Assembly (NCBI RefSeq): GCF_036242395.1
Contig: NZ_CP108458.1
Coordinates: forward strand, 8,308,001 to 8,372,000
Origin: Kitasatospora sp. NBC_01266
GTDB taxonomy: Bacteria; Actinomycetota; Actinomycetes; Streptomycetales; Streptomycetaceae
Length of the DNA: 64,000 nt
Direction: 5' to 3'
Part shown: piece by piece, positions 1-64,000 of the stretch
Layout of the letters: every line of letters begins with the position of its first letter
How positions within the stretch are numbered: the stretch's first letter is position 1
The notes under the pieces: generated by a model
Told to the model about the DNA's origin: nothing
What the model saw: only the letters and a program-made list of their open reading frames with translations
Databases searched by the model: none
Position numbers and translations under genes: made by a program

Positions 1-2217
1 GAGGGCCTGCTGCACCTGAAGCTGCTGCGCTCCCCGCACCCGCACGCCCGGATCCGCTCCATCGACACCTCGGCCGCGCTGCGGGTTCCCGGTGTGCACG
101 CGGTCCTCACCCACCACGACGCGCCCGCCAAGCTGTACTCCTCCGCCCGCCACGAGCACCCCACCGAGGATCCGGACGACACCCGGGTGCTGGACGACGT
201 GGTCCGCTTCGTCGGCCAGCGGGTCGCGGCCGTGGTGGCCGACAGCGAGGGTGCCGCCGAGGAGGGTTGTCGCCGGATCGTGGTCGAGTACCAGGAACTC
301 CCGTACGTCATCGACCCGGAGCAGGCGATGCTGCCAGGGGCGCCGGTGATCCACCCGAAGGGCCCGGAGTCGCGGATCTTCCGTGCCGAGGACAACGTCT
401 GCGGCGAGGTGCACGGCGAACTTGGCGATGTCGAGCAGGGTTTCGCCGAGGCCGACGAGGTGTACGAGGAGACCTTCCAGACCCAGCGGGTGCAGCACGC
501 CAGCCTGGAGACCCACGGCTGCCTCGTCTCCTTCGAACCGCAGGTCGACGAGGAGGGCACGGAGACCGGCGAGGAGCGGATCGTGGTCCGCTCCAGCACC
601 CAGGTCCCGTTCCTCACCCGGCGCGCGCTCTGCGACCTGTACGACCTGCCGATGGAGAAGGTCCGAGTGGTCGCGGGCCGGGTCGGCGGCGGGTTCGGCG
701 GCAAGCAGGAGATGCTCACCGAGGACATCGCGGTGCTCGCCGCGCTGAAGCTGCACCGGCCGGTGAAGCTGGAGTTCACCCGCCCCGAGCAGTTCTACGG
801 CGCCACCACCCGGCACCCGTTCAAGGTCACGGTGAAGGTCGGCGCCAAGCGCGACGGCACCCTGACGGCCCTTCAGTTCCGGGTGGTGGCCAACACCGGC
901 GCCTACGGCAACCACGGCCCGGCCGTGATGTTCCACAGCGTCGGCGAGTCGATGGGCGTGTACCGGGCGCCGAACAAGAAGGTCAACGCCTACTCGGTGT
1001 ACACCAACTGCGTGCCTGCCGGGGCCTTTCGCGGTTACGGGCTCGGCCAGGTCACCTTCGCCCTGGAGTCCGCGATGGACGAACTGGCGCGCCGGCTCGG
1101 CATCGACCCGCTGGTGCTGCGCGAGAAGAACGTCATCGGTCCCGGCGAGCAGATGGCAGGCCCGACCGGTGAGGAGGAGGACCTGCACATCGCCAGCTAC
1201 GGCCTGGACCAGTGCCTGCAGGTGGTGCGCGAGGCCCTCGCCGCCGACCGCAGCGCCGAACTGGCCCCCGAGGGCTGGCTGGTGGGCCAGGGCTTTGCGA
1301 TGGCCGCGATCGCCACCGGCCCGCCCGGCGGGCACTTCGCCGACGCCACGGTGAAGCTGCTGGCCGACGGCAGCTACGACATCGCCGTCGGCACCGCCGA
1401 GTTCGGCAACGGCACCACCACCGTGCACAAGCAGATCACCGCCGGGGCGCTGGGCACCACGGTCGACCGGATCGCCATCCGGCAGTCCGACACCGACGTG
1501 GTCAAGCACGACACCGGCGCGTTCGGCTCGGCGGGCACGGTGGTGGCGGGCAAGGCCGTGATGAAGGCCGCCAACGCGCTGGCCGAGCAACTCCTCTCCT
1601 TCACCGCCGAGTACGCCCGCACCCCGCGCGGCCTGCTGCGGCTGACCGCCGACGCGGTGGACTGCGACGGGCGGCCGGTGCCGCTCAAGGAGGTCTTCGA
1701 GGCCGCGCGCGGCGCGGGGATCGAGCTCAAGGCCGACGGGCACTGGGGTGGCTCGCCGCGCTCGGTGGCCTTCAACTCGCAGTGGTTCCGGATCGCCGTC
1801 GACCCGGACAGCGGCGAGATCAGGATCCTGCGCAGCGTGCACGGGGCCGACGCCGGGAAGGTGATGAACCCCATGCAGTGCCGTGGCCAGGTCGAGGGCG
1901 GCGTCGCCCAGGCGCTCGGTGCGACCCTCTTCGAACAGGTGCTGGTGGACGAGCGCGGCGAGGTGACCACCGCCGCCTTCCGCCGCTACCGCCTGCCGGC
2001 CTTCGCCGATGTCCCGCGCACCGAGGTGCACTTCACCGAAACCTCCGACGCCATCGGCCCGTTGGGCGCCAAGTCGATGAGCGAGAGCCCCTTCAACCCG
2101 GTCCCGCCCGCCTTCGCCAACGCACTGCGGGACGCGACCGGCATCCGCTTCACCGAGGCCCCGTTCCTGCGCGACAAGGTGTGGCAGGCGCTGCGGGAAC
2201 GGGCAGCGCGACCGTAA
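1..2217 (+). CDS. Xanthine dehydrogenase family protein, molybdopterin-binding large subunit (5' partial)
   Basis: The frame is open from the first base, so the start lies upstream; about 738 residues are visible. Family members bind the molybdenum cofactor and hydroxylate purines or aldehydes in the cytoplasm, with separate FAD and 2Fe-2S subunits. Visible family motifs are a VGGGFGGK loop (about nt 685-708), AFRGYG (about nt 1024), GAFGSAG (about nt 1520) and a C-terminal GAKSMSE segment (about nt 2068) where the catalytic glutamate is expected. No FAD or iron-sulfur subunit follows on this strand, so partner genes should lie upstream of the window. The exact substrate cannot be read from the sequence. 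Confidence 0.92.
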   Translation, partial: EGLLHLKLLRSPHPHARIRSIDTSAALRVPGVHAVLTHHDAPAKLYSSARHEHPTEDPDDTRVLDDVVRFVGQRVAAVVADSEGAAEEGCRRIVVEYQELPYVIDPEQAMLPGAPVIHPKGPESRIFRAEDNVCGEVHGELGDVEQGFAEADEVYEETFQTQRVQHASLETHGCLVSFEPQVDEEGTETGEERIVVRSSTQVPFLTRRALCDLYDLPMEKVRVVAGRVGGGFGGKQEMLTEDIAVLAALKLHRPVKLEFTRPEQFYGATTRHPFKVTVKVGAKRDGTLTALQFRVVANTGAYGNHGPAVMFHSVGESMGVYRAPNKKVNAYSVYTNCVPAGAFRGYGLGQVTFALESAMDELARRLGIDPLVLREKNVIGPGEQMAGPTGEEEDLHIASYGLDQCLQVVREALAADRSAELAPEGWLVGQGFAMAAIATGPPGGHFADATVKLLADGSYDIAVGTAEFGNGTTTVHKQITAGALGTTVDRIAIRQSDTDVVKHDTGAFGSAGTVVAGKAVMKAANALAEQLLSFTAEYARTPRGLLRLTADAVDCDGRPVPLKEVFEAARGAGIELKADGHWGGSPRSVAFNSQWFRIAVDPDSGEIRILRSVHGADAGKVMNPMQCRGQVEGGVAQALGATLFEQVLVDERGEVTTAAFRRYRLPAFADVPRTEVHFTETSDAIGPLGAKSMSESPFNPVPPAFANALRDATGIRFTEAPFLRDKVWQALRERAARP

Positions 2218-2266
2218 CTGTGCCGCGAAGGAAGCTTGTTGACTGTTACCGTCGCACGCCGCGCCG

Positions 2267-2515
2267 TCAGAACAGCGTTGCCGCCGGGTCCGGTTGCCCA
2301 CCGGTGCCCGGCAGTGCGTCCTGCCAGGCGTCGGCCGTCGAGGTCGGCAGCTGCCGCATGCTCGCCTCGCACAGGATCAGCGAGCGGCGGTCCTTCTTGT
2401 GGTCGTGGACCACGCCGTAACCGGCACGCCGGGTCGGCATCAGGGCGACCGGGCGGCCGCAGCTGGGGCATTGGATCCGAGGAGCGCGCATACGGATCAG
2501 GGTGCCAGAGGCCAC
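2267..2515 (-). CDS. Small CPxCG zinc-ribbon-type protein
   Basis: This 82-residue protein has a CPSCG pair near its N-terminus and a third cysteine (LILCEAS) about 35 residues later, in the order of a small zinc-binding protein. A basic HDHKKDRR patch lies between them. The ORF starts at GTG 2515; an ATG at 2491 would give MRAPRIQCPSCG and is equally possible. It is convergent with the oxidoreductase that ends at 2217. The function is unknown; nucleic-acid binding is only a guess from the charge and cysteines. Confidence 0.6.
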   Translation of the reverse strand: MASGTLIRMRAPRIQCPSCGRPVALMPTRRAGYGVVHDHKKDRRSLILCEASMRQLPTSTADAWQDALPGTGGQPDPAATLF

Positions 2516-2852
2516 TGACAGCGCGCAGCCCGCCCGGGCGCGGAACCTGCGGCAGCCGCGCCGTGGCCAGAGGTGTGGAAGGCGTGCGACAGGCCCGCTT
2601 GAGGAGTCAGGCGCTCGCGCACGGTCTCCCGGACCCGGACCAGGGCGCGGCTGCCGTCGAGGGCTCGCGGATGGGGCGCGGGCCGGGGCCCCGTGCGGTG
2701 GGGCCGAGGCCTATCCAAACAGGGGCGCGGCCGGTGCGGCGACTGGTGCCGGGCACCACGCGGCGCGCGCCTGCCTGGGTGATCGAACAGCCGGCTCGGC
2801 CTGGTGGTCGCGGTACCTCAGCGGCCTACCGGTTCGTCAGCGGCTCAGCGGC
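2516..2852. other. Intergenic stretch without a supported gene
   Basis: This stretch separates the zinc-ribbon gene from the MFS transporter, both on the minus strand. Open frames run through it on both strands, but their translations are low-complexity Arg/Pro/Ala with no recognisable family. A short CAGCGGCT-type repeat near 2840-2860 is the only structure noticed. Confidence 0.4.
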
Positions 2853-4115
2853 TCAGCGGGTTTGGCGGATCGCCGTGCGCGGGACGGTCCGGAGCAGCAG
2901 CGGCTGACCGGCGGCCAGCAGCAGGCAGCCACCCGCCATCGCGAACCAGAGGGCGCCGCTCCCGGCGCGGGCGAGCAGCTGGGTTCCGAGTACCGGCGCC
3001 GCGACGGCCGCGATGCCCCAACTGGTGCCGTAGGCAGCCAGATAGCGGCCACTGGCGCCGGGCGGGGCGAGGTCGGCGACCACGGCGTAGGCGCGGCCGA
3101 GCAGCAGCAGCTCGCCCAGCCCCAGCGGCACCGTTGCGGCGAGCAGGCCCGCCAGGGTGTGCGCGATCGCGTAGCCGGCCAGCCCCGCCGCCAGCAGCAG
3201 GTAGCCCGCGCGCAGTGCCGCCGGGGCCGGCAGGGCGGCGAGTCGTGGCCGGCGCAGCAGCGGTTGGCCGGCCAGCACGGTCAGCGCCGAGGCGGTGTAG
3301 AGCAGCCCGGCGTCGGCGGGCGGCAGGCCGTGCCGGGCCAGCGAGAGCGGCAGGGCGACGGAGAGTTGCAGGTAGACCAGGGCGAACAGGGTGCCGGAGC
3401 CGAGCATGGCGAGCAGCGCGCGATCCCGCCAGGGGCTGATCGGCGACGCGTCGGCGGTATCCGGGCCGCCGGCCGAGGAGGGCCGGTCCGGCGGCAGCAC
3501 GGCGCGCACCACGAGGGCGCAGGCCAGGCAGCTCACCGCGTCCGCGACGAAGAGCCACCGCAGGTTCCAGCGGCCGAGCGCGGCGGCCAGCACCCCGGCC
3601 ACCAGCCCGGCCGCCGCCAGCGTGGCGTTGAGCAGGCTGTAGGCGCGCACCCGGTCCGAGGGGCCCACCGCGTCGGCGATCATCGCCTGGCTCGGCGGTT
3701 CGTACAGCTCGAAGGCCAGCCCGAGCAGCACGGCGAACCCGGCCGCACCCGCCAGGCTGCCCGCCGTCGCGAGCCCCAACTGCGCGACGGCGCAGCCGGT
3801 CAGCCCCAGCACGATGGTGCGCCGGCGCCCCAGCCGGTCCGCCAGCCGCCCGCCGGCCAGTCGGGAGGGGATGGTGGCGAGCCCGAAGGCCGCGCCGACC
3901 AGTCCGGCGGTCGCGGTGGAGGCGCGGAAGTCGGTGCTGATCAGCACGGTGAGGAAGGCGAGCGAGAAGGCCGCGAGGCGGTTCACCGCGCGGGCCGCGA
4001 TCAGCAGCCGGACGGCGCGGGGCAGCGGGGGGCACGCTGCCGCAGGATCCGGGTTCGGGCCAGTGGGTGGTTCGGCTGGAGCTGTGCCTGAGCGCATCGG
4101 AGTGCCAATCGTCAC
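2853..4115 (-). CDS. Major facilitator superfamily transporter
   Basis: This 420-residue hydrophobic protein has about twelve membrane segments, the usual MFS length. The loop after helix 2 carries the MFS motif A variant GGRLADRLGRRR at about residues 87-98. A short proline-rich cytosolic N-tail precedes the first helix. It is probably a proton-driven exporter of small molecules. It is divergent from the CGNR zinc-finger gene at 4173, so the 57 bp between them should hold both promoters; the zinc-finger protein is therefore a candidate regulator of the pump, which is an inference from arrangement only. The substrate is unknown. Confidence 0.88.
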   Translation of the reverse strand: MTIGTPMRSGTAPAEPPTGPNPDPAAACPPLPRAVRLLIAARAVNRLAAFSLAFLTVLISTDFRASTATAGLVGAAFGLATIPSRLAGGRLADRLGRRRTIVLGLTGCAVAQLGLATAGSLAGAAGFAVLLGLAFELYEPPSQAMIADAVGPSDRVRAYSLLNATLAAAGLVAGVLAAALGRWNLRWLFVADAVSCLACALVVRAVLPPDRPSSAGGPDTADASPISPWRDRALLAMLGSGTLFALVYLQLSVALPLSLARHGLPPADAGLLYTASALTVLAGQPLLRRPRLAALPAPAALRAGYLLLAAGLAGYAIAHTLAGLLAATVPLGLGELLLLGRAYAVVADLAPPGASGRYLAAYGTSWGIAAVAAPVLGTQLLARAGSGALWFAMAGGCLLLAAGQPLLLRTVPRTAIRQTR

Positions 4116-4172
4116 TGGTGAACCCTGTATCGTCAGTGACGGACGCTAGAGGGCAGAGGAGTAATTGGTCAA

Positions 4173-4757
4173 GTGATGTTCGACAGTCACCTGGTGACGC
4201 TGCTGGACGCCGCGGCCGCCCTGGTCAACGCGCTGACCGACGGCGACCGGCGCGGCAGGCCCCACGCCGCGCCGCGCGGCGCCGAGTTGGCGCCCGCGAT
4301 CGTTGCCGCCCTGCCGCCCGCCGGTACCGACCCCGCCGCCATCGGCGCGGACCAGGCCGACTACCTGGCGGCCACCGCCCGGCGGATGCGCGAGGTCTTC
4401 GAAGCGGTCGCCGTGGGCGACCTCGACGCCGCCGCCGGCACGCTGAACCCGCTGCTGCGCTCGGCCGGTGCCCGGCCGCAGCTGGACCGGGTGCCGGGCG
4501 AGCCCTGGCAACTGCACTTCCACGGCACCGACGACACCCTCGCCGTGGGTTGGAGCGCGGGCTGCGCCACGGCGCTGGCGCTGGCCATCGGCAGCGAGCT
4601 GGCCGGCCGCCTGGGCCTCTGCCAGGCCGCCCGCTGCGACCAGGTCTACGTGGACCGCTCACGCAACGCGGGCCGGCAGTTCTGCTCGACGGCCTGCCAG
4701 AACCGGGCCAAGGCAGCCGCCTTCCGGGCCCGCCGGGACAGCGCGGGAGCGGGCTGA
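4173..4757 (+). CDS. CGNR zinc finger (ABATE-type) transcriptional regulator
   Basis: This 194-residue protein has the layout of the CGNR/ABATE family: an N-terminal helical sensor region followed by a C-terminal zinc finger. The finger reads C-x4-C, then DRSRNAGRQFC and C-x-NR (about residues 150-182), where the cysteines bind zinc and the basic NRAKAAAFRARR tail should contact DNA. Start codons GTG 4173 and ATG 4176 are adjacent; a GAGGAG-like ribosome site lies at about 4156. It is divergent from the MFS gene at 4115 and may control it. Confidence 0.85.
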   Translation: MMFDSHLVTLLDAAAALVNALTDGDRRGRPHAAPRGAELAPAIVAALPPAGTDPAAIGADQADYLAATARRMREVFEAVAVGDLDAAAGTLNPLLRSAGARPQLDRVPGEPWQLHFHGTDDTLAVGWSAGCATALALAIGSELAGRLGLCQAARCDQVYVDRSRNAGRQFCSTACQNRAKAAAFRARRDSAGAG

Positions 4758-4764
4758 GCCCCGG

Positions 4765-5135
4765 TCAGCCCCGCGCGACGGTGACGATCGCCGGGCTGGC
4801 CTCCGTCAGCGGGCCGCCGCGCAGGTCGCCGAACTGCTCCTCGATCACCAGCCCGGCCTCGGCCAGCGCGATCCCCAGCGCAGCCCGGTCCAGGAACCGC
4901 AGCCTGCTGCCGCTGCGCCGGGGCGGCCGCCCACCGGGGAAGCTGGCCCTGGCGGGGGCCAACTGCTGCAGGCGGCCGGCAAGTTCGCCTCCTTCCGGCG
5001 GCACGGCAGACTCCTGGCAGCGGCTGTCGAGCAGCCGGTGCGGAGCGAGGAGGCGGCAGTCGGTTGAGGTGTCCCGCGTTCGGCCGTCCGGGTAGCGCAG
5101 CGTGCGGACCGTTTCGCCGAGCTGACGGCGGGTCA
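4765..5135 (-). pseudogene. C-terminal remnant of a class I SAM-dependent methyltransferase
   Basis: On the minus strand the 3' end reads RFLDRAALGIALAEAGLVIEEQFGD and then GGPLTEASPAIVTVARG before the stop at 4765. This closely resembles the last strands of class I methyltransferases. Upstream is a second plausible piece, MTRRQLGETVRTLRYPDGR. No SAM-binding GxGxG motif exists anywhere in the frame, and upstream the frame runs into the beta-lactamase gene on the other strand. I read this as a gene fragment whose catalytic half is gone. The upper limit 5135 is approximate. Confidence 0.5.
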
Positions 5136-5176
5136 TGCGTACCGGGTCGCCCCGTGAACCCAGGAGGCCCGCACTC

Positions 5177-6350
5177 GTGCTGTCCCGTCCGCTGCGCTCG
5201 CTCGCCCTCGTCCTGCTGGCTGCCCTCGGGCAGTCCTCCGTCGGCTGGGCCGCCGCGCCGTCACCGCTGACCGCCGACGACCTGAACCGGGGTCGCCTGA
5301 ACCGTGAGCTGGCCGAGCTGGTGCAGACGCCCGGCGGGCCGCCCGGTGCGATCGCCGTGCTGCGCGACGGCGATCGGGTCGAGGCCTTCCGGGCCGGAGT
5401 CGCCGACCTCGCGGGCCCGGCCGCCCGCCCGCCGCAGGCCGACGACCACGTGCGGCTGGCCAGCGTCTCCAAGGCGTACAGCGGCGCGGTGGCGCTGGCC
5501 CTGGTGGATCAGGGGCGGCTGAGCCTTGACGACACCATCGCCCAGCGGCTGCCCGATCTCCCGGCCGCCTGGGGTGCGGTGACGCTTCGTCAACTGCTCA
5601 ATCACACCAGCGGCTTGCCGGACTACCCCGGATCACCCGACTTCCAGGCGGTGCTCAAGGCCGACCCGCACCACATCTTCGACCCGCACTGCCTGCTCGC
5701 CTACGTCGCGGACCAGCCGCTGGCCTTCATCCCCGGCACCGAGTACCACTACGCCAACTCGGACAACGTGGCGGTCGCCCTGATGGCCGAGGCCGGCACC
5801 GGGCAGCACTACGAGGACCTGCTGCGCACGCTCGTCCTGGACCCGCTCGACCTGCACGCCACCAGCCTGCCGCGCGGCTTCCGGATCCCCGAGCCGTACC
5901 TGCACGGGTACGCCGTCGACCCGCCCGCCGGCCCGGAGGACGTGAGCACGGTGTACGGCATGTCCGGCCTCTGGGCGGCCGGCGGCATGATCTCCACCCC
6001 GCGTGAGCTGAGTGCCTTCACCGCCGCCTACGCGGGCGGTCGACTGATCTCCCCGGCCACCCGCGCGCAGCAGCTGACCTTCGTCCCCGGCCGCTCCCAG
6101 CCCTCCGGCCCCGGCCGCAACGAGGCGGGGCCTGGCGATCTTCCGCTACACCACCCGGTGCGGCGTCGTCTATGGCCACACGGGCAACTTCCTCGGCTAC
6201 ACCCTGCTCACCGCCGGCACCCCCGACGGCCGTCGCAGCCTCGCCTTCGTCGTCTCCGAGCAGCTCAACGACGCCGGGCAACCGGAGCTGGTGGCCAGGC
6301 TCCGCGCGGTCCAGGAGGACTTCGTCTGCCACCTGTTGGGTACTGCTTGA
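5177..6350 (+). pseudogene. Secreted serine hydrolase, beta-lactamase/DD-peptidase family, frameshifted near the 3' end
   Basis: GTG 5177 follows an AGGAGG site at 5162-5167 and begins a signal peptide ending near GWAAAP. The class C beta-lactamase fold motifs are present: SVSK (catalytic Ser/Lys), YAN, and HTG. The HTG motif is only reached by changing frame: the first frame runs through FVPGRSQPSGPGRNEAG, and at the GGGG run 6127-6130 the reading must move by one base to give LAIFRYTTRCGVVYGHTGN and the stop at 6348-6350. A one-base insertion explains it. Either the gene is recently broken or the base is an assembly error. Likely role is cell-wall peptide or ester hydrolysis outside the cell. 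Confidence 0.8.
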
Positions 6351-6452
6351 GCCGGGCCGCCAACCCGCAGAGATCGTGACGTAGCATCAAGCCGGTTTCA
6401 GCAGACGGTTATTGACGGGCGTCCGCCGGATCGGCGGCGTACCATCGCACCC

Positions 6453-7016
6453 GTGATCTCAAACGCCCCCACTGCACTGTCACTTCGGCCCGAGACCCCC
6501 GAGGATGAGGACGCGGTGCGCGAGTTGCACGCGCTGGCCTTCGGTGACAGCGAGCGGGTGCCGGGGCTGGTGGACGCGCTGCGGGCCGCCGAGGCCGCGC
6601 TGCCCGCGCTCTCCTTCGTCGCCACCCTGGAGGGCCGGGTGGTCGGTCATGTGCTGCTGAGCGCCTGTCGGTTGGACGCGCCGGAGCGGCTGGTCGACGT
6701 CTACGCGCTGTCCCCGCTGGGTGTGCTGCCGGAGTACCAGGGCCACGGCATCGGTGCCAGGCTGATCGAGCACGCGCTCGCGGCGGCCGACCAGCAGGGC
6801 GTGCCACTGGTCTTCTTGGAGGGCTCACCGCGCTACTACCGCGAGCGGGGCTTCGACGCGGCGGAGGAGTTGGGCTTCCGTCCGCCGACGCTGCGCTATC
6901 CGCCGGGCGCCTTCCAGGTGGCCAGGCTGTCGACCTACCAGGGCTGGATGACCGGGACCTTCGTCTACGCGGAGCCCTTCTGGGCACTGGACTGCGTCGG
7001 CCTGCGGGGCCTGTGA
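6453..7016 (+). CDS. GNAT family N-acetyltransferase
   Basis: This 187-residue protein carries the acetyl-CoA-binding motif A of GNAT enzymes, with LGVLPEYQGHGIGARLIEHAL at about residues 89-109, matching the R/Q-x-x-G-x-G/A loop. The RGFDAAEELGFRPP segment resembles the YhbS-like subgroup, where a loop after the acetyl-CoA site shapes the acceptor pocket. Translation starts at GTG 6453. It stands alone between the beta-lactamase gene and the nucleotidyltransferase gene, on the same strand as both. The acceptor is unknown. Confidence 0.88.
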   Translation: MISNAPTALSLRPETPEDEDAVRELHALAFGDSERVPGLVDALRAAEAALPALSFVATLEGRVVGHVLLSACRLDAPERLVDVYALSPLGVLPEYQGHGIGARLIEHALAAADQQGVPLVFLEGSPRYYRERGFDAAEELGFRPPTLRYPPGAFQVARLSTYQGWMTGTFVYAEPFWALDCVGLRGL

Positions 7017-7090
7017 CCGACGGTGCTGGGTGGCCGGGCGCGGGAAAAAACCGGTCGCTGTTGATCCAGGTTTCTGGAACCCTGACCAGC

Positions 7091-7837
7091 ATGAATCCGG
7101 ACCCCGTCGACCAGGCTCGACGTCTCGCCCGTGACCGCTTCCCCGATGCGCTCGCCGTGCTCCTCGCCGGGTCGACGGCCGCGGGGCGAGCCACCGCCGG
7201 CAGTGATCTGGACATCGCGGTGCTCGTCGCGGACGGCGGGGAGACGGGGCGCGAGACCATCCGGTTCGAGGGTCGGGTCGTCGAACTCTTCATTCACACC
7301 CGGGCCGGCCTCGCGGAGCTCTTCGCGGCGGACGCCGCCAGCCGCCGTGCGGTGCTGCAGAGCATGTATGCCAGCGGCCTTGTCCTGGTCGACACGGACG
7401 GTGCGGCCGGGTGCGCCCGCGCGCTGGCCGAGGCGGACCTGCGCCAAGGGCCGCCGGCGCTGGAACCGCAGGCGGTCGAGACGAAGCGGTACGGGCTGAC
7501 GGACGCACTGGACGACCTCGCCGACACGGGCGACCGGATCGAGCGCCTCGCGGTGGCCGGGTTCGTGCTGAACGCCGCCGCCGAGTTGCTCTGCGACCAC
7601 CACCGCGCGTGGACCGGCAGCGGGAAGTGGCTGCCGCGGCGCCTGCTGGCAGCGGACGCGGTGCGTGGGGCCGCGCTGCTCGAAGGGCACCTGGGGCTCT
7701 GCGAGTCGGGGGATCCGGCGCTCCTGATCGACGCGACGGCGGCGATCCTCGACCTCGTCGGCGGGCCGCTTCGCGAGGGCTACCGCAGGACCTGGCGCGG
7801 TGTCATCGAATCGCTCGCCGGCACTGCCGGACGTTGA
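7091..7837 (+). CDS. Nucleotidyltransferase-fold protein
   Basis: The first 60 residues carry the nucleotidyltransferase signature LAGSTAAGRATAGSDLDIAVLV, that is GS, then the paired-aspartate DLD that binds metal and nucleotide. The rest is helical and lacks a recognised second domain. ATG 7091 is preferred over an upstream GTG at 7013, since it places the signature at the usual distance from the N-terminus. Relatives include antibiotic-modifying enzymes and MNT-type toxin-antitoxin partners, but no HEPN gene is adjacent. Function is therefore left open. Confidence 0.82.
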   Translation: MNPDPVDQARRLARDRFPDALAVLLAGSTAAGRATAGSDLDIAVLVADGGETGRETIRFEGRVVELFIHTRAGLAELFAADAASRRAVLQSMYASGLVLVDTDGAAGCARALAEADLRQGPPALEPQAVETKRYGLTDALDDLADTGDRIERLAVAGFVLNAAAELLCDHHRAWTGSGKWLPRRLLAADAVRGAALLEGHLGLCESGDPALLIDATAAILDLVGGPLREGYRRTWRGVIESLAGTAGR

Positions 7838-7866
7838 CGAGTCCGACCGATCGACCCGGAGGTGCC

Positions 7867-8235
7867 ATGTCCCCGCAGCTGAAGTTGACCATGATCACCC
7901 TCGACTGCGCCGACCCGTTGGCGCTGGCGGCGTTCTACCAGCAGGCCACCGGCCTGGAACCGCACCCGAAGTCGGACGCCGACTTCGCCGCTCTCGGCCG
8001 TGCGGACGGACTGTTCCTCGGTTTCCAGCGGGTGGACGACTACCGGGCGCCGCGCTGGCCCGACCAGAGCGGTCCCCAGCAGTTCCACCTCGACTTCACG
8101 GTCGAGGACCTGGCCGAGGCCGAGGCCCGGCTGCTGGAACTGGGCGCCGGCAAGCCGGAGTACCAGCCAGGGGAGGGGAAGTGGCTGGTCCTCACCGATC
8201 CGGCCGGGCACCCGTTCTGCCTGGTGCGGGGCTGA
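7867..8235 (+). CDS. VOC family (glyoxalase/bleomycin-resistance fold) protein
   Basis: This 122-residue protein has the length and pattern of a single VOC module: LTMITLDCADPLALAAFYQQATG at the start and LTDPAGHPFCLVRG at the end, with metal-ligand-type residues in the first and last beta strands. ATG 7867 follows a GGAGGT site a few bases upstream. Members bind a metal and act as isomerases, dioxygenases or drug-binding resistance proteins. The gene lies 29 bp after the nucleotidyltransferase gene, so they may share a transcript. Confidence 0.88.
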   Translation: MSPQLKLTMITLDCADPLALAAFYQQATGLEPHPKSDADFAALGRADGLFLGFQRVDDYRAPRWPDQSGPQQFHLDFTVEDLAEAEARLLELGAGKPEYQPGEGKWLVLTDPAGHPFCLVRG

Positions 8236-8308
8236 TGGCCGGCTCCCGGCTGCCGGGCCGTGCGGGAGTGCGCCACCAGCCGGCAGCCGGCGCGGGCAGG
8301 ATGTGCGG

Positions 8309-8860
8309 GTGAACACTGTGACCATCACCGACGAAGACCGCCGGTCGCTCGGACTCTGGGCCGCTGACTGCGCCGAGCGGGTGCTGCCGCTCTTCGAGGC
8401 GAAGGCTCCGTCCGACAGCCGCCCGCGCGAGGCGATCGAGGGCATCCGGGTCTTCGCCCGGGACGGGAAGCGGACCCGGCAGCTGCGCACCCTCGCCGTC
8501 GCGGCGCTCGCGGCCGCGCGCGAGGTCGGCGATCCGGCTGCCACCGCCGCCGCCCGGGCCGCCGGCTACGCGGCGGCGACCCCCTTCATCCACCCGCTGG
8601 CCACCCCGCACCAGGCGAAGCACGCCCTGGGGCCGGCCATGTACGTGGCACTCGCTCGCGAACTCGCGGCGGGCGACGACACCGGCGTCGACGCTGAGGC
8701 CGACGCCGACGCCGACGTCGGCGACGCGGAGATCCGCTGGGCGATCGAGCACGCCCCGCCGGCGGTTCGCGGGATCCTGCGGCAGCTGCCGGTGTTCAGC
8801 CCTGGCCGCAGCCGCCTGGACGGGTTCCGCCACCAGCTCGACGCAGCCCTGCGCCGCTGA
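8309..8860 (+). CDS. Imm5-like putative immunity protein
   Basis: This 183-residue alpha-helical protein begins with TDEDRRSLGLWAADCAERVLPLFE and has the AAREVGDPAATAAARAAGYAAATPFI region typical of proteins annotated as putative immunity (Imm5-like). Such proteins protect against polymorphic or colicin-like toxins, often carried without the toxin. No toxin or secretion gene is adjacent. An acidic DAEADADADVGDAE stretch near residues 131-145 is unusual. GTG 8309 was chosen because the family-like sequence starts right there; the ribosome site is weak. Confidence 0.72.
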   Translation: MNTVTITDEDRRSLGLWAADCAERVLPLFEAKAPSDSRPREAIEGIRVFARDGKRTRQLRTLAVAALAAAREVGDPAATAAARAAGYAAATPFIHPLATPHQAKHALGPAMYVALARELAAGDDTGVDAEADADADVGDAEIRWAIEHAPPAVRGILRQLPVFSPGRSRLDGFRHQLDAALRR

Positions 8861-8868
8861 TCACTGAG

Positions 8869-8900
8869 GCGCGCGACCGGTCGGCCGACCGGTCGCGCGC
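8869..8900. terminator. Bidirectional terminator hairpin between convergent genes
   Basis: A perfect 14-bp stem (8869-8882 with 8887-8900) with a GGCC loop lies between the stops of the immunity gene (8860, plus) and the serine hydrolase (8927, minus). It has no T-tract on either side, which is common for actinobacterial terminators. Confidence 0.75.
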
Positions 8901-8926
8901 GCTGCCACCTGGACCGGGTGGCGCGG

Positions 8927-10135
8927 TCAGCCCTCGGCCGGCAGCTCGTAGATGTGGTCCGGGGTGATGACGGAGGTGATCGCCTTGGCGATGATGGTGC
9001 TGGGCTCGAAGCCGTCGTGCAGGATGTCGGTGTTGATCAGGATCACCATCGTGGCGTCCTCCTCCGGCAGGTACATCGTGACGCTCTCGTAGCCGGGCAG
9101 CGACCCGTTGTGCCCGATCCAGCCGTGGGTGTTGAACAGGCCCAGCCCGTACCCCGCGCCGTCGAACCCGGGGACGGGGATGAACTTCTCCCGCTCCGCC
9201 TGGGTGGCCGGGGAGAGCAGGGTGCCGGTGGCGACGTCCTTGGCCCAGTGGTGCAGGTCGTGCAGGTCGGAGATCATCGCGCCGGCCGCCCAGCCCCAAC
9301 TCGGGTTCCAGTGCGTCGTGTCGGCGATCTCACCGGTCAGCGTCTGGTTGGTGTAGCCGTGCGCGTGCGGCTTCGGGAACTCGGCGCCCTGCGGGAGGAA
9401 GGTGCGGCCCAGGTGGGAGGGTCCGGTGACGTGCTGCTGGATGAAGTCGGCGAGCGGCATCCTGCCGAGCTTCTCCACCAGCAGGCCGAGCAGGATGTAG
9501 TTGGTGTTGGAGTACTGGAACTGGGTGCCCGGGGGGAAGACGTTCGGGTTGCGGAAGGCGTACCCCAACAGCTCCTGCGGCGTGAACGGCCGGGTCGGGT
9601 CGCTGAGGAAGGCCTGCACGAAGCCCGGGTCGGCGCTGTAGCTGAACAGGCCGCTGCGCATCTCGGCCATTTCACGGATGGTGATGTGGTCGCCGTCGGG
9701 GACCCCGTCGAGGTAGGCGGAGATCGGGTCGTCCAGCTTGACCAGTCCCTCGTCGACCAGCTCCAGCACGGCGGTGGCGGTGAAGGTCTTGGTCTCGCTG
9801 CCGATCCGCATGTTGAGGTAGGGCTTCATCGGTGCGTCGGTCGCGGTGTCGGCCACCCCGGTCGACCTGATGTAGCTGCCCCGGCCGGGAAACCACAGAC
9901 CGACCGTCACACCGGGGACGTTGGCCTCCTGTTGGGCCTGCGCGATCGCCTTGTCGAGGCGGGCCGTGAGTTCGGGGTCGAAGCCGTGCGGGCAGTCGTC
10001 CGCGTACGGGTCGGCGGTGGAGACGGCGGCCGCCGGTGGGGCGGCCTGGGCCTGGGGCGCGGCAAGCGCCAGCGGGGCCAGGGTGGAGAGGGCGAGGAGG
10101 GCGGTGGCGAGTCGGCGGGCGGGGGCACGGCGCAT
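8927..10135 (-). CDS. Secreted D-alanyl-D-alanine carboxypeptidase / beta-lactamase family serine hydrolase
   Basis: This 402-residue protein starts with a classical signal peptide (MRRAPARRLATALLALS, ending near AQAAP). The penicillin-binding fold motifs are intact: SETK (nucleophile Ser and Lys), YSN and HNG. It therefore should form an acyl-enzyme outside the cell, most likely trimming cell-wall peptides; a beta-lactamase or esterase role is possible. It is a second member of the fold in this window, but unlike the frameshifted one at 5177 it reads through in one frame. It ends against the immunity gene at a shared terminator. Confidence 0.9.
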   Translation of the reverse strand: MRRAPARRLATALLALSTLAPLALAAPQAQAAPPAAAVSTADPYADDCPHGFDPELTARLDKAIAQAQQEANVPGVTVGLWFPGRGSYIRSTGVADTATDAPMKPYLNMRIGSETKTFTATAVLELVDEGLVKLDDPISAYLDGVPDGDHITIREMAEMRSGLFSYSADPGFVQAFLSDPTRPFTPQELLGYAFRNPNVFPPGTQFQYSNTNYILLGLLVEKLGRMPLADFIQQHVTGPSHLGRTFLPQGAEFPKPHAHGYTNQTLTGEIADTTHWNPSWGWAAGAMISDLHDLHHWAKDVATGTLLSPATQAEREKFIPVPGFDGAGYGLGLFNTHGWIGHNGSLPGYESVTMYLPEEDATMVILINTDILHDGFEPSTIIAKAITSVITPDHIYELPAEG

Positions 10136-10290
10136 GGCAGGACGTCTCTTCCGGGGTGAGGGGACCTTGCTTCAGGCAAGGTCACCACCTGCCCCGGCTG
10201 CGGATCCCGCGTCCTGGCGCGCCACTCGGCGAGTCCACCCGGACGGGCCTGCTGCCGCAGGCCTCGCCGACGGGCCACCGACACGCCGCT

Positions 10291-10350
10291 CAGTGCCCGA
10301 GCACGCCGGTCAGTGCCCGAGCACGCCGGTCAGTGCCCGAGCACGCCCGC
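10291..10350. repeat. 20-bp tandem repeat, three copies
   Basis: Three head-to-tail 20-bp units start at 10291, 10311 and 10331, differing only in the last bases of the third. The third copy contains the final codons of the small secreted protein at 10330-10548; the first two lie beyond its stop. The repeat thus duplicates the 3' end of a gene, including its last residues. Confidence 0.85.
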
Positions 10351-10548
10351 GAAGTCGGTGCCCAGGTTGGCGAGCTTGGTGAGGTCGCCCAGGTCGGTGA
10401 TGCCGCCGACCGGGATGCTGTAGGTGTGCTGCTGCTTCGAGGGCGCCGGGTACGCCGGGTCGCCGGCCGCGCATGCCGAGGCGGTACCCGCCAGAGCGGC
10501 GGCGGTGAGCAGGACGCCGGTGACGGTGAGTCGGATCGCGGTACGCAT
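10330..10548 (-). CDS. Small secreted protein, possible lipoprotein
   Basis: This 72-residue protein has a positively charged start, a hydrophobic core (LTVTGVLLTAAALAGTASAC) and a cysteine at about residue 26. That cysteine could be a lipobox (ASAC) or simply follow a Sec cleavage site. The mature part is about 46 residues with TYSIPVGGITDLGDLTKLANLG and no known fold. A strong GGAGG site lies six bases before ATG 10548. The stop lies inside the 20-bp tandem repeat. Related short exported proteins are frequent in Streptomyces; the function is unknown. Confidence 0.75.
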   Translation of the reverse strand: MRTAIRLTVTGVLLTAAALAGTASACAAGDPAYPAPSKQQHTYSIPVGGITDLGDLTKLANLGTDFAGVLGH

Positions 10549-10725
10549 CTGGTCCTCCGGGGGTGGGGTGTGGCCGTCCTGATCAACGGCCGGTGACCCG
10601 ATCGGTCACGCGAAGGCGGGCGTTTCACCAGGTCGGGGGAGTCCTCGGGATCAGGCGTGGTGATCCGCCACGGTGATCCGTTATTCGGTGGCGGGTTGCG
10701 GCGCCGAAACGGCAGGGTGGGGCGG

Positions 10726-11271
10726 ATGGACGTCGAACTTGTTGCCACCACCGCCGAGGACCGGCCCGTGCTGGCGAATCTGCTGCAGCTGTACCTGCAC
10801 GACTTCTCCGAGTTCCAGCCCATCGAGCTGACCGCGCACGGCACGTACGACTATCCCTACCTGGACCGGTTCTTCGGCGACCCGGACCGCGAGGCGTACC
10901 TGATCCGGGTCGGCGGCCGGCCGGCCGGGTTCGTGTTGGCGCGGTGCGATATCGCGGGGGACGACGGCGCCTGGAACGTCAGCGAGTTCTTCGTGGTGCG
11001 GGGGCAGCGCGGCAAGGGTGTGGCCGGGGCGGCCGCGCGGCTGCTCTTTCAGCGCCATCCGGGGATGTGGACGCTCTCCTACCTCCAGCAGAACGCGCCG
11101 GCGGCCCGGTTGTGGCCGGCGGTGGTCGCCTCGGTGGCCGAGGGGCCGGTGGCGCGGGTCGAGCAGCTGCCGCCGGCGGTGACCGAGGCCAGGTACCGGC
11201 TGCGGTTCGAGGTGGCCGCCGGTTCCTCGGCCACCGAGGCCGTGAGCGGTGGGCGAGGAGCGGCGGGATAG
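10726..11271 (+). CDS. GNAT family acetyltransferase-like protein
   Basis: This 181-residue protein shows GNAT strands: IRVGGRPAGFVLARCD, then NVSEFFVVRGQRGKGVAGAAARLLF, which holds the acetyl-CoA pyrophosphate loop RGQRGKGVA (about residues 88-96). ATG 10726 is used because it follows a GGGTGGGGCGG ribosome-site-like stretch and leaves no extra N-terminus. The C-terminal tail after about residue 160 is Ala/Gly-rich. The acceptor is unknown. Confidence 0.82.
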   Translation: MDVELVATTAEDRPVLANLLQLYLHDFSEFQPIELTAHGTYDYPYLDRFFGDPDREAYLIRVGGRPAGFVLARCDIAGDDGAWNVSEFFVVRGQRGKGVAGAAARLLFQRHPGMWTLSYLQQNAPAARLWPAVVASVAEGPVARVEQLPPAVTEARYRLRFEVAAGSSATEAVSGGRGAAG

Positions 11272-11280
11272 GCTGCGTCG

Positions 11281-11496
11281 ATGCGTGCGGAACTGGTGGA
11301 GTCACAGGGGCCCGAGCCGCTGCTGCCCGGCCTGGCGGCCGAGGAGCGGCTGGTGGCGCGGGTCACCTGTCGTGGGTGCGGGCGGCTGCTGCACGACCCC
11401 GAATCGCGGATGCTCCGGCTGGGCCCGGGCTGCCGCCACACCGGCGAGCCGGTGCGGCGGCATGTGGTGGAGCAGGACGCGCTGCCGGGTCTGTGA
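11281..11496 (+). CDS. DUF6011-like small zinc-binding protein
   Basis: This 71-residue protein has the pattern CRGCGRLLHDPESRMLRLGPGC, i.e. a CxxC pair and a third cysteine in a GPGC turn, as in small DUF6011-type proteins of actinobacteria. These cysteines probably hold one zinc ion. It starts 9 bp after the acetyltransferase stop and is likely co-transcribed with it. The biological role is unknown. Confidence 0.7.
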   Translation: MRAELVESQGPEPLLPGLAAEERLVARVTCRGCGRLLHDPESRMLRLGPGCRHTGEPVRRHVVEQDALPGL

Positions 11497-11595
11497 GCCG
11501 GGCGAGTCCGGCTGGCCTTGGCTCCGGTGGGCGGTGACTCGGGCGGGCTGTGACTCCGGCGCGGGCGCAGGCACAGGCGCTGGGTTGGCGGTGCG

Positions 11596-11970
11596 TCAGA
11601 CTTCCAGGTCGGCCTCGATCTTGGCGAGCTGGTGCCGCGCCATCGCCAGGTTGGCGCGGCGCTTGTCGAGCGCGAGGTAGAGGAAGAGGCCCTTGCCGCT
11701 GCGGCTGGTCAGCGGCCGGATCAGGTGGTACTGGCTGCTCAGCGAGATCAGGATGTCCTCGATCGCGTCGTTGAGCCCCAGCATCTCCATGGTGCGGAAC
11801 TTGGCCCGCACCACGTCGGTGTTGCCGGCCGCCGCCACCGTCAGGTCCAGGCCGCCGCCGCCGTCCACGGTCCCGAGCGCCATTCCGCTGCTGTAGTCGA
11901 CCAGGGCGGCGCCGATGGCGCCCTCGATGTTAGCGATCGCCTGTCGGAGCGAGTTGTCGGCGTCTGCCAT
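11596..11970 (-). CDS. Roadblock/LC7-like domain protein (last gene of the cluster)
   Basis: This 124-residue single-domain protein has the roadblock fold pattern: an N-terminal helix, DYSSGMALGTVDGGG, and the long strand ISLSSQYHLIRPLTSRSGKGLFLYLALD. Bacterial roadblock proteins, as in MglB or the conservon CvnB proteins, dimerise and regulate small Ras-like GTPases. Here no GTPase is adjacent. It is the last gene of a minus-strand run (14013 to 11596) with two other roadblock proteins and one DUF4388-like/winged-helix protein. Confidence 0.85.
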   Translation of the reverse strand: MADADNSLRQAIANIEGAIGAALVDYSSGMALGTVDGGGGLDLTVAAAGNTDVVRAKFRTMEMLGLNDAIEDILISLSSQYHLIRPLTSRSGKGLFLYLALDKRRANLAMARHQLAKIEADLEV

Positions 11971-12035
11971 GGTGATCTCCTGAAGGGGTGTTGAGTGGGT
12001 GAGTTGGTCGGGAAGAGGAGGACGGGGAAACCGGG

Positions 12036-12470
12036 TCAGCCGGCAGGGGGGTGCGGCTCGCCGCCGTGCAGCACCTCGCTCAGCCGCTGGGCCGAGCGGC
12101 GTGCCTCCAGGTGCAGGCGGCCGATGCTCACATCGGGGTGCGAGAGCAGGGTCAGCACGCAGCCCGGCCCCGCCGCGTAGGTCGCGATGTAGCCGTGCTC
12201 GCCGCGGAACAGCGACTCGCGGAAGCCGCCCTGGCCGGTCGTGTCGGAGAGCCGCTGGGCCACCCCGAGCGCGGTCGCGGTCAGTGCGGCCAGGCTCTCG
12301 GGGTCGGTGCCGTGGGTGTCGTGGGCGAGCAGCAGGCCGTTCACGCCGGCCACCAGGCCGCCCGCCAGGTGCGGCACGCGCTGGCGCAGCACGCGCAGCT
12401 CGGCGAGCAGGGTGCTCTCCAGGAGCGCGAGTTGGTGCCGGTCGGGCCGCGGCTTCAGCATCCGCCTCAT
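12036..12470 (-). CDS. Roadblock/LC7-like domain protein with N-terminal helix
   Basis: This 144-residue protein has an extra N-terminal helix (RHQLALLESTLLAELRVLRQRVPHL) before the roadblock strands VNGLLLAHDTHGTDPESLAALT and FRGEHGYIATYAAGPGCVLTLL. It should dimerise through this fold. The gene sits 65 bp upstream of the third roadblock gene and 34 bp after the DUF4388-like gene, so the four genes probably form one operon. Its sequence differs from the other two roadblock proteins, so they are not recent copies. Confidence 0.8.
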   Translation of the reverse strand: MRRMLKPRPDRHQLALLESTLLAELRVLRQRVPHLAGGLVAGVNGLLLAHDTHGTDPESLAALTATALGVAQRLSDTTGQGGFRESLFRGEHGYIATYAAGPGCVLTLLSHPDVSIGRLHLEARRSAQRLSEVLHGGEPHPPAG

Positions 12471-12504
12471 GACCGGGTGTGCGGGGCAGCGGGCGGGGCG
12501 AGGG

Positions 12505-13482
12505 TCATGGTCGGGCCTCCAGTGCGGTGCGGACGCGGATCAGCAGGGCGATGTCCGGTTCGGTGGGTGCGGAGCGCGGCGGCGGGGTTCGCGCGGTGGC
12601 GTGCCGCAGGGTGGCGCCCGGGACCCGGCGGACCGGCGCGTCGCGGGGGAGCGGTACGAGCAGCGCGGCCGGTACCGGAGCTTCAACTGGTGCGGCCAGT
12701 AGGGGCGGTGGGGCCGGTGCGCGCAGCGCGGCCGGTGCAGTCGGTGTGGCCGGTGCGCTTGGTCCGGGCGATGCGGCTGGCGCGGGTGGTGGTGCGACCG
12801 GCTCGGCGGTCGGCGTCGCGATCAGGCCGGCTGCCGCCAGCTGTCGGACCTCGACGATCGTGGCGTAGGTGGAACGCCCCAGCAGCCGGGCCAGTTGGGC
12901 GGGCGTGCGGCGGCCGTCGGCGAGGCCGAGCAGCTCGCGCCGTCGCGGGCTGGGGGCGAGGGCACGGTGCGCAGCTCCGGCGCGGCGGACGGGGGCGGTG
13001 TCCACCTGGGGCCAGGGCCAGATCCGCTCCAGCCGGTCCCGGCGGCGCACCGCCTCGCGCCGCAGCAGTCTCGGGTCCACCTCGTTGACCGGGCCCAGCC
13101 AGTGCCGCACTCCGGGTTCGAAGCGGGTGGTCAGCGAGCGCGGACCGAGGGCGAAGTACGCGGCGTCGTGCAGGGCCGCGAGGTGGCACACCTCCAACTC
13201 GCCCTGGGTGAGCGAGCCCTGGGCGACGAGCATGTGGCCCACCAGGCAGTGCTCGGCGAACCGGTCCAGGGCGTGCCGCCAGCAGTTCGGCGCGACCCGG
13301 CCGCAGCGGGTCAGCAGGGTGCCGAGGTCGAGGGAGTGCGGGCTGTCCGCGTGGACGACGGCGCCGTGGTCCAGGTAGAGGGTGCCGGTCTCGGTGTGCA
13401 GGGCCCCGGTGGCCCGCCCGTCGGCCAGTTGCTCGATGGCCGGGCCGGGTGGCTGCCAGTGGCGTGCTTGTGGTGTGCTCAC
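12505..13482 (-). CDS. DUF4388-like (PATAN) domain plus winged-helix protein
   Basis: This 325-residue protein has three parts. Residues 15-50 (ADGRATGALHTETGTLYLDHGAVVHAD) match the start of DUF4388/PATAN domains, used as adaptors in bacterial signalling. Residues about 180-225 (RRELLGLADGRRTPAQLARLLGRSTYATIVEVRQLAAAGLI) resemble a winged helix. The last 100 residues are Pro/Ala-rich and probably disordered. It lies among roadblock genes, so a role linking a roadblock complex to gene control is plausible but unproven. Confidence 0.7.
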   Translation of the reverse strand: MSTPQARHWQPPGPAIEQLADGRATGALHTETGTLYLDHGAVVHADSPHSLDLGTLLTRCGRVAPNCWRHALDRFAEHCLVGHMLVAQGSLTQGELEVCHLAALHDAAYFALGPRSLTTRFEPGVRHWLGPVNEVDPRLLRREAVRRRDRLERIWPWPQVDTAPVRRAGAAHRALAPSPRRRELLGLADGRRTPAQLARLLGRSTYATIVEVRQLAAAGLIATPTAEPVAPPPAPAASPGPSAPATPTAPAALRAPAPPPLLAAPVEAPVPAALLVPLPRDAPVRRVPGATLRHATARTPPPRSAPTEPDIALLIRVRTALEARP

Positions 13483-13590
13483 ATCCTCAGCTCCCGTGCG
13501 TGGGGGAAGAATCGGCGGCTGCGTCTGGCGCCGCCCGACCGCCCGGTGGTGCGGCTGCCCGGGCGCGCGGCTCGGGTGGCAGGCGGCGGG

Positions 13591-14013
13591 TCAGCCGAGC
13601 ACCAGCTCCTCCGCGAGCGCCTGCAGGCGCAGCCGGGCACCTGCCAGATTGGCCACCTCGCGGTCGAGCCACAGGTGCAGCAGCAGTCTGCTGTCGAAGA
13701 CCGTGCCGATCAGCCGGAACAGGTGGTAGCTGCGCTCGGTGGTGAGGATCAGGTCCTGCAACGGCAGTCGTGGATCGCTGGGTTCGGCGAAGCTGAGGCT
13801 CTCGGCGGCCAGTCTGACCAGGTCGGTGGCCTCGGCGGCGGTCGCCTCGTGGTCATCGGCCGGGCTGTCTCCCGCCGTGCCCAGGGCCAGACCGCTGCCC
13901 CAGTCGAGCAGGCCCGCGCCGCGCGCGCCGGCGATTCGCATCGCCGCCGACAGGCAGTCCTCGATCCCCGGCACCTGGGCTCCTTCGGGATGGTAGAAGT
14001 CGCGGGAGTTCAC
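13591..14013 (-). CDS. Roadblock/LC7-like domain protein (first gene of the cluster)
   Basis: This 140-residue protein has the roadblock pattern: IEDCLSAAMRIAGARGAGLLDWGSGLALG, a helix, then LILTTERSYHLFRLIG and LLLHLWLDREVANLAGARLRLQAL. The last helix resembles the C-terminus of the protein at 11596 (KRRANLAMARHQLAKIEADLEV), so they may be distant relatives or partners. It is the first gene of the minus-strand run; no histidine-kinase or GTPase gene of a classical conservon is present nearby. Confidence 0.8.
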   Translation of the reverse strand: MNSRDFYHPEGAQVPGIEDCLSAAMRIAGARGAGLLDWGSGLALGTAGDSPADDHEATAAEATDLVRLAAESLSFAEPSDPRLPLQDLILTTERSYHLFRLIGTVFDSRLLLHLWLDREVANLAGARLRLQALAEELVLG

Positions 14014-14421
14014 GGCTCGGCGACCGCCGTCCGGCTCATGGACGGCGGCCGAGCCGCATGGGTAGGCCGAGTTGGACGGGGTCGGCCGCGCCGCATGGGG
14101 CCGACCGCCACGACGTGTCGCTCAGCTGCCACGGAAGGTTACTGAGTGCAGCGTGCCGTATGACAATGCCGTTGGCATATTTACTACCTCAGCGAAGCTT
14201 TTCGGCCAACCGTGGCGCACTTCCGACGGCCGACCGCAGGGCTCGGGCTTCGGCGGTTGCACTGCCGGGCGCCGACGCGAACTCGGCCACCAGCACCGGG
14301 TGGTTGGCTGATTCCGCGTTCCTCGAACGGTGCGGGCGCCCTGGTCGGCCGGATCTCTGGGATGCTCCGGGGCAGCGTTTTTCGAAACGGCTGCTCCGGC
14401 GCGCCCGCACCGCTGGGCGGG
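14014..14421. other. Intergenic stretch upstream of the roadblock operon
   Basis: No gene is supported here. It should carry the promoter for the minus-strand roadblock run. A small dyad ATGCC-GTT-GGCAT lies near 14166-14178, just outside a weak minus-strand TTGTCA box (14160-14165), and could be an operator, but this is weak evidence. Confidence 0.35.
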
Positions 14422-15954
14422 TCAGCCGCGCAGGTGCCCCAGCACGGACCGGAACGCCTGGCGCACGGCGTGGCGCGCCTGCTCGGTGTGATCGATCGTC
14501 TCGAAGCCGTGGTGGGCGAGCGGCACGTCGACCACCTCGACGTCGGCACAGCAGATCGTGGCGGCGGTGAGGAACTCCTCGACCGTGGCCGCGATCTGGG
14601 CGTTCTCCAATTCCACCCGGGTCAGCACGACGGGCAGTCGACTCGCGCTCGCGCCGCCGATCGAGGCCGCGGGGCGGAACCGGGACTCGGCGAGCCCCCA
14701 GTTCGGCAGCGGTGCGAGCACGGGGTAGCTGGCCGCCACACAGCGCAACCAGGCCGGCGGTGCGGCGAGCCAGTCCGCCGACAGCAACCCGCCGCCGGAG
14801 AAGAACCAGAGCGCGACGCGTTCCTCGTCGACCCGTGGATCGGCCCGCACGAGTTCGACCGCCTCGGCGATGTCCTCGGCGGACTGCTCGAAGTCGCCCA
14901 GCCCGTGAAGTCGGTGATCCACCGTCACGCCGATCGCACCCAGGCTTGCCGCGTACCGGGCATAGCCGAGAAAGGTCTGGCTGTCGCGTGGCGTGGACGG
15001 CGCGTCGCGGGGGACCGGGCCGCCATGGACGAAGACCACGGCTGGATAGGCTCGGCCGACTCGGCCTACCGGGCCCGCCGCATCCGGCAGATGGAGGTCG
15101 ACCCGCCCCACCCGCTCGCGACGGCACTCCGGCACGTCCAGCAGGAACTGCCGGGCTGGGGCGGGCTGTTCGCCCGCCCGCGCGGTGATCCGGTGGCCCT
15201 CGCCCGCGGCGGCGCGGAGCAGCGCCGTGGCCAGTTCGTCGGGGGTGGAGAGCATCGGCCAGTGCCCGGTGGCGAGTTCGAGGAAGCGCACCCGAGGCTC
15301 GGTGAGGACCTGGAAGCGCGGATCCCCCATGGCCACCACGGTCTCGACCATGGCGATGCTCGCTCCGTTGGCCGTGCACAGGATGCCGGTGGCCGGCAAC
15401 TCGGCGGCCACCCCGGAGAGTCGGAGCGGTTGGGTGAGCGTGCCCAGCGGCTGCGGTGTGGCGAGCCGGACCAACCGGTCCAGCGCCTCCTCGGGGACAC
15501 CGGCCAGGCTGCCCCAGAGCGGCCACTCCTCGGCCGGCGGCGGGGGGATCCGCCGGCCGTCCCCGGTCGCCGTGGCCCGCCGCAGCAGCAGGTCCCGGAC
15601 CGCCGGGTCGGGCACCAGGTCCAGCACCGAATCGCCGTCCTGGGGCAGGCCCGCGTCCAGGTGGACGATCCGGGCGATCCGCTCCGGGCGCCGTTCGGCG
15701 GCGCCCAGCACGGGATGCATGCCGTGCCCGTGTCCGACGAGCACCACCTTTGGGGAGGGCACCTGGTCGATCAGCCGCAGCAGGGCGGCGATCTGCGTCT
15801 GCAGGTCGAGGTCGTCCGGCCCGTCCGGCTGGTCCGGCAGCTCTGTGAGCGTCACCGGGAACACCTGGGCCCCCGACTCCCGCAGCCGGGTGGTCACCTG
15901 CCGCCAGATCCAGTCGCCGGTCCAGGGGCCGGGCACCAGCACGAATGCCGTCAT
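14422..15954 (-). CDS. Double alpha/beta hydrolase fusion; N-terminal nucleophile lost
   Basis: This 510-residue protein contains two alpha/beta hydrolase domains. The first (about residues 1-250) resembles EstC/MenH-like hydrolases (VLVPGPWTGDWIWRQV) but its nucleophile elbow reads GHGHG, with glycine where serine is expected. The second (about 285-510) has an HGGP oxyanion motif and an elbow WFFSGGG that keeps serine. So one domain is probably catalytic and the other structural or binding. ATG 15954 follows a GAGGAG site. Upstream is a promoter with the 19-bp spacer typical of MerR-family control. Confidence 0.8.
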   Translation of the reverse strand: MTAFVLVPGPWTGDWIWRQVTTRLRESGAQVFPVTLTELPDQPDGPDDLDLQTQIAALLRLIDQVPSPKVVLVGHGHGMHPVLGAAERRPERIARIVHLDAGLPQDGDSVLDLVPDPAVRDLLLRRATATGDGRRIPPPPAEEWPLWGSLAGVPEEALDRLVRLATPQPLGTLTQPLRLSGVAAELPATGILCTANGASIAMVETVVAMGDPRFQVLTEPRVRFLELATGHWPMLSTPDELATALLRAAAGEGHRITARAGEQPAPARQFLLDVPECRRERVGRVDLHLPDAAGPVGRVGRAYPAVVFVHGGPVPRDAPSTPRDSQTFLGYARYAASLGAIGVTVDHRLHGLGDFEQSAEDIAEAVELVRADPRVDEERVALWFFSGGGLLSADWLAAPPAWLRCVAASYPVLAPLPNWGLAESRFRPAASIGGASASRLPVVLTRVELENAQIAATVEEFLTAATICCADVEVVDVPLAHHGFETIDHTEQARHAVRQAFRSVLGHLRG

Positions 15955-16281
15955 GATCGTCTCCTCGTACGCCTTGGTTCGCTTACGGGCACGGTAGGAA
16001 CTCCCCTTGAAGGAGGTTCAAGCCGTGTCCGCCGAGGATCTGAACCGCTGCGGCCTTGCTGATTGACCCAGCGGCCATGAACGGCTCCAGTCCGGTGCTC
16101 CGCAAGGGCGAGGGTGTCGTGTGCTCCCGTTGCCGTGGCGATCTCCAGGCCGAACTCGTCGTCCTCGTTCTCGGAGTCCTGGCTTTATACGTGAGTTGTG
16201 GGTTCTGGCACAGATTTTGGGGAGCGGTCGCAGAGGATGACAGGTTCGTTCGATTACAGGGGGCGGCGACCTCGGGGACCG
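15955..16281. other. Intergenic region upstream of the hydrolase
   Basis: Apart from the predicted MerR-type promoter, nothing is recognised. Open frames on the plus strand (16056-16385 and 16198-16713) overlap the broken minus-strand gene at 16282-16692 and look like shadows. Confidence 0.4.
15991..16021 (-). promoter_or_regulatory. MerR-type promoter with 19-bp spacer upstream of the double hydrolase
   Basis: On the minus strand TTGAAC (16016-16021) and TACCGT (15991-15996) are separated by 19 bp. The spacer overlaps an imperfect dyad, GAACCTCC...GGGAGTTC. Overlong 19-bp spacers with a central dyad are the hallmark of promoters activated by MerR-family regulators, which twist the DNA. The hydrolase start codon lies 37 bp downstream of the -10 box. 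No MerR-family gene is visible nearby. Confidence 0.6.
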
Positions 16282-16692
16282 TCAGCGTTCACGCGTTCTG
16301 GTCCACCACCAGCGGGTCGTCGCCCACTCGTTGTAGTTGGGCTCCGGCAAGGTGCGGCGCCCGAATTCCTCATCGATACGCGTGATCAAGCGGCCCAAGT
16401 CCCGTTTGGCTCCGGGCGGAAGGTACAGCATCGCCCACTCGAGGTCATCACGGGCATCTCACACCCCGGGCGATTCAAACGCGGAGGCGTCCAGGTAGCG
16501 TCCGGGCTCCTGAAAAGCCCACTCGAAACACGAGAGTGCCTTGGCGACCGCGTTGGGCCACATCTCCTGGTCTTCGACCCGGCGGATCGCTGCACGAGTC
16601 CGCGCGGAGACACCGGGGACCCTCAGAACCGGATACCGCCATCGTGGCCGCCACCGCTCTGCACGGACGACCTTGGGACGCCTACGCGGCAT
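16282..16692 (-). pseudogene. Hypothetical protein interrupted by one in-frame TGA
   Basis: One frame reads 77 codons from 16692 (MPRRRPKVVRAERWRPRWRYP... to ...RYLDASAFESPGV), meets a TGA, and continues in the same frame with well-structured sequence, ARDDLEWAMLYLPPGAKRD then LPEPNYNEWATTRWWWTRTRER, to a stop at 16282. Both halves look protein-like and total 136 residues. The family is not recognised. A single nonsense mutation is the simplest reading; nothing supports selenocysteine insertion. Confidence 0.5.
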
Positions 16693-16866
16693 CGCCCTTT
16701 CGGATCAACATGAGGCCATCCTGCCACGGCTGGGCACTTGCATGCACTGGCGATATGCCAGCCGCAGCAGGGGTTCTTCTTCCTACTGTCCGGTTCTCGC
16801 GCAGCTCCTGGGGAACGTCGCAAAGTGTTACTGGAGAAGGATCATCTTGCGGAGTAGTTCGAATCC

Positions 16867-17486
16867 AGCGCGGCCGTAGATCTCCACGCCTGGGTGACGG
16901 ACCAGCCACGCAGCCAGCGGCCCGGCCCCACGCGTCGGGAGCACATCGACCACACGATGGTCTTCGACGCTGGTCAAGACGGTGGAGTAGGTCTGGCCGC
17001 GACGGATCGCCAAATCGTCCACGCCCAGCACACGCGGCGTGCTGAACGCGGGATCGGGCAATGCCATGACCCTGCGCAGCAAGGTCATCCTTCCCGCGCC
17101 GAAGCCCAGCTGGGCTGCCAGCCGGGCGCCGGCCCGACCGGCCAGCGCGAGCCCCACCCGCTCCAGGGCATGGTTGAGCCGAGTGGTGAACCGTGCGTAC
17201 GGGGCAGACAGTCGCGAGAACCGCTCAGCAAACGTCCGACGCGGACAGTCCGCCGTCCCACAGATGAAACGCCGGACCACCAACCGAATCACGAAGCCCT
17301 GCTCAGCGAGCGGAAGATCCTTCGGCCTGCGGAGATAGCGGTCGTGCACCCGGTCCGAGAAGCGGCCACAGTCCGGACACTCCTCGCCGGCCACCCGGCC
17401 ACCCGGCCCCGCGCCACCGCCTCGACCTCCACGTCGTCGATCCCGTCGAACACGAGTGAGTCCCAGGACGATGCGTTGGTCTGCAT
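16867..17486 (-). pseudogene. ISL3-family transposase, N-terminal remnant
   Basis: The N-terminus reads SSWDSLVFDGIDDVEVEAVARGRV in one frame (start about 17486) and then continues in another with the zinc-finger region CPDCGRFSDRVHDRY, CGTADCPRRTFAERF and the start of the DDE domain PRVLGVDDLAIRRGQTYSTVL. A frameshift near 17400 and loss of everything after HPGVEIYGRAG make it dead. The matching C-terminal half of an ISL3 transposase lies at 20257-20740, but in the wrong order for a simple split, so local rearrangement or two separate elements are implied. Confidence 0.75.
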
Positions 17487-17755
17487 GACCGACACGATCA
17501 CCGCCCACGGCCGACGATGGCAGGGGTCCATCAGGGAGTTGATGGGGCGTCACCTTCGGCTGCCGGGCAGCCGGGCGTACGCGGTCTCACGCGACACAGC
17601 CCCTCACAATCGAACACCAAGGTGACGCTCCGCGACCGCTCCCAAGATCTCTGCCAGAACCGCTCCCTGGCAGCTTTTGTCGGCGGGTTTCGGCATCAGG
17701 AGGAGCCTGGAGCAGGTGAAATGTCGGCGAGAAGTAGCAGCACCGCGCGGCGGCC

Positions 17756-18322
17756 TCAGGTGTGAACGGCGCGTCCGTCGGAGAAAGCGATGTCTCCGGA
17801 GTCTCCCACGGCCCACTGCTCCCAGGCCCGAGCCTGCGGGTGCCGTGTCTCGAAGGCAAAGTGACCGCCGTTCCGCAAGGCGCCGCGGATCGCGGCGAGG
17901 GAGACCTGGACCTCCTGGTCGGACAGCAGGCACTGGAAGGCGTGGCCGGTCATCGTGGCCAAGTCGAACTCTCGATGCCAGGCAATGTCGGCGGTCGTCC
18001 CCTCGACCCACTCGATATCGGCGCGCCGCCGCGCCCGTCCAAGGGCCGCCGCGTCGGGATCGAGGCCCGCAAGATGGCCGACGTGGCCGCGGACTCGGGC
18101 CTCGTGCAGCATCTGCCCAGTACCGCAGCCGACGTCCAGTGTTGAACCGGCGGCTATCACAAGGCCGTTGTAGAACCGGTCACTCGGCCATCGGTCGGCG
18201 TCCCAGGGGTTCGTCAGATCGTACAGCTCCGCGACATCGTCATCAGTGAAGTCCAGCCCGGCATGGTCCCGTTGACCGCGGAACTGGTCAACGGAGAATC
18301 GCACCCGCCCCGTTCCACCCAC
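17756..18322 (-). pseudogene. Class I SAM-dependent methyltransferase, C-terminally truncated
   Basis: The 188-residue frame has the SAM-binding motif STLDVGCGTGQML followed by LAGLDPDAAALGRARRR, then DIEWVEGTTADIAW and LRNGGHFAFETRHPQARAWEQW. Such enzymes usually run about 230-260 residues, but this one stops at SDGRAVHT, missing the last strands. The start is unclear: the family-like sequence begins at DFTDDDVAELYDL, and the ORF's GTG 18322 adds about 25 odd residues. It may be inactive or still partly folded. Confidence 0.6.
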
Positions 18323-18682
18323 CCAGAGCGGCCTCGGGCCGGGTTCAGTGTCGAGGGGCTGGATTGGGTGACAGCGGACACTTGGTCGTCAACGCCACCG
18401 GTCGACCGGCGCCTGGCGATCCTCGCCGCGAAGTACGACAGCATCGGGATGGGCCGCTCCGGGCGCGAGCACTCGATCTCGTTCGCGGCGGCCTGGCCCA
18501 GCCCCCGGGGCGGATCCGCGCGCTCCCGCGCCGGCCCGTTCCTAACGGCACCTGACGGACTGCATCGCACGCCCCGGCGATGGCACTACGACGAGGCTCC
18601 GCCGCCGCCGGGGCCTCGGAAGGTCAGGAACCGGTCGGCCGGGGTGGCCGGCCTACCGGTCACCGCCGTTGGCGATCAGTGT
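18323..18682. other. Intergenic stretch without a supported gene
   Basis: Open frames occur on both strands but give no recognisable protein. It lies between a truncated methyltransferase and a small secreted protein, in a region rich in broken genes. Confidence 0.35.
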
Positions 18683-18982
18683 TCACGCGTTGCACGTGAT
18701 CACCACGGTTGACTCCCAGGCGAACGGGCTGATCCGGCTGGCGTACGCGGGGGAGGTCAACTGGCACTGGGCGGCCGTGTACCCCGCGTCCTCGCCCTCG
18801 GAGAAGCCGAACGCCTCCGCGGCGCTGACCGCCTCCGGTGAGGTCGCGCCGTAACCGATGGCGGTGTACCGGGTCTGCCCGGAGACGGTCGGCTGAGCGG
18901 CACTGGCGGGCAGGACGCCTGCGGTCAGCAGGATGGCGCCAGTGGCAAGGGTGGTTCCAAGCACGCGGCTGAGCACAGTCAT
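18683..18982 (-). CDS. Small secreted protein
   Basis: This 99-residue protein has a clear signal peptide (MTVLSRVLGTTLATGAILLTAGVLPASAA). The mature part of about 70 residues holds TRYTAIGYGATSPEAVSAAEAFGFSEGEDAGYTAAQCQL and a last cysteine near the C-terminus, so one disulfide is possible. The protein resembles other short exported proteins of Streptomyces in design. It stands alone between degraded genes and appears intact. The function is unknown. Confidence 0.72.
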   Translation of the reverse strand: MTVLSRVLGTTLATGAILLTAGVLPASAAQPTVSGQTRYTAIGYGATSPEAVSAAEAFGFSEGEDAGYTAAQCQLTSPAYASRISPFAWESTVVITCNA

Positions 18983-19798
18983 GGTGTGACCCTTCGGGAG
19001 GGAGCGGCTTCATGGGGTGCGAAGCGCGAGGCCATGTGGCACGTGAGTTGATGCAGCGTGAGGCGTGTTTATTCTGGCTGCCACATTGCTCGGGCCGCAA
19101 GGGGCCCTGCGCCGCCCGCAGGCGCCGGCCGGACACGGCTAACCGCCCGATAGCACGCGGCGCAGCACCGCGAGCACCTCGGCCTCAGGGAACCTGGTCA
19201 GCGCGGCGGCTTCGGCGCCGGCCAGCACCTCGGCCAGATCCTGCGGTGCCGCGTAGCGCGCCAGCTGACCCACCCACGCCGCCAGGTCGGCCACGTCCTC
19301 GGGCAGGCCCGGCGGCAGCACTCCCGCGTACGGCGCGGGAGCCCTTCGCGCCCGGCTCCGCCCGCTCGGCGCCGCGCCTCCCTGCGCAGGCCGTCGGGCG
19401 ATCGGAGAGCAGGGCCCGTTGCCCAGTCCAGCGTCCCGCCAGCAGCACAGACTCGTCGGTCTCCGTCCTGGACCGCGTCCCAGGACGAGACCTTGACCCA
19501 GCGCTGACGCCCGGCCGGTGCTCTTCAAGTCGTCACGCGCAGCATTCTCTCCTGCGACCGTCCACGGGCGCCGGCAGCAGCCAGCGGGCGCTGGAACCGG
19601 GGCCAAATCGGCCCGGGAGCCAGGGCCAGCTCAAGCCGGAACATTCGCCGCAACAGACCCAGGGTGGGGCCGGCTCGGACCAGAAAAGAGGGGCCGGTTC
19701 GATGGTGCAGGCACGGATTTCGTGAACTCGATCAAGACCTGCTGCTGAGGAGGGCTCCTGGCCGACTGTCGACTCCATGCCGTGGCTAGACTCACGTC
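18983..19798. other. Region with a possible gene remnant on the minus strand
   Basis: The minus strand between about 19139 and 19320 encodes a protein-like C-terminus, LPEDVADLAAWVGQLARYA then PQDLAEVLAGAEAAALTRF and a stop at 19139. The upstream part of the same frame is low-complexity and no start is convincing. It is probably the tail of a lost gene of unknown family. Nothing else is recognised here. Confidence 0.3.
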
Positions 19799-20251
19799 GT
19801 GAGGATCAGTCAGGCGAATCCGGACGACGTTGCAGACTTGGCCCGACTGTTGTGGCTGGATACCCATCATGAGGACCCGGCAGAGCGGTCTGTCGACGAT
19901 TTTGCAGCGCAGCTCGCGCAGTGGTGGGCGACCCGCCAGGACTCGCACGTAGCGTTCGTGGCTCGACTCCTCCAGCCGGAGATCGTCGGCATGGCCTGGG
20001 TCGCACTCGTCCCTCGCGTGCCGAGACCTGGAGCGACAAGTCGGCTGTCCGCAGACATCCAGAGCGTCTTCGTCATGCCGGAGCAGCGAGGCCAGGGGAT
20101 CGGCTCGGCGCTCGTGGAGGCTGCTTCGGAGCATGCGACACGCCTCGGATCCCTTCGCGTGACGGTCCACTCCGGTCGCACGGCTGTGCCAGTGTACGAA
20201 CGGCTGGGCTTCGAGTCGTCGCGACAGCTCCTGAAGCGACCGCCGGGCTAG
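19799..20251 (+). CDS. GNAT family N-acetyltransferase
   Basis: This 150-residue protein has the canonical GNAT core: DIQSVFVMPEQRGQGIGSALVEAASEHA with the RGQGIG acetyl-CoA loop at about residues 95-100, and VPVYERLGFESS near the end, which is the usual last-strand motif. GTG 19799 is the start. It overlaps the edge of the ISL3 remnant at 20257 but ends before it and reads intact. The acceptor is unknown. Confidence 0.87.
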   Translation: MRISQANPDDVADLARLLWLDTHHEDPAERSVDDFAAQLAQWWATRQDSHVAFVARLLQPEIVGMAWVALVPRVPRPGATSRLSADIQSVFVMPEQRGQGIGSALVEAASEHATRLGSLRVTVHSGRTAVPVYERLGFESSRQLLKRPPG

Positions 20252-20256
20252 GGGCT

Positions 20257-20740
20257 GTCGTCATCAGCAGGAGTCGCTTCCGGAGCAGGGGCGGCTTCGC
20301 TCGGCCGAACATGCTGCGCTTGAGGGCCCTGAGACCGTTGACGCAGCCCTCGACCGGGCCGGACGACCAGTCGGTGCTCATGCCGTAGGCGACGGCGTCC
20401 AAGTCGGTGGTCAACCCGCCGGCGAAGCCGGCCAGGCCACACTGCTCGTCCGCGCAGACATCTGCGATCCGGTGCCGCAGTTGGTCTCCCTCGCGGTTGG
20501 TCATGATGGCCGCGAAGGCCGAACGTGGCCGGCAGCGGCAGCGGCAGCGGCTGTGAGTTCGGGAGAGCGGGCGAGCAGTGCCTTGAGCTGCTGCTGGCTG
20601 TCCTCGCGCAGGTGGTCGGGGTGGGCCGTGATCCAGCGGATGGCCTGGCGTGGTGAGGGAGGGCGGGCCAGCGGGGGGTGTGGTCGCCTCGGTCCTGCGG
20701 CCGGGGTGTAGTGGATGGACCTGCCATTCCACCGGCGGAC
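20257..20740 (-). pseudogene. ISL3-family transposase, C-terminal remnant
   Basis: Two frames must be joined. The first gives SPRQAIRWITAHPDHLREDSQQQL and LKALLARSPELTAAA; the second gives FAAIMTNREGDQLRHRI and then STDWSSGPVEGCVNGLRALK and MFGRAKPPLLRKR. The SSGPVEG...K...MFGRA...LLRKR block is the standard C-terminus of ISL3 transposases and contains the last DDE glutamate. The N-terminal half is absent here; a degraded ISL3 N-terminal half lies at 16867-17486. Confidence 0.75.
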
Positions 20741-20790
20741 ACGGCAGCCCCAGATGTCGCGCAGCAAAAGCATGGTGATCACCCGTCAGC

Positions 20791-21786
20791 ACGAGCAGAA
20801 GGAAGCCTTGATGGGCTCAATTCCCTTCAGAGCCAGGGCCGCTGACGGCTCCGACGACGGTTTACCCGCAGTCATTTGGACCTGGTGGGTAGCCGAGACG
20901 ACCGAACTGTGTATCCAGACGTGCTGGCGGGGTCTGGCGCAATCCGGCCGCCATCGTCATCATGGGAAGTGAGGGAACATCCCGGGGGGCCGTCGACGCG
21001 GAACGTCGAATCCGGGCCCGCGCCTCCGCGTGAGGGGTCCCGGAGAATGGATCCCTCCCATGGACACGATCCTCCTCACCGTAGATGCCGTTCTCGGCGT
21101 CCTCGGCTCCGCCCTGTCCCTGTCGGTGGAAATTGTTCGGGCACGACGGCGGGCCTCGGACCAGCAGTCCAACTGCCCTCAGGGACAAGCGCCGTTCCCG
21201 GACCAGGACGCGGCTGCGTGAGCCAGTACCACGGCCTGTCAGGGACTACTCGCGAGCTCGCCGCCTGATCAACCTTCATGAGTTTCTCGTGGTGTCCAGC
21301 CGGATGGTGACCGTAGGTGGTTGCCGGTGGCGTGCTGCTGGAGCCGGCGGCCTTCCGCGGCGTGGACGGCACCCGCTACGCCAAGGTGTCCTCCCAGCCG
21401 TGCTGGACGATCGTCGAGACGGCCGGCCGCCGCCCCTCGGACGGCGCGATGGTCGACTCCTCGGCGCTGTTGCCCGCCGACGGCCGGGCCGGGCGCTACT
21501 GGCCCGGCCCCGCGCTGAAGGACCCGCGAACCGGCGAGCGCGTCGGCGGCCGGTTGGAGCCGCTGACCCCCAGCTCCCTCATCCTCGGCGCGGACGACGG
21601 AAGGTGGAGAGCCACCTCGGGTACGCCGTCGTGCGGTACGAGCGAGGGCGTCCGTCCCGGCCCCGGGAAAACGTAGGCCCGTTGGACCTGCTCAGTGGTC
21701 GGCTCCGGAAGTCCTTCGGGGGTGTTGTGTGGTGTCTCGTTCGGCCGCGCCGGTTGATCGAGTAGCCGGCGCGATTCGGTCGGCTC
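20791..21786. other. Long stretch with only weak coding candidates
   Basis: Two frames may be real. At 21060-21221 on the plus strand a 53-residue peptide has a membrane-like start (MDTILLTVDAVLGVLGSALSLSVEIV), with no clear ribosome site. At 21317-21676 a plus frame contains VLLEPAAFRGVDGTRYAKVSSQP and then TIVETAGRRPSDGAMV, which looks protein-like but matches nothing I recognise and lacks a natural start. The rest shows no gene. Confidence 0.3.
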
Positions 21787-23052
21787 TCAGCGCAGGCTGC
21801 TGAACCAGCGGACGATGGCGGCCGTGGCCGCGACGTTGGAGCCAAGGTGCCGGGAGCCCGCGAAGTCCGGGGTGCCGAGATTGACGACCGGCGCGTTCAC
21901 GCCGTGTGCTTGCAAGGCGGCCTCGCAGTGGTCGGTGTTGGCGCTGGCAGCCTGCTCGTCCGCGCTGGCGGCGTACAGGCGGACCGGGACGCGGGGGCTC
22001 CAGGCGCAGGTGTCGTCGGCCACCCGCAGTGCCGCCGCCAGCTGGCCGGTCGGGTGGCTCAGCATGTCGAAGCCGTGAGGGGTGAGCAGCGCGCTGAGGG
22101 TGTTGGGCGTGCCGGCGAAGAGCTGCTGACCGGTGTGGGAACCGTCGAACAGTGCCTCGATCGTGTCGGCGTACGGCGCCTGGAAGACCTCGCCCGGCGA
22201 GTCGTACAGCTGGTGCAGCCGGTTCCACGCGACGAGAAGGTACGCCGTGTAAAGCACACTGGATTTCGCATCGAGAGAGCCGTCGAGGAGCGCCGGCAGC
22301 TCGGCGTTCTGGAAGTCGTAGGCGCCGCTGATCGGCGCGACGGCTTCGAGCCGGAACCAGCGATCGCCGCCGGCCTGGAGCGTTCGCGCGAGTGCCATCG
22401 CTGCCGAGGCTCCCTGGGAGAACCCGGTGACCAGCACATCGTGTCCCAGCGCCCGGCCAGTGTGCGGAACAAAGGCGCGCGCTGCCCGCAGCATGTCCAT
22501 CGAAGCGGTCGTTTCGGAGGGCACGTCCATCCAGGGGTGGAGTCCCGGGCCGACGCCGAGGCCGAGGTAGTCCGGGGCGACAGCGGCGAACCCGGCGGAC
22601 GCGTACGTCATGGCGGGCGCGGACGCGAAGCCGACCTTGACCATGGACGACGGCGCATCGGACCGGTAGCTGGCGGTGCCATGAGTGAACGAGACCGTCC
22701 GCAGCTCGTGTTCGCGGCTACGGGGCAGCACCAGCAGCCCGCTGGCGGTGGTAGGCCGACCCTGGGGGTCCACGGTGCGGTACACCAGCCGGTAGGCGTC
22801 CACCCCGAACCGGACCGTACTCGCGTCGAATCCGGCAGCGTCCAGTGCCGCAGCGACGTCCTGCTTCGTGGCCAGTGTGCTCACCTGCTGAGCGGACACC
22901 AACTGTCCGCGATCGCTGGGGGCCGCCGCGCTCGCGGAGGCGGCTCCAGTCGTCACCGTATTCACGGCCAACACCAGGGAGGCCAGGGTTGTCACGGCGC
23001 TGAGCCGACGGAACGCGGCGCGCGAACTGCCTGTTGAATGAACGGATTTCAT
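21787..23052 (-). CDS. Secreted alpha/beta hydrolase (lipase-like)
   Basis: This 421-residue protein begins at MKSVHSTGSS (ATG 23052), with a twin-arginine-free signal peptide ending near ASASAAAP. The nucleophile elbow is GFSQGA (GxSxG type) and an acid and histidine are available in the C-terminal part (AASADEQAAS, GSRHLG). The size and SQG elbow resemble the secretory lipase/tannase-like hydrolases of actinobacteria. It should hydrolyse esters outside the cell. Upstream bases encode a longer open frame but it lacks a secretion signal at its start. Confidence 0.85.
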   Translation of the reverse strand: MKSVHSTGSSRAAFRRLSAVTTLASLVLAVNTVTTGAASASAAAPSDRGQLVSAQQVSTLATKQDVAAALDAAGFDASTVRFGVDAYRLVYRTVDPQGRPTTASGLLVLPRSREHELRTVSFTHGTASYRSDAPSSMVKVGFASAPAMTYASAGFAAVAPDYLGLGVGPGLHPWMDVPSETTASMDMLRAARAFVPHTGRALGHDVLVTGFSQGASAAMALARTLQAGGDRWFRLEAVAPISGAYDFQNAELPALLDGSLDAKSSVLYTAYLLVAWNRLHQLYDSPGEVFQAPYADTIEALFDGSHTGQQLFAGTPNTLSALLTPHGFDMLSHPTGQLAAALRVADDTCAWSPRVPVRLYAASADEQAASANTDHCEAALQAHGVNAPVVNLGTPDFAGSRHLGSNVAATAAIVRWFSSLR

Positions 23053-23194
23053 GTCGCAGACGCTACTGACGACCGCGTTCGCGCACCGCCCGGCCAGCAG
23101 GTGTATCTGCCCTGGAGCCAGCTCTACCACGGCACCAGGTTCGAGCGCCTGATGAGCCTCCCGTCAACCCCCGAAGGACTTCCGGAGCCGACCA

Positions 23195-23764
23195 CTACGC
23201 GTCGCTTCGGCTCAGGAATTCGCCGACGGTCCGGACGAAGAACTCCGGGTCGTCCAGCCACGGGATGTGCGCGGCGCCCGGCTGGACGACGAACTCCCCG
23301 CGCGGGAAGAGCGCCGCGACCTCCGCAGCCTTGTCCGGGCGAGGGGACGGGGCCAGCTCGCCCGCGAGCACCAGCACCGGCGCGTCGAGCTTGGTCAGCA
23401 CCTCGCGCACCGCGGCCGCGTCGTCGAACGCGCCGGGACCGGGGTAGGCGTGAGCGGCCTCCTCGTTGTAACCGTCCTCGCCGGAGGCGGCGTGGAGCAA
23501 CGCGAGGTCGCCGGAGGCGGAGTGGGCCAGCACGTCGATCCGCTCCGGCCCGAGGTGAGTCCGGAGAGTTTCGACGTCGTCCACCTGCCGGTCGACGCGG
23601 TAGCTCGACGGGTCGGCCGGAGTCTCGGACTGCCCCGTGCCACGCAGGTCGAGCAGCACGAGCGAACGCCCTGCGGCGGTCGGCAGGCCGCCCAGGTCAC
23701 CGAGGTAGGCGGAGGCCTGCATCGGGCCTCCGGGGAGACAGATCAGCGGATCGCCCTCTCCCAT
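23195..23764 (-). pseudogene. Alpha/beta hydrolase, truncated by an IS630 remnant and internally deleted
   Basis: The visible frame has LICLPGGPMQASAYLGDLGGL (HGGP-like oxyanion motif in altered form), LLDLRGTGQSETP, an elbow HSASGDLALLHAA and a C-terminal VLVLAGELAPSPRPDKAAEV and AAHIPWLDDPEFF, the expected acid and histidine region. The length, 189 residues, is about 100 short: the N-terminal strands are cut at 23764 where the IS630 transposase frame begins on the other strand, and the cap region after the elbow jumps directly to the end of the fold. It is dead or nearly so. Confidence 0.65.
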
Positions 23765-24420
23765 GAAGAAGATGGCCTACGGCCACAAGGCCGAGCACCG
23801 GCTGCGGATACGCGCGCAGGTGGTGCTGCACGCCGCACGCGGACGCTCCAACGCGCGCATCGCCCGCGCCACCGGCCTGCACCTGGACACGGTCCGGTGC
23901 TGGCGCGGCTGGTTCGCCGAGCACGGTCTGGGTGCTCTGGCCGACCGCGACCGGTCGGGGCGGCCGCTGTCCTTCACCGCGCTGCAGGTGGCCCAGGCCA
24001 ACGCGCTGGCCTGTCGCCTGCTCACCGAGACCTGGGTGCCGCTGGCGCGCTGGTCCTGCCCAGAGTTAGACCGACCGGCAAATGGTGGGCGGCGTCGCGG
24101 GCCCCGTCTCCGCCGCGACCGTGCGCCGCTGGCTCAGGGACGACGCGCTCAAGCCCTGGCAACACCGCTCCTGGATCCTCATCACCCATCCCGGCTTCCG
24201 TGCCAAGGCCCAGCGAGTGCTGGACGTGTATGCCCGCACCTGGCAGGGCGTCCCGCTCGGCGAGGACGAGTACGTCATCAGCGCGGACGAGAAGACCTCC
24301 ACCCAGACCCGCTGCCGCTGCCACCCCACCCTCGCCCCCGGTCAGGCCCGGGCGATGCGCGTCAACCACACCTACGGACGCGGCGGCGCCCTGGCCTACC
24401 TCGTACACCGGCATCGGATC
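23763..24420 (+). pseudogene. IS630-family transposase, frameshifted and truncated
   Basis: The first frame (from 23763) gives the helix-turn-helix part RSNARIARATGLHLDTVRCWRGWF and DRSGRPLSFTALQVAQANAL to ARWSCPELDR. A second frame from about 24082 gives SAATVRRWLRDDALKPWQHRSW and the DDE start EYVISADEKTSTQTRC. The catalytic C-terminus is missing after GRGGALAYL. The frameshift lies near 24065-24085. Its 5' edge abuts the truncated hydrolase at 23764, so insertion or rearrangement destroyed that gene. Confidence 0.75.
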
Positions 24421-24495
24421 CGACTCGGGGCAGCAGATGGTGTGCTCATCAGCGATCACCGTGAGGCAGCCCCCACAGAGCCACGCCGTCTCGGG

Positions 24496-24533
24496 CTCCC
24501 CGCACGGGCCCACGCACGGGCCCGTGCGGGGAG
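24496..24533. terminator. Strong terminator-like hairpin
   Basis: A perfect 16-bp stem (24496-24511 with 24518-24533) with a 6-base loop stands between the IS630 remnant and the L7/L12-like gene. The direction served is unclear; it would stop readthrough from either side into its neighbour. Confidence 0.65.
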
Positions 24534-24634
24534 GGCTGCACCGGGGGAGCCGGACGAGCGAAAACCCATGGCCTGACGGCCTGCCAGGGCGATTGACTGA
24601 CACTGGGCATAACATCGACCGACGAGGGGGATCC

Positions 24635-25024
24635 GTGGAGGATCCGAGTTTCACAGTCCTGCTCACCGGCGACTCCCCTCACGACCCCAGGGTCCTCAAA
24701 GCGGTCCGCACGGTCACCGGGCTGAGCCTGTGGCGCTGCCGGCAGCTGTTGGACAGCGCGCCCGCCACCGTCAGGTCGGAGATCCCGTTCGACATCGCCG
24801 CTCGCACGGCTCAGCATCTGCACCAGGCCGGCGTACCAGCCGTGATCCGATGCGGCTGGTGCCGGCGCACCCTGCCCGGCGACACGCGGGTCGACCCCGG
24901 CCCATGCGCTTCGCCGTACTGGCCCACCGCCCACTGCCAGGCCAACTCCCTGACCAGTTGCGGCTGCGAGTTCTGCGCCGTGCACGGTCCCCTGCCCGGG
25001 CACACAACCTACCGCAGCCCCTGA
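24635..25024 (+). CDS. Small protein with ribosomal L7/L12 C-terminal-like domain and a cysteine-rich tail
   Basis: This 129-residue protein starts at GTG 24635 after GAGGGGG. Residues 5-68 (FTVLLTGDSPHDPRVLKAVRTVTGLSLWRC then LLDSAPATVRSEIPFDIAAR and VPAVIR) follow the strand-helix-helix pattern of the L7/L12 C-terminal domain, including the KAVRTVTGLSL motif. The second half has CGWC, then CGCEFCAVHG, likely zinc ligands. L7/L12-CTD-like proteins occur outside ribosomes in Streptomyces; the added cysteine tail is notable. No role is known. Confidence 0.68.
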   Translation: MEDPSFTVLLTGDSPHDPRVLKAVRTVTGLSLWRCRQLLDSAPATVRSEIPFDIAARTAQHLHQAGVPAVIRCGWCRRTLPGDTRVDPGPCASPYWPTAHCQANSLTSCGCEFCAVHGPLPGHTTYRSP

Positions 25025-25383
25025 ACCCCATGCCGACGACCCCGGGCCCGGCCCCGGTTCGGAAACCATGAGCACAGGCCCAACACCACCCGGCACTGGG
25101 CCGGCTGCCCGCCCAGGGATCTGCATCAAGATGTCACTACGCGAAGTCTCCTGACGTCACCACACATCCGCACCCCGGTGACACCCCCCGGCCCCCCGCC
25201 CCCAAACACCACCATCATCAGGGGCTGGTGACACCGGCCGATTCCCCAGTGACAACAAGCCGCAGATTCGCAAAGGGGTCTGACGCCCCATCGCGCGGCC
25301 AGGAAGAAGGTGACGGGCGGGTCCCCGGGGAGCGGCCTCCCGGGGACCCGCCGGTCAGGTCCGTACTCGCGTGCGAACGCGGG
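25025..25383. other. Intergenic stretch containing the lectin gene terminator
   Basis: No gene is supported. The stretch lies between the end of the L7/L12-like gene and the end of the lectin gene, which face each other, and holds the hairpin at 25316-25352. Confidence 0.5.
25316..25352 (-). terminator. Terminator hairpin downstream of the lectin gene
   Basis: A perfect 14-bp stem (25316-25329 with 25339-25352) with a 9-base loop lies just past the stop of the minus-strand ricin-type lectin gene at 25384. Confidence 0.75.
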
Positions 25384-26826
25384 TCAGCTGATCGTCCACT
25401 GCTGCTGCGGCGAGTTGGTGTTCACCTGCTCCGTGGCCATGGTGGTGCCGCTGGCGGTCGAAGCGGTGGTGAGCAGCAACCCGTTGTCCATGAAGGACAC
25501 GATGTAGGAGCCGTTCGAAAGCGGCGTGAGGGTCCAGTGCTCGCTGGAGTTGTAGGGGTTGCACGACATCTGGATCACCTTGCCGCCCGCGTCGGTGGAC
25601 GCGCCGTAAACCGAAGCGCCCTCGGCGCACAGGCCAGAGGAGCCGTTGGCCAGTTCGTAGGAGCCGTCGGACTGCTGGACGAACCGCCAGTTCTGGTTGA
25701 CGCTGCCGGCCACGGTCCAGGCGTCGAGCTGGATGCCGGCGTTGGGGCTGCTGCCGGGGTCGTCGAGGGCCAGGCCGCCGGTGACCAGGGTGTGGTAGCC
25801 GCTCAGGACGGGGTTGACCGAGCTGATCGTCCACTGCTGCTGCGGCGAGTTGCTGTTCACCTGCTGCGTGACCGTGGCGCCGTCGGCGGTCGAAGCGGCG
25901 GTGAGCAGCAACCCGCTCCTCACCGAGGCGACGTTGTAGGAGCCGTTCGGCAGCGGCGTGAGGGTCCAGAGCTCGTTGGTGCTGCCGACACACTGCCACT
26001 GGTCCACCACGGCGCCCGCGGCGGTGGACCCGCCGGTGACGTCGGCGCACAGGCCCGAGGAGCCGTTGACGAGTTCGTAGGAGCCGTCGGACTGCTGGAC
26101 GGACTTCCAGTTCTGGTTGGCGCTGCCGGCCACGGGCCAGGTGTCGAGCTGGGTGTCGGCGTTGGGGCTGCTGCCGGGGTCGTCGAGGGCCAGGCCGCCG
26201 GTGACCAGGGTGTGGTAGCCGCTCAGGGCGAGGTTGACCGAGCTGATCGTCCACTGCTGCTGCGGCGAGTTGCTGTTCACCTGCTGCGTGACCGTGGCGC
26301 CGCTGGCGGTCGAAGCGGTGGTCAGCAGCAACCCGCTGCTCACCGAGGACACGATGTAGGAGTCGTTCGACAGCGACGTGAGGGTCCAGAACTGGTTGGG
26401 GCTGCCGACACACGGCCACTGGTCCACCACGGCGCCCGCGGCGGTGGACCCGCCGTTGACCTCGGCGCACAGGCCCGAGGAGCCGTTGACGAGATCGTAG
26501 GAGCCGTCCGACTGCGGGATGAGCTCCCAGTTCTGATTGGCGCTGCCGGCCGCCTTCGAGGTGTCGAGCTGGGTGCCGGCGTTGGGGCTGCTGCCGGGGA
26601 CGTCGAGGGCCAGGCCGCCGGAGAGCAGGGTGTGGGTGCCGGTCAGGATGGGGGTGGCGGACCGCTGAGTGGCGGCTGAGGTCGAACCGGTCGTGACGGT
26701 GGCGTGGGGCGCGGCCGCCGCAGCCGCTGTGGCGGCCGAGGCGGTGGTGGTCAGACCGGCGGCGGTCAGCGCGAGGGCCGTGGCGGCAAGCGCGCCGAGG
26801 AGTTTTCGCATGCGAGGAACTGACAC
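25384..26826 (-). CDS. Secreted ricin B-type lectin with three tandem repeats
   Basis: GTG 26826 follows AAGGAG at good spacing and starts VSVPRMRKLLGALAATALALTAAG, a signal peptide ending near ASAAT. The mature protein is three consecutive modules of about 140 residues, each opening with a variant of LSGYHTLVTGGLALDDPGSS and carrying QLD, NQNW, GLC and a QQWTIS end, i.e. ricin B / RICIN-like carbohydrate binding. No catalytic domain is attached, so it should bind a polysaccharide or cell-surface sugar. Repeats two and three are nearly identical in part, indicating recent duplication. Confidence 0.88.
   Translation of the reverse strand: MSVPRMRKLLGALAATALALTAAGLTTTASAATAAAAAAPHATVTTGSTSAATQRSATPILTGTHTLLSGGLALDVPGSSPNAGTQLDTSKAAGSANQNWELIPQSDGSYDLVNGSSGLCAEVNGGSTAAGAVVDQWPCVGSPNQFWTLTSLSNDSYIVSSVSSGLLLTTASTASGATVTQQVNSNSPQQQWTISSVNLALSGYHTLVTGGLALDDPGSSPNADTQLDTWPVAGSANQNWKSVQQSDGSYELVNGSSGLCADVTGGSTAAGAVVDQWQCVGSTNELWTLTPLPNGSYNVASVRSGLLLTAASTADGATVTQQVNSNSPQQQWTISSVNPVLSGYHTLVTGGLALDDPGSSPNAGIQLDAWTVAGSVNQNWRFVQQSDGSYELANGSSGLCAEGASVYGASTDAGGKVIQMSCNPYNSSEHWTLTPLSNGSYIVSFMDNGLLLTTASTASGTTMATEQVNTNSPQQQWTIS
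25741..26640. repeat. 420-bp tandem repeat inside the lectin gene
   Basis: A segment recurs at 25741, 26161 and 26581 with a period of exactly 420 bp (140 codons). The first two copies are identical over at least the first 60 bp; the third differs at a few bases. It reflects internal duplication of the lectin module and is a likely site of copy-number change. Confidence 0.85.
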
Positions 26827-27566
26827 AGGGACTCCTTTGTCGGTGTCCGGGTACGCCAGGCTGGCGGACCCGTCGTGGGCCGGCGCCCTGGTAGGTGCCG
26901 GTGGGGCCGGGCAGGTGCCCGCCTGGTCGTTGCCTCTTCGCGGATGGCCCCTTCCATCGGTGCCGGGGGCCGGGTCCCCGGTTGCGGATGTGCGGACGTT
27001 CTCGTGCGGTGGCACCGGTCGGCCGGGACCGGGCGGGCGGCGAGCCGGAGGGCGCGGAGGGAGACCCCGCCATCGTCAACCGACCTTCGGGTCCGGCCGG
27101 TTCGGCTGGTAGAGAGCAGATCATCGAGCTGGTCGGGGCACCAGGAAAAAGGACGGGACAAACCACCGGAAGAACCCGCGTCCGACCGGACGACCCCGCG
27201 TCCGCGACGGGCTCAACGCCCTCGCCCGCCCGCCCGGGTGCCCGCCCCGAGGAGGGGCGGGCACTGCCGTTCGGGAAGGGCCGGGGGTCTGATTCGCAGG
27301 CCGGACGTGACCCGTCGCACCTGCCGATGGTGCGCGGGAGTTGACGCTGCCTCAACTGCCGCGCCACCGTGCCCGTCACGGCGACGGACGGGCACGGTAC
27401 GGAGGCCGCCGGTGGGGTCGCCCGGCCGTGCTACTGACCGGTAGGGTGCGGTAGCTCAGCAGTCCCGTCCTGCCGGGGACGGGACCTGTTGTGACGTCTG
27501 GACACCAGGGGAGGGTGTGTTGGTCGGACAACGAAGTTCGCGCCGGGCGAGTGCGGCGGTGGACCG
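26827..27566. other. Long intergenic region between the divergent lectin and LAL regulator genes
   Basis: No gene is supported in these 740 bp, although GC-rich open frames cross it. It should hold the promoters of both neighbours. A perfect 11-bp inverted repeat with a 5-base loop lies at 27238-27264. Confidence 0.45.
27238..27264. terminator. Hairpin in a divergent intergenic region
   Basis: An 11-bp perfect stem (27238-27248 with 27254-27264) resembles a terminator but stands upstream of genes on both sides. It may mark the end of a lost gene or act as an attenuator. Confidence 0.45.
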
Positions 27567-30500
27567 TTGAGGGAGTTCGGCGAGATGCTGCTCGAGTGCC
27601 GCCGGGTGGCCGGGCTGACCCAGGAGGAGCTCGCCGAGGCGGCCGGCCTGTCCGCCCGGTCGGTCAGGGATCTGGAGCAGGGGCGACGCGGGCGCCCGCA
27701 GCGCCGGACGGTGGAGCAGCTGGTGTCGGCGCTGGGCCTGGTGGGAACCGGCGCCGCCGAGCTGCTGGCGGCCGGGCGTCCCGGGCGCCCGGCCGACCGC
27801 GGCCGGGAGGGAGCCGTGCTGCTCGACCGGACCGAACAGCTCGCGGTGCTGGAGCGCGCGGCCGACGGGGCACGGGCCGGTCAGGGCGCGGTGGTGCTGG
27901 TGTGTGCCGGTGCGGGGATGGGGAAGACCTCGCTGCTGAACGCCTGGGCGGGCGCCGAACAGGCCCGTGGGATGCGGGTGGTGCGGGCCGACAGCGGTGA
28001 ACTGGAGCAGGACTTCGCCTTCTCGGTGCTGCGGCAGTTGATCGAACCGCTGCTGGCCCGGGCCGATCAGGCCGGGCGGGAGCGCCTGCTGTCGGGCCCG
28101 GCGGAGTTGGCCACCTACGCCCTGCGCGTTGACGGCGCCGACGGGGGGCCGGGGCTGTCGCCGGACGCGTCCCTGGGCGTGCTGCACAGCCTCTACTGGC
28201 TGATGGTGCACGTCGCCGACGACGGGCCGCTCGCCCTGGTGGTCGACGACGCGCACTGGGCAGACGTGCCGTCGGTGCGCTGGCTGGAGTACCTGGCCCG
28301 GCGGATGCGCGGTCTGCCGCTGCTGGTGGTACTGGCCGCACGCCCGGATGCCGGACGCGGGTCGAGCCGCTGCTGGAGCAGATCGGCGCCCAGGCGCACT
28401 GCCGGCCCGTGGAGCTGCCGGCCCTGGCCGCCGACAGTGTGGCCGCGCTGGTGCGAACGCGGCTGGGCGGGGACGCCGATCCGCGGTTCGCCGCCGCCTG
28501 CGCCGAGGCGACCCGGGGCAATCCCCTGCTGCTGCGCGAGCTGCTGCGGACGCTGGCCGACAACAGGGTCAGGCCGGCCGGCGATCAGGCGTTGGTGGTG
28601 GAGGAGTTCCGGGGCCGGATCCTGGCGGGCACTGTGGTCAAGCGCCTGGCGGGCGAGCCGGAGGCGGTCCGCCTGCTGGTCCGCGCCCTGGTGGTGCTGG
28701 GGGACGGCACCGGCTGGCCGGTCGCGGCCGAGCTGGCCGGGCTGGGCGAGGCGAGGACCCGGGAGCTCGGCCGCCGGTTGCAGCGGATCGGGGTGCTGGC
28801 CCCCGGTGACCCGGCGCGGTTCGAGCATCCCCTGGTCCGCGCCGCGATCGCCGAAGCCCTCTGCGGGCCGGTGGAGTTGGCCGACGGACATGCCCAGGCG
28901 GCCGAACTGCTCCGGCGCGAGGGGGTGTCCGAAGCGGTGGTGGCGGCTCATCTGCTGCTGGCTGAACCGAACGGTGAGGCCTGGCGGGTGGACGTCCTGC
29001 GGGAGGCGGCGCGGGCCACCCGCGGCCGGGGGGCACCGGAGGTCACCGTGACCTATCTGCGCCGCGCCTTGCGCGAACCGATGTCGGTCAAAGAACGCGG
29101 CCCGCTGCTGCTGGAGTTGGGCGCGGACGAGTTACAGGTCGACGTCGGTGCGGCCCGGCACCGCCTGGCGCGGGCCGCGGACGCGCTGACCGACCCGTAC
29201 TCCCGGGCCCAGGCGGCCCACCTGCTCGCCCACGCGCTGTTCCTCGGGCAGCAGCACGAGGACGCCGTCGACGTGCTCGCCCGCGCGGTGGAGGACCTGC
29301 GGGAGGCGGAGGACGGCAGCGGGATCGCCCGCGAGGTGTCGTGGTACCTGCAGGCCCAGATGCTGCTGATCGGCTACGACCAGCTGTCCACCCTCCCCGC
29401 CGCCCGGTTGCGGGCCCGGCGACTGCGCGACCACGCACTGGCCGGTGACACCCCTGGGGAGTGCGCGATGCTCGCCGCGCTGTCCGTCTCCGCCCTCAGC
29501 GGCGAGGCCGGCGCCGCCGTCGCCGATGACCTCATGGACCGGGCGCTGCGCGGCGGGTTGGCGGGCACGGACCAGACGCAGATGCTGCTGAGCCTGGCCG
29601 GGCTGGCCTTCGTGGCCACCGATCGGCTCGACGACGCGGCGGCGCGGTTCGACCAGATCGCCGACGTGGCCGGGCGCTGGGGTTCCTTCCTCATGGTGTC
29701 GGCGGCGCTGACCTGGCAGGTGTCGATCAGCCGCCACCGGGGTCGACAGCTCGCGCTCACCCCGGAGTTCGGGCACCCGGCGATGTCCGACGAGGACATG
29801 GAGCTCCGGGTCCGGGCAGCCATGATGACCCAGGTGGGCGAGTCGATGATCGAGCGCGGCGACCTGGCCGGGGCCGCGCGGGCACTGGCCCCAGACGCCG
29901 ACAGCGACCGGGTGGGTTGGGCGTGGCAGGGCCCGATGCTCCTCGTCCGCAGCCGGGCGCACGCCGAGCGGGGCGATCCGGCCGCCGCGCTCGCGGTCCT
30001 GCTGGAGTACGGCGCGCAGGAGCGGTGGGCTCAGGTCACCAACCTCGCCCTGGCGCCCTGGCGGTCGCAGGCGGCCCTCGCCCACCTGGCACTGGGGCAG
30101 CGGGCGGACGCACTGCGACTCGCCGCCGAGGAGTTGGAGCTGGCGCACCGCTGGGGCACCGAGCGGTCCATCGGGGTGGCGTCGCGCTGCCTGGGCGTCG
30201 TGACGGGCGGGGCCGAAGGGGCCGCCCTCCTGCGCGAAGCCGTCGGCGTGCTGAAGCGGTCCCCGGCCCACCTCGAGCTGGCCCGGGCGCGGTACGACCT
30301 GGGGATCGCCCTGGCGCGCACCGGCGAGGCCGATCGCGCCCGGCAGAGCCTCGCCCAGGCGCTGGACCGCGCGCAGGCCTGCGGCAGCGTCCTGCTGGCC
30401 GGCCGGGCGCGTCGGGCGTTGACCGAGCTGGGCGTGCGCCCCCGCCCGGTGCCACCGCCCGCCCCCCAGCCTGTCGATGACCGAGCACCGCGTGCTGGAG

Positions 30501-30665
30501 CTGGTCGGCGCCGGCCACAGCGACCGGCAGATCGCCCAGGCCCTGCTGCTGACCCCGCAGGACGTGACCGTGCTGATCGGCCGGGTGGCCCGCACCCTGG
30601 GTGTCACCGGCCGGGCCGACCTGGCCGGCCGCGGGCAGGGCATCGCACCCGCGAGCCCGCCGTGA
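27567..30665 (+). pseudogene. LAL-type (large ATP-binding LuxR-like) regulator with XRE N-terminus; two frameshifts
   Basis: The domains in order are an XRE helix-turn-helix (AGLTQEELAEAAGLSARSVRDLEQGR), an AAA-type ATPase with Walker A GAGMGKTS and Walker B LALVVDDAHWAD, a long helical TPR-like region, and a C-terminal LuxR-type helix-turn-helix in weak form (RVLELVGAGHSDRQIAQALLL). The frame changes near 28336-28360 (one base missing) and near 30445-30476 within a C-run (one base extra). About 1030 residues result if both are corrected. Both faults may be assembly errors. The start, TTG 27567, is uncertain. LAL proteins often activate secondary metabolism. Confidence 0.75.
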
Positions 30666-30959
30666 CCGCGGGACGACGGCCACGTCGCACGGGTCGGCCC
30701 GTCCGCGCCGGGTGCCGTCGCCTCGTGTCGCACCACGTGTCGCACCACGTGTCGCAGGACCGGCCGCCGGCGGCGGGCCCGCACCGGGTCGGCTCCGCCG
30801 GCCAGGGCCCCGAGCTTGCGGGCGCGGCCCAGGAGGGAGACGGTGTTGCCTGCCGCCGCGGCCAGTGCTTGATCGCCGCCGCCGTCGTGTGCGTCCTCCA
30901 GGCGCACGTCCAGGTACTCGCCCGCGATCCGCCCCGTCAGACGATCAAGACCGCGGACA
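30666..30959. other. Stretch between the LAL regulator and the IS21 remnant
   Basis: No gene is recognised. A 12-bp repeat (CACCACGTGTCG type) occurs two and a half times at about 30724-30757. Minus-strand translation here (GEYLDVRLEDAHDGGGDQ and onward) has protein-like character but no known match. Confidence 0.35.
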
Positions 30960-31567
30960 CCCGCCCACGACCAGCACGAGTAGGAGCAACTCGGCGCCAC
31001 GCCGGTCGAGTTCGAGATATCCCAGCTCGTCGACGCACAAAAGGTCGACGCGCCCGTAGCGGGTGATCGTCTTGGTCGGCTGCTTCTCGTCGGCGGCCTC
31101 CACGAGCCCGTTGACGAGCTTGGCCGCGAGCACGTACTTGACCTGGAAGCCGGCCATCGCGGCAGCCGAGCGAGGGCGATCGGCAGGTGGGACTTTCCGG
31201 TCCCGGAGTCCCCGATCAGGCAGAGGGGTTCGCCCTTGCGGATCCGTTCGCAGCCGGCGAGGTTGTTGATCTGGGCCTGGTTGACGTTCGGATTGGCGGA
31301 GTAGTCGAAGTCCGACAACCACTTCGGCCGGGGAAAGCCGGCCGTCTGCGGGCGCCGCTCGGATCGGCGGCGGTCCCGTTCCTCGCACTCGGTCATCAGC
31401 AGCTCGGCCAGCAGGCCGCGGTAGGTGAGCTGATCGCGGTAGGTGAGCTGATCGGGCTCGGCTCGTCGGATGATCTCCTGGTAGTGCGCGAGCACGGTCG
31501 GCAGTCGAAGGACCCGGCAGGCGGTGTCGATGCCCGCGTCGGCGGCCTGCTCACGGATGTCGCACAA
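30960..31567 (-). pseudogene. IS21-family IstB-like ATPase, frameshifted and truncated
   Basis: The N-terminal frame gives LTYRGLLAELLMTECEERDRRRSERR, FPRPKWLSDFDYSANPN and a Walker A GDSGTGKSH. A second frame then gives MAGFQVKYVLAAKLVNGLVE, GRVDLLCVDELGYLELDRRGAELL with the Walker B motif. The C-terminus after this is lost, and no IstA transposase gene is present. An 18-bp direct duplication at about 31413-31448 doubles the DQLTYR segment. It is a dead IS21 helper gene. Confidence 0.8.
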
Positions 31568-31596
31568 TCGGCCCTGACCCGAGCCGGTGTACGCCT

Positions 31597-32535
31597 TCAG
31601 GAGCGGAGCGTGGCGCGGTAGGCGCTGGGAGGCATGCCGTGGTGGCGTTTGAATGCGGTGCTGAAGGCGAATGCGTCGGTGTATCCGACGCGTTGGCCGA
31701 CCGTGGTGATGGGGGTGGTGGGGTCGTGGAGGAGGTCTGCGGCCAGGGACATGCGCCGGCCGGTGAGGTAGGTCAGGGGTGGCTCGCCGACCAGGGTGGT
31801 GAAGCGTCGGGCGAGCGCGGCCCGTGACACGCCTGCGGTGGCGGCGAGTTCGGCGACGGTCCAGGGAAGCTCGGGGCGCTCGTGCAGGGCGTGCAGGGCT
31901 GGGCCGACTGTCTTGTCGCCGAGGGCGCGGTACCAGCCGGGTGAGTTGGCGCCGGGGCGGGTGAACCAGGTACGCAGGGTCCGGATGAGGAGCAGGTCGA
32001 GCATGCGATCCAGCACGACCTGCTGGCCCGGTTCGTCCACGACGATTTCATCGACGGCCACCGCCAGCAGGGCACGTGGGTTGTCAGCGGCAGGCAGGTG
32101 CACCACCTGCGGCAGCGCGCACAGCAACCGGTGCGCGGTCTGGGTCACCGTGGGGTAGAAGCCGGTGAACATCATCATCGGTGCAGCACAGGTCTCCCCG
32201 TAGGTGCGCGGGGCGAGCGGGACGGGCTCCGGGACGGGCGTCCCGTGCGGGGTGCTGCAATCGCCGGCGCCGTGGATCAGTACCAGCGGTGCCGTCTCCG
32301 GGGCGTCGGCGACGGTGTGCGGGCCGGGGCCACGAGCCAGAACGATGTCGCCGCTGCCCAGACGGATGGGCGTGCTGTCGTCGGGAATGATCCAGCCGGT
32401 GCCGCGGAGCATGGCGTGCAGCGTGAGGGGCGGCGGCGACACGTACCGCACCGACCACGGCGGGGCCTCGATGACCTGCCGCAGCACCGAGCCACGCGCG
32501 CGAACGGAGTGCAGGAGATCGGCTATGACGTCCAC
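31597..32535 (-). CDS. AraC-family transcriptional regulator
   Basis: This 312-residue protein has an N-terminal cupin (AraC_binding type: YVSPPPLTLHAMLRGTGWII and GSGDIVLARGPGPHTVAD) and a C-terminal pair of helix-turn-helix motifs, WTVAELAATAGVSRAALARRF and TPITTVGQRVGYTDAFAFSTAF, the AraC signature. GTG 32535 (VDVIADLLHSVRARG) is chosen because this is where family sequences begin; an ATG at 32568 would add 11 residues. It was probably divergent from the SnoaL-like gene at 34295, which it may control, before an IS5-like element entered between them. Confidence 0.87.
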   Translation of the reverse strand: MDVIADLLHSVRARGSVLRQVIEAPPWSVRYVSPPPLTLHAMLRGTGWIIPDDSTPIRLGSGDIVLARGPGPHTVADAPETAPLVLIHGAGDCSTPHGTPVPEPVPLAPRTYGETCAAPMMMFTGFYPTVTQTAHRLLCALPQVVHLPAADNPRALLAVAVDEIVVDEPGQQVVLDRMLDLLLIRTLRTWFTRPGANSPGWYRALGDKTVGPALHALHERPELPWTVAELAATAGVSRAALARRFTTLVGEPPLTYLTGRRMSLAADLLHDPTTPITTVGQRVGYTDAFAFSTAFKRHHGMPPSAYRATLRS

Positions 32536-32699
32536 TCCACTGAGCGTAGACGATGACAAAGGAATCAACGCGGATCACCCATGGAACGTCTCCCACTGAG
32601 TGGTGTGCATCGTGAAGTTGCAGGTCATGGTTCTGGTGTGCGTCGGCGTCAGGGTGCTCACGCTGGTTGTGGACGTATGACTTCGGCGTAGATCGTCGG

Positions 32700-33539
32700 T
32701 CAGCGGGCGACTTCGCGGTTCGTCAGGACCAGAAGGGCCCGGACCAGCGCGGTCGCCCACTTCGGGTCGGTGCGGACCTTGCCGAGGACGCGCCAGTTCT
32801 TCAGGTGTGCGAAGCCGTGTTCGACCGGCGCCCGGACCGCGGCCAGCGCCTTGTTGGACACTTTCTGACCTCGGGTCAGGGGTCGGTTGCGGGCGGCCTT
32901 GTAGCCGGTGATCACCGCCGGGTCGGCGTCGGGGTCGCTGTCGTCGAGGCCGACGAAGCCCAGGTCGGCGATCGCGCCGAGGCCGGCCGCGCGCAGATGG
33001 GCGGTCAGTTTGTCGTGGCGGCAGGCGGTGATCTCCGAGGTGCGTCCGGGCCGGACCGCGCTCACCCAGACCAGGCGGCCCTTGTCGTCGGTGAGCGCGA
33101 TCACGAGCAGGCCGTGGCATTTGTGCTTGCCGGAGTAGTTCTTCCGGTTCTCGGTCCCGGTGCGGCGGTGGGTGCGGATCAGAGAACCGTCCAGCAGGGC
33201 CACCCCGCCACCCGATCGGGTGATCTTCTTGAGCGCGCGGTCCAGGCGCGGGGCGCGAGCGGCCAGCAGGCCGACGACCTCGCGCACCCACCGGGTCACG
33301 GTGGTGCGGTGCACCCCGTTCCCGCCGGCCAGGTCGCCGGGCCGCTGGTCACAGCGCAGCACCGCCAGCACGATGCCGGCGATCCTCCCTGCCGACAGGG
33401 CCCGCCACCGCGATCCGATCTTCTTGCAGTGGCCGCGGATCAGGTCGGCGAGCCAGTTCAAGGTGGCACTCGACAGCGGCAGGCGGGCGGTGTAGACAAG
33501 ACCGTCGGGGCCCTCGACGAGACCGTTGTTTTTCTTCAC
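32700..33539 (-). CDS. IS5-family-like (DDE_Tnp_4 type) transposase
   Basis: The 279-residue protein contains NGVHRTTVTRWVREVVGLL (helix-turn-helix), LLDGSLIRT (first Asp), GLLVIALTDDKGRLVWVSAV, IADLGFVGLDD (second Asp) and the last Glu in VEHGFAHLKNWRVL. These are the blocks of DDE_Tnp_4 transposases. GTG 33539 (VKKNNGLVEGPDG) is the first plausible start after the accessory gene. It lies between matched inverted repeats and reads intact, so the element may be active. Confidence 0.85.
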   Translation of the reverse strand: MKKNNGLVEGPDGLVYTARLPLSSATLNWLADLIRGHCKKIGSRWRALSAGRIAGIVLAVLRCDQRPGDLAGGNGVHRTTVTRWVREVVGLLAARAPRLDRALKKITRSGGGVALLDGSLIRTHRRTGTENRKNYSGKHKCHGLLVIALTDDKGRLVWVSAVRPGRTSEITACRHDKLTAHLRAAGLGAIADLGFVGLDDSDPDADPAVITGYKAARNRPLTRGQKVSNKALAAVRAPVEHGFAHLKNWRVLGKVRTDPKWATALVRALLVLTNREVAR

Positions 33540-33603
33540 ACCAAACTCAACTGCCGCCGGGGGCCCTCCGGTTACGCCCCTGCGGCGTGCAGGGCCGGGA
33601 TGG

Positions 33604-34059
33604 CTACAGCCGTGCGGTGAACTTCCCGTCGCCGCGTTTGTGCAGCCATCCGCGGTCCTCGAGCTTGACCAGTTTCGCCCGCAGCGGCTCCAGCTTCCCG
33701 CGCGCCTCCACCGGAAGGCCCAGCTCTTCGCCCACCGCCCGCACCTGCACCGGACCGCCGGCGGCTCGCACGATCGCCAGTATCCGGCGGTAGTCCTCGG
33801 GCAGCGCGGTCTCGTCAACGCTGTCGCCACGGTGCGGGACCAGCAGCACCGCACGCCCGCCAACATGCGCTGACGCCGGTGCGACGGCAGCCCGTTCCCC
33901 AGCTGTCCGCTCGCTCATCCGCGTCAGGACCCTCTCGGCGACTGCGCGTTCGTCCCGCTCGGCCCGCACCTGGTCCAGCTGCTTGACCAGCTGTTCTTCC
34001 AGCTCGTCCAGTTCCGCGCGGCGCGCGGCGATCCGTTCCAGTACCTCGGGGTCCACCAT
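33604..34059 (-). CDS. IS-associated coiled-coil/winged-helix accessory protein
   Basis: This 151-residue protein starts with a long heptad-like helix (EVLERIAARRAELDELEEQLVKQLDQVRAERDERA, about residues 4-38) and ends with a winged-helix pattern (DYRRILAIVRAAGGPVQVRAVGEELG, LEPLRAKLVKLEDRGWLHKRGDGKF). It lies upstream of the transposase within the same inverted repeats. It may bind the element's ends or repress the transposase. A second protein with the same architecture accompanies another IS5-like transposase at 39018. Confidence 0.7.
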   Translation of the reverse strand: MVDPEVLERIAARRAELDELEEQLVKQLDQVRAERDERAVAERVLTRMSERTAGERAAVAPASAHVGGRAVLLVPHRGDSVDETALPEDYRRILAIVRAAGGPVQVRAVGEELGLPVEARGKLEPLRAKLVKLEDRGWLHKRGDGKFTARL

Positions 34060-34294
34060 GCCCGGGAGCGTAGGAGCACCGCGGGCTGGAACGGGCCAGA
34101 ACCCACGAAGACCTCCCTGCCCGATGATCTACACGCCAGACTGCCGCGCATGACCAGCACGAGCACCCGGGCACGGAATCACACCAGGCCCGTGACCTGC
34201 CACTTCACGATGCACACCACTCACTGCATTGATTGCCTGGAACGACACAACAGCCAGGCGGCCAGCGGCCGCTGTCGAACGGAAGAGACGCACC

Positions 34295-34687
34295 ATGAGC
34301 AGGAGTGACACGGCCAAGGCGCTGCTCCAGAGCTACATCGACACCATCAACGCCAACGACCTCGAAGGACTGCTGTCCCTGTTCGCCGAGGACGTCGTGT
34401 GGGAGGACCCCTACGGGACGGAGCCCGTCCACGGCCGCGCCGCGCTCCGTGAGATCTACGCGCCGGTCATCGGCACCTTGCAGCTCACCCTGGACACCCC
34501 GATCCGGGGCTCCCACGGCGACAGGGCCGCCATGGCGTTCAGCTTCGAGTGGGTCGTCGACGGCAAACCCGCTCGCGCACGAGCGATCGACCTGATCACC
34601 GTCAACGACCAGGGGCTCATCTCCGGCTTCCAGGCTCACTGGGCACCCGACGACACCGAACTGCCCGACGGCACCACCATCGCTTGA
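34295..34687 (+). CDS. SnoaL-like (NTF2-fold) protein
   Basis: This 130-residue protein has the NTF2-like pattern: an N-terminal helix (KALLQSYIDTINANDLEGLLSLFAEDVVWEDPYG), then strands GRAALREIY, AMAFSFEWVVDGKPARARAIDLITVNDQGLISGFQAHWAP. Such small proteins act as ketosteroid-isomerase-like or polyketide cyclase-like enzymes, or detoxifiers. ATG 34295 follows GGAAGAG. It is likely regulated by the AraC protein on the other side of the IS5-like element. Confidence 0.87.
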   Translation: MSRSDTAKALLQSYIDTINANDLEGLLSLFAEDVVWEDPYGTEPVHGRAALREIYAPVIGTLQLTLDTPIRGSHGDRAAMAFSFEWVVDGKPARARAIDLITVNDQGLISGFQAHWAPDDTELPDGTTIA

Positions 34688-34899
34688 CGAAGCGGAATCC
34701 GCGCCGGCTGCCGATGCCGCCTGCGATCCACTCACACACCGGTTCTGGGTGAAGTCGCAGAGTGTGAACGTGACGTTCGGAGAAGCCCACGATGTCGTTG
34801 CCGCAACCGAGTCGCCTTGCTTGCGGTCCGGTGCCGAAACGCCCGGCCTTCGGACGTCTTCGGAGCGTCGGTGAGCCGGAGCACGGTCCTGCGGCACTG

Positions 34900-34947
34900 C
34901 CGAGGGCCCTGGTGCGGCGACAGGGATCGCTGTGCCAGGGCCCTCGG
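34900..34947 (-). terminator. Terminator hairpin after the broken secreted-protein gene
   Basis: A perfect 13-bp stem (34900-34912 with 34935-34947) with a 22-base loop lies directly downstream of the minus-strand stop at 34959. Confidence 0.6.
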
Positions 34948-34958
34948 TCGTCCGGGTG

Positions 34959-35264
34959 TCAGTCGTTCTGGTAGTAGCCGAACATGTCGACGATCAGGTC
35001 GCTGGGGCCGTCGGCCGCATTCCAGAAGTCGACGATGCCGTCGGGGCCGCCGGCTGTCTGGACCAGGTTCGGAACCGTCGCACCGGCAGTCCAGTTCAGC
35101 GAGGACGACGACGGCTGCCACGGCGGCGAGGCAGCGTTCTGCAGGTACTGCTGCAGCGTGTTCGGGTCGGGTGCGTCACTGAGGTGGCCGGTGGAGGTGG
35201 TGTCGGTGACGGTCGTGTTCAGTACGACCGCGCTGATGTCCGGCGCGAGGGGGGATAGTGTCAT
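34959..35264 (-). pseudogene. C-terminal remnant of a secreted protein, cut by IS3
   Basis: The minus frame reads SPLAPDISAVVLNTTVTDT, LNWTAGATVPNLVQTAGG and SDLIVDMFGYYQND before the stop. This beta-rich module is common at the C-terminus of exported Streptomyces proteins (SAVVLNVT...SNLNW...VPNL...VDF...DLIVDMFGYY). The rest of the gene is absent: the frame enters the IS3 left end at 35265, and the sequence beyond the IS3 right end is unrelated. Confidence 0.75.
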
Positions 35265-35352
35265 TGAAGTTCCCCCGTTGATCTGGACAGCTTGATACTG
35301 GGACGGTTGAGTCCCGGAGGAAGCAGTCCAGGTAGTGCGTGGCAAGAGCAAC

Positions 35353-35643
35353 ATGAGCAAGCGGTACACGGCGGAGTTCAAGCGGGACGCGATCGCGCTC
35401 GTCCGGTCCTCGCCCCATCGGAACGTCACCGATATCGCCCGGGAGCTGGGCGTGAGTCCGGAGGGGCTTCGCGGCTGGGTGAAACAGGCGAAGGTCGACC
35501 GCGGCGAGGGGGCGCCAGGCGCGCTGACGACGGCGGAGAAGGACGAGCTCCAGCGGCTGCGCAGGGAGAACCGGGAACAGCAGCAGACGATCGAGATCTT
35601 GAAAAAAGCCGCGGCCTTCTTCGCGAAGGAGACGATGAAGTAG
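35353..35643 (+). CDS. IS3-family OrfA
   Basis: This 96-residue protein has the IS3 OrfA helix-turn-helix (YTAEFKRDAIALVRSS, VTDIARELGVSPEGLRGWVKQAK) and a leucine-zipper-like coiled coil (LQRLRRENREQQQTIEILKKAAAFFAKE). Near its end the run AAAAAAG at 35602-35608 is a classical slippery site, so OrfA should shift by -1 into OrfB to make the OrfAB transposase. Confidence 0.88.
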   Translation: MSKRYTAEFKRDAIALVRSSPHRNVTDIARELGVSPEGLRGWVKQAKVDRGEGAPGALTTAEKDELQRLRRENREQQQTIEILKKAAAFFAKETMK

Positions 35644-36551
35644 GCACGTTGTGCCGCTTCATCGACGCGGAGAGGGCTGCCGAGGACAGACCTGACGGCT
35701 TCAGTGTCGCGCTGTTGTGCCGGGTTCTGAAGCTCCCGCGCACCAGCTACTACGCCTGGCTCGCCAGTCGGCCGGCCGCCGCCGAGCGGCAGCGGGCAGA
35801 AGACGAACTGGCCCAGGAGATAAGGGAGATCCACGCCTCCTCGCGCGGAGCCTACGGCGTCCCGCGCGTGCACGCCGCACTGCGGCGGACGGGCCGTGCG
35901 ATCAACCGGAAGAAGGTCGAGCGGATCATGCGCGAGCGCGACATCCGGGGTATCATCCGCCGCAGGCGCCGCCACCTGACGAAACAGGACACCAAGGCCG
36001 CCCCGGCCCCCGACCTGATCGGCCGCGACTTCACCGCGAAGCGGCCCGGTACGAAGCTCGTCGGCGACATCACATATCTGCCCACGATCGAGGGCTGGTG
36101 GTATCTGGCCACGGTCATCGACCTGGCGACCCGCGAGGTGATCGGGTACGCGATGGCCGACCACCACCGCGCCGAACTGGTCACCGACGCCCTGAAAATG
36201 GCCGCCGGCCGGGGCGGCCTGAAGCCGGGCTGCATCATGCACACCGACCGCGGCAGCGAGTATACGAGTAGCGAATTCCGCCAGGAGATAAGGAAGTTGA
36301 ACCTGAGACAGAGTATGGGGCGAACCGGCATATGTTACGATAACGCCGCAGCCGAGAGCTTCTTCGGCTTGCTGAAAGCGGAGATCGGCACCACCGTCTG
36401 GGACAGCCGGGAAGCGGCCCGAGCCGACGTCTTCCGCTTCATCGAAGTCGAATACAACCGCACCAGGCTCCGCAGGCACCCCGAGTTCGGGTACCTCACC
36501 CCACTCGAAACCCGAGCCAGGCTGCAGCACGACTTCACCCCCGCAGCGTAA
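35604..36551 (+). CDS. IS3-family OrfB (catalytic part, made by -1 frameshift)
   Basis: OrfB lies in the -1 frame of OrfA and lacks a strong own start; it is entered at the AAAAAAG slip site. It contains the HTH_21 region YYAWLASRPAAAERQRAEDEL and GAYGVPRVHAALRR, then the rve integrase core with catalytic residues Asp in GDITYLPT, Asp in HTDRGSEYTS and Glu in DNAAAESFFGLLK. It reads through to TAA at 36549-36551. The gene set looks intact and the element may be mobile. Confidence 0.88.
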   Translation, partial: KSRGLLREGDDEVGTLCRFIDAERAAEDRPDGFSVALLCRVLKLPRTSYYAWLASRPAAAERQRAEDELAQEIREIHASSRGAYGVPRVHAALRRTGRAINRKKVERIMRERDIRGIIRRRRRHLTKQDTKAAPAPDLIGRDFTAKRPGTKLVGDITYLPTIEGWWYLATVIDLATREVIGYAMADHHRAELVTDALKMAAGRGGLKPGCIMHTDRGSEYTSSEFRQEIRKLNLRQSMGRTGICYDNAAAESFFGLLKAEIGTTVWDSREAARADVFRFIEVEYNRTRLRRHPEFGYLTPLETRARLQHDFTPAA

Positions 36552-36599
36552 GCACCCGCTGTCCAAGATCAGGGGGGAACTTCAGTTCGGGGCGGGCGG

Positions 36600-36790
36600 C
36601 GGTGTGGTGGGCGACCAGGACGGTGCCCAGGGCGGTGGCCGCTCCGCGGACCACGCCGGTGAGTGCGGTGCGCTGCAGGCGCTCGATCTGCTCGGCCGTG
36701 AGCTTGTCCTTCCGGGCTTTCTGGTTGTTGAGCCACACTCCCAGCGACAGTCCTTCGCGCCGAGGCCGACGGGCGATCGGTGGCCTCGTG
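36600..36790 (-). pseudogene. Helicase-associated domain fragment
   Basis: In two minus frames the sequence reads GHRSPVGLGAKD and then LSLGVWLNNQKARKDKLTAEQIERLQ. The pattern PVGLG..W(L)NNQRARRDKLT is the helicase-associated repeat found in tandem at the C-terminus of large actinobacterial helicases. No helicase domain is present. This is a degraded fragment next to the right end of the IS3 element. Confidence 0.65.
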
Positions 36791-36816
36791 GACCCGTCGC
36801 GCTGTCGGGCACGAGC

Positions 36817-37374
36817 TCAATCGGACGGCGTGCCCGGGGAGCACACGCCGAGCCACTGCTCGGCGCCGTAGTCCTCGAACCGCTCCGCCTCGGTGAACCC
36901 CAGCTTCTGCGCGACGCGCATCGAGGCCTCGTTGGCGGTCTGGGTGGAGAGCACCACCAGCTCGCCGGGATGCGCGTCGGCGAACCAATCAAGCGCCGCT
37001 GCGCACGCCTCAGTGGCGTACCCGTGTCCCCATGCCTGCGGCAGGAACATGTAGCCGAGCTCAGGCTCCCCGCCCGCTGGACGGATGTGGCCCTTCCGCT
37101 CCGGGTCGCGCCGATCGAGCGTGATCATGCCGATCGTTGTTCCGTGGAGCTCGACCACAAAGAAGCCGAAGCGCTGCCCGGGCACCTCGGGCATCGCACG
37201 CTCGAGCTCGTCACGCGGTCGGGAGCCGCCGACGTAGGTGCCCACCTCTGGTGAGGCGGACAGGTCGATCAGCGCCGCACGGTCCCGGGCCTCTGACTGG
37301 CGGAGCACGAGCCGCTCGGTCTTGATCGGGGCAGGTGGCCAGGCGGCGGGGTGCACTGTGATCTCATCCGACAT
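36817..37374 (-). CDS. GNAT family N-acetyltransferase (RimJ/RimL type)
   Basis: This 185-residue protein begins MSDEITVHPAAWPPAPIKTERLVLR at ATG 37374 after AGGAG. The RimJ-like features are IKTERLVLRQSEARDRAAL at the start, LGYMFLPQAWGHGYATEACAAALDW with the acetyl-CoA loop WGHGYA, and NEASMRVAQKLGFTEAERFEDYG at the end. Such enzymes acetylate protein N-termini, drugs or amines. An open frame continues upstream to 37692 but is not needed. Confidence 0.88.
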   Translation of the reverse strand: MSDEITVHPAAWPPAPIKTERLVLRQSEARDRAALIDLSASPEVGTYVGGSRPRDELERAMPEVPGQRFGFFVVELHGTTIGMITLDRRDPERKGHIRPAGGEPELGYMFLPQAWGHGYATEACAAALDWFADAHPGELVVLSTQTANEASMRVAQKLGFTEAERFEDYGAEQWLGVCSPGTPSD

Positions 37375-37848
37375 GGAACGCTCCTGATTCTCTCGGCCAC
37401 ACGGTTCGACCTCGTATGGCCGTTGCGGGCACCGACTTCTGACGTCGTCACACTTCGAGACGCGCTCTGACGTGATGCCAGTTGCGTGCGCCCGGAAAGA
37501 TCCGCGGGGCAGGAGCCTCAGATGACCGACAGCAGCCGCGGCCGCAGGGGCGCCTCCGACCGGCTGTGCCAGGCCGAGGGGCTGACCAACCTCGGCCCGA
37601 GCCCAGATCGCCTGCAGGAGACCGGGGACGGCGCCGTCCGCGACGCACTGGCCCAGACACCCAGACGAAGACCGTTGGGCGAGGGCTCGCACCTGGTACT
37701 CGTCGACGCACGGACCCTTGGCGCTGAGTATTCCGCCCCCGGCGGTGACCGTTCCGGGCTTCGCCCTGATCTCTGTTGCCTCACGCCGTGTCGCCCGGCG
37801 TCTGCCTCAGGTCCGTGTCACCTCCTCGGGCTCTGACTCACTCACCGA
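37375..37848. other. Intergenic stretch without a supported gene
   Basis: Several GC-rich frames are open on both strands, none with a recognisable domain. It separates the acetyltransferase from the methyltransferase, both on the minus strand, so it should carry the promoter of the acetyltransferase. Confidence 0.4.
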
Positions 37849-38541
37849 TCAGACGGCATCGAGGACGAAGAACAGAAAGCACAGGAACCTCGGCGCGGCC
37901 GCGACCTCGGCGGGGAACAGCTTCTCGGCACCTGGCGCAGCCGGCGGTTCACTGATCACGGAAATCCGAAAGCCGGATGCGGTGAAGGCGTCCGTCATAG
38001 CGTGCAGCGGCCGGTGCCAGTTCGTCAGGACGGCTTTCTGGCCGGCGAAATCGCAGTCGTAGGACCACTGGACGGTCGCGAAGTAGTCGTTGGCCGGATC
38101 CATCATTTTGAAGACCGAAGGATGGTTGACGGACACGATCAACCGACCGCCGGGCTTCAACACGCGCCGCAGCTCCGCCAGCGGCGCCGTCCAGTCCTCC
38201 AGGTAGTGGAGCACCAAGGACGCGACGACGTCATCGAAGACACCGTCGGAGAACGGCAGCGGGTCGCCCAGACCCGCACGATGCAGGACGGCCTCGGGCC
38301 CGAGCCTCTTGCGGGCCAGCTCCAGCATCCCAGCGCTGGAGTCGAAACCGGTCACGATCGCACCCCGGTCACGCAGCGACGCGAACAGGGGACCGGATCC
38401 GCAGCCGACGTCCAAGACCCGCCGCCCGGCCACGTCCCCGGCCAGGTCCAGGATCGCGGGCCGGGCGTAGTAGCCGTTGATGAGATTCGCCTCGGTGCCG
38501 GTCTCATACGCCTGCGCGAAGCTGTCGTAGTCGTTCGCCAC
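37849..38541 (-). CDS. Class I SAM-dependent methyltransferase
   Basis: This 230-residue protein has the SAM-binding motif RRVLDVGCGSGPLFASL (about residues 40-56), the acidic strand end VTGFDSSAGMLELARKRLG, and motif LPFSDGVFDDVVASLVLHYLEDW followed by LRRVLKPGGRLIVSVNHPS. It is the complete methyltransferase_11 pattern with a short C-terminal cap. The acceptor is unknown. It is divergent from the small XRE protein at 38721 across about 180 bp. Confidence 0.9.
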   Translation of the reverse strand: MANDYDSFAQAYETGTEANLINGYYARPAILDLAGDVAGRRVLDVGCGSGPLFASLRDRGAIVTGFDSSAGMLELARKRLGPEAVLHRAGLGDPLPFSDGVFDDVVASLVLHYLEDWTAPLAELRRVLKPGGRLIVSVNHPSVFKMMDPANDYFATVQWSYDCDFAGQKAVLTNWHRPLHAMTDAFTASGFRISVISEPPAAPGAEKLFPAEVAAAPRFLCFLFFVLDAV

Positions 38542-38720
38542 GGCCTGACTCGCCGGCTCGGCAGAACTCTCAGAGGGCGGTACGCAAGGATTCGCCCGAC
38601 TTATCCCTGTCGCGGGATTGACCTGCAGGACAGGGCAGTTCGCGGGCCTCCCACTGCCCTCGCGGCCTGGGATCGGGACAGAGGGCTGTCCCAGCCGGGG
38701 CTCAGCGGCATACTGCGGTC

Positions 38721-38987
38721 ATGAGTGAGGAATCGGCACGACTGGCGCGAGCCCTCGTCGAGTTCCGTGAGGCCGAAGGCATCTCGGAGCGCGAGCTCGC
38801 ACGACGTACCTGGCTGAGTCACGCGACCATCAGGACCTTCGAACGCGACCGCGCGGGCCTGCCCACTCCGACCGTGGCCCGAACGTTCGAGGAAGTCCTC
38901 GGCTGGGCTCCGGGGAGCATCAAGGCCACGCCGTCCGAGGCGACGGGCCTTGTGTCATCGGCCGATTCGAGCTCAGGCCTCAAGTAG
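38721..38987 (+). CDS. XRE-family helix-turn-helix protein
   Basis: This 88-residue protein contains an XRE helix-turn-helix (LARALVEFREAEGISERELARRTWLSHATIRTFERDR, about residues 8-44) followed by VARTFEEVLGWAPGSI, the usual end of such domains. It has no effector domain. It lies divergently from the methyltransferase and just before the second IS5-like unit. It could regulate the methyltransferase gene. ATG 38721 is used; no strong ribosome site is visible. Confidence 0.78.
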   Translation: MSEESARLARALVEFREAEGISERELARRTWLSHATIRTFERDRAGLPTPTVARTFEEVLGWAPGSIKATPSEATGLVSSADSSSGLK

Positions 38988-39017
38988 GCGCGCTGGTCAG
39001 GCCTGCTTGCCGGACGG

Positions 39018-39458
39018 CTACGGTCGCGGCAGGGCGAACAGGCCCGGTTCGGGCTCTGCCAGGATGTTGCGCCCGGTCAGGCGCTTGAGCTTCAAACGGA
39101 CGTTGTTGATGTTGTTCGGAGCCGGGTCCAGGTCCATCGCCTCGCACACGCCCCGCGCGCGCAGCGGACCGTCTGCCTGGGCGAACACCACCATGATTTC
39201 CTGGTAGGCCGCCCCGTCCGGCACCTGCGGGGCGGACGCCGACGGCGCGGGCGGGTCCGGGTCGGGCAGCCCCAGCAGCGTCTTGCGGGTGATCCGCACT
39301 TCCTCGGCGGCCCGATCGAGCTCGTCCAGCACGGCGATGAGCCGCGTGATCTGCTCGCGGGTCTCTTCGGCCTGCGCGGCGATCTCTCGCTCGCGCTTCT
39401 CCAGACGCACCAGCACCGCCCCCAGGGTCAGGTCCCCGCTGGTCACGCGCCGCGCCAT
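39018..39458 (-). CDS. IS-associated coiled-coil/winged-helix accessory protein (second example)
   Basis: This 146-residue protein has a long N-terminal coiled coil (GAVLVRLEKREREIAAQAEETREQITRLIAVLDELDRAAEEVR) and a C-terminal winged-helix region (YQEIMVVFAQADGPLRARGVCEAMDLDPAPNNINNVRLKLKRLTGRNIL). It overlaps the 3' end of the transposase gene at 39443 by 16 bp and so is probably translationally coupled to it. The layout equals the accessory gene at 33604, but here it follows the transposase. Some members of this family use it as a bound regulator; that is an inference. Confidence 0.65.
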   Translation of the reverse strand: MARRVTSGDLTLGAVLVRLEKREREIAAQAEETREQITRLIAVLDELDRAAEEVRITRKTLLGLPDPDPPAPSASAPQVPDGAAYQEIMVVFAQADGPLRARGVCEAMDLDPAPNNINNVRLKLKRLTGRNILAEPEPGLFALPRP

Positions 39459-40273
39459 GACATCGCGCCGCCGGTCAGCCGACGGGTCATCACGTCGCTT
39501 ATCGCCCAGTAGACCCGGGACTCGGCCGAGGCGGGGCGGTGCTCGTAGTCACGTACCAGTCGCCGGTGCAGCATCAAGATCCCGTTCGTCTGCTCCACCC
39601 GCCACCGGATCGGCTGCGGGACGAACCCGGTCTCGGCAGGGTTGCGTTCGACGATTTCGACGTCGATGCCCACCTGCTTGCCGTGGTCCACAACGGTCTT
39701 CTTGAACCCCTGGTCCACCAGGGCCTTCGTCACGGTGTCGCCACTGGCTACTGCGACCTTGTCGAGCAGGGCGGTGCCGAAGGCGTTGTCGTGGACGGAG
39801 GCGGCCAGCACGACCACGGCGATCACCAGGCCCAGCACGTCCACGGCAAGGCCCCGCTTGCGGCCGGGCACCTTCTTCGCCACGTCGCGTCCCGTCGTCT
39901 TGGCCGGCACCCCGGCCGCCGCGTGCAGGCTCTGGGTGTCGAGCACCACCAGGCTGGGGTCGGCTAATCGGCCCCTCTTCTCGCGGACCTGCCAGCGCAG
40001 CAGGTCATGAATGACCTGGTCGGTGCCGTCATTGCGCCACGTGTAGAAGTAGTACTTCACCGCGCCGGCGGGTGGCAGGTCGTGCGGGAGGTAGTCCCAC
40101 TGGCAGCCGGTCCGGGACTGGTAGAGCAGCGCGTTGACGATCTCCCGCATCTCGTAGCGGCCTTCGTGGCCGCTGACCGAGGGATGCTGGACCTTCCACG
40201 AGGTGATCACCGGCTCGATCAGCGCCCAGCGTTCGTCGGACAAGTCGCTCTTGTAGGGCTTGCGGTCGCTCAC
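39443..40273 (-). CDS. IS5-family transposase
   Basis: This 276-residue protein has the DUF4096/IS5 start YKSDLSDERWALIEPVITSW and GCQWDYLPHDLPPAGAVKYYFYTWRNDGT, then LVVLDTQSLHAAAG (first Asp), KRGLAVDVLGLVIAVVVLAA, ALVDQGFKKTVVDHG (second Asp) and RWRVEQTNGILMLHRRLVRDYE with the last Glu. It reads intact. Clear terminal inverted repeats were not found around it, so the element's borders remain open. Confidence 0.87.
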   Translation of the reverse strand: MSDRKPYKSDLSDERWALIEPVITSWKVQHPSVSGHEGRYEMREIVNALLYQSRTGCQWDYLPHDLPPAGAVKYYFYTWRNDGTDQVIHDLLRWQVREKRGRLADPSLVVLDTQSLHAAAGVPAKTTGRDVAKKVPGRKRGLAVDVLGLVIAVVVLAASVHDNAFGTALLDKVAVASGDTVTKALVDQGFKKTVVDHGKQVGIDVEIVERNPAETGFVPQPIRWRVEQTNGILMLHRRLVRDYEHRPASAESRVYWAISDVMTRRLTGGAMSWRGA

Positions 40274-40396
40274 GCAGTCACCTCAGCACGGCGCCAGCCC
40301 CGCGACCTGCCAGAGGTAGCAAGGCCACACGTTCAGGCGACGACAGAACGGACTTAATCTCTCATTCCGCCCACTCAGAAGTGGAAGGCATGCGAC

Positions 40397-40750
40397 TCAC
40401 CCTCGCATGCCCGGCCCCGCCGTCCTGGGCTTGGGACGGAGCTGTGACAGTTCGGGAAACCACGCTCCTCGTGCCAGGCGTTTGGTTTTCAGTGGGTTCG
40501 GCGTCGCTGTCCCCGGGGGTGATCGGGTGGTCTGCCTGGTCAGGTGGGTGTTGCGGGCGGCCTGCGCCGCGGCGGCGTACCCGTGGCGCCGCAGCCGGTC
40601 GGGGAGGGCGGCGGCGTCTTCCAGCGCGGTGTGCGGCTCGGTGGTGCGCGGGTGCGGTCGGCCGGTGTCGCGGGCGTAGTCGGCCAGCGGCTCGGCGACC
40701 AGCCCGTGGAGCCAGGCGATCCTCGGCTCGGCGTATGGGTCGTCGGACAC
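40397..40750 (-). CDS. Unrecognised small protein
   Basis: This 117-residue frame starts at GTG 40750 with SDDPYAEPRIAWLHGLVAEPLADYARDTGR and PHTALEDAAALPDRLRRHGYAAAAQAARN, which looks like folded helical protein; the last 45 residues are low-complexity. No family is recognised. It sits between the IS5-like unit and the ankyrin/HEAT gene, so it may be a truncated remnant. Confidence 0.4.
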   Translation of the reverse strand: MSDDPYAEPRIAWLHGLVAEPLADYARDTGRPHPRTTEPHTALEDAAALPDRLRRHGYAAAAQAARNTHLTRQTTRSPPGTATPNPLKTKRLARGAWFPELSQLRPKPRTAGPGMRG

Positions 40751-40969
40751 CTCGGTGTAGCCGGCCCGCTCCGGACAGCCCGCTCCGATGGCCCGGTGGG
40801 GCAGGTCGTCGGCGGCCGGCGCGTTGTCAGGGCCGTCGGCTCAACGGCTCCGGACCGGCTGGGTGAATGATGCTTGGCAGTAACCGCATCCGCTGATCAC
40901 ACCGCAGGGCACGACGATCGCCGCCCCTGCCCGGGTACCGTGCTGTTCGACGGATCACCAGGGGGGCAG

Positions 40970-42331
40970 ATGGCAGTACAGCGGCACAATCCGAACGACC
41001 GGCTCGTGGAAGCCGTAACCGCAAAGGACTCCGGCGCGGTGCGGGCATGTCTGGAGGACGGCGCCGATCCGGACACTCCGGGCCCCGAAGGCCTCTCGCT
41101 GCTCTGCGCCGCCGTGGCTGGATTCGACCACGAGACCGCCGAGGCTCTGGCGGAGGGCGGCGCCGAAACCGACCGCGCGCTGCCGGACGGCACGACAGCG
41201 CTGCTGCGGGCCGTCGATCTTGGCTCCCCGGCACTGGTCGACGCCGTGCTCGGAAAAGACCCTCGAGTGCGGCTCACCGAGGCCGCCCAGAAGCAGCTGC
41301 TCGACCTCGCCCGGCACTGGTACGAGACAGGCGAGGCCGAGGAACTGCGCCGCCGCACGGGAGCCTCGGGCCCGGCCGCCCGGCGTCTGATCGAGGACGC
41401 CAAGTACACGGAGGTCGAGGAGGTCTCTCTCGGCGGGCTCACCGTCCGGGCAGGCCACAGCGCCGTCCTCACCTCGCTGGAGTGGGCGTTCGGCGTCCTG
41501 CCGCCGGTGGCGGAGCTGGTGGCACGCGCGGTCCGGTGCCCGGACGGGACGAACGTCAACTGGTCCGCTGCCAGTTACACCCTCGCCCACCGCCGGAGCC
41601 CGCAGGCCTGGTCCGACCTGGCGGCCCTGCGCCACCACCCCGATCCCGTCCACCGCCGCTTCCTCGCCGGCGTCCTGTGGCACCGGGACTTCCTGGCCGG
41701 CGTCTTCGAGGACCGCCCGGATACCGCGCAGGATGTCGACTTCCTGGCCGCCTGGGTGCTCGAGGAGCCGGACGGCCAGGTGCTGGCCAAGGTCCTGGAC
41801 GTCTACGCCGGCAACGACGACCCGGGCCAGGAGGCCGTCGGCCTGCGGTACGCCGACCACCCGGACCCGCGCGTGCGCCGCGAGGTGCCCGGCTGCCTGA
41901 GCCGGTACCAGACCCCGCGGAGCGAGGCCGCCGCCACCACCCTGCTCGCCATGGCTCGCGACCCCGACGCCGGGGTTCGGGGCGTCATCGCCCGGACCTT
42001 CGCCGCCCCGCGCGATCTCGCCCCCGCGATCCGAGAGGCTCTGCTCACCCTGATCCGCGACCCCGACCCCGGCGTCCGGGCCTGCGCCGCCGAGTCCCTC
42101 TCCGGCTCCCACGACCGGACGGCCGCTGTCACGGAGGCCCTCACTGCCCTGCTGGACGAGGAGGACCAACTCCTGCGTCTGGAGGCCGCCTGCGCCCTCG
42201 CCCGCCGCGACGACCCGCGCACCGAGGAAGCCTACGAGCGCGTCGGCCGGTTCGGCCCCGGGTTCCAGGACGACCACCGCGTGGACGCCCACTTTCACTA
42301 CCGCTGGCGCAACCGGCCCGATCGCACCTGA
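40970..42331 (+). CDS. Ankyrin/HEAT-repeat protein
   Basis: ATG 40970 follows AGGGGGGCAG. The 453-residue protein opens with two ankyrin-like units (RLVEAVTAKDSGAVRACLEDGADPDTPGPEGLSLLCAAVAGFDHETAEALAEGGAETDRALPDGTTALLRAVDLGS) and ends with HEAT-like helical repeats (LIRDPDPGVRACAAESLSGS, and repeated DPDAGVRG motifs). Such scaffolds bind other proteins. It is the last gene before the biosynthetic cluster and ends 113 bp from the convergent GT4 gene. Confidence 0.8.
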   Translation: MAVQRHNPNDRLVEAVTAKDSGAVRACLEDGADPDTPGPEGLSLLCAAVAGFDHETAEALAEGGAETDRALPDGTTALLRAVDLGSPALVDAVLGKDPRVRLTEAAQKQLLDLARHWYETGEAEELRRRTGASGPAARRLIEDAKYTEVEEVSLGGLTVRAGHSAVLTSLEWAFGVLPPVAELVARAVRCPDGTNVNWSAASYTLAHRRSPQAWSDLAALRHHPDPVHRRFLAGVLWHRDFLAGVFEDRPDTAQDVDFLAAWVLEEPDGQVLAKVLDVYAGNDDPGQEAVGLRYADHPDPRVRREVPGCLSRYQTPRSEAAATTLLAMARDPDAGVRGVIARTFAAPRDLAPAIREALLTLIRDPDPGVRACAAESLSGSHDRTAAVTEALTALLDEEDQLLRLEAACALARRDDPRTEEAYERVGRFGPGFQDDHRVDAHFHYRWRNRPDRT

Positions 42332-42444
42332 CAGTCCGGCTCAACGACTGACATGAAGGGTTCGCCGGCGCGCGTGACTCGCGGACGCGGACGCGCCGTC
42401 GGCCGGGGAGTGGAGCAAGGGCCGCGCACGGACCGGTGTACTGC

Positions 42445-43728
42445 TCAGCGGTTGCGTTCCGCGATGAGCCGCACCCCCAGTGATGACATCTGCCGGCCGA
42501 AGCGGTCGTTGGTGAAGCGCTCCATGATCCTCTCGCGGGCGAGAGCGCCTCGCGCCGCAGCCCCCACCGGGTCCTCCAAGGCGCAACGCAGCGTCTTCGC
42601 AAGGCTGTCCGGATCGAGGCGCCGACTTCCTGACGCGCCTTCGACCGGCACCGGGTAACCAACCGAGTCGTCCGGTATCAGTTCGCGGAGGGAGTCCACA
42701 CTGCTGGCCACCACCGGTCGGCCGAAGGCCATCATCTCGGCGCACACGTAGCAGAACGACTCCCAGAGGCTGGGAACGACCGCGACGTCAGCCACCGACA
42801 TCCATCCAAGGGCCTCCTCGCGCCTGATGTCGCCGAGGAAGGCGATCTGCCCGGTCAGACCGAGGTCGGTTGCCCGTTGCCGCAGAAGTCCCTCCTCGGG
42901 ACCGACGCCGACCACCGCGAGCTGTACGAGTGCGGGGCCTGAGCCCGGCCGGTGGACGGGTCCCAGGCGGGCCAGTGCCGTCAGCAGCACGTCGAAGCCC
43001 TTCACGGGTACCAGCCGGCCGCAGGCCACCAGGAGCGGTGCCGCGGGGGCGGAGGCGCCGCGGAGCGCGGTGAGCCGCTCGAACCGGCCTGAGTCGGCCT
43101 CGACAGCGGCGATCTCGGCCGGGTCGACTCCCAGATGAACCACTGACTGAGTGGCGCTGTCCACCCCGTAGCGGCCGGTGATGGCGTCGCGCAGAGCGTG
43201 GCTGATGAAGACCGTGTGATCGCTGGTGCGCAGTGCCTTCGCTTCGATGGCGAGCAAGTCCGCGCGATCGGCAGTCGTTCCGGTCGTCACCCGGTGACCG
43301 TCACGGTCGTACGGCGTGATCGCCTCGAAGTCCTGGAGCAGGACATTGATCAACGGTACGGAGTGCTCCCGTGCCAGGAGCATGGCCTCCGGATAGCAGA
43401 ACAGGTCGGGCAGGGCGACCAGGTCCGGCGGGCCCAGCACACTCACGAGCCAGTTGGCGGCCGCGAGGATACGGCGGTGGGTTCGAAGGCTCTGATCCCG
43501 CAGGCCCGTCTCTCCGTTGTAGAGGACCCCGGTGCCGGTCCGGAGCACACTCACGTCGTCCACGAGTTCGTGGACATCGTCGGTTCCGGTGTGGCTCGTG
43601 ACGACAAGGACCTGCCAGCCCTCTGCCGCCAGGCCCTTCGCCAGACTTCTGGCCACCGTACTGGTCCCGCCCACGGTGAGCGGCGGGTACTCGCGGGAGA
43701 AGATGAAGACGCGGCGGGTGGGACTCAT
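42445..43728 (-). CDS. GT4-family glycosyltransferase
   Basis: This 427-residue protein has a GT-B fold: FIFSREYPPLTVGGTSTVARSLAKGLAAEGW at the start (acceptor domain), LLVACGRLVPVKGFDVLLTALARLG, and the donor-binding motif PSLWESFCYVCAEMMAFGRPVVAS with E-x7-E. It overlaps the dehydratase gene by the four bases ATGA (43725-43728). Its donor may be a CDP-linked deoxysugar from the adjacent dehydratase, or a common sugar nucleotide. It is the last gene of the leftward operon and marks the left edge of the cluster. Confidence 0.88.
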   Translation of the reverse strand: MSPTRRVFIFSREYPPLTVGGTSTVARSLAKGLAAEGWQVLVVTSHTGTDDVHELVDDVSVLRTGTGVLYNGETGLRDQSLRTHRRILAAANWLVSVLGPPDLVALPDLFCYPEAMLLAREHSVPLINVLLQDFEAITPYDRDGHRVTTGTTADRADLLAIEAKALRTSDHTVFISHALRDAITGRYGVDSATQSVVHLGVDPAEIAAVEADSGRFERLTALRGASAPAAPLLVACGRLVPVKGFDVLLTALARLGPVHRPGSGPALVQLAVVGVGPEEGLLRQRATDLGLTGQIAFLGDIRREEALGWMSVADVAVVPSLWESFCYVCAEMMAFGRPVVASSVDSLRELIPDDSVGYPVPVEGASGSRRLDPDSLAKTLRCALEDPVGAAARGALARERIMERFTNDRFGRQMSSLGVRLIAERNR

Positions 43729-44846
43729 GGCTGGTTGCCTCCGGCAGGGTCGGCCAAGTCTTGGGCACGTGAGAGATACCGGTCGATCTGTGCGCGGGTG
43801 GCCAGGTCGGGGTCCAGGCCACGTCCGACCATGCGGTGCCATTCGACGGTCGCCGCCGCGGCCTCGTCCAGACCGAGGTGGTGGTCCCACGCGAGTTCGG
43901 CCGCGGCCCTGCGACCGTCCAGGCGGAGCACCGCCTCCTCGGTGAATCCGGGATCGGGTCGCGTCAGCAGGACGGAGCCGGGCGGCTCGGTCGCCCGCTG
44001 TCCGGTGCGTGCCCAGTGGTCGGCGAGAGCGGCGGCGAGTTCCCGAGCGGTGGCACCGTCGCCCGGAGGCGCGAAGTTGAACACGCGGCCGGCGGGCACC
44101 CGACCGGCCCTGAGAGCGTCGGCAAGGCGCAGCAGACCTGCCGTGACATCGAGGACGTGCTGCCAGGGGCGCACGCCGGACGCGTTGCGCAGCTGGATCG
44201 GAGCACCGGTGGCCAGGGCCGCGATCGTGTCGGGCACCAGTCGGTGCGCGGCGTGGTCGCCGCCCCCGATCACGTTGCCGAATCGTACGGAGGCGGCACG
44301 GGGCCCCTGGCCGTCGAAGAGGGCCGTGTACCCCTCGAAGACGATCTCCGCTGCCGCTTTGGAGATGCTGTAGGGACAGCCGCCACCGATCTCGTCGGTC
44401 TCCCGGTAGGGCCAGGGCCAGCCGAAGTTGCGGTAGCACTTGTCCGAGGTCACGTGAACGAGAACGCCGGGCCGGGCGTGGCGGGCCGCTTCCAGTACGT
44501 TGATGGATCCGCCGATGTTGGTGTCCAGCGTGGTCCGAGGATCCTCCAACCCGGCGCGGACCAGGGGTTGGGCCGCCAGGTGGAAGACGCTGTGATAGGG
44601 CGCCCCGCTCATCACCCGGTGAACGGCGTCGTAGTCCCGGATGTCCGCGACGTGGCTCGTGACGCCGTGGCGTGCCAGCCAGCCGTCGCGCGTGCGGGTC
44701 GCCGGGTCGGCGTTGAGGGCGATCCCCTCGACCTCGGCTCCGAGCCGACACAGGGTCAGGGCGAGCCAGGAACCGATGAATCCGCTGTGACCTGTGATCA
44801 GGACCCGGCGGCCGCGCCAGGATTCGTTCAGCTGGGTGTCGGCCAC
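43725..44846 (-). CDS. CDP-glucose 4,6-dehydratase
   Basis: This 373-residue extended SDR protein has RVLITGHSGFIGSWLALTL (NAD loop), the family block TSDKCYRNFGWPWPYRETDEIGGGCPYSISKAAAEIV with the catalytic Tyr-x3-Lys, and ASVRFGNVIGGGD. This block is diagnostic of CDP-glucose 4,6-dehydratases, which make CDP-4-keto-6-deoxyglucose from CDP-glucose. GTG 44846 follows AGAGGA. It overlaps the cytidylyltransferase gene by 19 bp, and both belong together. The sugar branch beyond this step is open: only an epimerase-like gene at 61643 could continue it. Confidence 0.9.
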   Translation of the reverse strand: MADTQLNESWRGRRVLITGHSGFIGSWLALTLCRLGAEVEGIALNADPATRTRDGWLARHGVTSHVADIRDYDAVHRVMSGAPYHSVFHLAAQPLVRAGLEDPRTTLDTNIGGSINVLEAARHARPGVLVHVTSDKCYRNFGWPWPYRETDEIGGGCPYSISKAAAEIVFEGYTALFDGQGPRAASVRFGNVIGGGDHAAHRLVPDTIAALATGAPIQLRNASGVRPWQHVLDVTAGLLRLADALRAGRVPAGRVFNFAPPGDGATARELAAALADHWARTGQRATEPPGSVLLTRPDPGFTEEAVLRLDGRRAAAELAWDHHLGLDEAAAATVEWHRMVGRGLDPDLATRAQIDRYLSRAQDLADPAGGNQP

Positions 44847-45628
44847 GGGAAGTCCTCTCGCCTGACGAGGTCCTCGACCTCGGTGAAGTCCTTGTAGGTG
44901 TCGACAGGGTGCCAACGGCCTTCGTGGACGACCGCCCGCACCTGGCCGTCGGCTGCCAGCCGGGGCAGGATGACGTCCTCGAGTTCCCCACCTGGTTCGG
45001 CCAGTTCCTCGAAGATGGCGGGAGTGCACAGGAAGTAGCCGGCGGAGATCAGTTCGGGGCGCAGGGGCTTCTCCTCGAAGGAGGTGACCATCGAGTCCGG
45101 TCCGACGGTCAGCTCGCCGTATCGCGCCCTGACCCGTGTCGCGGCCATCACGACCATGGCGCGGGTGGTCCGCTGCACAGTGAGCAGCCTGCCCAGATCG
45201 AAGTCGGAGAGGGTGTCGGCGTACCCCATGAAGAAGGAGCGTTCACCGATGTGGGTTCGGGCGTCCAGCAGGCGCCGGGACTTCTCCGCCAGCGGTCCGC
45301 TGTCCACCAGCGTCACTCGGACGGTGCTGGTGAACCGCGTCCAGCCCGGCCCCGACTCCACCGCGTGCGCGGGGACACCGAACTCGGCGAGGACGGCGCG
45401 GCGGACCGCGTCCGAGCCGTACCCCACGCAGAGGACGAACTCGCTCAAGCCGAAGGCGCGGTAGTAGTCGATGACGTGTAGCAGGAGGGTGCGTCCGTCC
45501 GGCAGGGGCCGCAGCGGTTTGGGGGTGTGGTCGTCGTGGGTGCGCTGGCGCAGGCCGAGGCCTCCGCACAGTAGAAGGACCGGTGGTCGGTCGTCCGTCC
45601 TCGTCGCGGGCCCCAGTATGGCCGTCAT
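44828..45628 (-). CDS. Glucose-1-phosphate cytidylyltransferase-like protein
   Basis: This 266-residue protein has the nucleotidyltransferase start PVLLLCGGLGLRQRTHDDHTPKPLRPL, then FGLSEFVLCVGYGSDAVRRAV, a metal site region FMGYADTLSDFDL and the end HEGRWHPVDTYKDFTEVEDL, all matching RfbF-type enzymes that make CDP-glucose. One odd feature is GGLGLR where GGLGTR is common. It feeds the dehydratase with which its gene overlaps. ATG 45628 follows GGAAAG. Confidence 0.87.
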   Translation of the reverse strand: MTAILGPATRTDDRPPVLLLCGGLGLRQRTHDDHTPKPLRPLPDGRTLLLHVIDYYRAFGLSEFVLCVGYGSDAVRRAVLAEFGVPAHAVESGPGWTRFTSTVRVTLVDSGPLAEKSRRLLDARTHIGERSFFMGYADTLSDFDLGRLLTVQRTTRAMVVMAATRVRARYGELTVGPDSMVTSFEEKPLRPELISAGYFLCTPAIFEELAEPGGELEDVILPRLAADGQVRAVVHEGRWHPVDTYKDFTEVEDLVRREDFPWPTPS

Positions 45629-45662
45629 GAGATCTTTCCGTTCTCGTTGATGCCGGTCCCGC

Positions 45663-47477
45663 CTATCGCAGGCCGGTGCGGTAGGCCTCCGCCTGGATCC
45701 CGTACAGCTGTGCGTAGTGCCCACCCAGCGCGATCAGTTGGTCGTGCGTGCCGAACTCCGTGGCGCGGGCGCCGTTCAGCACCAGGATCAAGTCGGCTGC
45801 CCGTACCGTGGAGAAGCGGTGCGACACCAGCAGGGTCACTCCGCCCGTGCCGGACCCGGCTCCGGTGCGGGCGGCCATGGTGTAGCGGTCGAAGAGCGCG
45901 TGCTCGGTCTCGGCGTCGACCGCGGAGGTCGGCTCGTCCAGGACGGTGAGCAGCGGCTGGTCGCGCATGAAGCCCCTGGCGAGGGCGACGCGCTGCCACT
46001 GGCCGTGCGAGAGGTCCACTCCCTGCGGCCAGCTGACGCCCAGCTGGGTGTGCACTCCTTCGGGCAGCGCCCGCGCGATGTCGCTCGCCGCTGCCTTCTC
46101 CAGCGCGGTGTCGACGGCGTCCGGCTGGTCCGCACGCGGGAGGTCGCCTATGCCGACCGAGAGCCGCAGCCGGAACTCGAACGCGAAGAAGTCCTGGAAG
46201 GTCCCGGTCACCCGACGGCGCCAGGACACCGGGTCGGTGCGCGCGAGGTCCTGACCGTCCAGGGTGATCCGCCCGGAGGTGGGTGTGTACAGGCCGCACA
46301 GCAGTTTGACCAGACTCGACTTCCCGGCGCCGTTCTCACCCACGACGGCGACCACGGCTCCGGCCGGGAGCAGGACGCTGACCTCGTCGAGGATCAGGCG
46401 ATCCGTCCCCGGGTAGGCGAAACTGACCGCATCGAGCCGGATGCCCTCGGACAGGCGCTCCGGTGCGGACCGGTCGGCTGCCACCAGGCGCTTCGCCGCG
46501 TAGTCCTCCAGCCAGGCCAGCTTGCGGGAGCAGTCCAGCCAGATGGTCCGGAAGAAGTGGATCTGCGTGATCGTCTGGCCGATGTAGCCGGAGAGCCGGC
46601 TGCCTGCGGCGAGGACGAGCAGCACGGCACCCGTGCGGTCCGCGGAGTGCGCCGCCGTATAGGCCACGGCCGCGATGAACGCCGCTCCGAACAGGGCCTG
46701 CGCGCCGGACTGCCAGGCCGCGCTGATCCAGCGGGCGCGGGCGAGCGGCCGGTGCCGCTGCTCCCATGCCCGGTGCCGCAGGCGCCGGACGAGCGGGCCG
46801 GTGCGGGCCACCCGCAGTTCCTTGCCCGCCACCGCGGAGGTGGCCAGCAGGAACAGGTGGCGGGCGAGCCGGTCGTGCCGCGCGCCGGCTTCTTCCACCC
46901 GCTTCTCCACCGCGGCGCGGCGGCCCGAGACGAGGACCGTCGGCAGCGGGAAGAGCCCGAGCAGCATCAGGAGCGGGTTCACCGAAGCCAGCAGGCCGAG
47001 GGTGATCGCCGCCCTGAGGAGGACACCGACGAGGCTGAACAGGTGCCGGTACAGGTCGCTCAGCGCCGAGGCGTGGTCGCGCAGCACGGAGATGCGATCG
47101 AGCTGGGCGGGCCGTTCGTGGTGCTCGATCGTGGACACGCCGGCCAGCAGCTCGGCGATGTGCGACTCGACGACGACGGCGGCCCGGTCCGCGAAGCGCT
47201 GGTTCACCCGTGTGCTCACCGTCTGCAGCAGCCAGTTTCCCGCTGCCATCGCCGCGAGGAGCCCCGAACTGGCCGCGAGCCCGGCGCCGCTCCCGGTGAT
47301 CACCGCGGTGGCGAAGGCGGCGAGTCCCCAGGCGAACATCGCGTCCGGCACGGCGCTGAGCGCCTCGGCGCAGAAGGCCGCGGCGATCATCGCCGGGCTG
47401 GAGCGCCAGCCCATGCGCAGGGAGCGTCCCAGGGATCGCCATGCTCCGGGCAGCGGATCGAGTTCGTCGGTGGTCAT
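45663..47477 (-). CDS. ABC exporter half-transporter (fused membrane and ATPase domains), first
   Basis: This 604-residue protein has six predicted membrane helices followed by an ATPase domain with Walker A GENGAGKSS, the signature LSHGQWQR, Walker B LLTVLDEPTS and the H-loop SHRFS. It is a type I exporter. Its start ATG 47477 overlaps the previous gene by four bases, so it should form a heterodimer with that protein. A likely job is export of the cluster product or self-resistance. Confidence 0.9.
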   Translation of the reverse strand: MTTDELDPLPGAWRSLGRSLRMGWRSSPAMIAAAFCAEALSAVPDAMFAWGLAAFATAVITGSGAGLAASSGLLAAMAAGNWLLQTVSTRVNQRFADRAAVVVESHIAELLAGVSTIEHHERPAQLDRISVLRDHASALSDLYRHLFSLVGVLLRAAITLGLLASVNPLLMLLGLFPLPTVLVSGRRAAVEKRVEEAGARHDRLARHLFLLATSAVAGKELRVARTGPLVRRLRHRAWEQRHRPLARARWISAAWQSGAQALFGAAFIAAVAYTAAHSADRTGAVLLVLAAGSRLSGYIGQTITQIHFFRTIWLDCSRKLAWLEDYAAKRLVAADRSAPERLSEGIRLDAVSFAYPGTDRLILDEVSVLLPAGAVVAVVGENGAGKSSLVKLLCGLYTPTSGRITLDGQDLARTDPVSWRRRVTGTFQDFFAFEFRLRLSVGIGDLPRADQPDAVDTALEKAAASDIARALPEGVHTQLGVSWPQGVDLSHGQWQRVALARGFMRDQPLLTVLDEPTSAVDAETEHALFDRYTMAARTGAGSGTGGVTLLVSHRFSTVRAADLILVLNGARATEFGTHDQLIALGGHYAQLYGIQAEAYRTGLR

Positions 47478-49393
47478 GGCCGGGCCTCCTCTGCGCGGTC
47501 GTCCTGGGCGGACCCGGCCGACCGGGTCGCCGGCACCAGGTCGTCCTCCGGCTCGGCATCCGTCGCCGGCACCAGGTCGTCCTCCGGCTCGGCACCCGTC
47601 GCCGGCGACTCGTCGAACCGGGAGGCCTGGAGGGTGTAGAGGTCGTGGTACCGGCCGCGCGCGGCCATCAGCTCGGCGTGGGTGCCGAGTTCGATGATCC
47701 GCCCCTGTTCGAGCACGCAGATCCGGTCGGCCTGGCGCACGGTGGAGAACCTGTGCGAGATCAGCAGGGTCGTCACGCCGCGCGTGGCGCGCAGGAGGCG
47801 CCCGAAGATCTCGGCCTCGGCGCGTACGTCGAGTTGTGCGGTGGGCTCGTCCAGGATCACCAGACCCGCCCCGGACCGCACCGCGGCCAGCGCCCGGGCG
47901 ATGGCCACGCGCTGCCACTGGCCGCCCGACAGGTCGGTACCACCCTCGTACTCGCGTGCGAGAACGGTGTCGAGCGGCGCGAGTCCGAGCCCGCCGGCCT
48001 CCCGCAGGGCAGCCTCGATGACTTCGTCGCTCGCTCCGTTCGGAGCGACGTTGTCCCGCAGCGGCAGGTGGTAGCGGAGGAAGTCCTGGAACACGGCCGC
48101 GACCTGCCCGCGCCAGGCCTCGAGGTCGAACTCGCGCAGATCGGTGCCGTCCACTTCGATGGCCCCGCCGGTGGGGTCGTGGAGTCGGCAGAGCAGCTTC
48201 GCCAGCGTGGTCTTGCCCGCCCCGTTGACGCCGACGACCGCGAGTGAGGTCCCTGCCTCGATGGTCAGGTCGACCCCGTCGAGGACCGGGCTCGCGCTGC
48301 CCGGATAGCGGAACTCGAGCCCGCGCAGCCGGATTCGAGAGGCGGGAAGACCGTCCGCCCGCTGCGTGCCCGACGGCAGTCGACCGGCCTCTGCCATGGA
48401 TTCCCGCAGCTCCAGGGCGGTGGCTACCGACTCGGCGGTGGGCGGCAGGGCCCAGTTGATCCCACCGAAGGCCACTGCGGAGACTCCGAGGGCGGCCTGG
48501 GCGAACATCGCCGCCCGGCCGACGGACAGCTCGCCGGCGGCCGCCTGCTGGGCCAGCGACCAGAACAGCAGTCCGTTGGCGGCCACGAGGACGAGCACCG
48601 CCCAGCGCAGCGGTCTGCGCCGCAGCCGGGTCGCCTGCCACCGCAGTTCGCCGAGCTTGCGGCGCTCCGCGGTGAACCGGGCCACGGTCCACTCGCTCAG
48701 CCCGAAGATCCGCAGTTCCTTGGCGGCCGGCGCGGCCACCGCGAGGCGGTAGGAGTAGTCCGCGTCGCGTTGCGCCGCGAGCACCTGAGCCTCACTCCGG
48801 TCCCAGGAACTGCTCTCCCGCAGCAACCAGTGCGTCGACAGCCATGCGCCGGCCAGCAGCGGGGCGGCCCACCAGCTGTAGTCGAGCAGGACCGCCGACT
48901 GCGCCAGCCCGGCGGCCGCCTCGACCAGGCCGCCGGAGATCAACCCGATCGCGATGATCATCGGCGGCCCGGACATCCCTTGGTCGAAGTCCTTGGCGAG
49001 CGCGAGGCGTTCGGCGAGTTCCCGGGACTCCAGGTGGGCGAGGGCGGGTGGTTCGGTCGAGGCACCCGCCAGGACGTCCTGCAGGCGATCGGACATTCGT
49101 TCGCCGAGGCTGCTGCTCACCTGGGCGTGCACCGGAGCGAGTAGTTGGATGAGCACGAACGCGACGCCGACCGCCACCAGCGGGTCGAGGTACGCCCGGT
49201 CGGCGTTGAGCGCCCCGATCAGCCCGCCGGTCAGGACCGTGAGGATCGCCGGCAGCATGCCGCGGCTCGCGATCAGGCACCACCAGGCGATGCCCAGGCG
49301 GAAGTCGGTCCGGGTGAGGAAGGCGAAGAGGACGAGTTCCTGCCGACGACGGATCGCGGCGATCACCGCTGCCTCGCGGTGAAAGGGGTACAC
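47474..49393 (-). CDS. ABC exporter half-transporter, second
   Basis: This 639-residue protein has an N-terminal membrane domain (LFAFLTRTDFRLGIAWWCLIASRGMLP then further helices) and an ATPase domain with Walker A GVNGAGKTT, signature LSGGQWQRVA, Walker B VILDEPTAQLD and H-loop SHRFS. Near the C-terminus a 12-residue unit (PATxAEPEDDLV) is repeated in tandem, encoded by a 36-bp repeat. The pair of half-transporters suggests a heterodimeric exporter in the cytoplasmic membrane. The 85 bp before the chorismate-lyase stop hold no gene. Confidence 0.9.
   Translation of the reverse strand: MYPFHREAAVIAAIRRRQELVLFAFLTRTDFRLGIAWWCLIASRGMLPAILTVLTGGLIGALNADRAYLDPLVAVGVAFVLIQLLAPVHAQVSSSLGERMSDRLQDVLAGASTEPPALAHLESRELAERLALAKDFDQGMSGPPMIIAIGLISGGLVEAAAGLAQSAVLLDYSWWAAPLLAGAWLSTHWLLRESSSWDRSEAQVLAAQRDADYSYRLAVAAPAAKELRIFGLSEWTVARFTAERRKLGELRWQATRLRRRPLRWAVLVLVAANGLLFWSLAQQAAAGELSVGRAAMFAQAALGVSAVAFGGINWALPPTAESVATALELRESMAEAGRLPSGTQRADGLPASRIRLRGLEFRYPGSASPVLDGVDLTIEAGTSLAVVGVNGAGKTTLAKLLCRLHDPTGGAIEVDGTDLREFDLEAWRGQVAAVFQDFLRYHLPLRDNVAPNGASDEVIEAALREAGGLGLAPLDTVLAREYEGGTDLSGGQWQRVAIARALAAVRSGAGLVILDEPTAQLDVRAEAEIFGRLLRATRGVTTLLISHRFSTVRQADRICVLEQGRIIELGTHAELMAARGRYHDLYTLQASRFDESPATGAEPEDDLVPATDAEPEDDLVPATRSAGSAQDDRAEEARP
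47526..47606. repeat. 36-bp tandem repeat in the exporter gene's 3' end
   Basis: Two full 36-bp units (47526-47561, 47562-47597) differ by one base and are followed by a 9-base partial copy. They encode the repeated acidic linker at the C-terminus of the second ABC exporter. Confidence 0.85.
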
Positions 49394-49478
49394 ATGCGGG
49401 TCGTCGGTCCTGTCTGGGGAGAAGACGGTCGGGACGGGTGCCGGGCAGCGCGGGGGCCGCCCGAGCGGGTGCGGTGCT

Positions 49479-50093
49479 TCACCTGGTGGTCGTGGACTGG
49501 GGCTCGCCCGGGCCCGGAGGGTCGCCCAGCCGCAGGCAGGCGGCGGTGAAGACCTCGCCCACGACCATCGCGGGGCGGCCGCCGATGAACACCCGGTAGA
49601 CGCGCAGGGCGCCGGTCACCGCCTGATCCGGTCCGCGGGGCGCCGCCGCCTCCTTGGCGCCGTCCAGCGGGTCGGGGGCCTCGCCTGCGAACAGCGCGCG
49701 ACTGAACAGGAGTTCGCGGAAGGTCTCGACCCGCCATCGGCGCAGGACCCGGCCGATCGGCTCGGCGGTCGTGGTGAGGTCCCGGTGGACCGGTCCGGGC
49801 AACGTCTCAGCCGCGAGCACGGACCGTGCGCGCACCAGGGTCGTGCCGGAGCTGGCGCCGACCAGCAGCGTGGACCGGTTCAGGACGGAGCCGGAGCCGA
49901 TGCCGTCCGCCAGGGCCGCCAGGGCCCCGGCGGGCGCGGGACCGCCGTGGTGCAGGGCGGCGAGGCGGATCGCCTCGCCGGCCAGTTCCTCCAGCAGCGT
50001 GGTGACGGTTCCGTCGCTGGTCACGAGCATCCGGCCGAACGGGCTCAGCCGGCCAGGGGGCAGGTGTCCCGCCGGCGTTCCGGCGGCTCTCAC
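49479..50093 (-). CDS. Chorismate-lyase-family (UbiC/DUF98-like) protein
   Basis: This 204-residue protein has the pattern of the actinobacterial chorismate lyase family: MLVTSDGTVTTLLEELAGEAIRLAAL, then VLNRSTLLVGASSGTTLVRARSVLAAETLPG and IGRVLRRWRVETFRELL. Such enzymes split chorismate into pyruvate and 4-hydroxybenzoate. The stop-start overlap with the ligase gene (50090-50093) and the ACP gene beside it suggest that the product is the acid activated by the ligase. The reaction itself is inferred from the family. Confidence 0.75.
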   Translation of the reverse strand: MRAAGTPAGHLPPGRLSPFGRMLVTSDGTVTTLLEELAGEAIRLAALHHGGPAPAGALAALADGIGSGSVLNRSTLLVGASSGTTLVRARSVLAAETLPGPVHRDLTTTAEPIGRVLRRWRVETFRELLFSRALFAGEAPDPLDGAKEAAAPRGPDQAVTGALRVYRVFIGGRPAMVVGEVFTAACLRLGDPPGPGEPQSTTTR

Positions 50094-51517
50094 CGGGAGT
50101 CCCGTACCGGCCGTGCGCGCAGCGCCTTTCCGGTGGCCGACCGCGGGATGTGGTCAACCGGTTCGAAGGCGCGCGGCATCTGATGGGGAGCCAGCTCGGC
50201 GCGGCACCACTCGATGAGTTCACCCGCCACGGCACCGGGTCGCAGCACGACCCGGGCGACCGGCACTTCGCCACGCACCTCATCGGCCAGGGCGCAGACG
50301 GACACGTCGAGGACACCCGGGTGTTGGGAGATCACCCGTTCCACCTCACCCGGAGAGACCTTCTCACCGGCGACGTTGATGACGGCGGCCGACCGGCCGA
50401 GCAGTGTCAGCCGACCCGGTGAGACGCCTGACCACTGGGCCAGATCGCCCGTGCGGTACCAGCCGTCAGGGTCGGAGACGGGCAGCAGCCGGTTGCGCGT
50501 CCCAGGCCCGAAGCGCCCCAGGGCGAGTGAGGAGGTCCGCACCTGGAGCTCCCCGCCGTCGAGCCGGACCCGCACACCGGGCAGCGGCTCCCCGATGTCA
50601 CCGGGTTCCTGGCCGCGGTCGACACGGGAGAGGGTCATCGCTCCCGCTTCGGAGGAGCCGTAGCAGTTGTAGAGCGGCAACTCCAGGGCGTTCCCCGGGC
50701 GTTGTTGGACGACCGGTGGCAGTGCCGCCCCGGCCGAGACCGCGGCGTTCAACCGGGCCAGGTCCTGGACGGTCGCCCCTTGCCGGCCCGTCCCCTGCGC
50801 CAGCAGGCCGTAGTGGGCCGGCAGCGCGATCAGGGTCCGGGCGTCAAGTGCTCGAACCGCCGCGGCGTACGTCGAGGGCAGGCACCTGCTCGGCAGCAGC
50901 CGTACGGGGGCACCCGCCACGAGTGGTGCGATGAGGCCGTAGTTGAAACCGTAGGCGTGGAACACGGGCGCGGCGCAGACCACCGGCGCTCCGGGCTCGT
51001 AGCCGAGGAAGTCCGCGACCCGCCGCGCGTCCGCGAGCACGGCGGCGCGGGACCGGACGACCGCCATCGGCGTTCCGGTCGAACCGGAGGTGAAGAAGAC
51101 CTGCGCGTCGGGCGGTAGTTCAGTCGCCGGCTCCAGGCCGTCGGCGGCGGCGGCGCGGACGAGGCCGAGGAACGGTGACTCCTGAGTACCGGGCCGGGCC
51201 GGCCGTTCGGTTCCGGCCGGCCCGGCCCCGTCGCGCACGGCCGGCCCGGACGGACCCGCCGCGGTCGCCGGGTCCCGGTGCAGCAGTGGGATTCCGGCCC
51301 GGTCCGCGGCGAGCGTGAGCAGAGCCGTGGCCACCGGATCGTCGGACTCGACGACGACGGCGCTGCCCGAGTAACGACGTGCCAGTGCCTCCGACAGCTC
51401 CGTCGCCGTGAGCAGCAGTTCGTCCCGGCTCCAGGAACGGTCGCCGGCGATCAGCGCGGGATCGGTGGAGCTGCCGGCGGCCGCGGCGACCGCGGCGAAG
51501 ATTCCCGGCGAGTTCAT
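50090..51517 (-). CDS. Acyl-AMP ligase (ANL superfamily)
   Basis: This 475-residue protein has adenylation motifs FFTSGSTGTPMAVV (phosphate loop), YNCYGSSEAG, WYRTGD, GRSAAVINVAGEKVSPGEVE and a C-terminal catalytic lysine in PRSATGKALR. It activates a carboxylic acid as acyl-AMP and passes it to a thiol, here most likely the ACP encoded next to it. Its length is shorter than stand-alone NRPS domains. ATG 51517 follows AGGAG. The context suggests a hydroxybenzoate substrate; the pocket residues were not analysed. Confidence 0.87.
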   Translation of the reverse strand: MNSPGIFAAVAAAAGSSTDPALIAGDRSWSRDELLLTATELSEALARRYSGSAVVVESDDPVATALLTLAADRAGIPLLHRDPATAAGPSGPAVRDGAGPAGTERPARPGTQESPFLGLVRAAAADGLEPATELPPDAQVFFTSGSTGTPMAVVRSRAAVLADARRVADFLGYEPGAPVVCAAPVFHAYGFNYGLIAPLVAGAPVRLLPSRCLPSTYAAAVRALDARTLIALPAHYGLLAQGTGRQGATVQDLARLNAAVSAGAALPPVVQQRPGNALELPLYNCYGSSEAGAMTLSRVDRGQEPGDIGEPLPGVRVRLDGGELQVRTSSLALGRFGPGTRNRLLPVSDPDGWYRTGDLAQWSGVSPGRLTLLGRSAAVINVAGEKVSPGEVERVISQHPGVLDVSVCALADEVRGEVPVARVVLRPGAVAGELIEWCRAELAPHQMPRAFEPVDHIPRSATGKALRARPVRDSR

Positions 51518-51563
51518 GACGACTCCTGGAGTGCGGTTTCGGCTGGGCGACGGACCGGGCCGG

Positions 51564-51815
51564 TCAGCCGCGCGCGACGATGTAGTCGGCGATCTTCGCG
51601 GGCGTGCTGAAGCTCTCCACCGTGAGCTCCTCGTCCGGAATGGTGAGGGAGAACTCCCCCTCGATCCAGACCAGGAGTTCCAGGACACCGAGCGAGTCGA
51701 ACTCGGCATAGTCGCGCAGGTCCGTATCGGCCTCCGGAGAGCTGCCGCGTAGCGCGGGAATCACCTCCTGGAGGCGCAGCGAGATCGCATCGAGGACTTC
51801 CTGACGTTCTGCCAT
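51564..51815 (-). CDS. Acyl carrier protein
   Basis: This 83-residue acidic protein has the phosphopantetheine attachment motif FDSLGVLELLVWIEGEF, with Ser at about residue 41, and the usual four-helix pattern ending STPAKIADYIVARG. It starts at ATG 51815 and its stop lies 46 bp before the ligase start. It should carry the acyl group activated by the neighbouring ligase. It is a free-standing ACP; no ketosynthase or NRPS module is visible in the window. Confidence 0.9.
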   Translation of the reverse strand: MAERQEVLDAISLRLQEVIPALRGSSPEADTDLRDYAEFDSLGVLELLVWIEGEFSLTIPDEELTVESFSTPAKIADYIVARG

Positions 51816-51879
51816 TCTCTTTGACTACCTGTCTCGTTGGGGGTGGGTGGGAGGGAGGTGGCCGAGCCGGGGTTCGTGT

Positions 51880-52785
51880 TCAGATCGCCGGGGTGAACGA
51901 CCGCTCGGCGCTGCGCACGGCTGACAGCAGCGCGCGGTACGAGGCGGCGGCGGGCCCTTCCGGCAGCAGGTCCTTCCAGGGCTTCGCCGGGCTCGCGAAG
52001 TGCAGCACCGCGGACGTCTCCTCCAACCGGACGAGGTCCTGCAAGGGCATCAGGTCCTGCGTGGTGTACCGGACCCAGGGCGTGCGGACCAGTGCCGACA
52101 GCGGAAAGGCGTTCCAGTGCGGCTCCAACCGCTTCCACCGGTCTTGTGCGGCCCAGTTGAGTGCGTCCTGGTCCCAGAGCCGGATGTGCTCCGGATGGGC
52201 CGCGATGAACTCGATCGCCCGGGCGAAGAGCCGCTCCTCGCGGCAGGCGGCCGGGTCGATCAGCAGCACGCCGGAATTGAAGTACTCCTGCTCGGGAGGG
52301 ATCCCGAGCTTGGACCAGCCGGGCAGGGCTCGCCCCCGTCCGACGACCGGGTTGAGCGGATCCCGTACGGCTCCCAGCGGCCGGCCGTCGAGTTCGGTGC
52401 CGAACAGTGCGCTGAGGTCCCCGCGGATGACGAGGTCCGCGTCGAGATACAGGACCCGCTCGCGGTCGAGGTACATCTCGGGTATGACCAGCCGCAGGTA
52501 ATTGGCATGAGCCCCGCCGAACGCGGTCGGATAGCGGATCGGCTCCAGGTGCACGGGGCGCAACCTCACTCGCAGGCCGAGGAGTTCCGCGTGCCACCGT
52601 AAACGCTCGATCGTCAGCGGTGAGAGCTCCTCGTAGAGCAGGTCGATCTGCAGCCGGTCGGTCAGTTCGGCATTCGACGCACGGAGCGAGTGCCACGCCA
52701 CGGTCAGCGGAAGGCTGTAGGACTCGTCGATGGCGAAGACGATTTGAGTCGGTTCTCCATCGTTCGAAGGCATTGGCTTGGGCAC
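51880..52785 (-). CDS. GT8-family glycosyltransferase
   Basis: This 301-residue protein shows GT8 landmarks in order: IVFAIDESYSLPLTVAWHSLRASN, NYLRLVIPEMYLDRERVLYLDADLVIRGDL with the metal-binding DAD, EYFNSGVLLIDPAAC, LWDQDALNWA and HFASPAKPWKD. GT8 enzymes are retaining and use UDP-glucose or UDP-galactose. GTG 52785 follows GGGGGAAAG at a good distance; ATG 52773 is possible. It is the first gene of the leftward operon and is directly controlled by the shared promoter region. Confidence 0.88.
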   Translation of the reverse strand: MPKPMPSNDGEPTQIVFAIDESYSLPLTVAWHSLRASNAELTDRLQIDLLYEELSPLTIERLRWHAELLGLRVRLRPVHLEPIRYPTAFGGAHANYLRLVIPEMYLDRERVLYLDADLVIRGDLSALFGTELDGRPLGAVRDPLNPVVGRGRALPGWSKLGIPPEQEYFNSGVLLIDPAACREERLFARAIEFIAAHPEHIRLWDQDALNWAAQDRWKRLEPHWNAFPLSALVRTPWVRYTTQDLMPLQDLVRLEETSAVLHFASPAKPWKDLLPEGPAAASYRALLSAVRSAERSFTPAI

Positions 52786-52922
52786 AGGCGCTTTCCCCCG
52801 GATTCAATGCAAAGGACGGTTCCGCAGCGAACGTCGCCGGGTCTCGCTCCACCGGCTCCCGTCACCCGGCTGCTGCCGCAACGACGGTTCCACCCACGTC
52901 ATCTGACTGTTCGTCTCGTCAT

Positions 52923-52946
52923 GTGAGCGGTCACGTGAACCTTCAC
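52923..52946. promoter_or_regulatory. Left tandem operator: two GTGA-N4-TCAC palindromes
   Basis: GTGAGCGGTCAC (52923-52934) and GTGAACCTTCAC (52935-52946) lie head to tail directly downstream of the leftward -10 box, so a bound protein would cover the transcription start. The right side carries the mirror arrangement. Confidence 0.7.
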
Positions 52947-52949
52947 GGA

Positions 52950-52978
52950 ACTATGATCCAGCCGCCAGTAGCTGTCAA
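52950..52978 (-). promoter_or_regulatory. Leftward promoter of the GT8-ACP-ligase-exporter operon
   Basis: On the minus strand TTGACA (52973-52978) and CATAGT (52950-52955) are separated by 17 bp. This is close to the sigma-70 type consensus of main sigma factors in actinobacteria. It drives the operon that starts at 52785. Confidence 0.7.
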
Positions 52979-53031
52979 TAGCCGCATGCGGAGCATGTAT
53001 AGCCCGATGCTGTCGTCGAGATCCGAACTGA

Positions 53032-53061
53032 TTGACAGTGCAGCGCGCCTCGGGTCATAGT
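53032..53061 (+). promoter_or_regulatory. Rightward promoter of the transglutaminase-like operon
   Basis: TTGACA (53032-53037) and CATAGT (53056-53061) are separated by 18 bp. The boxes are the same as in the leftward promoter. The start codon of the first gene is 231 bp downstream, leaving a long 5' leader. Confidence 0.7.
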
Positions 53062-53064
53062 GCC

Positions 53065-53088
53065 GTGAACGATCACGTGACCGTTCAC
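53065..53088. promoter_or_regulatory. Right tandem operator: two GTGA-N4-TCAC palindromes
   Basis: GTGAACGATCAC (53065-53076) and GTGACCGTTCAC (53077-53088) stand directly after the rightward -10 box. Four such units exist in total around the two promoters. The binding protein is not identified; no regulator gene is adjacent. Confidence 0.7.
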
Positions 53089-53291
53089 GTGACGATCATG
53101 CGCTCGCTCCAGCAGCCGCTCCGCCTGGCCGGCGCAGACTCCGGGATCCGCCGGAGTCGTACCGAGGCCCTTTCGCTGCGGACCGGCAACCGGGCCGCGC
53201 CGCAGTGCGCCGCGCGGCGGACCCGCTCACCACCTTGCCTCGCCGCAGGAACCGGTCGCGTTCCGAGCAAGTCACGAGAATCGAGGGAGTC

Positions 53292-54269
53292 ATGACACGG
53301 CCTCACACGGCGCGGGCTGCCCGGCTGCTCCCCGCGCCCCGTCCCGACTCGCCGGCGCGAGCAACGGGCCGGCCCGCCGGCCGGCTCGCCGAGATCGTCG
53401 CCCGGGTCCGCCATGTGCCCGACCGCTACCGCGAGTTCCGGCAGGACGGGCACCGGGCAACCCGTGAACACGGCATCATCCCTGCCCTGCTGGGGGAACT
53501 CGGCGATGTCGGGCTGCCTTCCCTGGTCCGTGACGGCGTCAGGTACTTCGACCAGATCGATCTGGCCAACGTCGCCCTGGCGTTGCGCCTGCCCAACGCG
53601 CGCACCCTGGCGATGCGCGGCTGGGCGAACTCGCTGCGCGCCACGTCCGGCGCGGCCGCCGGCTCGTTCGAGGTCGAGGTGCGGGCGCACTGTCCGCAGC
53701 CCGGACACCCCGGTGAGTGCGAGTACACGCGCAGCGAGGCCCTGCGCTCCCTCGCCGGGTACACGCCGGCCGCCGCCTCCGACACCGGGCAGCTGCGCCA
53801 CCGGGTTGCGCGGCCCATGACCGAGGGGCGGCTGCCCGACGCGCTCGCGAGCCTGTTCCGGCCGCTGCGTTTCCACCTGCTCCCGGAGCCGCTGCGCGCC
53901 GATCTCGGATTCCTGGCCGAGACCAATCTCGCCGACTGCGACCTCGCCGCCCTGTACCTGACGCGCGAGGCCGGCCGACTCGGCCTCGCGGCCCGCTACA
54001 GCTACGGGTTCTTCCTCGCCGCGCCGTACTCCATCATCCACACGTGGACGGAGGTGCTCGACGGTGGGGAATGGCACGCATTCGACCCGCACCTCCTCAA
54101 CCTCCTCGGCGACTGGTCGCTGCTCGACCCCGAGGAGTGGCCGCCGCACCGGTCCATCGGGAGCTGCACGGCGCGCGTCAGCGACCACGACGTCTGGCTG
54201 ACGACACATCACGGGGCCTGCGCTCCGCTGTCGCTCGCCACTCGCCGGGTCGAGGAGGACGCCAGATGA
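53292..54269 (+). CDS. Transglutaminase-like protein
   Basis: This 325-residue protein has the Cys-His-Asp triad of the transglutaminase fold: Cys in ETNLADCDLAALYL, His in SIIHTWTEVLDG and Asp in WHAFDPHLLNLL. ATG 53292 follows GGGAG. In andrimid biosynthesis AdmF, a transglutaminase homologue, joins carrier-bound acyl groups to amines. With a free ACP and ligase in the same cluster an amide-forming role is plausible but inferred. It starts the rightward operon and overlaps the next gene (ATGA). Confidence 0.8.
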   Translation: MTRPHTARAARLLPAPRPDSPARATGRPAGRLAEIVARVRHVPDRYREFRQDGHRATREHGIIPALLGELGDVGLPSLVRDGVRYFDQIDLANVALALRLPNARTLAMRGWANSLRATSGAAAGSFEVEVRAHCPQPGHPGECEYTRSEALRSLAGYTPAAASDTGQLRHRVARPMTEGRLPDALASLFRPLRFHLLPEPLRADLGFLAETNLADCDLAALYLTREAGRLGLAARYSYGFFLAAPYSIIHTWTEVLDGGEWHAFDPHLLNLLGDWSLLDPEEWPPHRSIGSCTARVSDHDVWLTTHHGACAPLSLATRRVEEDAR

Positions 54270-55396
54270 GCAGCCGATCGGAGCTGCCGGACGGGCGGAT
54301 CACGGGCACGCCGGTCCGGATCGTCCTCGTCGGCGCCGGCGCGATGGGGCAGGCCTGGGCCCGAGCGCTGCACAAGCACCCCCGTTGCCGGCTCGCGGCG
54401 ATCGTGGACAGCGATCCGCGTCGGGCGCGGGGGCTGGCGCTGCGCCTGCGCCTGCCGGAACTGCCCGTCAGCGCGACGCTGGAGTCGCTACCGGGACCGG
54501 CGGCGGACGCCTGCGTCAATGCCACTCCTCCGCAGGTCCACCGGTCGGTGATCACTGAGGCCCTCACCAGCGGCCTGTCGGTACTGACCGAGAAGCCCTT
54601 CGCCATGGATCTCGACCAGGCGGCCGAGCTGACCGGGACAGCCGCGCGCCACGGCCGGTTGTTGATGGTCAGTCAGTCTCGGAGCCTCCAGCCGGGGGCG
54701 GACGCCTTCCGAACGGCCGTCGGCCGGCTGGGCGGTCTGCACAGGCTGGAGGCACGCTTCAGTCGCGGCTACCCCGCGGAAGGGTTCCGTTCGGAGTTGG
54801 ACCAGCCGCTGCTGCGCGACATGGCGGTGCACGCCTTCGACACGGCCCGGATGCTGACCGGAAGCGATGCGGACTCCGTCTACTGCGACGCTCCCGCGCG
54901 CCCCCGCTCGGGATACCGCGGTCCGGCCGAAGCGATCGCGCTGTTCACCATGCTGGACGGTTCGCGCTTCCTCTACCAAGGCAGTTGGTGCGCTCCGGCG
55001 ATGCCCACCGCCTGGAGCGGTCGCTGGCGGGCGACGGGTCCGCACGGCACCGCGACGTGGACGGGGGCGGGGACGGTCCGGTTGGCGCTCGTGAGCGGTG
55101 CGGGGGTGTCGTCCCGGGAGGCGGGAGCGGACCACGAGCCCGCCTCGGACGAGGACGGGAGGATCGTGGCCCAGGTCGATGACCAGGGGTTCGACCGGGA
55201 CCCGGTGCGCCAGGTGGCAGCGCCGCTCGAGGAGTTCCTCGACGCCCTGGCCACCGGAGCACCGGGCTGGGGCAGCGCCCGGAACAACCTCGCGACGATG
55301 GCGATGCTCGATGCCGCGATCGCGTCCGCGCGTTGCGGCGCTCCGGTCGCGGTCGTGCCGGGCGCGGCGCGGATTCCCGCCGGACGGGGCGACTGA
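54266..55396 (+). CDS. Gfo/Idh/MocA-family oxidoreductase
   Basis: This 376-residue protein has the NAD(P) loop VLVGAGAMGQAWARAL (about residues 19-34), VDSDPRRARGLA and the family motif TEKPFAMD in which Lys is catalytic. The C-terminal half is the alpha/beta substrate domain. Family members oxidise or reduce sugar or cyclitol carbonyls, so a role in sugar or ketone tailoring fits. The stop overlaps the amidase start (TGATG). Confidence 0.87.
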   Translation: MSSRSELPDGRITGTPVRIVLVGAGAMGQAWARALHKHPRCRLAAIVDSDPRRARGLALRLRLPELPVSATLESLPGPAADACVNATPPQVHRSVITEALTSGLSVLTEKPFAMDLDQAAELTGTAARHGRLLMVSQSRSLQPGADAFRTAVGRLGGLHRLEARFSRGYPAEGFRSELDQPLLRDMAVHAFDTARMLTGSDADSVYCDAPARPRSGYRGPAEAIALFTMLDGSRFLYQGSWCAPAMPTAWSGRWRATGPHGTATWTGAGTVRLALVSGAGVSSREAGADHEPASDEDGRIVAQVDDQGFDRDPVRQVAAPLEEFLDALATGAPGWGSARNNLATMAMLDAAIASARCGAPVAVVPGAARIPAGRGD

Positions 55397-56238
55397 TGCG
55401 CCTGGCTCTGGTCCAGGCCCCCGCCGCGCCAGGTGATCCGCAGGAGAACCTCAGGCGCGGGCTGGCGCTGTGCGAGGACGCCAAAGCCGACGGTGCCGAC
55501 CTCGTGGTCTTTCCCGAACTGTGGCAGACCGGGTACGCCCCCTGCCCGACCGACGCGGCGGGGGAGCAGCGGTGGCGCGACCTGGCCACCTCGGTCCACG
55601 CCCCCTGGCTGGGAGCCTTCCGGGAGGCCGCGCGGAGCTTGGGCCTCGCCGTCGTCACGACCTACATGGAGGCGCACGGCACGGGCCTGAGCAACGCGGC
55701 GGCCGTCATCGACGCGGCCGGACGGGTCGTGGACGTCTACCGGAAGGTCCACGTCTGCGACTTCTTGTGGGAGCGGGTCTTCACACCCGGGCGCAGGTTC
55801 GCCGCCGCGACCGTGGAGACGGTCGCCGGTCCCCTCAGGATCGGCGTCATCATCTGCTTCGACCGCGAGCAGCCGGAGGCCTGCCGGGCGCTCGCGCTGG
55901 ACGGAGCGGAACTCATCGTCTGCCCGAACGCCTCCCTGCTGTGCGACGACCGGATCGGACAGGTCAGGGCTCGGGCGTTCGAGAACTCGGTGGCGGTCGC
56001 GGTGGCCAACTACCCGCTGCCGAGGATGAACGGGCGCTCCTGCCTGTTCGACGGGCGGGCCGTGCACCAAAACCGACCGCGCGACCACACGATCGCGCTC
56101 GCCGACGGCCGCAGCCGGCTCGTCCTCGCGGATCTGGACCTCACGGCACTGCGTGAGTACCGCACCGGTTCGATCTGGGGCGCGGCGCACCGGCGGCCGG
56201 CGGCCTATGCCTCTTTGACCCAGGGAGTGGCCCGATGA
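55396..56238 (+). CDS. Carbon-nitrogen hydrolase (nitrilase superfamily)
   Basis: This 280-residue protein has the complete Glu-Lys-Cys triad: Glu in VVFPELWQTGY, Lys in VYRKVHVCDF and Cys in GVIICFDREQPE. The family hydrolyses nitriles, amides and carbamoyl groups or, in reverse, makes amides. Its place between oxidoreductases in the operon suggests an amide or nitrile step, or removal of a protecting group. The C-terminal end overlaps the next gene by four bases. Confidence 0.88.
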   Translation: MRLALVQAPAAPGDPQENLRRGLALCEDAKADGADLVVFPELWQTGYAPCPTDAAGEQRWRDLATSVHAPWLGAFREAARSLGLAVVTTYMEAHGTGLSNAAAVIDAAGRVVDVYRKVHVCDFLWERVFTPGRRFAAATVETVAGPLRIGVIICFDREQPEACRALALDGAELIVCPNASLLCDDRIGQVRARAFENSVAVAVANYPLPRMNGRSCLFDGRAVHQNRPRDHTIALADGRSRLVLADLDLTALREYRTGSIWGAAHRRPAAYASLTQGVAR

Positions 56239-57173
56239 CCCGGTCAGCTGCGATCCGGCCCTTCCGCTTCGGCGTGCTCGCCGGCGGTGCCGCCGACGTC
56301 GCGCAGTGGGAGGCGCTGAGCCGGCGGTGTGAGGAGTACGGATACAGCTCGTTCCTCGTCCCCGACCACCTGAACCGCGAGTGGGGCCCACTCGTCGCCC
56401 TGGCCCTCGCGGCGCGGGCGACCCGGTCGATCGCACTGGGCCCGCTCATGCTCGGCGCCGCCCTGCGGCAACCATCGGTGCTCTACAAGGAGTTGGCCAC
56501 GCTCGACCTCGTGGCTCCCGGGCGCCTGGAGATCGGAGTGGGCGCGGGATGGCTGGCGTCGGACTTCAGCCGCGCCGGCGTCGAGATGGAGCCCGGTGCC
56601 GCCAGGATCCGCCAAGCCGTGGAGGCGGTGACGGTCCTGCGCCGGCTCTGGAACGAAGGAAGCGCCACCTTCCTGGGGAGCTCCCACCGGGTCCTCGACG
56701 CGGTCGGCGAGCCCCGGCCGAGCGCGGCCCGCTGGACGATGGGTGGCGGTGGACCCCGGATGTTGCGCGCGGCCGCCGAACAGGCCGACATCGTCTCCTT
56801 CTCCGCCCAGCTCTCCTCCGGCACCAAGGACAACCGGTTCGGTCCTTCCGCGCGGGCGGCCGAGTTCGACAGGCGGGTGCGCTGGGTGAGGGAGGCCGGG
56901 CCGGCCGCGGACCCGCCGGAGTTCCAGTGCCTGCTCTTCGCCGCCGCCATCTGCGCTTCCAGTACGCGCTACGCCGAGCGGGTCCTCACCCACATGTTCG
57001 GCCTCCCGCCCGCGGAGGCACTGGACTCCCCGCTGGCACTGGCGGGCAGTGTGGCCGAGGTCTGCGAGCGCCTCGAGGAGCGGCGGCAGCGGTACGGGAT
57101 CTCCTACTGGGTGCTCCCCGGTGCCCAGGCGGACGCGTTCGCACCGGTGGTCGAGCGACTGGCCGGCAAGTGA
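56235..57173 (+). CDS. Luciferase-like (LLM class) flavin/F420-dependent oxidoreductase
   Basis: This 312-residue protein has the TIM-barrel LLM pattern: YGYSSFLVPDHLNREWGPLVALALAARATRSIALGPLMLGAALRQPSVLYKELATLDLVAPGRLEIGVGAGW and TMGGGGPRMLRAAAEQADIV. Members use FMN or F420 for oxidations and reductions. The sequence alone does not say which cofactor is used. It overlaps the amidase gene by ATGA and precedes the carbamoyltransferase. Confidence 0.87.
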   Translation: MTRSAAIRPFRFGVLAGGAADVAQWEALSRRCEEYGYSSFLVPDHLNREWGPLVALALAARATRSIALGPLMLGAALRQPSVLYKELATLDLVAPGRLEIGVGAGWLASDFSRAGVEMEPGAARIRQAVEAVTVLRRLWNEGSATFLGSSHRVLDAVGEPRPSAARWTMGGGGPRMLRAAAEQADIVSFSAQLSSGTKDNRFGPSARAAEFDRRVRWVREAGPAADPPEFQCLLFAAAICASSTRYAERVLTHMFGLPPAEALDSPLALAGSVAEVCERLEERRQRYGISYWVLPGAQADAFAPVVERLAGK

Positions 57174-57205
57174 CCCATGCCCGACGAACACGATCAGGAG
57201 GAACG

Positions 57206-58855
57206 TTGCGCGTCCTAGGACTGGGCGGATCACACCACGACTTCTGCGCCGCCTTGGTGGCGGACGGTCAGGTCGTGTCGGCCATCGAGGAGGAGCGGCT
57301 CACCCGGGTGAAGATCGCTTACGGACTCGGGCCGCGCCTGCAGCAGTGCCTCGCGGCGGAGTACGTGCTGAACGCGGCGGGAGTCACCGCGGACGAGGTC
57401 GACCTCGTGATCGCCAACGACTTCGTCAATCCCGTCTACACCCTTCGACTGCGGGACCGGGTGCGGTGGATGGGGCACCACCTCGCCCACGCGGCGAGCA
57501 CCTTCTACACCTCGCCCTTCGAGCGGGCCGCCGTGCTGGTCATGGACGGCCGCGGATCGACCGTGGTCGAGCAGGGCCGGCTGCACGGTGAGACGGTGAC
57601 CTGCTACCAGGCCGGGCCCGGCGGCCTCGAGGTGCTGCGCGCGCAGCACGGCCGCGTCACCCTGACGGACCGGCGGTCCGAGGACCCTTACGAGGACTCG
57701 GTGGGCTGGATGTACGAGGCGGTGTCCAAGGCCATCGGCCTGTTCACCACCGGAGGCATGGGAGCGCCGGGCAAGACCATGGGGCTGGCCGCCTACGGGA
57801 CGCCGCGCTACGTCGCGCGACTGGGGGAGTTCTTCCGGCTCTCCGCCGGAGAGTTCCGTCAGTCCACCGCCCAGCAGATCGCCATGCGCTCCTTCATCGA
57901 CCGGGAGCTCGCCGAGGCCGGTGACGCGGTCGAGGGCCAGGCCCGGCGGGCCGACCTCGCCTACGCGGTCCAGCACCACACCGAGCGGATAGTGATCGAG
58001 TTCGCTCGCTGGCTGCACCGGCGCACCGGTCTGACCGACCTGTGCCTGGCGGGCGGGGTGGCCCTCAACAGCGTGGCGAACTACAAGCTCCTGTCGGAGA
58101 CGGGGTTCGAACGGGTACACGTGGTCCCGGCCGCGGGCGACGGCGGGACGGCGATCGGCTCGGCCCTGTACGGGTACCACGAACTGGGCGGGCACCCGTG
58201 GAAGCCGGCACCGCAACCGTTCTCCCCCTACCTCGGCCGCGCGTACGGGGCGGACCGGATCGAGGCGGCGCTTGCCGCCGAGTCCGGCCGGCTGCGCGTC
58301 CTGCGTCCGGACGACCCGTACTCCCTGGTGGCCCGCGAGCTCGCCGGTGGAGCGATCGTCGGCTGGTTCCAGGGCCGGTCGGAGGCGGGCCCGCGGGCCC
58401 TGGGGAACCGCAGCATCCTCGCGGACGCCCGGGATCCGGGGATGAAGGACCGCATCAACGCCAGGGTCAAGCACCGCGAGCCGTTCCGACCGTTCGCCCC
58501 GATCGTTCTGGAGTCCCGCCAGGCCGAGTACTTCACCACCACCGTGCCGGCCCCCTACATGCTCATGGTCCCGGACGTGCGGAAAGAGATGCGTGCGGTC
58601 ATCCCGGCCGTCACCCACGAGGACGGCTCGGCCCGGCTCCAGACGGTGCTGCGGGCGCTCAACCCCCGCCTGGACGCCCTGCTGGCCGCCTTCGACGCCC
58701 TCACCGGCGTTCCCGTGCTGCTCAACACCTCGTTCAACGACAACGAGGAGCCGATCGTCGAGACACCCGAGGACGCCGTGCGCTGCTTCCTCAAGACCCA
58801 GATCGACGTCCTGGTGCTCGGTGACCTCGTCGCCTACAAGACCGCGGTCTCGTGA
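57206..58855 (+). CDS. Carbamoyltransferase (NodU/TobZ family)
   Basis: TTG 57206 stands four bases after an AGGAGG site. The 549-residue protein opens with RVLGLGGSHHDFCAALVADGQVVSAIEEERLTRVK, has the metal-binding histidine pair in MGHHLAHAASTFYTSPF, LCLAGGVALNSVANYKL, and a C-terminal part with FRPFAPIVL. This is the Kae1-like plus YrdC-like plan of O-carbamoyltransferases, which use carbamoyl phosphate and ATP to carbamoylate a hydroxyl group, usually of a sugar or macrolide. The final product should therefore carry a carbamate. Confidence 0.9.
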   Translation: MRVLGLGGSHHDFCAALVADGQVVSAIEEERLTRVKIAYGLGPRLQQCLAAEYVLNAAGVTADEVDLVIANDFVNPVYTLRLRDRVRWMGHHLAHAASTFYTSPFERAAVLVMDGRGSTVVEQGRLHGETVTCYQAGPGGLEVLRAQHGRVTLTDRRSEDPYEDSVGWMYEAVSKAIGLFTTGGMGAPGKTMGLAAYGTPRYVARLGEFFRLSAGEFRQSTAQQIAMRSFIDRELAEAGDAVEGQARRADLAYAVQHHTERIVIEFARWLHRRTGLTDLCLAGGVALNSVANYKLLSETGFERVHVVPAAGDGGTAIGSALYGYHELGGHPWKPAPQPFSPYLGRAYGADRIEAALAAESGRLRVLRPDDPYSLVARELAGGAIVGWFQGRSEAGPRALGNRSILADARDPGMKDRINARVKHREPFRPFAPIVLESRQAEYFTTTVPAPYMLMVPDVRKEMRAVIPAVTHEDGSARLQTVLRALNPRLDALLAAFDALTGVPVLLNTSFNDNEEPIVETPEDAVRCFLKTQIDVLVLGDLVAYKTAVS

Positions 58856-59916
58856 CCGGCGAGTCGGCGGCGATCGACGCGCTGTGCGCGCTGGTCGGAC
58901 CGACGGACCGGCAGGCCGGCCGGCTCGGGGCGCTGCGGCTGCGGACCCTGGCGCGTCCGCACGGAGCGCTCGGCCGACTCGACGACCTGGTGCCCAGGAT
59001 CGCGATGATCCGCAGCGATCCCGACCCCGGGCCGCTGCCCGCGCTCGTCAGCGTGCTGGCGGCCGACCACGGGCTGGCCCGGCGCGCGGTCTCGGCACTG
59101 CCGCAGCCTGCCGGGGGGCGGGTGCTCGCCCTCGTGCAATCGGGCCGGGCGCCGCTGAACCTGATCGCCGACCGGGTGCCCGCGCGAGTCGTCAGTGCGG
59201 ACTTCGGTCTCGTCGAGCCGGTCGGCGAAGCGGAGTTCCGGATGGGAGCGGGTACCGAGGACATCTGCCTGCGTGACGCGATGACGCGTGCCGACGCCGA
59301 ACGCGCGGTGCTGAGCGGTGCCCGGTTCCTCCGGAGCCGGTTGGGGGAGGAGACGATGGTCGCCGTCGGTGAGATCGGCGTCGGGAACACGACCGCGGCC
59401 GCCGCGCTGACGGGCAGGCTGCTGGAGCTTCCGGTGGCCGCGGTGGTGGGAGCCGGGTCGGGCGTGGACCCGGCCGCAGTGGCACGCAAGCACGCGTTGG
59501 TCGAACGAGCACTGATCCGCACCGCGGGCCTTCCCGGGACGGACACCCTGGCGCAGCTCGCCGCCCTCGGCGGCTACGAGATCGCCGGGAACGTCGGAGT
59601 GATCCTCGCCGCCGCCGCGGCGCGCCGGGTGGTCGTCCTCGACGGATTCATCACCGCGGTCGCCGCCCTCATCGCGGTCCGGCTCTGTCCGCCGGTCGGC
59701 CACTACCTGGTGGCCGCCCACCGTTCGGCGGAGCCGGGCCACCGCCCGCTGCTCCAGGCGCTCGGGCTGGACCCGCTGCTGGACCTGGGCCTGCGCCTGG
59801 GCGTGGCGAGCGGTGCCGCCCTCGCCCTGGGTCTGGTCAACACCACGCTGGAACTCGCCCATCGGACGCCGCGGGCCCGTGATGTGGGTCTCGCCCTGCC
59901 TGCGGAGGACGGATGA
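58852..59916 (+). CDS. CobT-like nicotinate mononucleotide:base phosphoribosyltransferase with altered active site
   Basis: The 354-residue protein keeps the CobT landmarks: PHGALGRLDDL, AADHGLARRAVSALPQ, VGEIGVGNTTAAAAL (phosphoribosyl site), LGGYEIAGNVGVILAAA, VVLDGFITAVAAL and AAHRSAEPGHRPLLQALGLDPLLDLGLRLG. At about residue 318 it reads RLGVASG where CobT enzymes have RLGEGSG, so the catalytic glutamate (Glu317 in Salmonella CobT) is a valine. CobT enzymes move phosphoribose from nicotinate mononucleotide to a base; ArsAB relatives use phenols. Overlaps the carbamoyltransferase by GTGA. Confidence 0.88.
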   Translation: MTGESAAIDALCALVGPTDRQAGRLGALRLRTLARPHGALGRLDDLVPRIAMIRSDPDPGPLPALVSVLAADHGLARRAVSALPQPAGGRVLALVQSGRAPLNLIADRVPARVVSADFGLVEPVGEAEFRMGAGTEDICLRDAMTRADAERAVLSGARFLRSRLGEETMVAVGEIGVGNTTAAAALTGRLLELPVAAVVGAGSGVDPAAVARKHALVERALIRTAGLPGTDTLAQLAALGGYEIAGNVGVILAAAAARRVVVLDGFITAVAALIAVRLCPPVGHYLVAAHRSAEPGHRPLLQALGLDPLLDLGLRLGVASGAALALGLVNTTLELAHRTPRARDVGLALPAEDG

Positions 59917-60578
59917 ACCACGCGGCCGCCGGGCCGGCGCGACCGCGAGGAGTCGTCTTCGACCTCGACGGAACGCTCCTGGACACGTGGCGGATTCACG
60001 AACACTGCCTGCGCGAGGCCGTGCGCGACCTCAGCGGGTCGCAGGTGGGCAAGGTGCGGCTCTGGCGCGCCCAGCGGCCGACCGATCTCGCCACCCTGGG
60101 CGAGCTCGTCGGGGCCGAGCACGCCCAGGAGGCGCTGCTGGCCTACCGCGCGGCGCTCGCTCGGGAACTCACGGTCCGTCTGCCACCACCGGTCCGCGGG
60201 GTCGAAGCAGCGCTGGCGGGGCTGCGAAGCCGCGGGGTCCCGGTCGGCATCTGCACCGGACGGTCGCGTGAGGACGCGCAGACCCTGCTGACGGCCGCGC
60301 GACTCGACGTGCCGCTGATCGTCGCCCGCCAGGACGCGCCGCCCAAGCCCTCCCCGGTGGCCCTGCTGCTCGCACTCCAACACCTCTCCCTGGCGCGGCA
60401 GGACGCTCTGTTCGTCGGCGACAGCGAGTGGGACCGGTCGCAGGGGAGTGCCGCGGGCGTTCGCACCCTGATCGTCGGGCGGGCCGGCCTGCCCGCCGAA
60501 CTCGCCGCCGCGCGCTGGCCCCTCGGCACCGGCCCGGCCGCTGCCGCCGATGACCCGAGCGGAAACCCCATCCCTTAG
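59913..60578 (+). CDS. HAD-superfamily phosphatase
   Basis: This 221-residue protein has the HAD motifs VVFDLDGTLLDT (nucleophile Asp), TGRSREDA (motif II Thr), PPKPSP (motif III Lys) and VGDSEWDR (motif IV acids). It resembles phosphoglycolate/phosphosugar phosphatases. Right after a CobT-like gene it probably removes the 5'-phosphate from the ribosylated product, as the CobC phosphatase does for alpha-ribazole phosphate. This link is inferred from gene order. Confidence 0.85.
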   Translation: MNHAAAGPARPRGVVFDLDGTLLDTWRIHEHCLREAVRDLSGSQVGKVRLWRAQRPTDLATLGELVGAEHAQEALLAYRAALARELTVRLPPPVRGVEAALAGLRSRGVPVGICTGRSREDAQTLLTAARLDVPLIVARQDAPPKPSPVALLLALQHLSLARQDALFVGDSEWDRSQGSAAGVRTLIVGRAGLPAELAAARWPLGTGPAAAADDPSGNPIP

Positions 60579-60590
60579 TGAGAGTCAGAC

Positions 60591-61646
60591 ATGGACACCA
60601 GTAAAGGGCCCGGCCAGGAAGGTCGGCCGGGCGCCCGAGGTCCGGCCGACGCCGCCGCGGGCGAAGGCTCCATCACTGTCATCGACCTGGCGGACGCGCA
60701 CGACGCCGTGGGCCGGGTCCGGCTGGCCGCCCGGATCCGGGCCGTCTGCGAGGACCTCGGCGCCTTCCTCGTCGTGGGGCACGGCATTCCCGACCAGGTG
60801 GTGCGCGGGGTCCAGGACGCGGCCGCCGCGCTCTTCGGCGGACCCGAACGATTCGCCGCCGGGCTCGCCGTCGACCCCGAAGACCCCCTGCTGCGCGGTC
60901 TGATCGCCGGGAGCATCGAGCCGCTGCTGGCCTTCACCGTGAACAGCCTCGGCGAGCCGGGAATGGACGCCCGCTTGCCCGAGGATGTCGCGGCGGCGTT
61001 GACCACACCGAACAAATGGCCCCGGATCGCGGGGTTCACCGAGGCGTTCGGGGCCTACTGGGCCGCGATGAGGCGGCTCGCCGATCAGCTGATGGAGCTG
61101 TTCGCCCTCTCGCTCGACGTTCCCGAGGGCTGGTTCCGGCCCAGCTTCACGCCTGACATGTCGAGTCTGACCGCGAACTTCTACCCGGCCACGGCGCCGG
61201 CCGAGTCCGGCGGCTCCACTGCCGACCTCCTCAAGATCGCCCACCGGGACTGGAGTTCGCTGACCGTCCTGCACCGGGATCAGGGGGCCGCCGGGCTGCA
61301 GGTGCTGCACCGCGACGGAGCCTGGCACGAGGTCCCCGTGGTCCCGGGATCGTTCGTGATCAACGTCGGTGACCTCATGACGCACTGGACGAGCGGACGT
61401 TGGCACAGCGCCGTGCACCGGGTGGTCGGGCCACCGGTGGGCCGCCCACCCCGTGACCGCCTCTCCATCGCCTACTTCCACCAGCCGGGTCCGGCCGCGG
61501 TCGTCACCCCGGTCGTGGGACCTGCCGGCCCCGGAACCGGGGCCGCGTACCGCCGGATCCGTGTCGATGAGTACTTCGCTGCCAAGCGCCGCCATGCGCG
61601 TGCCGTCGAGCGGCTCATCACCTCGTCCGCCAGGGGGCGGACATGA
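60591..61646 (+). CDS. 2-oxoglutarate/Fe(II)-dependent oxygenase (isopenicillin N synthase family)
   Basis: This 351-residue protein shows the iron triad His-x-Asp in AHRDWSSLTVLHRD and His in HSAVHRVVGP, and the 2-oxoglutarate-binding RDRLSIAYF. N-terminal AFLVVGHGIPD is the non-haem dioxygenase signature. It should hydroxylate or desaturate a pathway intermediate. ATG 60591 lies 12 bp after the phosphatase stop; the first 26 residues are Gly/Ala-rich and may be disordered. Confidence 0.88.
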   Translation: MDTSKGPGQEGRPGARGPADAAAGEGSITVIDLADAHDAVGRVRLAARIRAVCEDLGAFLVVGHGIPDQVVRGVQDAAAALFGGPERFAAGLAVDPEDPLLRGLIAGSIEPLLAFTVNSLGEPGMDARLPEDVAAALTTPNKWPRIAGFTEAFGAYWAAMRRLADQLMELFALSLDVPEGWFRPSFTPDMSSLTANFYPATAPAESGGSTADLLKIAHRDWSSLTVLHRDQGAAGLQVLHRDGAWHEVPVVPGSFVINVGDLMTHWTSGRWHSAVHRVVGPPVGRPPRDRLSIAYFHQPGPAAVVTPVVGPAGPGTGAAYRRIRVDEYFAAKRRHARAVERLITSSARGRT

Positions 61647-62578
61647 GTGGAGAGCTGGTCCTGGTCACCGGCGGTGCCGGTTTCATCGGCAGTCACCTGG
61701 TCGAGGCGCTGCTCCGCGATCGCCCCCGAGCGCTCGTGGTGTCAGTCGACTCGTACCTCACCGGGCGGAAGGAGAACCACATCGACGATCCCCGGGTGTG
61801 CTACCTGACCGGGGAGACCCTGGAGCTCGGTCGCCTGTGGTCCGAGAACAGCCTGCCCTCTCCTCGTACGGTCTTCCACCTGGGTGAGTACTCCCGCGTC
61901 GAAAGCTCCTTCAACGAACTCGATCGGGTATGGCAGTCCAACCTCCACGGCACGAAGGAGGTCGTCGCTTTCTGCCGCCGGCACGGGGCCCGGTTGGTCT
62001 ACGCCGGGTCGAGCACGAGATTCGGCCAACCGCCCCATGACGAGCACTCGAGCCCCTACTCGTGGATGAAGGCGAAGAATGTCGAATACATTCGCAACAC
62101 CGCCCACTGGTACGGGCTCGACTACGTCATCACGTATTTCTACAATGTCTACGGGCCGCGGCAGATCCGTCAGGGACCGTATGCAACGGTCATCGGAGTC
62201 TTCGAGGAGCAGCGGCGTCGGGGAACCGCCCTGACCGTTGTCGAACCCGGTTCCCAGCTGCGCGACTTCACCCACGTCGACGACATCGTCTCCGGGCTGC
62301 TGGTGTGTGCCGCCCACGGAGCGGGGGACGGCTACCTGCTCGGTCGCGGCGAGGAGCACCGGATCGTCGATGTCGCCCGCATGTTCGGCGGCCCGGTGCA
62401 CATGGTTCCGGCCCGCCGTGGCGACCGGTTCCGCAGCGCGTCCGATTTCTCGAAGGTCCGCGATCTGGGCTGGGTGCCGAAGATCCGCCTGCAGGACTAC
62501 ATCGCTGGGCTCGACCACTCGGATCCCCGTCCGGGGCCGAGCGCGGGAACAGAGCTGGACGAAGGAGCGCGTGAATGA
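61643..62578 (+). CDS. NAD-dependent epimerase/dehydratase (extended SDR)
   Basis: This 311-residue protein has VLVTGGAGFIGSHLVEAL, FHLGEYSRVESSF, a catalytic YSWMK (Tyr-x3-Lys) and FYNVYGPRQ. It resembles UDP-glucose 4-epimerase-like sugar nucleotide enzymes. Together with the CDP-glucose enzymes of the left operon it could set the stereochemistry or reduce the 4-keto sugar. The start overlaps the oxygenase stop by ATGA. Confidence 0.88.
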   Translation: MSGELVLVTGGAGFIGSHLVEALLRDRPRALVVSVDSYLTGRKENHIDDPRVCYLTGETLELGRLWSENSLPSPRTVFHLGEYSRVESSFNELDRVWQSNLHGTKEVVAFCRRHGARLVYAGSSTRFGQPPHDEHSSPYSWMKAKNVEYIRNTAHWYGLDYVITYFYNVYGPRQIRQGPYATVIGVFEEQRRRGTALTVVEPGSQLRDFTHVDDIVSGLLVCAAHGAGDGYLLGRGEEHRIVDVARMFGGPVHMVPARRGDRFRSASDFSKVRDLGWVPKIRLQDYIAGLDHSDPRPGPSAGTELDEGARE

Positions 62579-63795
62579 GCATCACCGACAGCACCGAAGT
62601 GACGGCTACCTGCCCGGTGCGATTTCCTGCCGCGAGGGAGAACCCCTTCGCCCCGCCCGGCGCCTACCGTCCCCAGGGACACGACGGCGGGCCGATCGAG
62701 ATCGATCTGGCCTACGGCGGCCGGGCCTGGCTGGTCACCCGGCACGCCGACGTGCGGGCGCTGTTCAGCGACAGCCGGTTGAGTTCGGACGCCACCGTCG
62801 AGGGCTATCCGCAGATTCCGCTCTCCTACCGCCGGCAACGTCCCGGTGTCTTCCTGTCCATGGACCCGCCGGACCACGAGCGCGTCCGGAACCTGCTGAG
62901 CCGGGAGTTCAGCGCCGCCGCGGTGGCCGCCCGCCGTCCGGCCATCGAGGAACTCGTGGACCGGCTGCTCGACCGGCTCACCACGGGCGGGCGCCGTTCG
63001 GGCGACCTGGTCAAGGACTTCGCCGACCTGCTGCCGTGCTACGTGTCCGGTTACCTCTACGGAGTCACCGGCGACTACGAGGACTTCGTCCGGCAGTGCA
63101 TCAACGCCCGGGCCACCCACGACGGATCGATGGCCAAGCGCCTGGTCGCGGGCGAACGGATGCGGCGCTTCCTCGGTGAGCTGCTGGACGCGAAGGAACG
63201 GGAGCCCGGCGACGACCTGCTCTCCCGGCTGCTCGCCAACGCGCGTGCGGCCGGCCTCGGACGGGACGACGTCGTCGGCGCGGCCACCCTGCTGCTCGCC
63301 GCCAGCCTCGACGCCACCGCGGCCGTCACGTCCATGACCGTCCTGGCGATCCTGCGGGATCCGGACCTGACGGAACGGATGCGGGCGGATCCGCGCCGCT
63401 GGGCCTCCCAGGCGGTCGAAGAGGGGCTGCGGTACTGGACCGTGATCCAGCACGGCCCGGTGCGTTCCGCCACGGAGGACATCGAACTGGCCGGTCGGAG
63501 GATCCGCAAGGGCGAGTTCGTCATCCTCCACCTGCACTCGGCGAACTGGGATCCGGCGGTCTTCCAGCACCCCGAGGAGTTCGACATCGACCGCGTCCAC
63601 AACCCGCACCTGGCCTTCGGACACGGCATCCACCGCTGCCTGGGCGGCGGTCTCGGCACCCTGGAGGCGACCATCGCCCTGGAGCGGATCTTCACCGGAC
63701 TGCCGAACCTTCGGCTCGACATCGCCGAGGACGATCTCGCGTACCGCCATGAGGACCTCGTCTACGGCGTGCGCAGCCTTCCGGTCGCATGGTGA
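62575..63795 (+). CDS. Cytochrome P450
   Basis: This 406-residue protein has the heme motif FGHGIHRCLGGGLG (Cys ligand), the ExxR in VEEGLRYW and an I-helix AASLDATAAVT with a threonine for proton delivery; the preceding acid/alcohol pair is unusual. It also has MDPPDHERVRNLLSREFS, typical of soluble class I bacterial P450s. It needs a ferredoxin and reductase, not seen here. It overlaps the epimerase by ATGA. Confidence 0.9.
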   Translation: MSITDSTEVTATCPVRFPAARENPFAPPGAYRPQGHDGGPIEIDLAYGGRAWLVTRHADVRALFSDSRLSSDATVEGYPQIPLSYRRQRPGVFLSMDPPDHERVRNLLSREFSAAAVAARRPAIEELVDRLLDRLTTGGRRSGDLVKDFADLLPCYVSGYLYGVTGDYEDFVRQCINARATHDGSMAKRLVAGERMRRFLGELLDAKEREPGDDLLSRLLANARAAGLGRDDVVGAATLLLAASLDATAAVTSMTVLAILRDPDLTERMRADPRRWASQAVEEGLRYWTVIQHGPVRSATEDIELAGRRIRKGEFVILHLHSANWDPAVFQHPEEFDIDRVHNPHLAFGHGIHRCLGGGLGTLEATIALERIFTGLPNLRLDIAEDDLAYRHEDLVYGVRSLPVAW

Positions 63796-64000
63796 CCCGA
63801 CCCGGCAGGCCGGTCCCTCCCGGTGCCGCACCGGGGCGGGGCGGGCCTGAACAGGTGGCGGAAACCGTGCCCGGACCGCTGCCGCGAACACCGCCGAAGG
63901 CCGCGCTCACCTACCAGGACCTGCCACGGCTGATGTCCGTGATGACGGGCGACGAGAAGCACGGAGCGAGCGCCACCTCGACGCTCGACGTCCTCTGGGT
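63792..64000 (+). CDS. Transketolase-like protein, N-terminal fragment (3' partial)
   Basis: GTG 63792 overlaps the P450 stop by GTGA. The visible 69 residues start with a low-complexity stretch and then read LTYQDLPRLMSVMTGDEKHGASATSTLDVLWV, which resembles the opening of the N-terminal half of split actinobacterial transketolases. These use thiamine diphosphate to move two-carbon units. The window ends before the catalytic motifs, so this is tentative. It suggests that the cluster continues to the right, perhaps with a C-terminal partner. Confidence 0.55.
   Translation, partial: MTRPGRPVPPGAAPGRGGPEQVAETVPGPLPRTPPKAALTYQDLPRLMSVMTGDEKHGASATSTLDVLW

Follow-up and report, generated by a model that had tools for sequence, protein, structure and literature searches.

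A conserved actinobacterial operon encoding roadblock-type proteins and a putative winged-helix regulator without a linked GTPase gene

Bacterial roadblock proteins are known chiefly for acting as GAPs or scaffolds of MglA-type GTPases, a small GTPase being what the scaffolds normally serve. The window analysed here (the whole stretch of 64,000 nucleotides) carries on its minus strand a four-gene unit in the order rbA-wh-rbB-rbC, preceded by an operator-like element (Table 1). The first-pass annotation had described three roadblock proteins together with a DUF4388-like/winged-helix protein and no GTPase nearby, a description that is borne out by Pfam, fold comparison, homology and tblastn. Its view that the unit differs from a conservon also holds, as the operon contains no gene for a kinase, DUF742 or GTPase. 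No homologue of CvnA, CvnC or CvnD was found in the window by tblastn with the host's own conservons as probes, none of the four operon proteins matched PF05331 (DUF742, CvnC) in Pfam, and the operon holds neither a CvnD-type GTPase nor an MglA-like GTPase paired with a roadblock gene. The unit thus lacks the CvnA-like kinase and the CvnD that mark a conservon, the GTPase partner of an MglA/MglB module, and the MglA with a receiver-like/wHTH protein of the Group 3 MglA systems, the N-terminus of wh being PATAN-like.

Table 1. Positions of the operon genes and associated features in the window
Feature	Position	Strand	Open reading frame	Basis
rbA, divergent roadblock protein, 127 aa	13591..13974	-	14013-13591	Homology to rbC; ORF readable from 14013
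wh, DUF4388/PATAN + winged helix + linker + C-terminal helix	12505..13482	-	13482-12505	Pfam, AF2, hhalign
rbB, canonical Robl_LC7 (MglB/CvnB-like), 141 aa	12036..12461	-	12470-12036	Pfam; alternative start ATG 12470
rbC, divergent roadblock, 124 aa, strongly conserved	11596..11970	-	11970-11596	AF2 model and fold matches
Operator-like element ATATGCCAACGGCATTGTCATA	14159..14180	-		Conserved core, unique in genome
wh C-terminal tail codons (PDIALLIRVRTALEARP) and stop	12505..12558	-		Tail pattern counts, hhalign to CvnC tail

Membership of the roadblock/LC7 superfamily was assigned to rbB by Pfam, to rbC by its AF2 model and to rbA by homology to rbC. Only rbB, a Robl_LC7 protein (63.2 bits, cut-off 23), passes its Pfam cut-off among the four operon proteins (hmmscan). 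It aligns with the host's own CvnB (hhalign E 5e-15), its profile matches in the PDB include MglB, CvnB5 and Rv3364c, and it is the only Robl_LC7 gene of the host without a GTPase neighbour. For rbC, no match was obtained in Pfam or NCBIfam, against CvnB with hhalign, or among PDB sequences with phmmer. Its AF2 model (pLDDT 84.6; secondary-structure order H-EE-H-EEE-H) matched M. xanthus MglB with a Foldseek E of 3e-7 and gave a VIA Z of 17.8 across 116 residues; as predicted by this model, rbC is a roadblock fold. Mean column identity of rbC is 78 % over 29 sequences. Relatives are present in other phyla, and one in Agarilytica is linked to a GTPase gene and a roadblock gene; the 18 rbC loci examined were the top of the match list, a non-random choice. 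As rbC is also found solo, in 8 of 112 loci (two of these in the host), and beside a GTPase in Agarilytica, it is no simple GTPase substitute. It represents a cross-phylum roadblock family that goes unrecognised by Pfam and NCBIfam in the scanned members. The rbA protein reached only a sub-threshold Robl_LC7 score (15.4 bits, cut-off 23) and counts as a roadblock protein solely via its homology to rbC (hhalign E 5e-29), the comparison with rbB (E 0.061, probability 0.9 %) not being significant. Its true start is probably the GTG at 13974 (MPGIEDCL, with AAGGAG before it), since this start is common to the homologues.

Conservation of the gene order in other actinobacteria, which the first-pass annotation had proposed as a check, was confirmed. 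The order rbA-wh-rbB-rbC occurs in 23 of 24 genomes of the same genus, one of them (L054) having wh divided between two frames. It is also present at 53 of the 92 wh loci, other families included; the four-gene unit is widespread in Streptomyces and relatives. These 92 wh matches came from 112 scanned loci. Besides the 53 with the full order (type I), ten have a divergent rbC (type II) and six consist of wh-rbB (type III), making 69 GTPase-less loci. Another 12 show the arrangement roadblock-wh-GTPase, and 11 fall outside any architecture: nine with the wh match alone (among them L120 and L123, which are Pfam DUF4388), L115, with rbC and rbB divergent, and L125, with only a roadblock gene. No model matched L122 and L139. 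When the window, L001 and L032 were compared, each of the four genes had a dN/dS under 1 (0.045-0.51; 0.045-0.065 for rbA), and the operon is under purifying selection. Recurrence of the order in 23 of 24 genomes, together with these ratios, rules out a chance arrangement.

The 12 GTPase-linked loci belong to remote Actinomycetes and are devoid of rbA and rbC; their wh homologue has a roadblock gene on one side and a gene for a CvnD-like GTPase on the other. In two that were scanned, the wh homologue gave DUF4388 scores of 84 and 92 bits. Homology to type I wh extends over PATAN (hhalign E 8e-10) and wHTH (E 3e-9). Six of the 12 have PilB/PilT-type ATPase genes downstream within about 7 kb (PilB of L119 identified by Pfam), five of them with pilC as well, while pilB, pilT and pilC gave no match at the 69 GTPase-less wh loci (tblastn, E 1e-10). 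In the wh tree, a branch with 100/99 support separates types I, II and III from the rest; in the rbB tree, the GTPase-less loci, with L115, form their own branch (97/97) apart from CvnB (100/98). Both trees are midpoint-drawn without an outgroup, that of rbB with long-branch warnings; 23 loci, mostly near relatives of retained ones, were omitted by name, six long DUF4388 proteins were included, and wh domains were cut at 250 residues. By parsimony only, the ancestor would have carried the GTPase.

The wh protein is made up of PATAN (about residues 17-150), a winged helix (about 176-224), a disordered Pro/Ala linker and a C-terminal helix (309-322); its AF2 model has a pLDDT of 81, with residues 269-298 under 50. 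DUF4388 (PF14332) scored 24.9 bits by hmmscan (cut-off 25) and 26.6 bits in a six-frame search, in which wh was the sole match in the host genome at E <= 0.001; MarR_2 reached 18.1 bits (cut-off 27). The whole model gave a best Foldseek E of 0.74 against the PDB, and the profile found, among PDB sequences, transcriptional regulators (best E 0.013) and then PilB (0.15). The best fold matches of the wHTH were GATOR1/KICSTOR chains (Z 8.3), winged helices of protein complexes, at noise level. The helical half of PATAN matched the MshEN domain of PilB (hhalign E 5.6e-5) and GSPIIB of PilF (VIA Z 5.6). For the 47 type I rows that were measured, out of 54, the wHTH has a median net charge of +4; the corresponding value for GTPase-linked wh (11 measured out of 12) is -1.

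A C-terminal tail pattern, composed after the sequences were seen, is present in its loose and strict forms in 51 and 37 of the 54 type I rows, in 12 and 9 of the 12 GTPase-linked wh proteins and in 3 and 3 of 8 CvnC proteins; neither form occurred in 1015 other genes used as background. Alignment of the wh and CvnC tails gave an hhalign E of 9e-5, the link being weak (probability 6 % for the whole protein, 60 % for wHTH plus tail). The type I wh, GTPase-linked wh and CvnC sets all share one kind of partner, an rbB-type roadblock. The pattern is absent in types II (0/10) and III (0/6), and because both keep rbB, docking through this tail could not be general. A linker motif, RR[VIR]PG, reminiscent of LPxR in CvnA, was seen in 19 of 54 type I rows, 1 of 10 of type II and 2 of 6 of type III, with a background of 10 in 1089 genes, and is left as a lead.

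Upstream of the operon, ATATGCCAACGGCATTGTCATA contains the palindrome ATGCC-N3-GGCAT, 184-206 bases 5' of the rbA start. The core ATATGCC lies 5' of rbA in 24 of the 25 loci formed by those of the same genus and L001, and TATGCC in the 25th. Allowing up to three mismatches, the element has a single match in the 8.57-Mb genome (control 0); in types II and III, the 13-base palindrome showed no excess over shuffles. A promoter and terminator scan found no sigma-70-like promoter; one terminator-like site was seen at 14355 on the opposite strand. Indirect signs that wh may be a DNA-binding transcription factor are the charge of its wHTH and the unique palindrome.

A GTPase hidden nearby was ruled out for the window and for the 69 type I-III loci, where CvnA, CvnC and CvnD gave zero matches. 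The host (G000) encodes seven CvnD-type GTPases, all in conservons and each beside its own CvnB. A spare MglA-like GTPase was sought there as well; apart from these seven PF03029 proteins, only two matches to the Ras model (PF00071) came up, and their open frames, at 1075 and 491 codons, are long for a small GTPase standing alone. A search for operon-bearing genomes devoid of PF03029 GTPases covered 44 (38 type I, 5 type II, 1 rearranged) and yielded none, each holding 4-14 matches. A GTPase of the same regulon, which the first-pass annotation had named as decisive against its proposal of roadblock hetero-oligomers directly controlling the winged-helix protein, is not indicated by two partial checks in the host, where 7/7 CvnD genes belong to conservons and the operator-like element occurs nowhere else, but the PF03029 GTPases of all 44 genomes leave room for one acting in trans.

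The reading towards which we lean, albeit tentatively, is that of a conserved actinobacterial signalling operon, descended from or sister to an MglB-PATAN-MglA type switch and without a GTPase gene of its own, in which hetero-oligomers of the roadblock proteins would bind the tail of wh and regulate the wHTH of that protein. Speaking for it are the conserved order, the absent linked GTPase, the separate wh and rbB branches and the GTPase-linked homologues elsewhere, as well as the tail likeness, rbC fold, wHTH charge, unique palindrome and purifying selection. The accessible parts of three papers report that the C-terminal helix of RomR binds MglC with a KD of 2.6 nM (PMC12719032), that MglC and MglB form a 2:4 complex (PMC7949163) and that MglB/RomY is a bipartite GAP complex (PMC9481161). 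By analogy, the helix ending the long wh linker might dock on a roadblock platform, as that of RomR does on the roadblock MglC, the platform consisting of an MglB-like rbB homodimer and, probably, an rbA/rbC heterodimer. Control of the basic wHTH could then come from docking, or else from a ligand or modification that PATAN senses, and the first site of action of the wHTH would be the palindromic operator of the operon itself, perhaps on its own promoter; rbA and rbC would take the GTPase's place as the varying partner. Doubtful, in our view, is the further proposal of a roadblock-only system, in which a three-roadblock scaffold replaced the Ras-like GTPase as switch partner of the PATAN-wHTH regulator, a prokaryotic Ragulator-like platform directly controls the putative DNA-binding protein, and rbC is a widespread roadblock family not modelled by Pfam.

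Similarly questionable is a GTPase supplied in trans: one or more conservon GTPases would have rbB (perhaps also rbA/rbC) as their GAP, sink or effector, and the operon would be an auxiliary branch of the conservon network. The PF03029 matches in every operon-bearing genome would fit this, as would the clear homology of rbB to CvnB, the resemblance of the wh tail and wHTH to CvnC, the Agarilytica locus and, in the accessible text of one paper, the description of the CvnC homologue MfpC as a likely GEF (PMC13343842). However, co-occurrence is little informative because conservons are common in these genomes, none of the seven host CvnD proteins is spare, the Ras model adds only the two long frames, and the rbB branch is separate from CvnB. 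In proteins around type IV pili, PATAN acts as a protein-interaction module. That wh is not a transcription factor, both PATAN and wHTH being such modules in a localisation platform, e.g. at hyphal tips or septa, we regard as unlikely: the pilus genes near half of the GTPase-linked loci, the PilB and PilF likeness of PATAN and the GATOR1/KICSTOR matches of the wHTH point that way, but pilus genes are missing from all GTPase-less wh loci, the type I wHTH is the more basic, one relative is called a 'transcriptional regulator' by PGAP (annotation only), and the unique palindrome is conserved 5' of the operon. A decaying conservon whose kinase, DUF742 and GTPase have disappeared is rejected as extremely improbable on conservation, the separate wh and rbB branches and dN/dS, even if the roadblock gene alone clearly resembles a conservon part and such losses are described for other orphans in the accessible text of Wuichet and Sogaard-Andersen (2014; PMC4316618).

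According to the same text, no orphan MglB had been experimentally characterised as of 2014, and a small clade of exclusively orphan actinobacterial MglB, not flanked by conservon genes, was noted, which rbB would fit by description (PMC4316618). A widespread orphan roadblock whose partners are defined, and which has a related cassette that includes a GTPase, makes a GTPase-free roadblock role testable in laboratory Streptomyces, and within a single lineage the operon connects PATAN, wHTH and tails resembling those of CvnC.

Like the conservons (CvnA-B-C-D), the operon has a wHTH protein beside a roadblock gene, rbB homologous to CvnB and a wh tail similar to some CvnC tails; it differs in its PATAN, its two extra divergent roadblocks, the separate rbB branch and the missing kinase, DUF742 and GTPase. 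In the Myxococcus polarity module (MglA-MglB with MglC, RomR and RomY), RomR carries a receiver domain. As far as the accessible descriptions go, that module also brings together several roadblock proteins and an adaptor with a roadblock-binding C-terminal helix (RomR), whereas here MglA is absent, a wHTH replaces the receiver domain and one operon holds everything together. The Group 3 MglA systems, described in the accessible text as a receiver-like/wHTH protein with MglA and one or two MglB and proposed to act in transcription regulation (Wuichet and Sogaard-Andersen 2014; PMC4316618), share the wHTH protein with variable linker and the roadblock proteins; unlike these, the actinobacterial operon has PATAN instead of the receiver-like domain, three roadblocks and no MglA. 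In the Robl-DUF4388/wHTH-CvnD-like GTPase cassette of the 12 remote loci, the wh protein is homologous over PATAN, wHTH and tail, while that cassette differs in having a GTPase and a full-strength DUF4388 and in being without rbA and rbC.

The four-gene operon is real and conserved. All four open reading frames (rbA, wh, rbB and rbC in transcription order) lie on the minus strand of the window where the first-pass annotation had placed them. RbB is the only one of the four proteins recognised as a roadblock by Pfam; Wh scores right at the DUF4388 (PATAN) cut-off and shows a weak match to a winged helix (wHTH) of the MarR type, RbA is below the roadblock threshold and RbC is silent. The fold predicted for RbC from a 29-sequence alignment (pLDDT 84.6, order H-EE-H-EEE-H) resembles structures of MglB, MglC, Ragulator/LAMTOR and an S. 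avermitilis roadblock (Foldseek E 3e-7; VIA Z 17.8, 116 residues). Profile comparison by hhalign shows homology between RbA and RbC (E 5e-29) and between RbB and the conservon roadblock CvnB (E 5e-15). RbA is thus a putative roadblock only through its homology to RbC. Together, fold match and homologies bear out the description of three roadblock proteins with a DUF4388-like/wHTH protein.

Coordinates of features in the window and elsewhere in the host genome
Feature	Location	Coordinates	Strand	Remark
Four-gene operon	window	11596-14013	minus	rbA-wh-rbB-rbC
Palindrome	window	14159-14180		22-base element that includes a perfect ATGCC-N3-GGCAT palindrome, upstream of operon
Transposase-like ORF	window	16828-17553		named by eye from translation
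Transposase-like ORF	window	35335-36551		named by eye from translation
Transposase-like ORF	window	39443-40273		named by eye from translation
Solo rbC (L140)	G000:C1	1945522		no adjoining roadblock or GTPase partner
Solo rbC (L141)	G000:C1	4375508		no adjoining roadblock or GTPase partner
Tandem conservons (L069)	G000:C1	5584000-5598000		two conservons, kinases unlike each other

As the first-pass annotation had asked of it, the gene order extends beyond this strain: it is kept in all 23 genus loci retrieved and, over all loci scanned, in 53 (type I, rbA-wh-rbB-rbC, this window included). Wh is present in 23 of 24 same-genus genomes besides the host, in 29 of 41 genomes overall (host counted) and in 39 genomes of a 98-genome class sample. 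In locus L054 (genome G006), wh is broken across two frames between rbA and rbB/rbC, being either a pseudogene or a sequencing error. A model scan gave a wh match in 92 of 112 loci: besides type I, 10 of type II (rbC divergent), 6 of type III (wh-rbB, with an extra small protein, roadblock-like by eye, adjoining rbB), 12 with roadblock-wh-GTPase and 11 others. Type I carriers include Kitasatospora sp. GAS204B, Streptomyces sp. NBC_00053 (on a plasmid), Streptantibioticus cattleyicolor (pSCAT) and a Nocardia farcinica record. Between the window, L001 and L032, dN/dS was 0.045-0.065 for rbA, 0.09-0.16 for rbC, 0.20-0.28 for rbB and 0.38-0.51 for wh. The transposase-like ORFs of the window lie in a terminal chromosome part.

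When 99 genomes of the order were scanned with the rbC profile, which detects rbA too, 85 gave a match, though one of the 85 reached no more than 99 bits. Among 18 rbC loci from the top of that match list, 16 had the full operon and two a solo rbC; the host has two solo rbC genes. A tblastn search turned up 27 plasmid records with rbC relatives, among them Deinococcus, Hymenobacter, Comamonas, Diaphorobacter, Methylomagnum, Acinetobacter and Agarilytica, whereas wh occurred in 8 records, all actinobacterial. The order in Agarilytica rhodophyticola is rbC, a BLUF photosensor protein, GTPase, roadblock; that in Acinetobacter is Robl_LC7, unknown protein, rbC, with no adjoining GTPase annotated in an incomplete gene table. 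Those rbC relatives scanned among L160-L166 and L169 (Deinococcus, Hymenobacter, Proteobacteria, Tsukamurella) had no Pfam match.

Elsewhere in the class, 12 loci belonging to other families have wh flanked by a roadblock gene on one side and a gene for a CvnD-like GTPase on the other; wh there encodes a full DUF4388 (84 and 92 bits in the two scanned). Genes for pilB/pilT-type ATPases lie downstream in six of them (L119, L121, L131, L132, L135, L138), with pilC in five; no such ATPase genes were found within the stretch covered in the other six, nor in the remaining 100 scanned loci. With pilus ATPase genes downstream, the cassette is a candidate MglA/MglB/PATAN-type pilus regulator in Actinomycetes. 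Similarity to the MshEN domain of PilB/PilF is seen in the helical half of PATAN, Wh residues 50-106 (E 5.6e-5 and 1e-5 by hhalign; VIA Z 5.6, 27% identity; PilB N-termini from L119 and others). Type I and GTPase-linked Wh are related (PATAN E 8e-10, wHTH E 3e-9), and in the wh tree a branch (100/99) parts types I-III from the latter; in the rbB tree, types I-III and locus L115 share one branch (97/97), with CvnB apart (100/98). Because both trees are without an outgroup and the rbB tree carries long-branch warnings, we infer rather than demonstrate that the GTPase was lost.

No relatives of CvnA, CvnC or CvnD were found across the window or throughout the 69 type I-III loci, and the claim that the operon has no GTPase beside it holds. 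That one is supplied in trans is rather unlikely: all seven PF03029 GTPases of the host lie inside its seven conservons, and two further PF00071 matches fall in reading frames that stay open for 1075 and 491 codons. These conservons (kinase-roadblock-CvnC-GTPase), named from gene order and sequence (DUF742 being Pfam-confirmed for L070, the one scanned), also hold seven of the eight Robl_LC7 matches of the genome; the eighth is rbB. The tandem conservons of L069 seem to encode almost the same roadblock protein and almost the same GTPase twice, judged by the first 70 residues compared. The mechanism we tentatively prefer, at slightly less than an even chance, is a roadblock platform with a tail-tethered wHTH. 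At its C-terminus Wh has a disordered linker followed by a helix, and a C-terminal pattern composed post hoc from inspected sequences (LL-x-R-h-x-x-A-h-E) occurs in 51 (loose) or 37 (strict) of 54 type I rows, 12 or 9 of 12 GTPase-linked rows and 3 of 8 CvnC rows by either version; it is absent from all remaining Wh rows (10 of type II, 6 of type III, 11 others) and from the 1015 further genes that these loci contain. Independently of the pattern, hhalign matches the wHTH and tail of Wh from type I loci to the wHTH and tail of CvnC (E 9e-5, probability 60%), the whole-protein comparison being weak (probability 6%). Since an RbB-type roadblock is the partner common to tail-bearing systems, the tail would bind it; types II and III, with rbB but without the tail, speak against a general rule. 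Weak, post hoc RR-x-PG/LPRR-like motifs in Wh linkers (L062, L112, L170, L116) are reminiscent of the LPxR motif of conservon kinases (CvnA of L069-L074).

A localisation platform that does not involve DNA is improbable. The wHTH carries a median net charge of +4 in both type I (measured for 47 of 54 rows) and type II (10 rows), of 1.5 in type III (6 rows, two with a misplaced segment) and of -1 where Wh is GTPase-linked (11 of 12). Of 25 loci compared upstream of rbA (the window, L001 and 23 genus loci), 24 have ATATGCC and the 25th has TATGCC; in the window, ATATGCC is part of the perfect palindrome. Among 28 other type I loci ATATGCC occurs in one, and a looser post hoc pattern without control, A[AT]ATGCCA, in 16. 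With up to three mismatches allowed, a genome-wide search for the 22-base element gave a single match, and the palindrome did not exceed shuffles in types II and III. This agrees with operon autoregulation but proves nothing on Wh, and the site could be used by another regulator.

No paper combining 'roadblock' with 'DUF4388' was found in the literature searched; nor did the portions of it available describe the four-gene operon, an RbC family or the GTPase-linked cassette, all of which may still be in print. According to Wuichet and Sogaard-Andersen (2014, PMC4316618), a small actinobacterial MglB clade is exclusively orphan, without flanking conservon genes, some MglA/MglB have PATAN genes close by, and a wHTH protein is part of the Group 3 systems. 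A pangenome paper mentions a roadblock cluster, without definite function, that is kept by all 205 Streptomyces strains (PMC9640686). The role proposed for the Wh tail is like that of the C-terminal helix of RomR, which is reported to bind the roadblock protein MglC (PMC12719032).

Follow-up and report, generated by a model that had tools for sequence, protein, structure and literature searches.

TG1, a conserved transglutaminase-like protein, and a candidate aryl-amide pathway in a Kitasatospora gene cluster

Gene content of the locus

The window, that is the whole 64,000-nucleotide stretch analysed, comprises positions 8,308,001 to 8,372,000 of the forward strand of NZ_CP108458.1 from Kitasatospora sp. 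NBC_01266. It contains two divergent operons. In order of transcription, the minus-strand operon encodes a GT8 glycosyltransferase, the carrier protein ACP1, an acyl-AMP ligase and a chorismate lyase, followed by two ABC exporters; the plus-strand operon opens with the gene for a transglutaminase-like protein, TG1. The sequence-only reading had placed the carrier, ligase and lyase genes side by side in one operon and the fourth gene at the head of the other, and the strands and Pfam matches bear this out. The GT8 gene did not appear in the title of that reading. The features of the locus, with window coordinates, are:

42445–45628, minus strand: genes for a GT4 glycosyltransferase (PF13692), a sugar 4,6-dehydratase-like protein (PF01370) and a nucleotidyltransferase (PF00483)
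45663–47414 and 47474–49393, minus strand: ABC exporter pair (PF00005), kept in all four clusters described below
49479–50093, minus strand: chorismate lyase of the Rv2949c/UbiC type, for 4-hydroxybenzoate supply (PF01947)
50090–51517, minus strand: acyl-AMP ligase of the benzoate/4-chlorobenzoate-CoA ligase type (PF00501 and PF13193)
51564–51815, minus strand: free acyl carrier protein ACP1 (PF00550, 37.3 bits), phosphopantetheine site FDSLG
51880–52785, minus strand: GT8 family glycosyltransferase, first gene of its operon (PF01501, 134 bits)
52919–52950: tandem candidate operator made of GTGANCGNTCAC repeats, lying past the minus-strand promoter in the direction of transcription
53061–53092: the same GTGANCGNTCAC tandem as a candidate operator, likewise past the plus-strand promoter
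53292–54269, plus strand: TG1, transglutaminase-like, a proposed carrier-dependent amide synthase (from triad, fold and family profile matches)
54266–55396, plus strand: Gfo/Idh/MocA oxidoreductase (PF01408), kept in S. hainanensis and N. coralli
55396–56238, plus strand: carbon-nitrogen hydrolase (PF00795), Glu-Lys-Cys motif intact by alignment
56235–57173, plus strand: F420-dependent luciferase-like oxidoreductase (TIGR03621, above the curated cut-off)
57254–58855, plus strand: carbamoyltransferase (PF16861 and PF02543)
58852–59916, plus strand: CobT-like phosphoribosyltransferase (PF02277)
59913–60578, plus strand: HAD phosphatase (PF13419), its gene forming a pair with the CobT-like one
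60591–61646, plus strand: 2-oxoglutarate/Fe(II) oxygenase (PF03171), with orthologues in Kitasatospora A2-31 and S. hainanensis
61643–62578, plus strand: nucleotide-sugar epimerase/dehydratase (PF01370)
62575–63795, plus strand: cytochrome P450 (PF00067), with matches in all four clusters

The chorismate lyase scored 28.6 bits against PF01947, above the curated cut-off of 22. The closest solved relatives of the ligase are the 4-chlorobenzoate and benzoate CoA ligases. Both adenylation subdomains are present, and the catalytic lysine (in a C-terminal GK) and the pocket motif H(A/V)YGFNYGL are kept in the four orthologues, as is the DSLG of ACP1, which is invariant. A longer reading frame for the ligase, to 51709, was rejected because the extension is out of frame and covers the ACP gene. 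From these sequence features the ligase is likely to load an aryl acid on ACP1. The sugar genes at 42445–45628 possibly provide a CDP-glucose route, the CDP assignment being one that we infer. The nitrilase-type gene at 55396–56238 was considered as an amide former and rejected, its motif being that of an ordinary hydrolase.

A shared operator and genes beyond the window

The two operons are transcribed from promoters of the form TTGACA-17-CATAGT (52978–52950, minus strand) and TTGACA-18-CATAGT (53032–53061, plus strand). When the whole 8.57-Mb genome was searched for the tandem operator with at most one mismatch, it was found only at these two divergent promoters and in front of a lacI-type gene that lies immediately beyond the window end. 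Because both promoters carry this genome-rare operator, the two operons are very likely co-regulated.

The cluster extends approximately 10 kb beyond the end of the window. An ACP-KS-ACP module with intact ketosynthase active-site motifs, and a second transglutaminase-like gene, TG2, lie 6–10 kb past the window end. TG2 is directly 3′ of the module both here and in Kitasatospora A2-31, and the two TG2 proteins are 53% identical. In the genome-wide search at one mismatch or fewer, neither the module nor TG2 had the shared operator, and it is therefore through conservation and closeness that they are tied to the window genes. The window genes scanned, from a position near 37 kb up to the last, include no condensation domain. 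The earlier argument made TG1 the natural candidate for amide formation on the ground that no condensation domain is present. A lack of assembly-line machinery is, however, a feature of the window and not of the cluster, since the module and TG2 lie just past the edge.

TG1 and its relatives

The best start for TG1 is the ATG at 53292, which is preceded by GAGGGAG. The full-length open reading frame gave no Pfam match, even at an E value of 10. Trimmed to the likely start, it matched Transglut_core (PF01841) with an E value of 9.5e-4 and 19.9 bits, where the curated cut-off is 23. In the family, 13 of 14 members hit this domain (best 4e-9), and the Nocardiopsis coralli member, at 24.6 bits, is above the cut-off. 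A Cys215/His249/Asp264 triad, numbered according to family alignment A1, is invariant in all 14 sequences. The AlphaFold model (pLDDT 84.6) has a transglutaminase fold. Its best structural match was 3isr (Z 9.5 over 176 residues), annotated as a putative cysteine protease, followed by TglA (Z 8.6, 116 residues), the TGase 4xz7 (Z 7.0, 111 residues) and the geldanamycin amide synthase GdmF (Z 6.8, rmsd 2.8, 105 residues); arylamine N-acyltransferases were also among the matches. Comparison of solved structures with the TG profile by sequence gave no meaningful match. Triad, predicted fold and family matches together uphold the assignment of TG1 as transglutaminase-like.

A profile search of genome contigs, using a two-sequence TG1 alignment, led to three named organisms, so that cluster versions are carried by four genomes: Kitasatospora NBC_01266, Kitasatospora A2-31, S. 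hainanensis and N. coralli. TG1, ACP1, the AMP ligase and the chorismate lyase co-occur in all four clusters, as do matches to the nucleotidyltransferase; the GT4 and dehydratase genes were matched in three. The clusters also hold nucleotide-sugar genes, a CobT-like enzyme lacking the catalytic glutamate, and a carbamoyltransferase, which in our window is 66–75% identical to its counterparts in the other three. GT8 orthologues adjoin ACP1 in S. hainanensis and N. coralli, and the HAD phosphatase adjoins the CobT-like gene in A2-31 too. The shared operator and this conservation support the proposal that TG1 acts in the same pathway as the carrier, ligase and lyase.

In N. coralli the TG1 orthologue and a PP-binding domain (46.9 bits) form one polypeptide. 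At 11 other loci of the TG1 family, an AMP-ligase gene was present no further than 10 kb away in 10 cases, and an AMP ligase together with an ACP in seven; neither arrangement occurred in any of 20 random 20-kb stretches drawn from five of the same genomes (Fisher P of 2e-7 and 1e-4, respectively). A link between TG1 and carrier proteins had been proposed, and it is seen in both the fusion and these distant relatives. The two observations support a reading of TG1 as a carrier-dependent acyltransferase, and by analogy with AdmF it is probably an amide synthase. We know of no enzyme activity assays on this family.

A candidate pathway, its rivals and known systems

The cluster looks like a member of an undescribed family for sugar-decorated natural products. 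No description of it was found in the literature searched on AdmF, on transglutaminases with carrier proteins, and on clusters with CobT and chorismate lyase; 'undescribed' refers to this literature. The glycocinnamoylspermidine antibiotics were dropped as a candidate product, as the papers found did not cover their biosynthesis.

Our best explanation, which as a whole we hold with moderate confidence, is that the window genes form an end portion of a gene cluster for a natural product. In it, 4-hydroxybenzoate would come from chorismate lyase and be activated and loaded on ACP1 by the AMP ligase. The acyl group would then be taken directly, or first be extended by the ACP-KS-ACP module. TG1 would accept the carrier-bound acyl group on Cys215 of its Cys-His-Asp triad and pass it to an amine, so that an amide forms, as reported for AdmF; a second bond of this kind, or an alternative to the first, would fall to TG2. 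The product would be decorated by glycosyl-, carbamoyl- and oxidative steps and exported by the ABC pair. This scheme builds on gene content, predicted fold, triad, shared operator, four-genome conservation, the TG-ACP fusion and the AMP-ligase neighbours; it proposes the substrate, the amide, the order of steps and which of TG1 and TG2 takes the aryl chain. The acid released by TG1 could be an extended chain instead of 4-hydroxybenzoate itself, and TG2 is an equal candidate for the aryl amide. Of the earlier view of TG1 as the natural joiner of an aryl acid and an amine, the carrier link is supported; the choice of enzyme and acid, in the form given there, is not.

As the module and TG2 lie outside the window, direct joining of unextended 4-hydroxybenzoate is only one option. 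TG1 might couple 4-hydroxybenzoyl-ACP1 straight to an amine while the KS module builds another part of the molecule, which we regard as possible but somewhat unlikely. The operator common to ACP1, ligase, lyase and TG1 favours it, as does N. coralli, where these four are retained and no KS-module orthologue was found in the cluster; there, either the order of steps differs or the ketosynthase is off the direct route. However, the module directly adjoins TG1 in A2-31 and S. hainanensis, and the fused ACP of N. coralli resembles not ACP1 but the C-terminal ACP of the module (47% identity). The position of TG2 after the module in two genomes, and the intact ketosynthase motifs, would fit extension of the aryl chain by the module followed by aryl-amide formation by TG2, leaving a different bond to TG1. 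We are equally hesitant about this arrangement: in S. hainanensis only one transglutaminase-like gene, of the TG1 type, was found near the KS module.

Proteases and hydrolases, too, are found among proteins with a transglutaminase fold. TG1 might accordingly be a hydrolase, acting as a thioesterase-like proofreader or off-loading a free acid, or it might move acyl groups between carriers. Its best structural match is annotated as a putative protease, and no amine partner was identified. Against this, AdmF provides a precedent, known amide synthases and N-acyltransferases have the same fold, and no other amide-forming gene was present among the cluster genes scanned; we consider this reading improbable. 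With TG1 again taken as an amide synthase, a broader and rather speculative proposal is that the four clusters make an unreported product class, in which 4-hydroxybenzoate is ribosylated by the repurposed, Glu-less CobT, further glycosylated, given a carbamoyl group and set free as an amide through carrier-coupled transglutaminase-like enzymes, the natural TG-ACP fusion among them.

To our knowledge, only a few of the transglutaminase-like amide synthases that work with carrier proteins have been characterised. The family to which TG1 belongs can be recognised and keeps its catalytic residues; the locus also provides a fusion that indicates the carrier partner, an operator that is defined and a probable starter acid, and its function is therefore directly testable. 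The cluster family could specify a glycosylated aryl-amide scaffold that is new, and also a repurposed vitamin B12 enzyme. The CobT-like protein is a clear PF02277 member that also matches ArsA, which acts on phenols, and is distinct from two other CobT matches of the genome (37% identity to one). It scored 278.5 bits against the TIGR03160 equivalog, below the cut-off of 319.3. Unlike CobT and ArsAB, it lacks the general base Glu317, replaced by valine here and by methionine in the other three clusters, giving RLGVASGA or RLGMASGA where CobT has RLGEGTGA.

Hygromycin A and A201A combine chorismate-derived 4-hydroxybenzoate, an aryl acid ligase, polyketide extension, a phenol-linked sugar and an amide to an amine. 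By description, the 4-hydroxybenzoate supply, the ligase and the proposed logic of extension, sugar and amide are alike here; we know of no transglutaminase-like enzyme or CobT-like gene in those pathways. GdmF and the arylamine N-acyltransferases share the core fold of TG1 (Z 5–7 over about 105–111 residues) and the cysteine-based acyl transfer to an amine proposed for it, but TG1 is only 10–18% identical to them and has a different N-terminal part, and GdmF closes a macrolactam from a polyketide synthase. AdmF, the transglutaminase homologue of andrimid biosynthesis, is reported to form an amide from carrier-bound acyl groups. TG1 resembles it, in description rather than sequence, in being a separate transglutaminase-like protein whose cluster also encodes carrier proteins. 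In andrimid-class clusters the transglutaminase-like gene accompanies a valine-adding NRPS (PMC13151354). The TG1 cluster differs from the AdmF system in being actinobacterial, based on an aryl acid and equipped with sugar genes; the window genome has two transglutaminase-like paralogues, and one relative carries a TG-ACP fusion.

Two divergent operons and the extent of the cluster

The right end of the window (C1:8308001-8372000, in a genome of 8.57 Mb) falls within the cluster, which continues with a further group of genes as listed here. Gene content on both strands confirmed that the ACP, AMP ligase, chorismate lyase and transglutaminase-like gene named in the sequence-only reading are all present.

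Genes and promoter-like sites of the cluster (window coordinates)
From 52785 downward, minus strand: operon of GT8 glycosyltransferase, free acyl carrier protein (ACP1), AMP ligase, chorismate lyase, two ABC exporters, nucleotidyltransferase, sugar dehydratase and GT4
From 53292, plus strand: first genes of the plus operon, the transglutaminase-like protein TG1, MocA-type oxidoreductase, carbon-nitrogen hydrolase, F420-type luciferase-like oxidoreductase and carbamoyltransferase
Plus strand: later genes of the same operon, CobT-like phosphoribosyltransferase, HAD phosphatase, 2OG-Fe(II) oxygenase, epimerase and P450
Past the window end: split transketolase, LacI-type regulator, SDR and further luciferase-like oxidoreductase, then the KS module and TG2
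70394-72991, past the window end: ACP-KS-ACP protein (the KS module)
72994-73911, past the window end: TG2, the second transglutaminase-like gene
Intergenic region, plus strand: promoter-like site, TTGACA-18-CATAGT
Intergenic region, minus strand: promoter-like site, TTGACA-17-CATAGT

The two promoter-like sites are divergent and lie in the region between the operons; two such sites were found, against a mean of 0.0 in shuffled sequences. Each is followed by a tandem GTGANCGNTCAC (window 52919-53092), and a third tandem copy is found directly upstream of the lacI-type gene, at window coordinates 66807-66850 (14807-14850 of locus L003). When the whole genome was searched for the 24-base tandem pattern with at most one mismatch, these three places were the only matches; the reversed pattern, used as a control, had no matches genome-wide. 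Because the pattern is confined to these places, the plus and minus operons very likely form one regulon, as judged from sequence. The same search found no tandem site at the SDR, KS and TG2 genes.

The N- and C-terminal halves of the transketolase are encoded by two genes immediately after the P450 gene (L003:11789-13470). On the left side of the cluster are integrase-core and IS4/5-type transposase genes (window 35292-36551 and 39443-40273), and on the right side is a 584-residue open reading frame (9783-11495 of locus L004) that was judged by eye to be transposase-like. These left-side genes and the putative transposase on the right may mark the cluster borders.

TG1 and its association with carrier proteins

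The long TG1 open reading frame gave no match in the first Pfam scans. Taken from its likely start, TG1 matched Transglut_core (E 9.5e-4), a domain matched by 13 of 14 TG1 family members, and the triad C215, H249 and D264 (numbering of alignment A1) was invariant in all 14 aligned sequences. In the AlphaFold model (pLDDT 84.6), the part that aligned with proteins of the transglutaminase fold was chiefly residues 178-300. Structural matches included TglA (Z 8.6), a TGase (Z 7.0) and geldanamycin amide synthase (Z 6.8), together with arylamine N-acetyltransferases at about Z 6; for a predicted model, these values are evidence of fold and not of reaction.

The TG1 orthologue of Nocardiopsis coralli is fused to a PP-binding domain, giving a single 412-residue protein (14729-15964 of locus L055), which scored 46.9 bits for PP-binding and 24.6 bits for Transglut_core. 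A second, divergent transglutaminase-like open reading frame comes after this fusion. An orthologue of the ACP-KS-ACP protein is absent from N. coralli, where the other matches were ordinary KS domains (≤42%); within the cluster, only the fused ACP matched the KS module, sharing 47% identity with the C-terminal ACP of the module.

The TG family was also examined at 11 more loci (L026-L036): 10 have an AMP ligase no more than about 10 kb away, and seven have both an AMP ligase and an ACP nearby. The control, a small set of 20 stretches of 20 kb placed at round positions in five of the same genomes, gave 0 of 20. An NRPS locus is among the 11. In another of them (L027:5121-9943), a distant TG relative adjoins LuxC- and LuxE-like genes, an SDR, an AMP ligase and an ACP, and by its predicted gene content this locus is a further carrier-linked TG context.

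Starter acid and proposed amide formation

The chorismate lyase scores above the curated cut-off. The nearest solved structures to the AMP ligase are 4-chlorobenzoate and benzoate CoA ligases, and its H(A/V)YGFNYGL motif is kept in four orthologues. This evidence from predicted lyase and ligase fits 4-hydroxybenzoate as the starter acid but is not proof of it.

The sequence-only reading had proposed that these genes form a possible aryl-amide line, and this is borne out in part. That a 4-hydroxybenzoate pathway includes a transglutaminase-like enzyme coupled to a carrier is well supported, and amide formation is likely by analogy. With the KS module and TG2 positioned immediately past the stretch available to that reading, direct use of unextended 4-hydroxybenzoate is only one of the routes that the pathway may take.

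Related clusters and the CobT-like protein

Three relatives carry a related cluster: Kitasatospora sp. A2-31, Streptomyces hainanensis DSM 41900 and N. coralli HNM0947. Common to all three are TG1, ACP1, the ligase, chorismate lyase, CobT-like gene, carbamoyltransferase, nucleotidyltransferase, P450 and ABC pair. The gene order in A2-31 is ABC-ABC-TG1-KS module-TG2, and in S. hainanensis, where one TG was found, the KS module adjoins TG1. S. hainanensis and N. coralli share the GT8, MocA-type and hydrolase genes with the window; instead of these genes, A2-31 carries two aminotransferases, a KASIII-like gene and a second ligase and ACP, which suggests that the amine part is different in A2-31.

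The CobT-like protein (window 58852-59916) shares 54-60% identity with the corresponding proteins of the other three clusters, and 37% with another CobT of the same genome. That it ribosylates a phenol, or some other acceptor, is conjecture. The general-base glutamate of Salmonella CobT is E317 (PMC9561151). In our alignment the equivalent glutamate was kept in ArsA and in two other CobT copies, and the position was occupied by Val in the protein described here and by Met in the three other clusters. Replacement of this catalytic residue suggests that the CobT-like protein is a repurposed vitamin B12 enzyme.

Follow-up and report, generated by a model that had tools for sequence, protein, structure and literature searches.

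The window, a stretch of 64,000 nucleotides from the genome of Kitasatospora sp. NBC_01266, carries a biosynthetic gene cluster that extends over positions 42445-63795 and continues over positions 789-10911 of locus L005. Its genes code for GT8 and GT4 glycosyltransferases, nucleotide-sugar enzymes, two ABC exporters, a carbamoyltransferase, a nitrilase-type hydrolase, an F420-type LLM protein, a 2OG-oxygenase-like protein, a P450, a split transketolase, a KS-ACP PKS and two transglutaminase-like proteins. Two operons diverge from the promoters P1 and P2 (Table 1). The leftward one, behind P1, comprises the GT8 gene, an AMP ligase, a UbiC-like chorismate lyase, the ABC exporters, nucleotide-sugar genes and GT4, and the rightward one, behind P2, runs from a transglutaminase-like gene through the P450 and the transketolase halves. 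The product of the first rightward gene gives no Pfam match itself; it is 34% identical to the second transglutaminase-like copy of the cluster, which matches PF01841. The leader of P2 also holds a 65-codon upstream frame (window 53097-53295) with no clear ribosome-binding site, whose TGA overlaps the ATG of this first gene (ATGA). In addition, a CobT-like phosphoribosyltransferase (PF02277) is found beside a HAD phosphatase at 58852-60578, and the chorismate lyase (UbiC/Rv2949c-like) and the AMP ligase belong to the same cluster. As a speculation by analogy, the CobT-like enzyme and its partners could yield a phenol O-riboside, as ArsAB does.

Table 1 Coordinates of the promoters, operators and genes discussed. 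Positions above 64,000 are window-equivalent.
Feature	Window position	Strand	Other coordinates	Description
GT8-family glycosyltransferase	51880-52785	-		Leftward operon, gene 1; PF01501, 7e-39
Operator O1	52923-52946			Abutting 12-bp palindromes GTGAGCGGTCAC and GTGAACCTTCAC; begins 3 nt past P1 -10 box
GTGA-N4-TCAC units of O1	52923-52934, 52935-52946			
Promoter P1	52950-52978	-		TTGACA-N17-CATAGT; 10/12 consensus matches
Promoter P2	53032-53061	+		TTGACA-N18-CATAGT
Operator O2	53065-53088			GTGAACGATCAC and GTGACCGTTCAC, abutting; begins 3 nt past P2 -10 box
GTGA-N4-TCAC units of O2	53065-53076, 53077-53088			
Transglutaminase-like protein	53292-54269	+		Rightward operon, gene 1
lacI	65559-66620		L005 2559-3620	LacI-family gene
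Promoter P3	66773-66802		L005 3773-3802	Third TTGACA promoter
Operator O3	66811-66846		L005 3811-3846; G000:C1:8374811-8374846	Triple array

A preliminary description of this region had proposed twin divergent promoters and four palindromes, and both sequence and coordinates were confirmed. The inverted blocks that it called near-perfect match in 36 of 41 bases, so that the wording was fair, and the formula GTGA-N4-TCAC holds for the sites, the centre being more exactly NCGN (CG in three of the four units and CC in the other). The four units compare with a mean of 0.73 and a maximum of 3 in shuffled versions of the window, and an extra half-site GTGAC follows immediately 3' of O2. P1 and P2 were the sole sigma-70-like promoters detected by a consensus scan in 600 bp (0.0 expected), and apart from theirs the 64-kb window has no TTGACA hexamer on either strand. 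Assuming a start ~7 nt from the -10 box, each operator spans ~ -3 to +21 and covers the transcription start. At these predicted starts, with the arrays opening 3 nt past the -10 box of P1 and P2, a bound protein would occlude both promoters.

The tandem arrangement is restricted to this cluster. The 24-mer of two GTGA-N4-TCAC units (up to 1 mismatch) was found in the 8.57-Mb genome only at O1, O2 and a third place, the triple array O3, 2.8 kb past the right end of the window, and a looser search with GTKANCGNTMAC x2 (2 mismatches or fewer) recovered the same three places, all within 14 kb. The many random genome copies that would have spoken against the preliminary reading are therefore not there. 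Single units of the type GTGANCGNTCAC numbered 13 genome-wide against 2 for the reversed control, and 4 of the 13 fall within the arrays. At P3 a GTGA opens 3 nt past the -10 box and the full array 8 nt past it. This promoter faces an SDR-LLM-PKS-transglutaminase-like operon, and since the operon begins ~1.4 kb downstream of O3 we can only infer that P3 controls it. The ~1.4 kb between O3 and the SDR gene (L005 3847-5264) has no convincing long coding frame, with one short TTG frame, at L005 3911, after an RBS-like stretch.

On the opposite side of O3 from the third operon there is a LacI-family gene that starts ~2.6 kb past the window end. The preliminary description had stated that no regulator gene is adjacent, which is literally correct but misleading, as lacI lies ~12.5 kb to the right, at the far end of this cluster and outside the window. 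Its product matches PF00356 (8e-18, residues 16-61) and PF13377 (7e-30, residues 181-345), both above the curated cut-offs, and has the order of domains typical of the LacI/GalR family, in which a LacI-type HTH at the N-terminus precedes a sensor domain resembling periplasmic binding proteins. The recognition helix, VSRQTVSR, has Gln18 and Arg22 as in LacI, with Arg at position 17 (LacI numbering). Residues 14-344 align with residues 3-328 of LacI, after which 9 residues remain, versus ~32 in LacI. By alignment length there would be no room for the tetramerisation helix, which makes lac-style looping unlikely. A DNA loop joining O1 and O2 was considered on its own and also judged unlikely, because the regulator seems to be devoid of that helix and the distance of 142 bp between the array centres, ~13.5 turns, puts them out of phase.

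We have compared the regulator with its homologues in a public genome collection. The nearest ones found by protein search (n=26, 42-45% identity, from Actinomadura, Nonomuraea, Micromonospora, Actinoplanes and Streptomyces) all carry the tandem in the 500 bp upstream, and in its GTKANCGNTMAC x2 form the spacing is 12 bp in 26/26, with other spacings in 0-3/26 and none in dinucleotide shuffles. In another protein-based set, from 249 family genomes, the tandem (up to 3 mismatches) was found within 1.5 kb of 23 of the 29 homologues, and no array within that distance of the other 6. The reverse search, with the DNA pattern, detected exact tandems in 15/395 family genomes and 3/396 phylum genomes (our own genome counted in both) and control patterns in none. 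A LacI of the same clade was found at 1.2 kb or less from 15 of the 16 tandem places outside our own genome in the family and phylum searches. Hence in all three comparisons the operator lies close to the genes of one regulator clade, as expected for a LacI operator. The sole exception is a triple array of the GTGACCGGTAAC type from a distantly related member of the phylum (L124 9952-9987, G169:C93:36451-36486), with no LacI of the clade in the 20 kb read.

In a quick tree 41 regulators form one supported clade, many of the Streptomyces entries being near copies, with the HQ helices nested among the RQ ones. RQ helices pair with GTGA half-sites, and for HQ and TQ the half-site is mainly GTTA. 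A published recognition code for LacI proteins links amino acids 15 and 16 (AA-15, AA-16) to nucleotides 5 and 4 (NT-5, NT-4) of the operator (PMC2978694), and the pairing found here is in line with it. This is supportive but not independent proof, because the H17/T4 change arises only once in the tree. In most homologues a TTGAC precedes the array by 31-56 nt. In the HQ subclade (L016-L040 upstream of lacI; for example L115 9962-10216) a small protein of ~60-85 aa containing FSALPDAPVQPDDPRP is apparently divergent from lacI across the tandem operator.

The regulator nearest to the cluster LacI on the tree, from genome G490 (locus L112), is encoded in a divergon of very similar layout. Mirrored TTGACA promoters have 52 bp between their -35 boxes (53 bp in the window), one tandem array lies beyond each promoter with centres 147 bp apart (142 bp in the window), and the twin promoters drive lacI and the gene of a sugar-binding protein. 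A mirror-image layout is thus also found outside the natural-product cluster. The lacI genes of this clade in other genomes adjoin sugar ABC transporters, alpha-galactosidase or beta-galactosidase. Loci of this kind (G490, G541, G525, G773 and others) share with ours the regulator clade, the tandem operator and the upstream TTGAC promoter, but they sit beside sugar-binding proteins, permeases or alpha-/beta-galactosidase, whereas here three biosynthetic operons take that place. The simplest view would be that a sugar-uptake lacI/ABC-transporter switch was recruited to the biosynthetic cluster. A related cluster in the congener G049 (G049:C223 ~323000-347000; L133, L134) has many genes in common, at 40-75% identity and in a rearranged order, with no lacI match and no tandem array in the 60 kb read, which fits a later acquisition here or a loss there.

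The best explanation for the sites, for their confinement to this cluster genome-wide, for the linked lacI and for the association of tandem and regulator across the clade is, with a probability of about 0.82, that O1-O3 are the tandem operators of a cluster-situated LacI repressor that would silence three operons until released by a ligand, the module having been recruited from a sugar-uptake divergon. LacI dimers would read the GTGA-NCGN-TCAC units via a helix similar to that of the lac repressor (Arg17, Gln18, Arg22) and, placed over the start site just downstream of the -10 box, would block initiation at P1, P2 and P3, so that the three operons would be silenced together. The lacI gene is likely autoregulated through O3. 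A small molecule, probably a sugar or a glycosylated intermediate given the habits of the LacI family, would free the operators. The preliminary proposal that one regulator represses both operons at the transcription start thus survives as the best-supported reading of the sequence, in the form that one dimeric regulator acting at that point probably co-represses both.

The same LacI could instead bind the arrays and activate the cluster, or both activate and repress it, like GvmR, a documented cluster-situated LacI-family activator of guvermectin production in Streptomyces caniferus (PMC12292694). We consider this improbable, since the arrays start 3 nt past complete -35/-10 promoters, over the start site, which is the position of a repressor, and the placement is similar in the sugar-transport loci of the clade. 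No less improbable is that the main binder is a different regulator, either another LacI paralogue or a member of another palindrome-binding family such as TetR. The genome does contain fifteen LacI-family matches (the next best 35% identical) and one paralogue has an HQ helix, but not one of the ten paralogues whose helices were read has RQ, and the tandem has no copies in the genome outside this cluster, lies beside the linked lacI and tracks the LacI clade across genomes. Chance repeats devoid of regulatory function can be practically dismissed; a chance origin was rejected by the enrichment over shuffles, the limitation of the tandem to a single cluster of the genome and the conservation across genomes.

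How units spaced at 12 bp are occupied is a separate matter within the repressor model. The contacts of a canonical LacI dimer reach ~7 bp to either side of the centre (PMC4052901), and two dimers 12 bp apart should therefore collide. The same survey counted 110 operons preceded by LacI sites that overlap at ~13 bp, which it regarded as difficult to square with the structures known, and gave as operator rule of the family an even palindrome with a central CG (PMC4052901), which holds for three of the four window units and for 3/3 units of O3. The tandem units might then offer one dimer a choice of registers, or one dimer might be centred on the TCAC-GTGA junction, which is itself a CG-centred palindrome. 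In spite of the steric argument (PMC4052901) that disfavours two canonical dimers, we find this doubtful: the half-site GTGANC is in the LacI register with CG central in each unit, and units are kept as pairs or triples in all 26 nearest homologues, which points to a need for more than one. We give somewhat less than even odds to a non-canonical mode of this clade, in which two or three dimers would sit side by side on 12-bp units, possibly in a cooperative way, the array having been transplanted from a sugar-uptake divergon as one cluster switch.

The symmetric lac operator has GTGAGCGCTCAC as its core, and GTGA-NCGN-TCAC is this same core. The system resembles lac/LacI of E. coli in the GTGA-NC half-site with a CG centre, the helix with Gln18 and Arg22 and the operator over the transcription start. 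It differs in having Arg17 in place of Tyr17, units arranged head-to-tail at 12 bp, no apparent tetramerisation helix and a biosynthetic cluster as target. Overlapping ~13-bp sites of the LacI family, such as those of GntR at gntKU, are also palindromes too close for two canonical dimers (PMC4052901), but in the clade described here the spacing is strictly 12 bp (26/26), with triples in some cases and a mainly actinobacterial distribution. With GvmR, GvmR2 and ScnR1 of guvermectin and AcrC of acarbose our regulator would share the control of a cluster by the LacI family, the divergent promoters and the autoregulation. However, GvmR is an activator and its operator is RTCATWCGYATGAY rather than the GTGANCGNTCAC found here, so that our regulator is not of the GvmR type, AcrC has CTTGCWG repeats as operator, and in both the sites are separated and not abutting. 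In the open-licence literature, searches with the sequences of the exact units, and others on tandem LacI sites in Streptomyces, retrieved nothing on this operator. A regulator of this family, such an operator core and repression of this kind are all known already; we found no description in that literature of abutting arrays of strict 12-bp spacing, of their conservation throughout a clade or of their deployment in a natural-product cluster.

A specific candidate regulator can now be named for the biosynthetic cluster, which makes the deletion of lacI a direct route to turning the cluster on. Furthermore, the clade offers a large natural set of strictly spaced, abutting 12-bp LacI sites, by which the question of overlapping operators (PMC4052901) becomes directly testable. 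Finally, the locus is a likely case of the reuse of sugar-catabolism regulation for secondary metabolism.

Follow-up and report, generated by a model that had tools for sequence, protein, structure and literature searches.

A CobT-family protein without the catalytic glutamate, paired with a HAD phosphatase, in an actinobacterial natural-product gene cluster

Results

The window analysed here is a stretch of 64,000 nucleotides from Kitasatospora sp. NBC_01266 (contig NZ_CP108458.1, positions 8,308,001 to 8,372,000). It contains the following features (L numbers designate compared loci):

42451..43713, minus strand: GT4 glycosyltransferase (homologues in L037, L041, L043 and L044)
43725..44900, minus strand: CDP-glucose 4,6-dehydratase (TIGR02622, 301 bits, above cut-off)
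44828..45724, minus strand: glucose-1-phosphate cytidylyltransferase-like protein (TIGR02623, 9e-37, below the equivalog cut-off)
45663..49393, minus strand: ABC exporter pair (49393-47474 and the next overlapping frame; homologues in L037 and L041)
49479..50093, minus strand: chorismate lyase, forming 4-hydroxybenzoate (PF01947, 1.6e-6, 28.6 bits, cut-off 22)
50090..51709, minus strand: AMP-dependent acyl/aryl ligase, likely for 4-hydroxybenzoate activation (AMP-binding, 2.7e-30)
51564..51815, minus strand: stand-alone acyl carrier protein (PP-binding, 3e-9)
51880..52785, minus strand: GT8 glycosyltransferase
53205..54269, plus strand: transglutaminase-like protein, perhaps an amide synthase (Transglut_core is matched marginally by its relative L004:8994-9911)
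54266..55396, plus strand: Gfo/Idh/MocA oxidoreductase
55390..56238, plus strand: nitrilase/amidase-family hydrolase
56235..57173, plus strand: luciferase-like (LLM) oxidoreductase
57176..58855, plus strand: O-carbamoyltransferase of the TobZ/NodU type (Carbam_trans_C, 4e-70; homologues in L037, L041 and L043)
58852..59916, plus strand: CobT-family (DBI_PRT) protein with Val318 replacing the catalytic Glu317 (Pfam PF02277, alignment, AlphaFold model)
59368..59394, plus strand: conserved phosphoribosyl-binding loop GEIGVGNTT, containing Glu174 (sequence, family alignment)
59794..59814, plus strand: RLGVASG motif (canonical RLGEG[ST]G; Val318 codon at 59803-59805)
59913..60578, plus strand: HAD-IA phosphatase, 221 aa (Pfam HAD_2, 6e-22, and motifs)
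60591..61646, plus strand: 2OG-Fe(II) oxygenase (homologues in L037, L043 and L044)
61643..62578, plus strand: NAD-dependent epimerase/dehydratase (PF01370, 1e-37)
62575..63795, plus strand: cytochrome P450 (PF00067; homologues in L037, L041, L043 and L044)

The CobT-like gene (58852-59916, plus strand, GTG start) encodes a full-length protein of 354 aa, of which residues 17-338 match Pfam DBI_PRT (PF02277) with an E-value of 2.8e-85 and 286.9 bits (cut-off 22.6). Its AlphaFold model has a pLDDT of 94.3, and the predicted fold matches Salmonella CobT (4kqj) with a Z-score of 48 and an rmsd of 1.8 Å over 342 residues, and ArsA with a Z-score of 44.6. According to the alignment, it also retains those Asp, His, Lys and Glu positions that are shared across the CobT family. 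The first-pass annotation had described the GEIGVGNTT loop as conserved and the RLGEGSG motif as altered to RLGVASG, so that the Glu317 base would be missing; sequence and family alignment bear out both observations, with Val318 standing in the column of Salmonella Glu317.

The two reading frames, 58852-59916 and 59913-60578, and their pairing had also been recognized correctly. The ATG of the HAD gene overlaps the stop codon of the CobT-like gene by 4 bases (ATGA), and the carbamoyltransferase and CobT-like genes are joined likewise, the stop codon of the former overlapping the start of the latter (GTGA). The phosphatase possesses all four HAD motifs (DLDGT, CTGRS, KP and GDSxxD).

In the tree, the window protein and the proteins of seven other loci formed a single clade with a support of 100/100 and a long stem, comprising sequences from Streptomyces, Kitasatospora, Saccharothrix and Actinoplanes. 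The clade stands apart from canonical CobTs and from ArsA and ArsB, which are themselves on long branches. In two bacterial families first guessed to hold further members, none was found among 22 and 35 sampled genomes, respectively, and 355 genomes of the Actinoplanes family yielded only the Actinoplanes member already known, which indicates rarity in these samples and not absence. Matches in plasmid records were all of the canonical type, with less than 60% identity. L047, an alphaproteobacterial MAG sequence, was set aside as canonical because it is closer to a host CobT.

The column of Glu317 contained Glu in all 29 canonical CobT-type sequences (26 from loci and three from the PDB), in the diverged host paralogue L002 and in ArsA and ArsB. 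None of the eight clade members has Glu at this position: seven carry Met, and Val occurs in the window copy only. As the eight loci agree and the canonical sequences uniformly keep Glu, a chance mutation or sequencing error can be ruled out as the cause. The acceptor pocket is altered as well, at Se80, Se88 and Se175; the Trp at Se80, present in 26 of 30 sequences compared, is absent from the entire clade. Arg residues at W90, W99 (6/8), W108 and W112 are clade-specific, as are two acidic columns, D/E126 and D142, which judged by the alignment could be candidates for substitute bases. No invariant Asp or Glu was found across the clade in the acceptor-pocket stretch W74-W92, which corresponds approximately to the place of Asp52 in the CobT of Methanocaldococcus jannaschii (MjCobT), mapped via the alignment range offset.

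In all clade loci, the neighbours of the CobT-like gene are natural-product genes, without any link to cobamide genes. The HAD gene follows immediately downstream in 8/8 loci, an AMP-ligase gene is found nearby in 8/8, and the acyl carrier protein in 6/8. Chorismate lyase or a divergent homologue is present in 7/8 (homologues in L037, L041 and L044, diverged forms in L038-L040), and was not detected within 21 kb in L043. The GT4 homologue lies directly upstream of the CobT-like gene in L037, L041, L043 and L044. In L038-L040, the remaining common set consists of just the CobT-like, HAD, carrier protein, ligase and lyase-like genes.

The host genome encodes two further CobTs, both with Glu and one of them beside CobS, at distances of about 1.1 and 5.8 Mb from the window gene. 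In S. pathocidini, the one species in which independence from cobamide genes was seen, the sole CobT is the clade member, and neither CobS nor another CobT occurs in the sequence examined. The window protein scored 278.5 bits with the NCBI cobT equivalog TIGR03160, below its cut-off of 319.3. All seven clade members tested fell below this cut-off, while host L001 and L012 were above it; six of the seven missed both NCBI cobT cut-offs, and L041 missed only the equivalog one. The equivalog cut-off is no absolute test, because the divergent host paralogue L002 is also below it.

Discussion

The constant linkage to HAD, ligase and mostly lyase genes, the presence of two Glu-containing CobTs in the host and the lack of CobS in S. 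pathocidini show that the window enzyme is part of a natural-product pathway and not of cobamide synthesis, which agrees with the non-cobamide role proposed in the first-pass annotation. We consider it slightly more probable than its negation (roughly 0.52) that this CobT-fold phosphoribosyltransferase transfers the phosphoribose of nicotinate mononucleotide (NaMN) to a phenol derived from 4-hydroxybenzoate, followed by dephosphorylation by the HAD enzyme. The match to chorismate lyase, at the level of sequence, supports the presence of 4-hydroxybenzoate in the pathway. We infer NaMN as donor from knowledge of the family; that a phenol serves as acceptor, in which order the steps occur, which anomer is formed and why Glu was lost are inferences as well.

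In the proposed mechanism, the acceptor of the 5-phosphoribose would be the phenolic oxygen, either in 4-hydroxybenzoate itself, in its carrier-protein thioester or in an early extension product. The HAD enzyme would then strip the 5-phosphate to give an aryl ribofuranoside, which could be decorated by the GT4 glycosyltransferase, carbamoyltransferase, P450 and 2OG oxygenase of the cluster. Since the carboxyl group would be needed for loading onto the carrier protein, the phenol would be the natural acceptor. For the phenol of a ring activated by a 4-acyl group, the pKa is about 8 (the textbook value for parabens), and Glu317 may be dispensable because such a phenol would readily lose its proton. 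The enzyme appears to have been recruited, after loss of Glu, to ribosylate an aromatic building block of an actinobacterial natural product. That the clade as a whole ribosylates 4-hydroxybenzoate, perhaps carrier-bound, without a general base, and thus constitutes a NaMN-based glycosylation module with its own phosphatase in place of NDP-sugar glycosyltransfer, is a tentative proposal. Alternatively, the sugar of the aromatic unit could be provided by further genes of the window that encode sugar-pathway enzymes and glycosyltransferases.

ArsAB of Sporomusa ovata is a phenol/p-cresol alpha-O-phosphoribosyltransferase that supplies lower ligands of cobamides. It shares superfamily and fold with the window protein (Z 44-45) and would be a precedent for O-ribosylation of a phenol. 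However, it is a heterodimer encoded by two adjacent genes, arsA and arsB, whereas a single CobT-family gene is present here, and both subunits retain Glu317 (RLGEGIG in ArsA, NLGEGTG in ArsB). Together with the tree, in which the clade is separate (100/100) and not sister to ArsAB, this rules out an ArsAB orthologue. It also undermines the earlier argument that a missing Glu points to a phenol, an amide or another group as acceptor: because ArsA and ArsB ribosylate phenols with Glu in place, its loss is not a signature of phenol acceptors. Two further cases speak against this argument: MjCobT carries Val at position 317 and still ribosylates benzimidazole and adenine, with Asp52 as base (PMC9561151), and Salmonella CobT E317A was crystallized with reaction products (PDB 4kqi title). 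The earlier suggestion of 4-hydroxybenzoate as acceptor therefore retains its support from context (lyase 7/8, ligase 8/8), but little from the missing Glu.

The window enzyme shares with Salmonella and Thermus CobT the fold (Z 45-48), the GE.G.GNTT loop, Glu174 and the invariant Asp, His and Lys, at 31-37% identity, and differs, like the rest of its clade, by Val or Met in place of Glu317. The phosphatase partner differs too, being a HAD enzyme and not one of the CobC or CobZ kind. MjCobT has Val at the same position (PMC9561151), but differs by an identity of 14-15%, a Z-score of 27.5, the use of Asp52 as base and its role in cobamide synthesis.

Transfer of phosphoribose from NaMN to a different site of the 4-hydroxybenzoate unit, either the carboxylate to yield an acyl riboside or a ring or polyketide carbon to yield a C-riboside, is unlikely, although the loss of the base suits either at least as well as it suits a phenol. 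An acyl riboside requires no base at all, and the clade-specific Arg residues could bind an anion. The conserved ligase and carrier protein, however, require a free carboxyl group, and we know of no C-glycosylation in the CobT fold. An acceptor unrelated to 4-hydroxybenzoate, such as an amide, amine or heterocycle supplied by the nitrilase, Gfo/Idh, aminotransferase or transglutaminase-like genes of the larger clusters, is likewise unlikely. In contrast to the genes for HAD and ligase, and for the most part that for chorismate lyase, such genes are not common to all clade loci, and L038-L040 lack most other cluster genes.

It is improbable that the enzyme is a further cobamide CobT that acts on benzimidazole or a purine with a substitute base. 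In its favour, the functional MjCobT has Val317 and the E317A variant of Salmonella CobT was crystallized with its products, but the invariable location in natural-product clusters, the two CobTs of the host, the situation in S. pathocidini, the lost Trp at Se80 and the scores under the NCBI cobT cut-offs all argue against it. Most improbable of all is a catalytically dead homologue retained as binding or regulatory partner, for which the clade-wide loss of the general base might speak, because the sugar-phosphate and nicotinate-side motifs are invariant or nearly so over the eight loci and translational coupling links the gene to that of a phosphatase whose catalytic motifs are complete.

Gene clusters of the hygromycin A and A201A type combine a 4-hydroxybenzoate starter with an AMP-ligase, a carrier protein and a KS to produce an aryl furanoside. 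By description, the cluster family resembles them in its chorismate lyase, ligase, carrier protein and KS logic and in the expected aryl furanoside. Their furanose, in contrast, originates from an NDP-sugar and is attached by a glycosyltransferase, and to our knowledge none of them contains a CobT-type enzyme. In the open-licence literature, we found neither a natural-product cluster that includes a CobT homologue nor a ribosylated 4-hydroxybenzoate metabolite, and no known compound, substrate or product of the cluster was found, including by a search via S. pathocidini.

If the preferred reading, ribosylation of a 4-hydroxybenzoate-derived phenol, is true, it would represent a new route of natural-product ribosylation that draws on NaMN in place of NDP-sugars or PRPP, as well as a member of the CobT family at work outside vitamin B12 metabolism. 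The genes of this clade are easily overlooked, as automatic annotation would probably label them as vitamin B12 genes. The pair of CobT-like and HAD genes offers a compact marker for mining an uncharacterized family of clusters with 4-hydroxybenzoate starters, and the absence of Glu317 throughout the clade amounts to a natural experiment on the dependence of the CobT reaction on its base.

Sequence, structure and phylogeny of the CobT-like protein

58852-59916 (+), CobT-like gene
59913-60578 (+), HAD phosphatase gene

Reading frames, alignment and gene junction confirmed the first-pass description of a CobT-like gene that carries Val in place of Glu317 and is paired with a HAD phosphatase gene. 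The carbamoyltransferase and CobT-like genes overlap in GTGA and the CobT-like and HAD genes in ATGA, so that, judged from sequence, the three are probably translated together. The DBI_PRT match spans the length of the protein, and an AlphaFold model from a 23-sequence alignment of the window protein and the loci (pLDDT 94.3, pTM 0.94) matched Salmonella CobT (Z 48.1, 1.8 Å, 342 residues), ArsA of the phenol/p-cresol phosphoribosyltransferase from Sporomusa ovata (Z 44.6) and MjCobT from Methanocaldococcus jannaschii (Z 27.5), a likeness of fold that is no proof of function. The protein and all six other clade members tested scored below the NCBI cobT equivalog cut-off, as did the divergent host paralogue L002; the canonical L001 (host) and L012 scored above it.

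Proteins 47-61% identical to the window protein are encoded in Kitasatospora sp. A2-31 (L037/L042), genome G135 (L038), S. fildesensis (L039/L045), Streptomyces sp. H39-S7 (L040/L046), S. pathocidini (L041), Saccharothrix deserti (L043) and Actinoplanes sp. NBRC 103695 (L044). In a maximum-likelihood tree, the eight loci form one clade on a long stem (support 100/100), separate from both ArsA/ArsB and the canonical CobTs of actinobacteria; because L038-L040 are close kin, independent lineages number nearer six than eight. The clade is rare, occurring in five of 396 relatives with the host counted, and no new members were found among 22, 35 and 355 additional genomes. In Streptomyces sp. H39-S7, the CobT-like frame (L040:9631-10670, the same stretch as L046:10001-11040) shifts near residue 256-262 into two ORFs, which reflects either an assembly error or a damaged gene.

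The host encodes two more CobTs, both with Glu, and CobS adjoins one of them. In the 5.5 Mb draft of S. pathocidini (G396), neither CobS nor a canonical CobT was found, and the clade protein is the sole family member. The main host CobT (L001, G000:C1:7230563) is a fusion protein in which a nitroreductase-like (BluB-type) domain precedes the CobT part, with a long N-terminal stretch rich in Ala, Pro and Glu; similar long frames occur across Streptomyces.

Catalytic residues and acceptor pocket

Window residue 318 aligns with Salmonella Glu317. This column contains Glu in all 26 canonical loci, three bacterial CobTs from PDB matches, L002, ArsA and ArsB, and in none of the eight clade members, seven of which have Met and the window protein Val. 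The clade keeps Glu174 and the GNTT loop, except for Asn to Thr in L040 and the second Thr to Val in L043. The first-pass argument from the loss of Glu to a phenol acceptor is weak: ArsA and ArsB act on phenols and both retain Glu, MjCobT, with Val at 317, relies on Asp52 when benzimidazole is the acceptor (PMC9561151), and Salmonella E317A was crystallised together with its products (4kqi). Glu loss alone therefore indicates neither a phenol nor the exclusion of an azole.

No invariant acidic residue corresponding to Asp52 was found between W74 and W92, the position being mapped approximately from alignment ranges to about W90, where seven of eight members have Arg. By sequence, Asp142 and Asp/Glu126 remain candidate substitute bases. 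Arg108, Arg112, Asp142, Arg189, Asn247 and Arg277 are invariant in the clade and uncommon in the canonical set, part of which nevertheless shares some of them, e.g. Arg112. Clade-wide changes also affect S80, Q88 and L175, pocket positions known from engineered Salmonella CobT; by its title, crystal structure 4kqj is that of the triple mutant S80Y/Q88M/L175M with p-cresol. In the clade, Leu, Phe, Tyr or His replaces the Trp usual at Se80, Val or Leu replaces the Met usual at Se88, and Se175 is Ile.

Gene neighbourhood and proposed reaction

Support for a phenol acceptor comes from gene context. The HAD gene directly follows the CobT-like gene in 8/8 loci, with intact motifs (lysine motif PKPAA in L037 and L040), and an AMP-ligase is equally constant. 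Chorismate lyase is encoded in the window, L037, L041 and L044; in L038-L040 a diverged homologue directly follows the ligase (profile comparison, 91% probability, E=1e-6). Six loci contain a stand-alone ACP. In four loci the CobT-like gene is immediately preceded by a GT4 gene, which in the window lies elsewhere within the cluster. The larger clusters repeatedly include genes for carbamoyltransferase, P450, 2OG oxygenase, KS-ACP and transglutaminase-like proteins. The common set of L038-L040 is reduced to CobT-like, HAD, ACP, ligase and lyase-like genes, the strongest hint that the CobT-like protein and the HAD phosphatase act on the 4-hydroxybenzoate unit. In L043, a class III aminotransferase above the NCBI cut-off for daptide-type RiPP aminotransferases adjoins the ligase (13099-14379).

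The window cluster also contains a CDP-deoxysugar branch, unusual among antibiotic clusters (42451-45724 (-): CDP-glucose 4,6-dehydratase, glucose-1-phosphate cytidylyltransferase-like gene and GT4). A two-part transketolase with separate, overlapping frames for its N- and C-terminal halves crosses the window end (63795-64000 and L004:1-1470, L004 being the host DNA beyond) and might function in making a ketol or a branched sugar. The cluster extends beyond the window: the transketolase is followed by a LacI-type regulator (L004:1559-2779) and by a FabG-like ketoreductase, a luciferase-like oxidoreductase, a KS-ACP protein (865 aa) and a second transglutaminase-like protein (L004:4265-9911). 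IS3-type and IS5-type transposase-like frames (35292-36551 and 39443-40273) lie between the cluster and upstream genes and perhaps mark its left border.

NaMN is the phosphoribosyl donor of the CobT family and would serve here as well. With the carboxyl group of 4-hydroxybenzoate taken by ligase and ACP, the phenol would be left as free nucleophile. The pKa of 4-acyl phenols is about 8, as in parabens, and a general base may thus be dispensable. HAD would then free the 5-OH, which might be carbamoylated by the coupled carbamoyltransferase. The first-pass annotation is confirmed in its observation and, through gene context but not through the missing Glu, partly supported in its interpretation: the window protein is a variant enzyme of the CobT kind with a putative role in phenol ribosylation.
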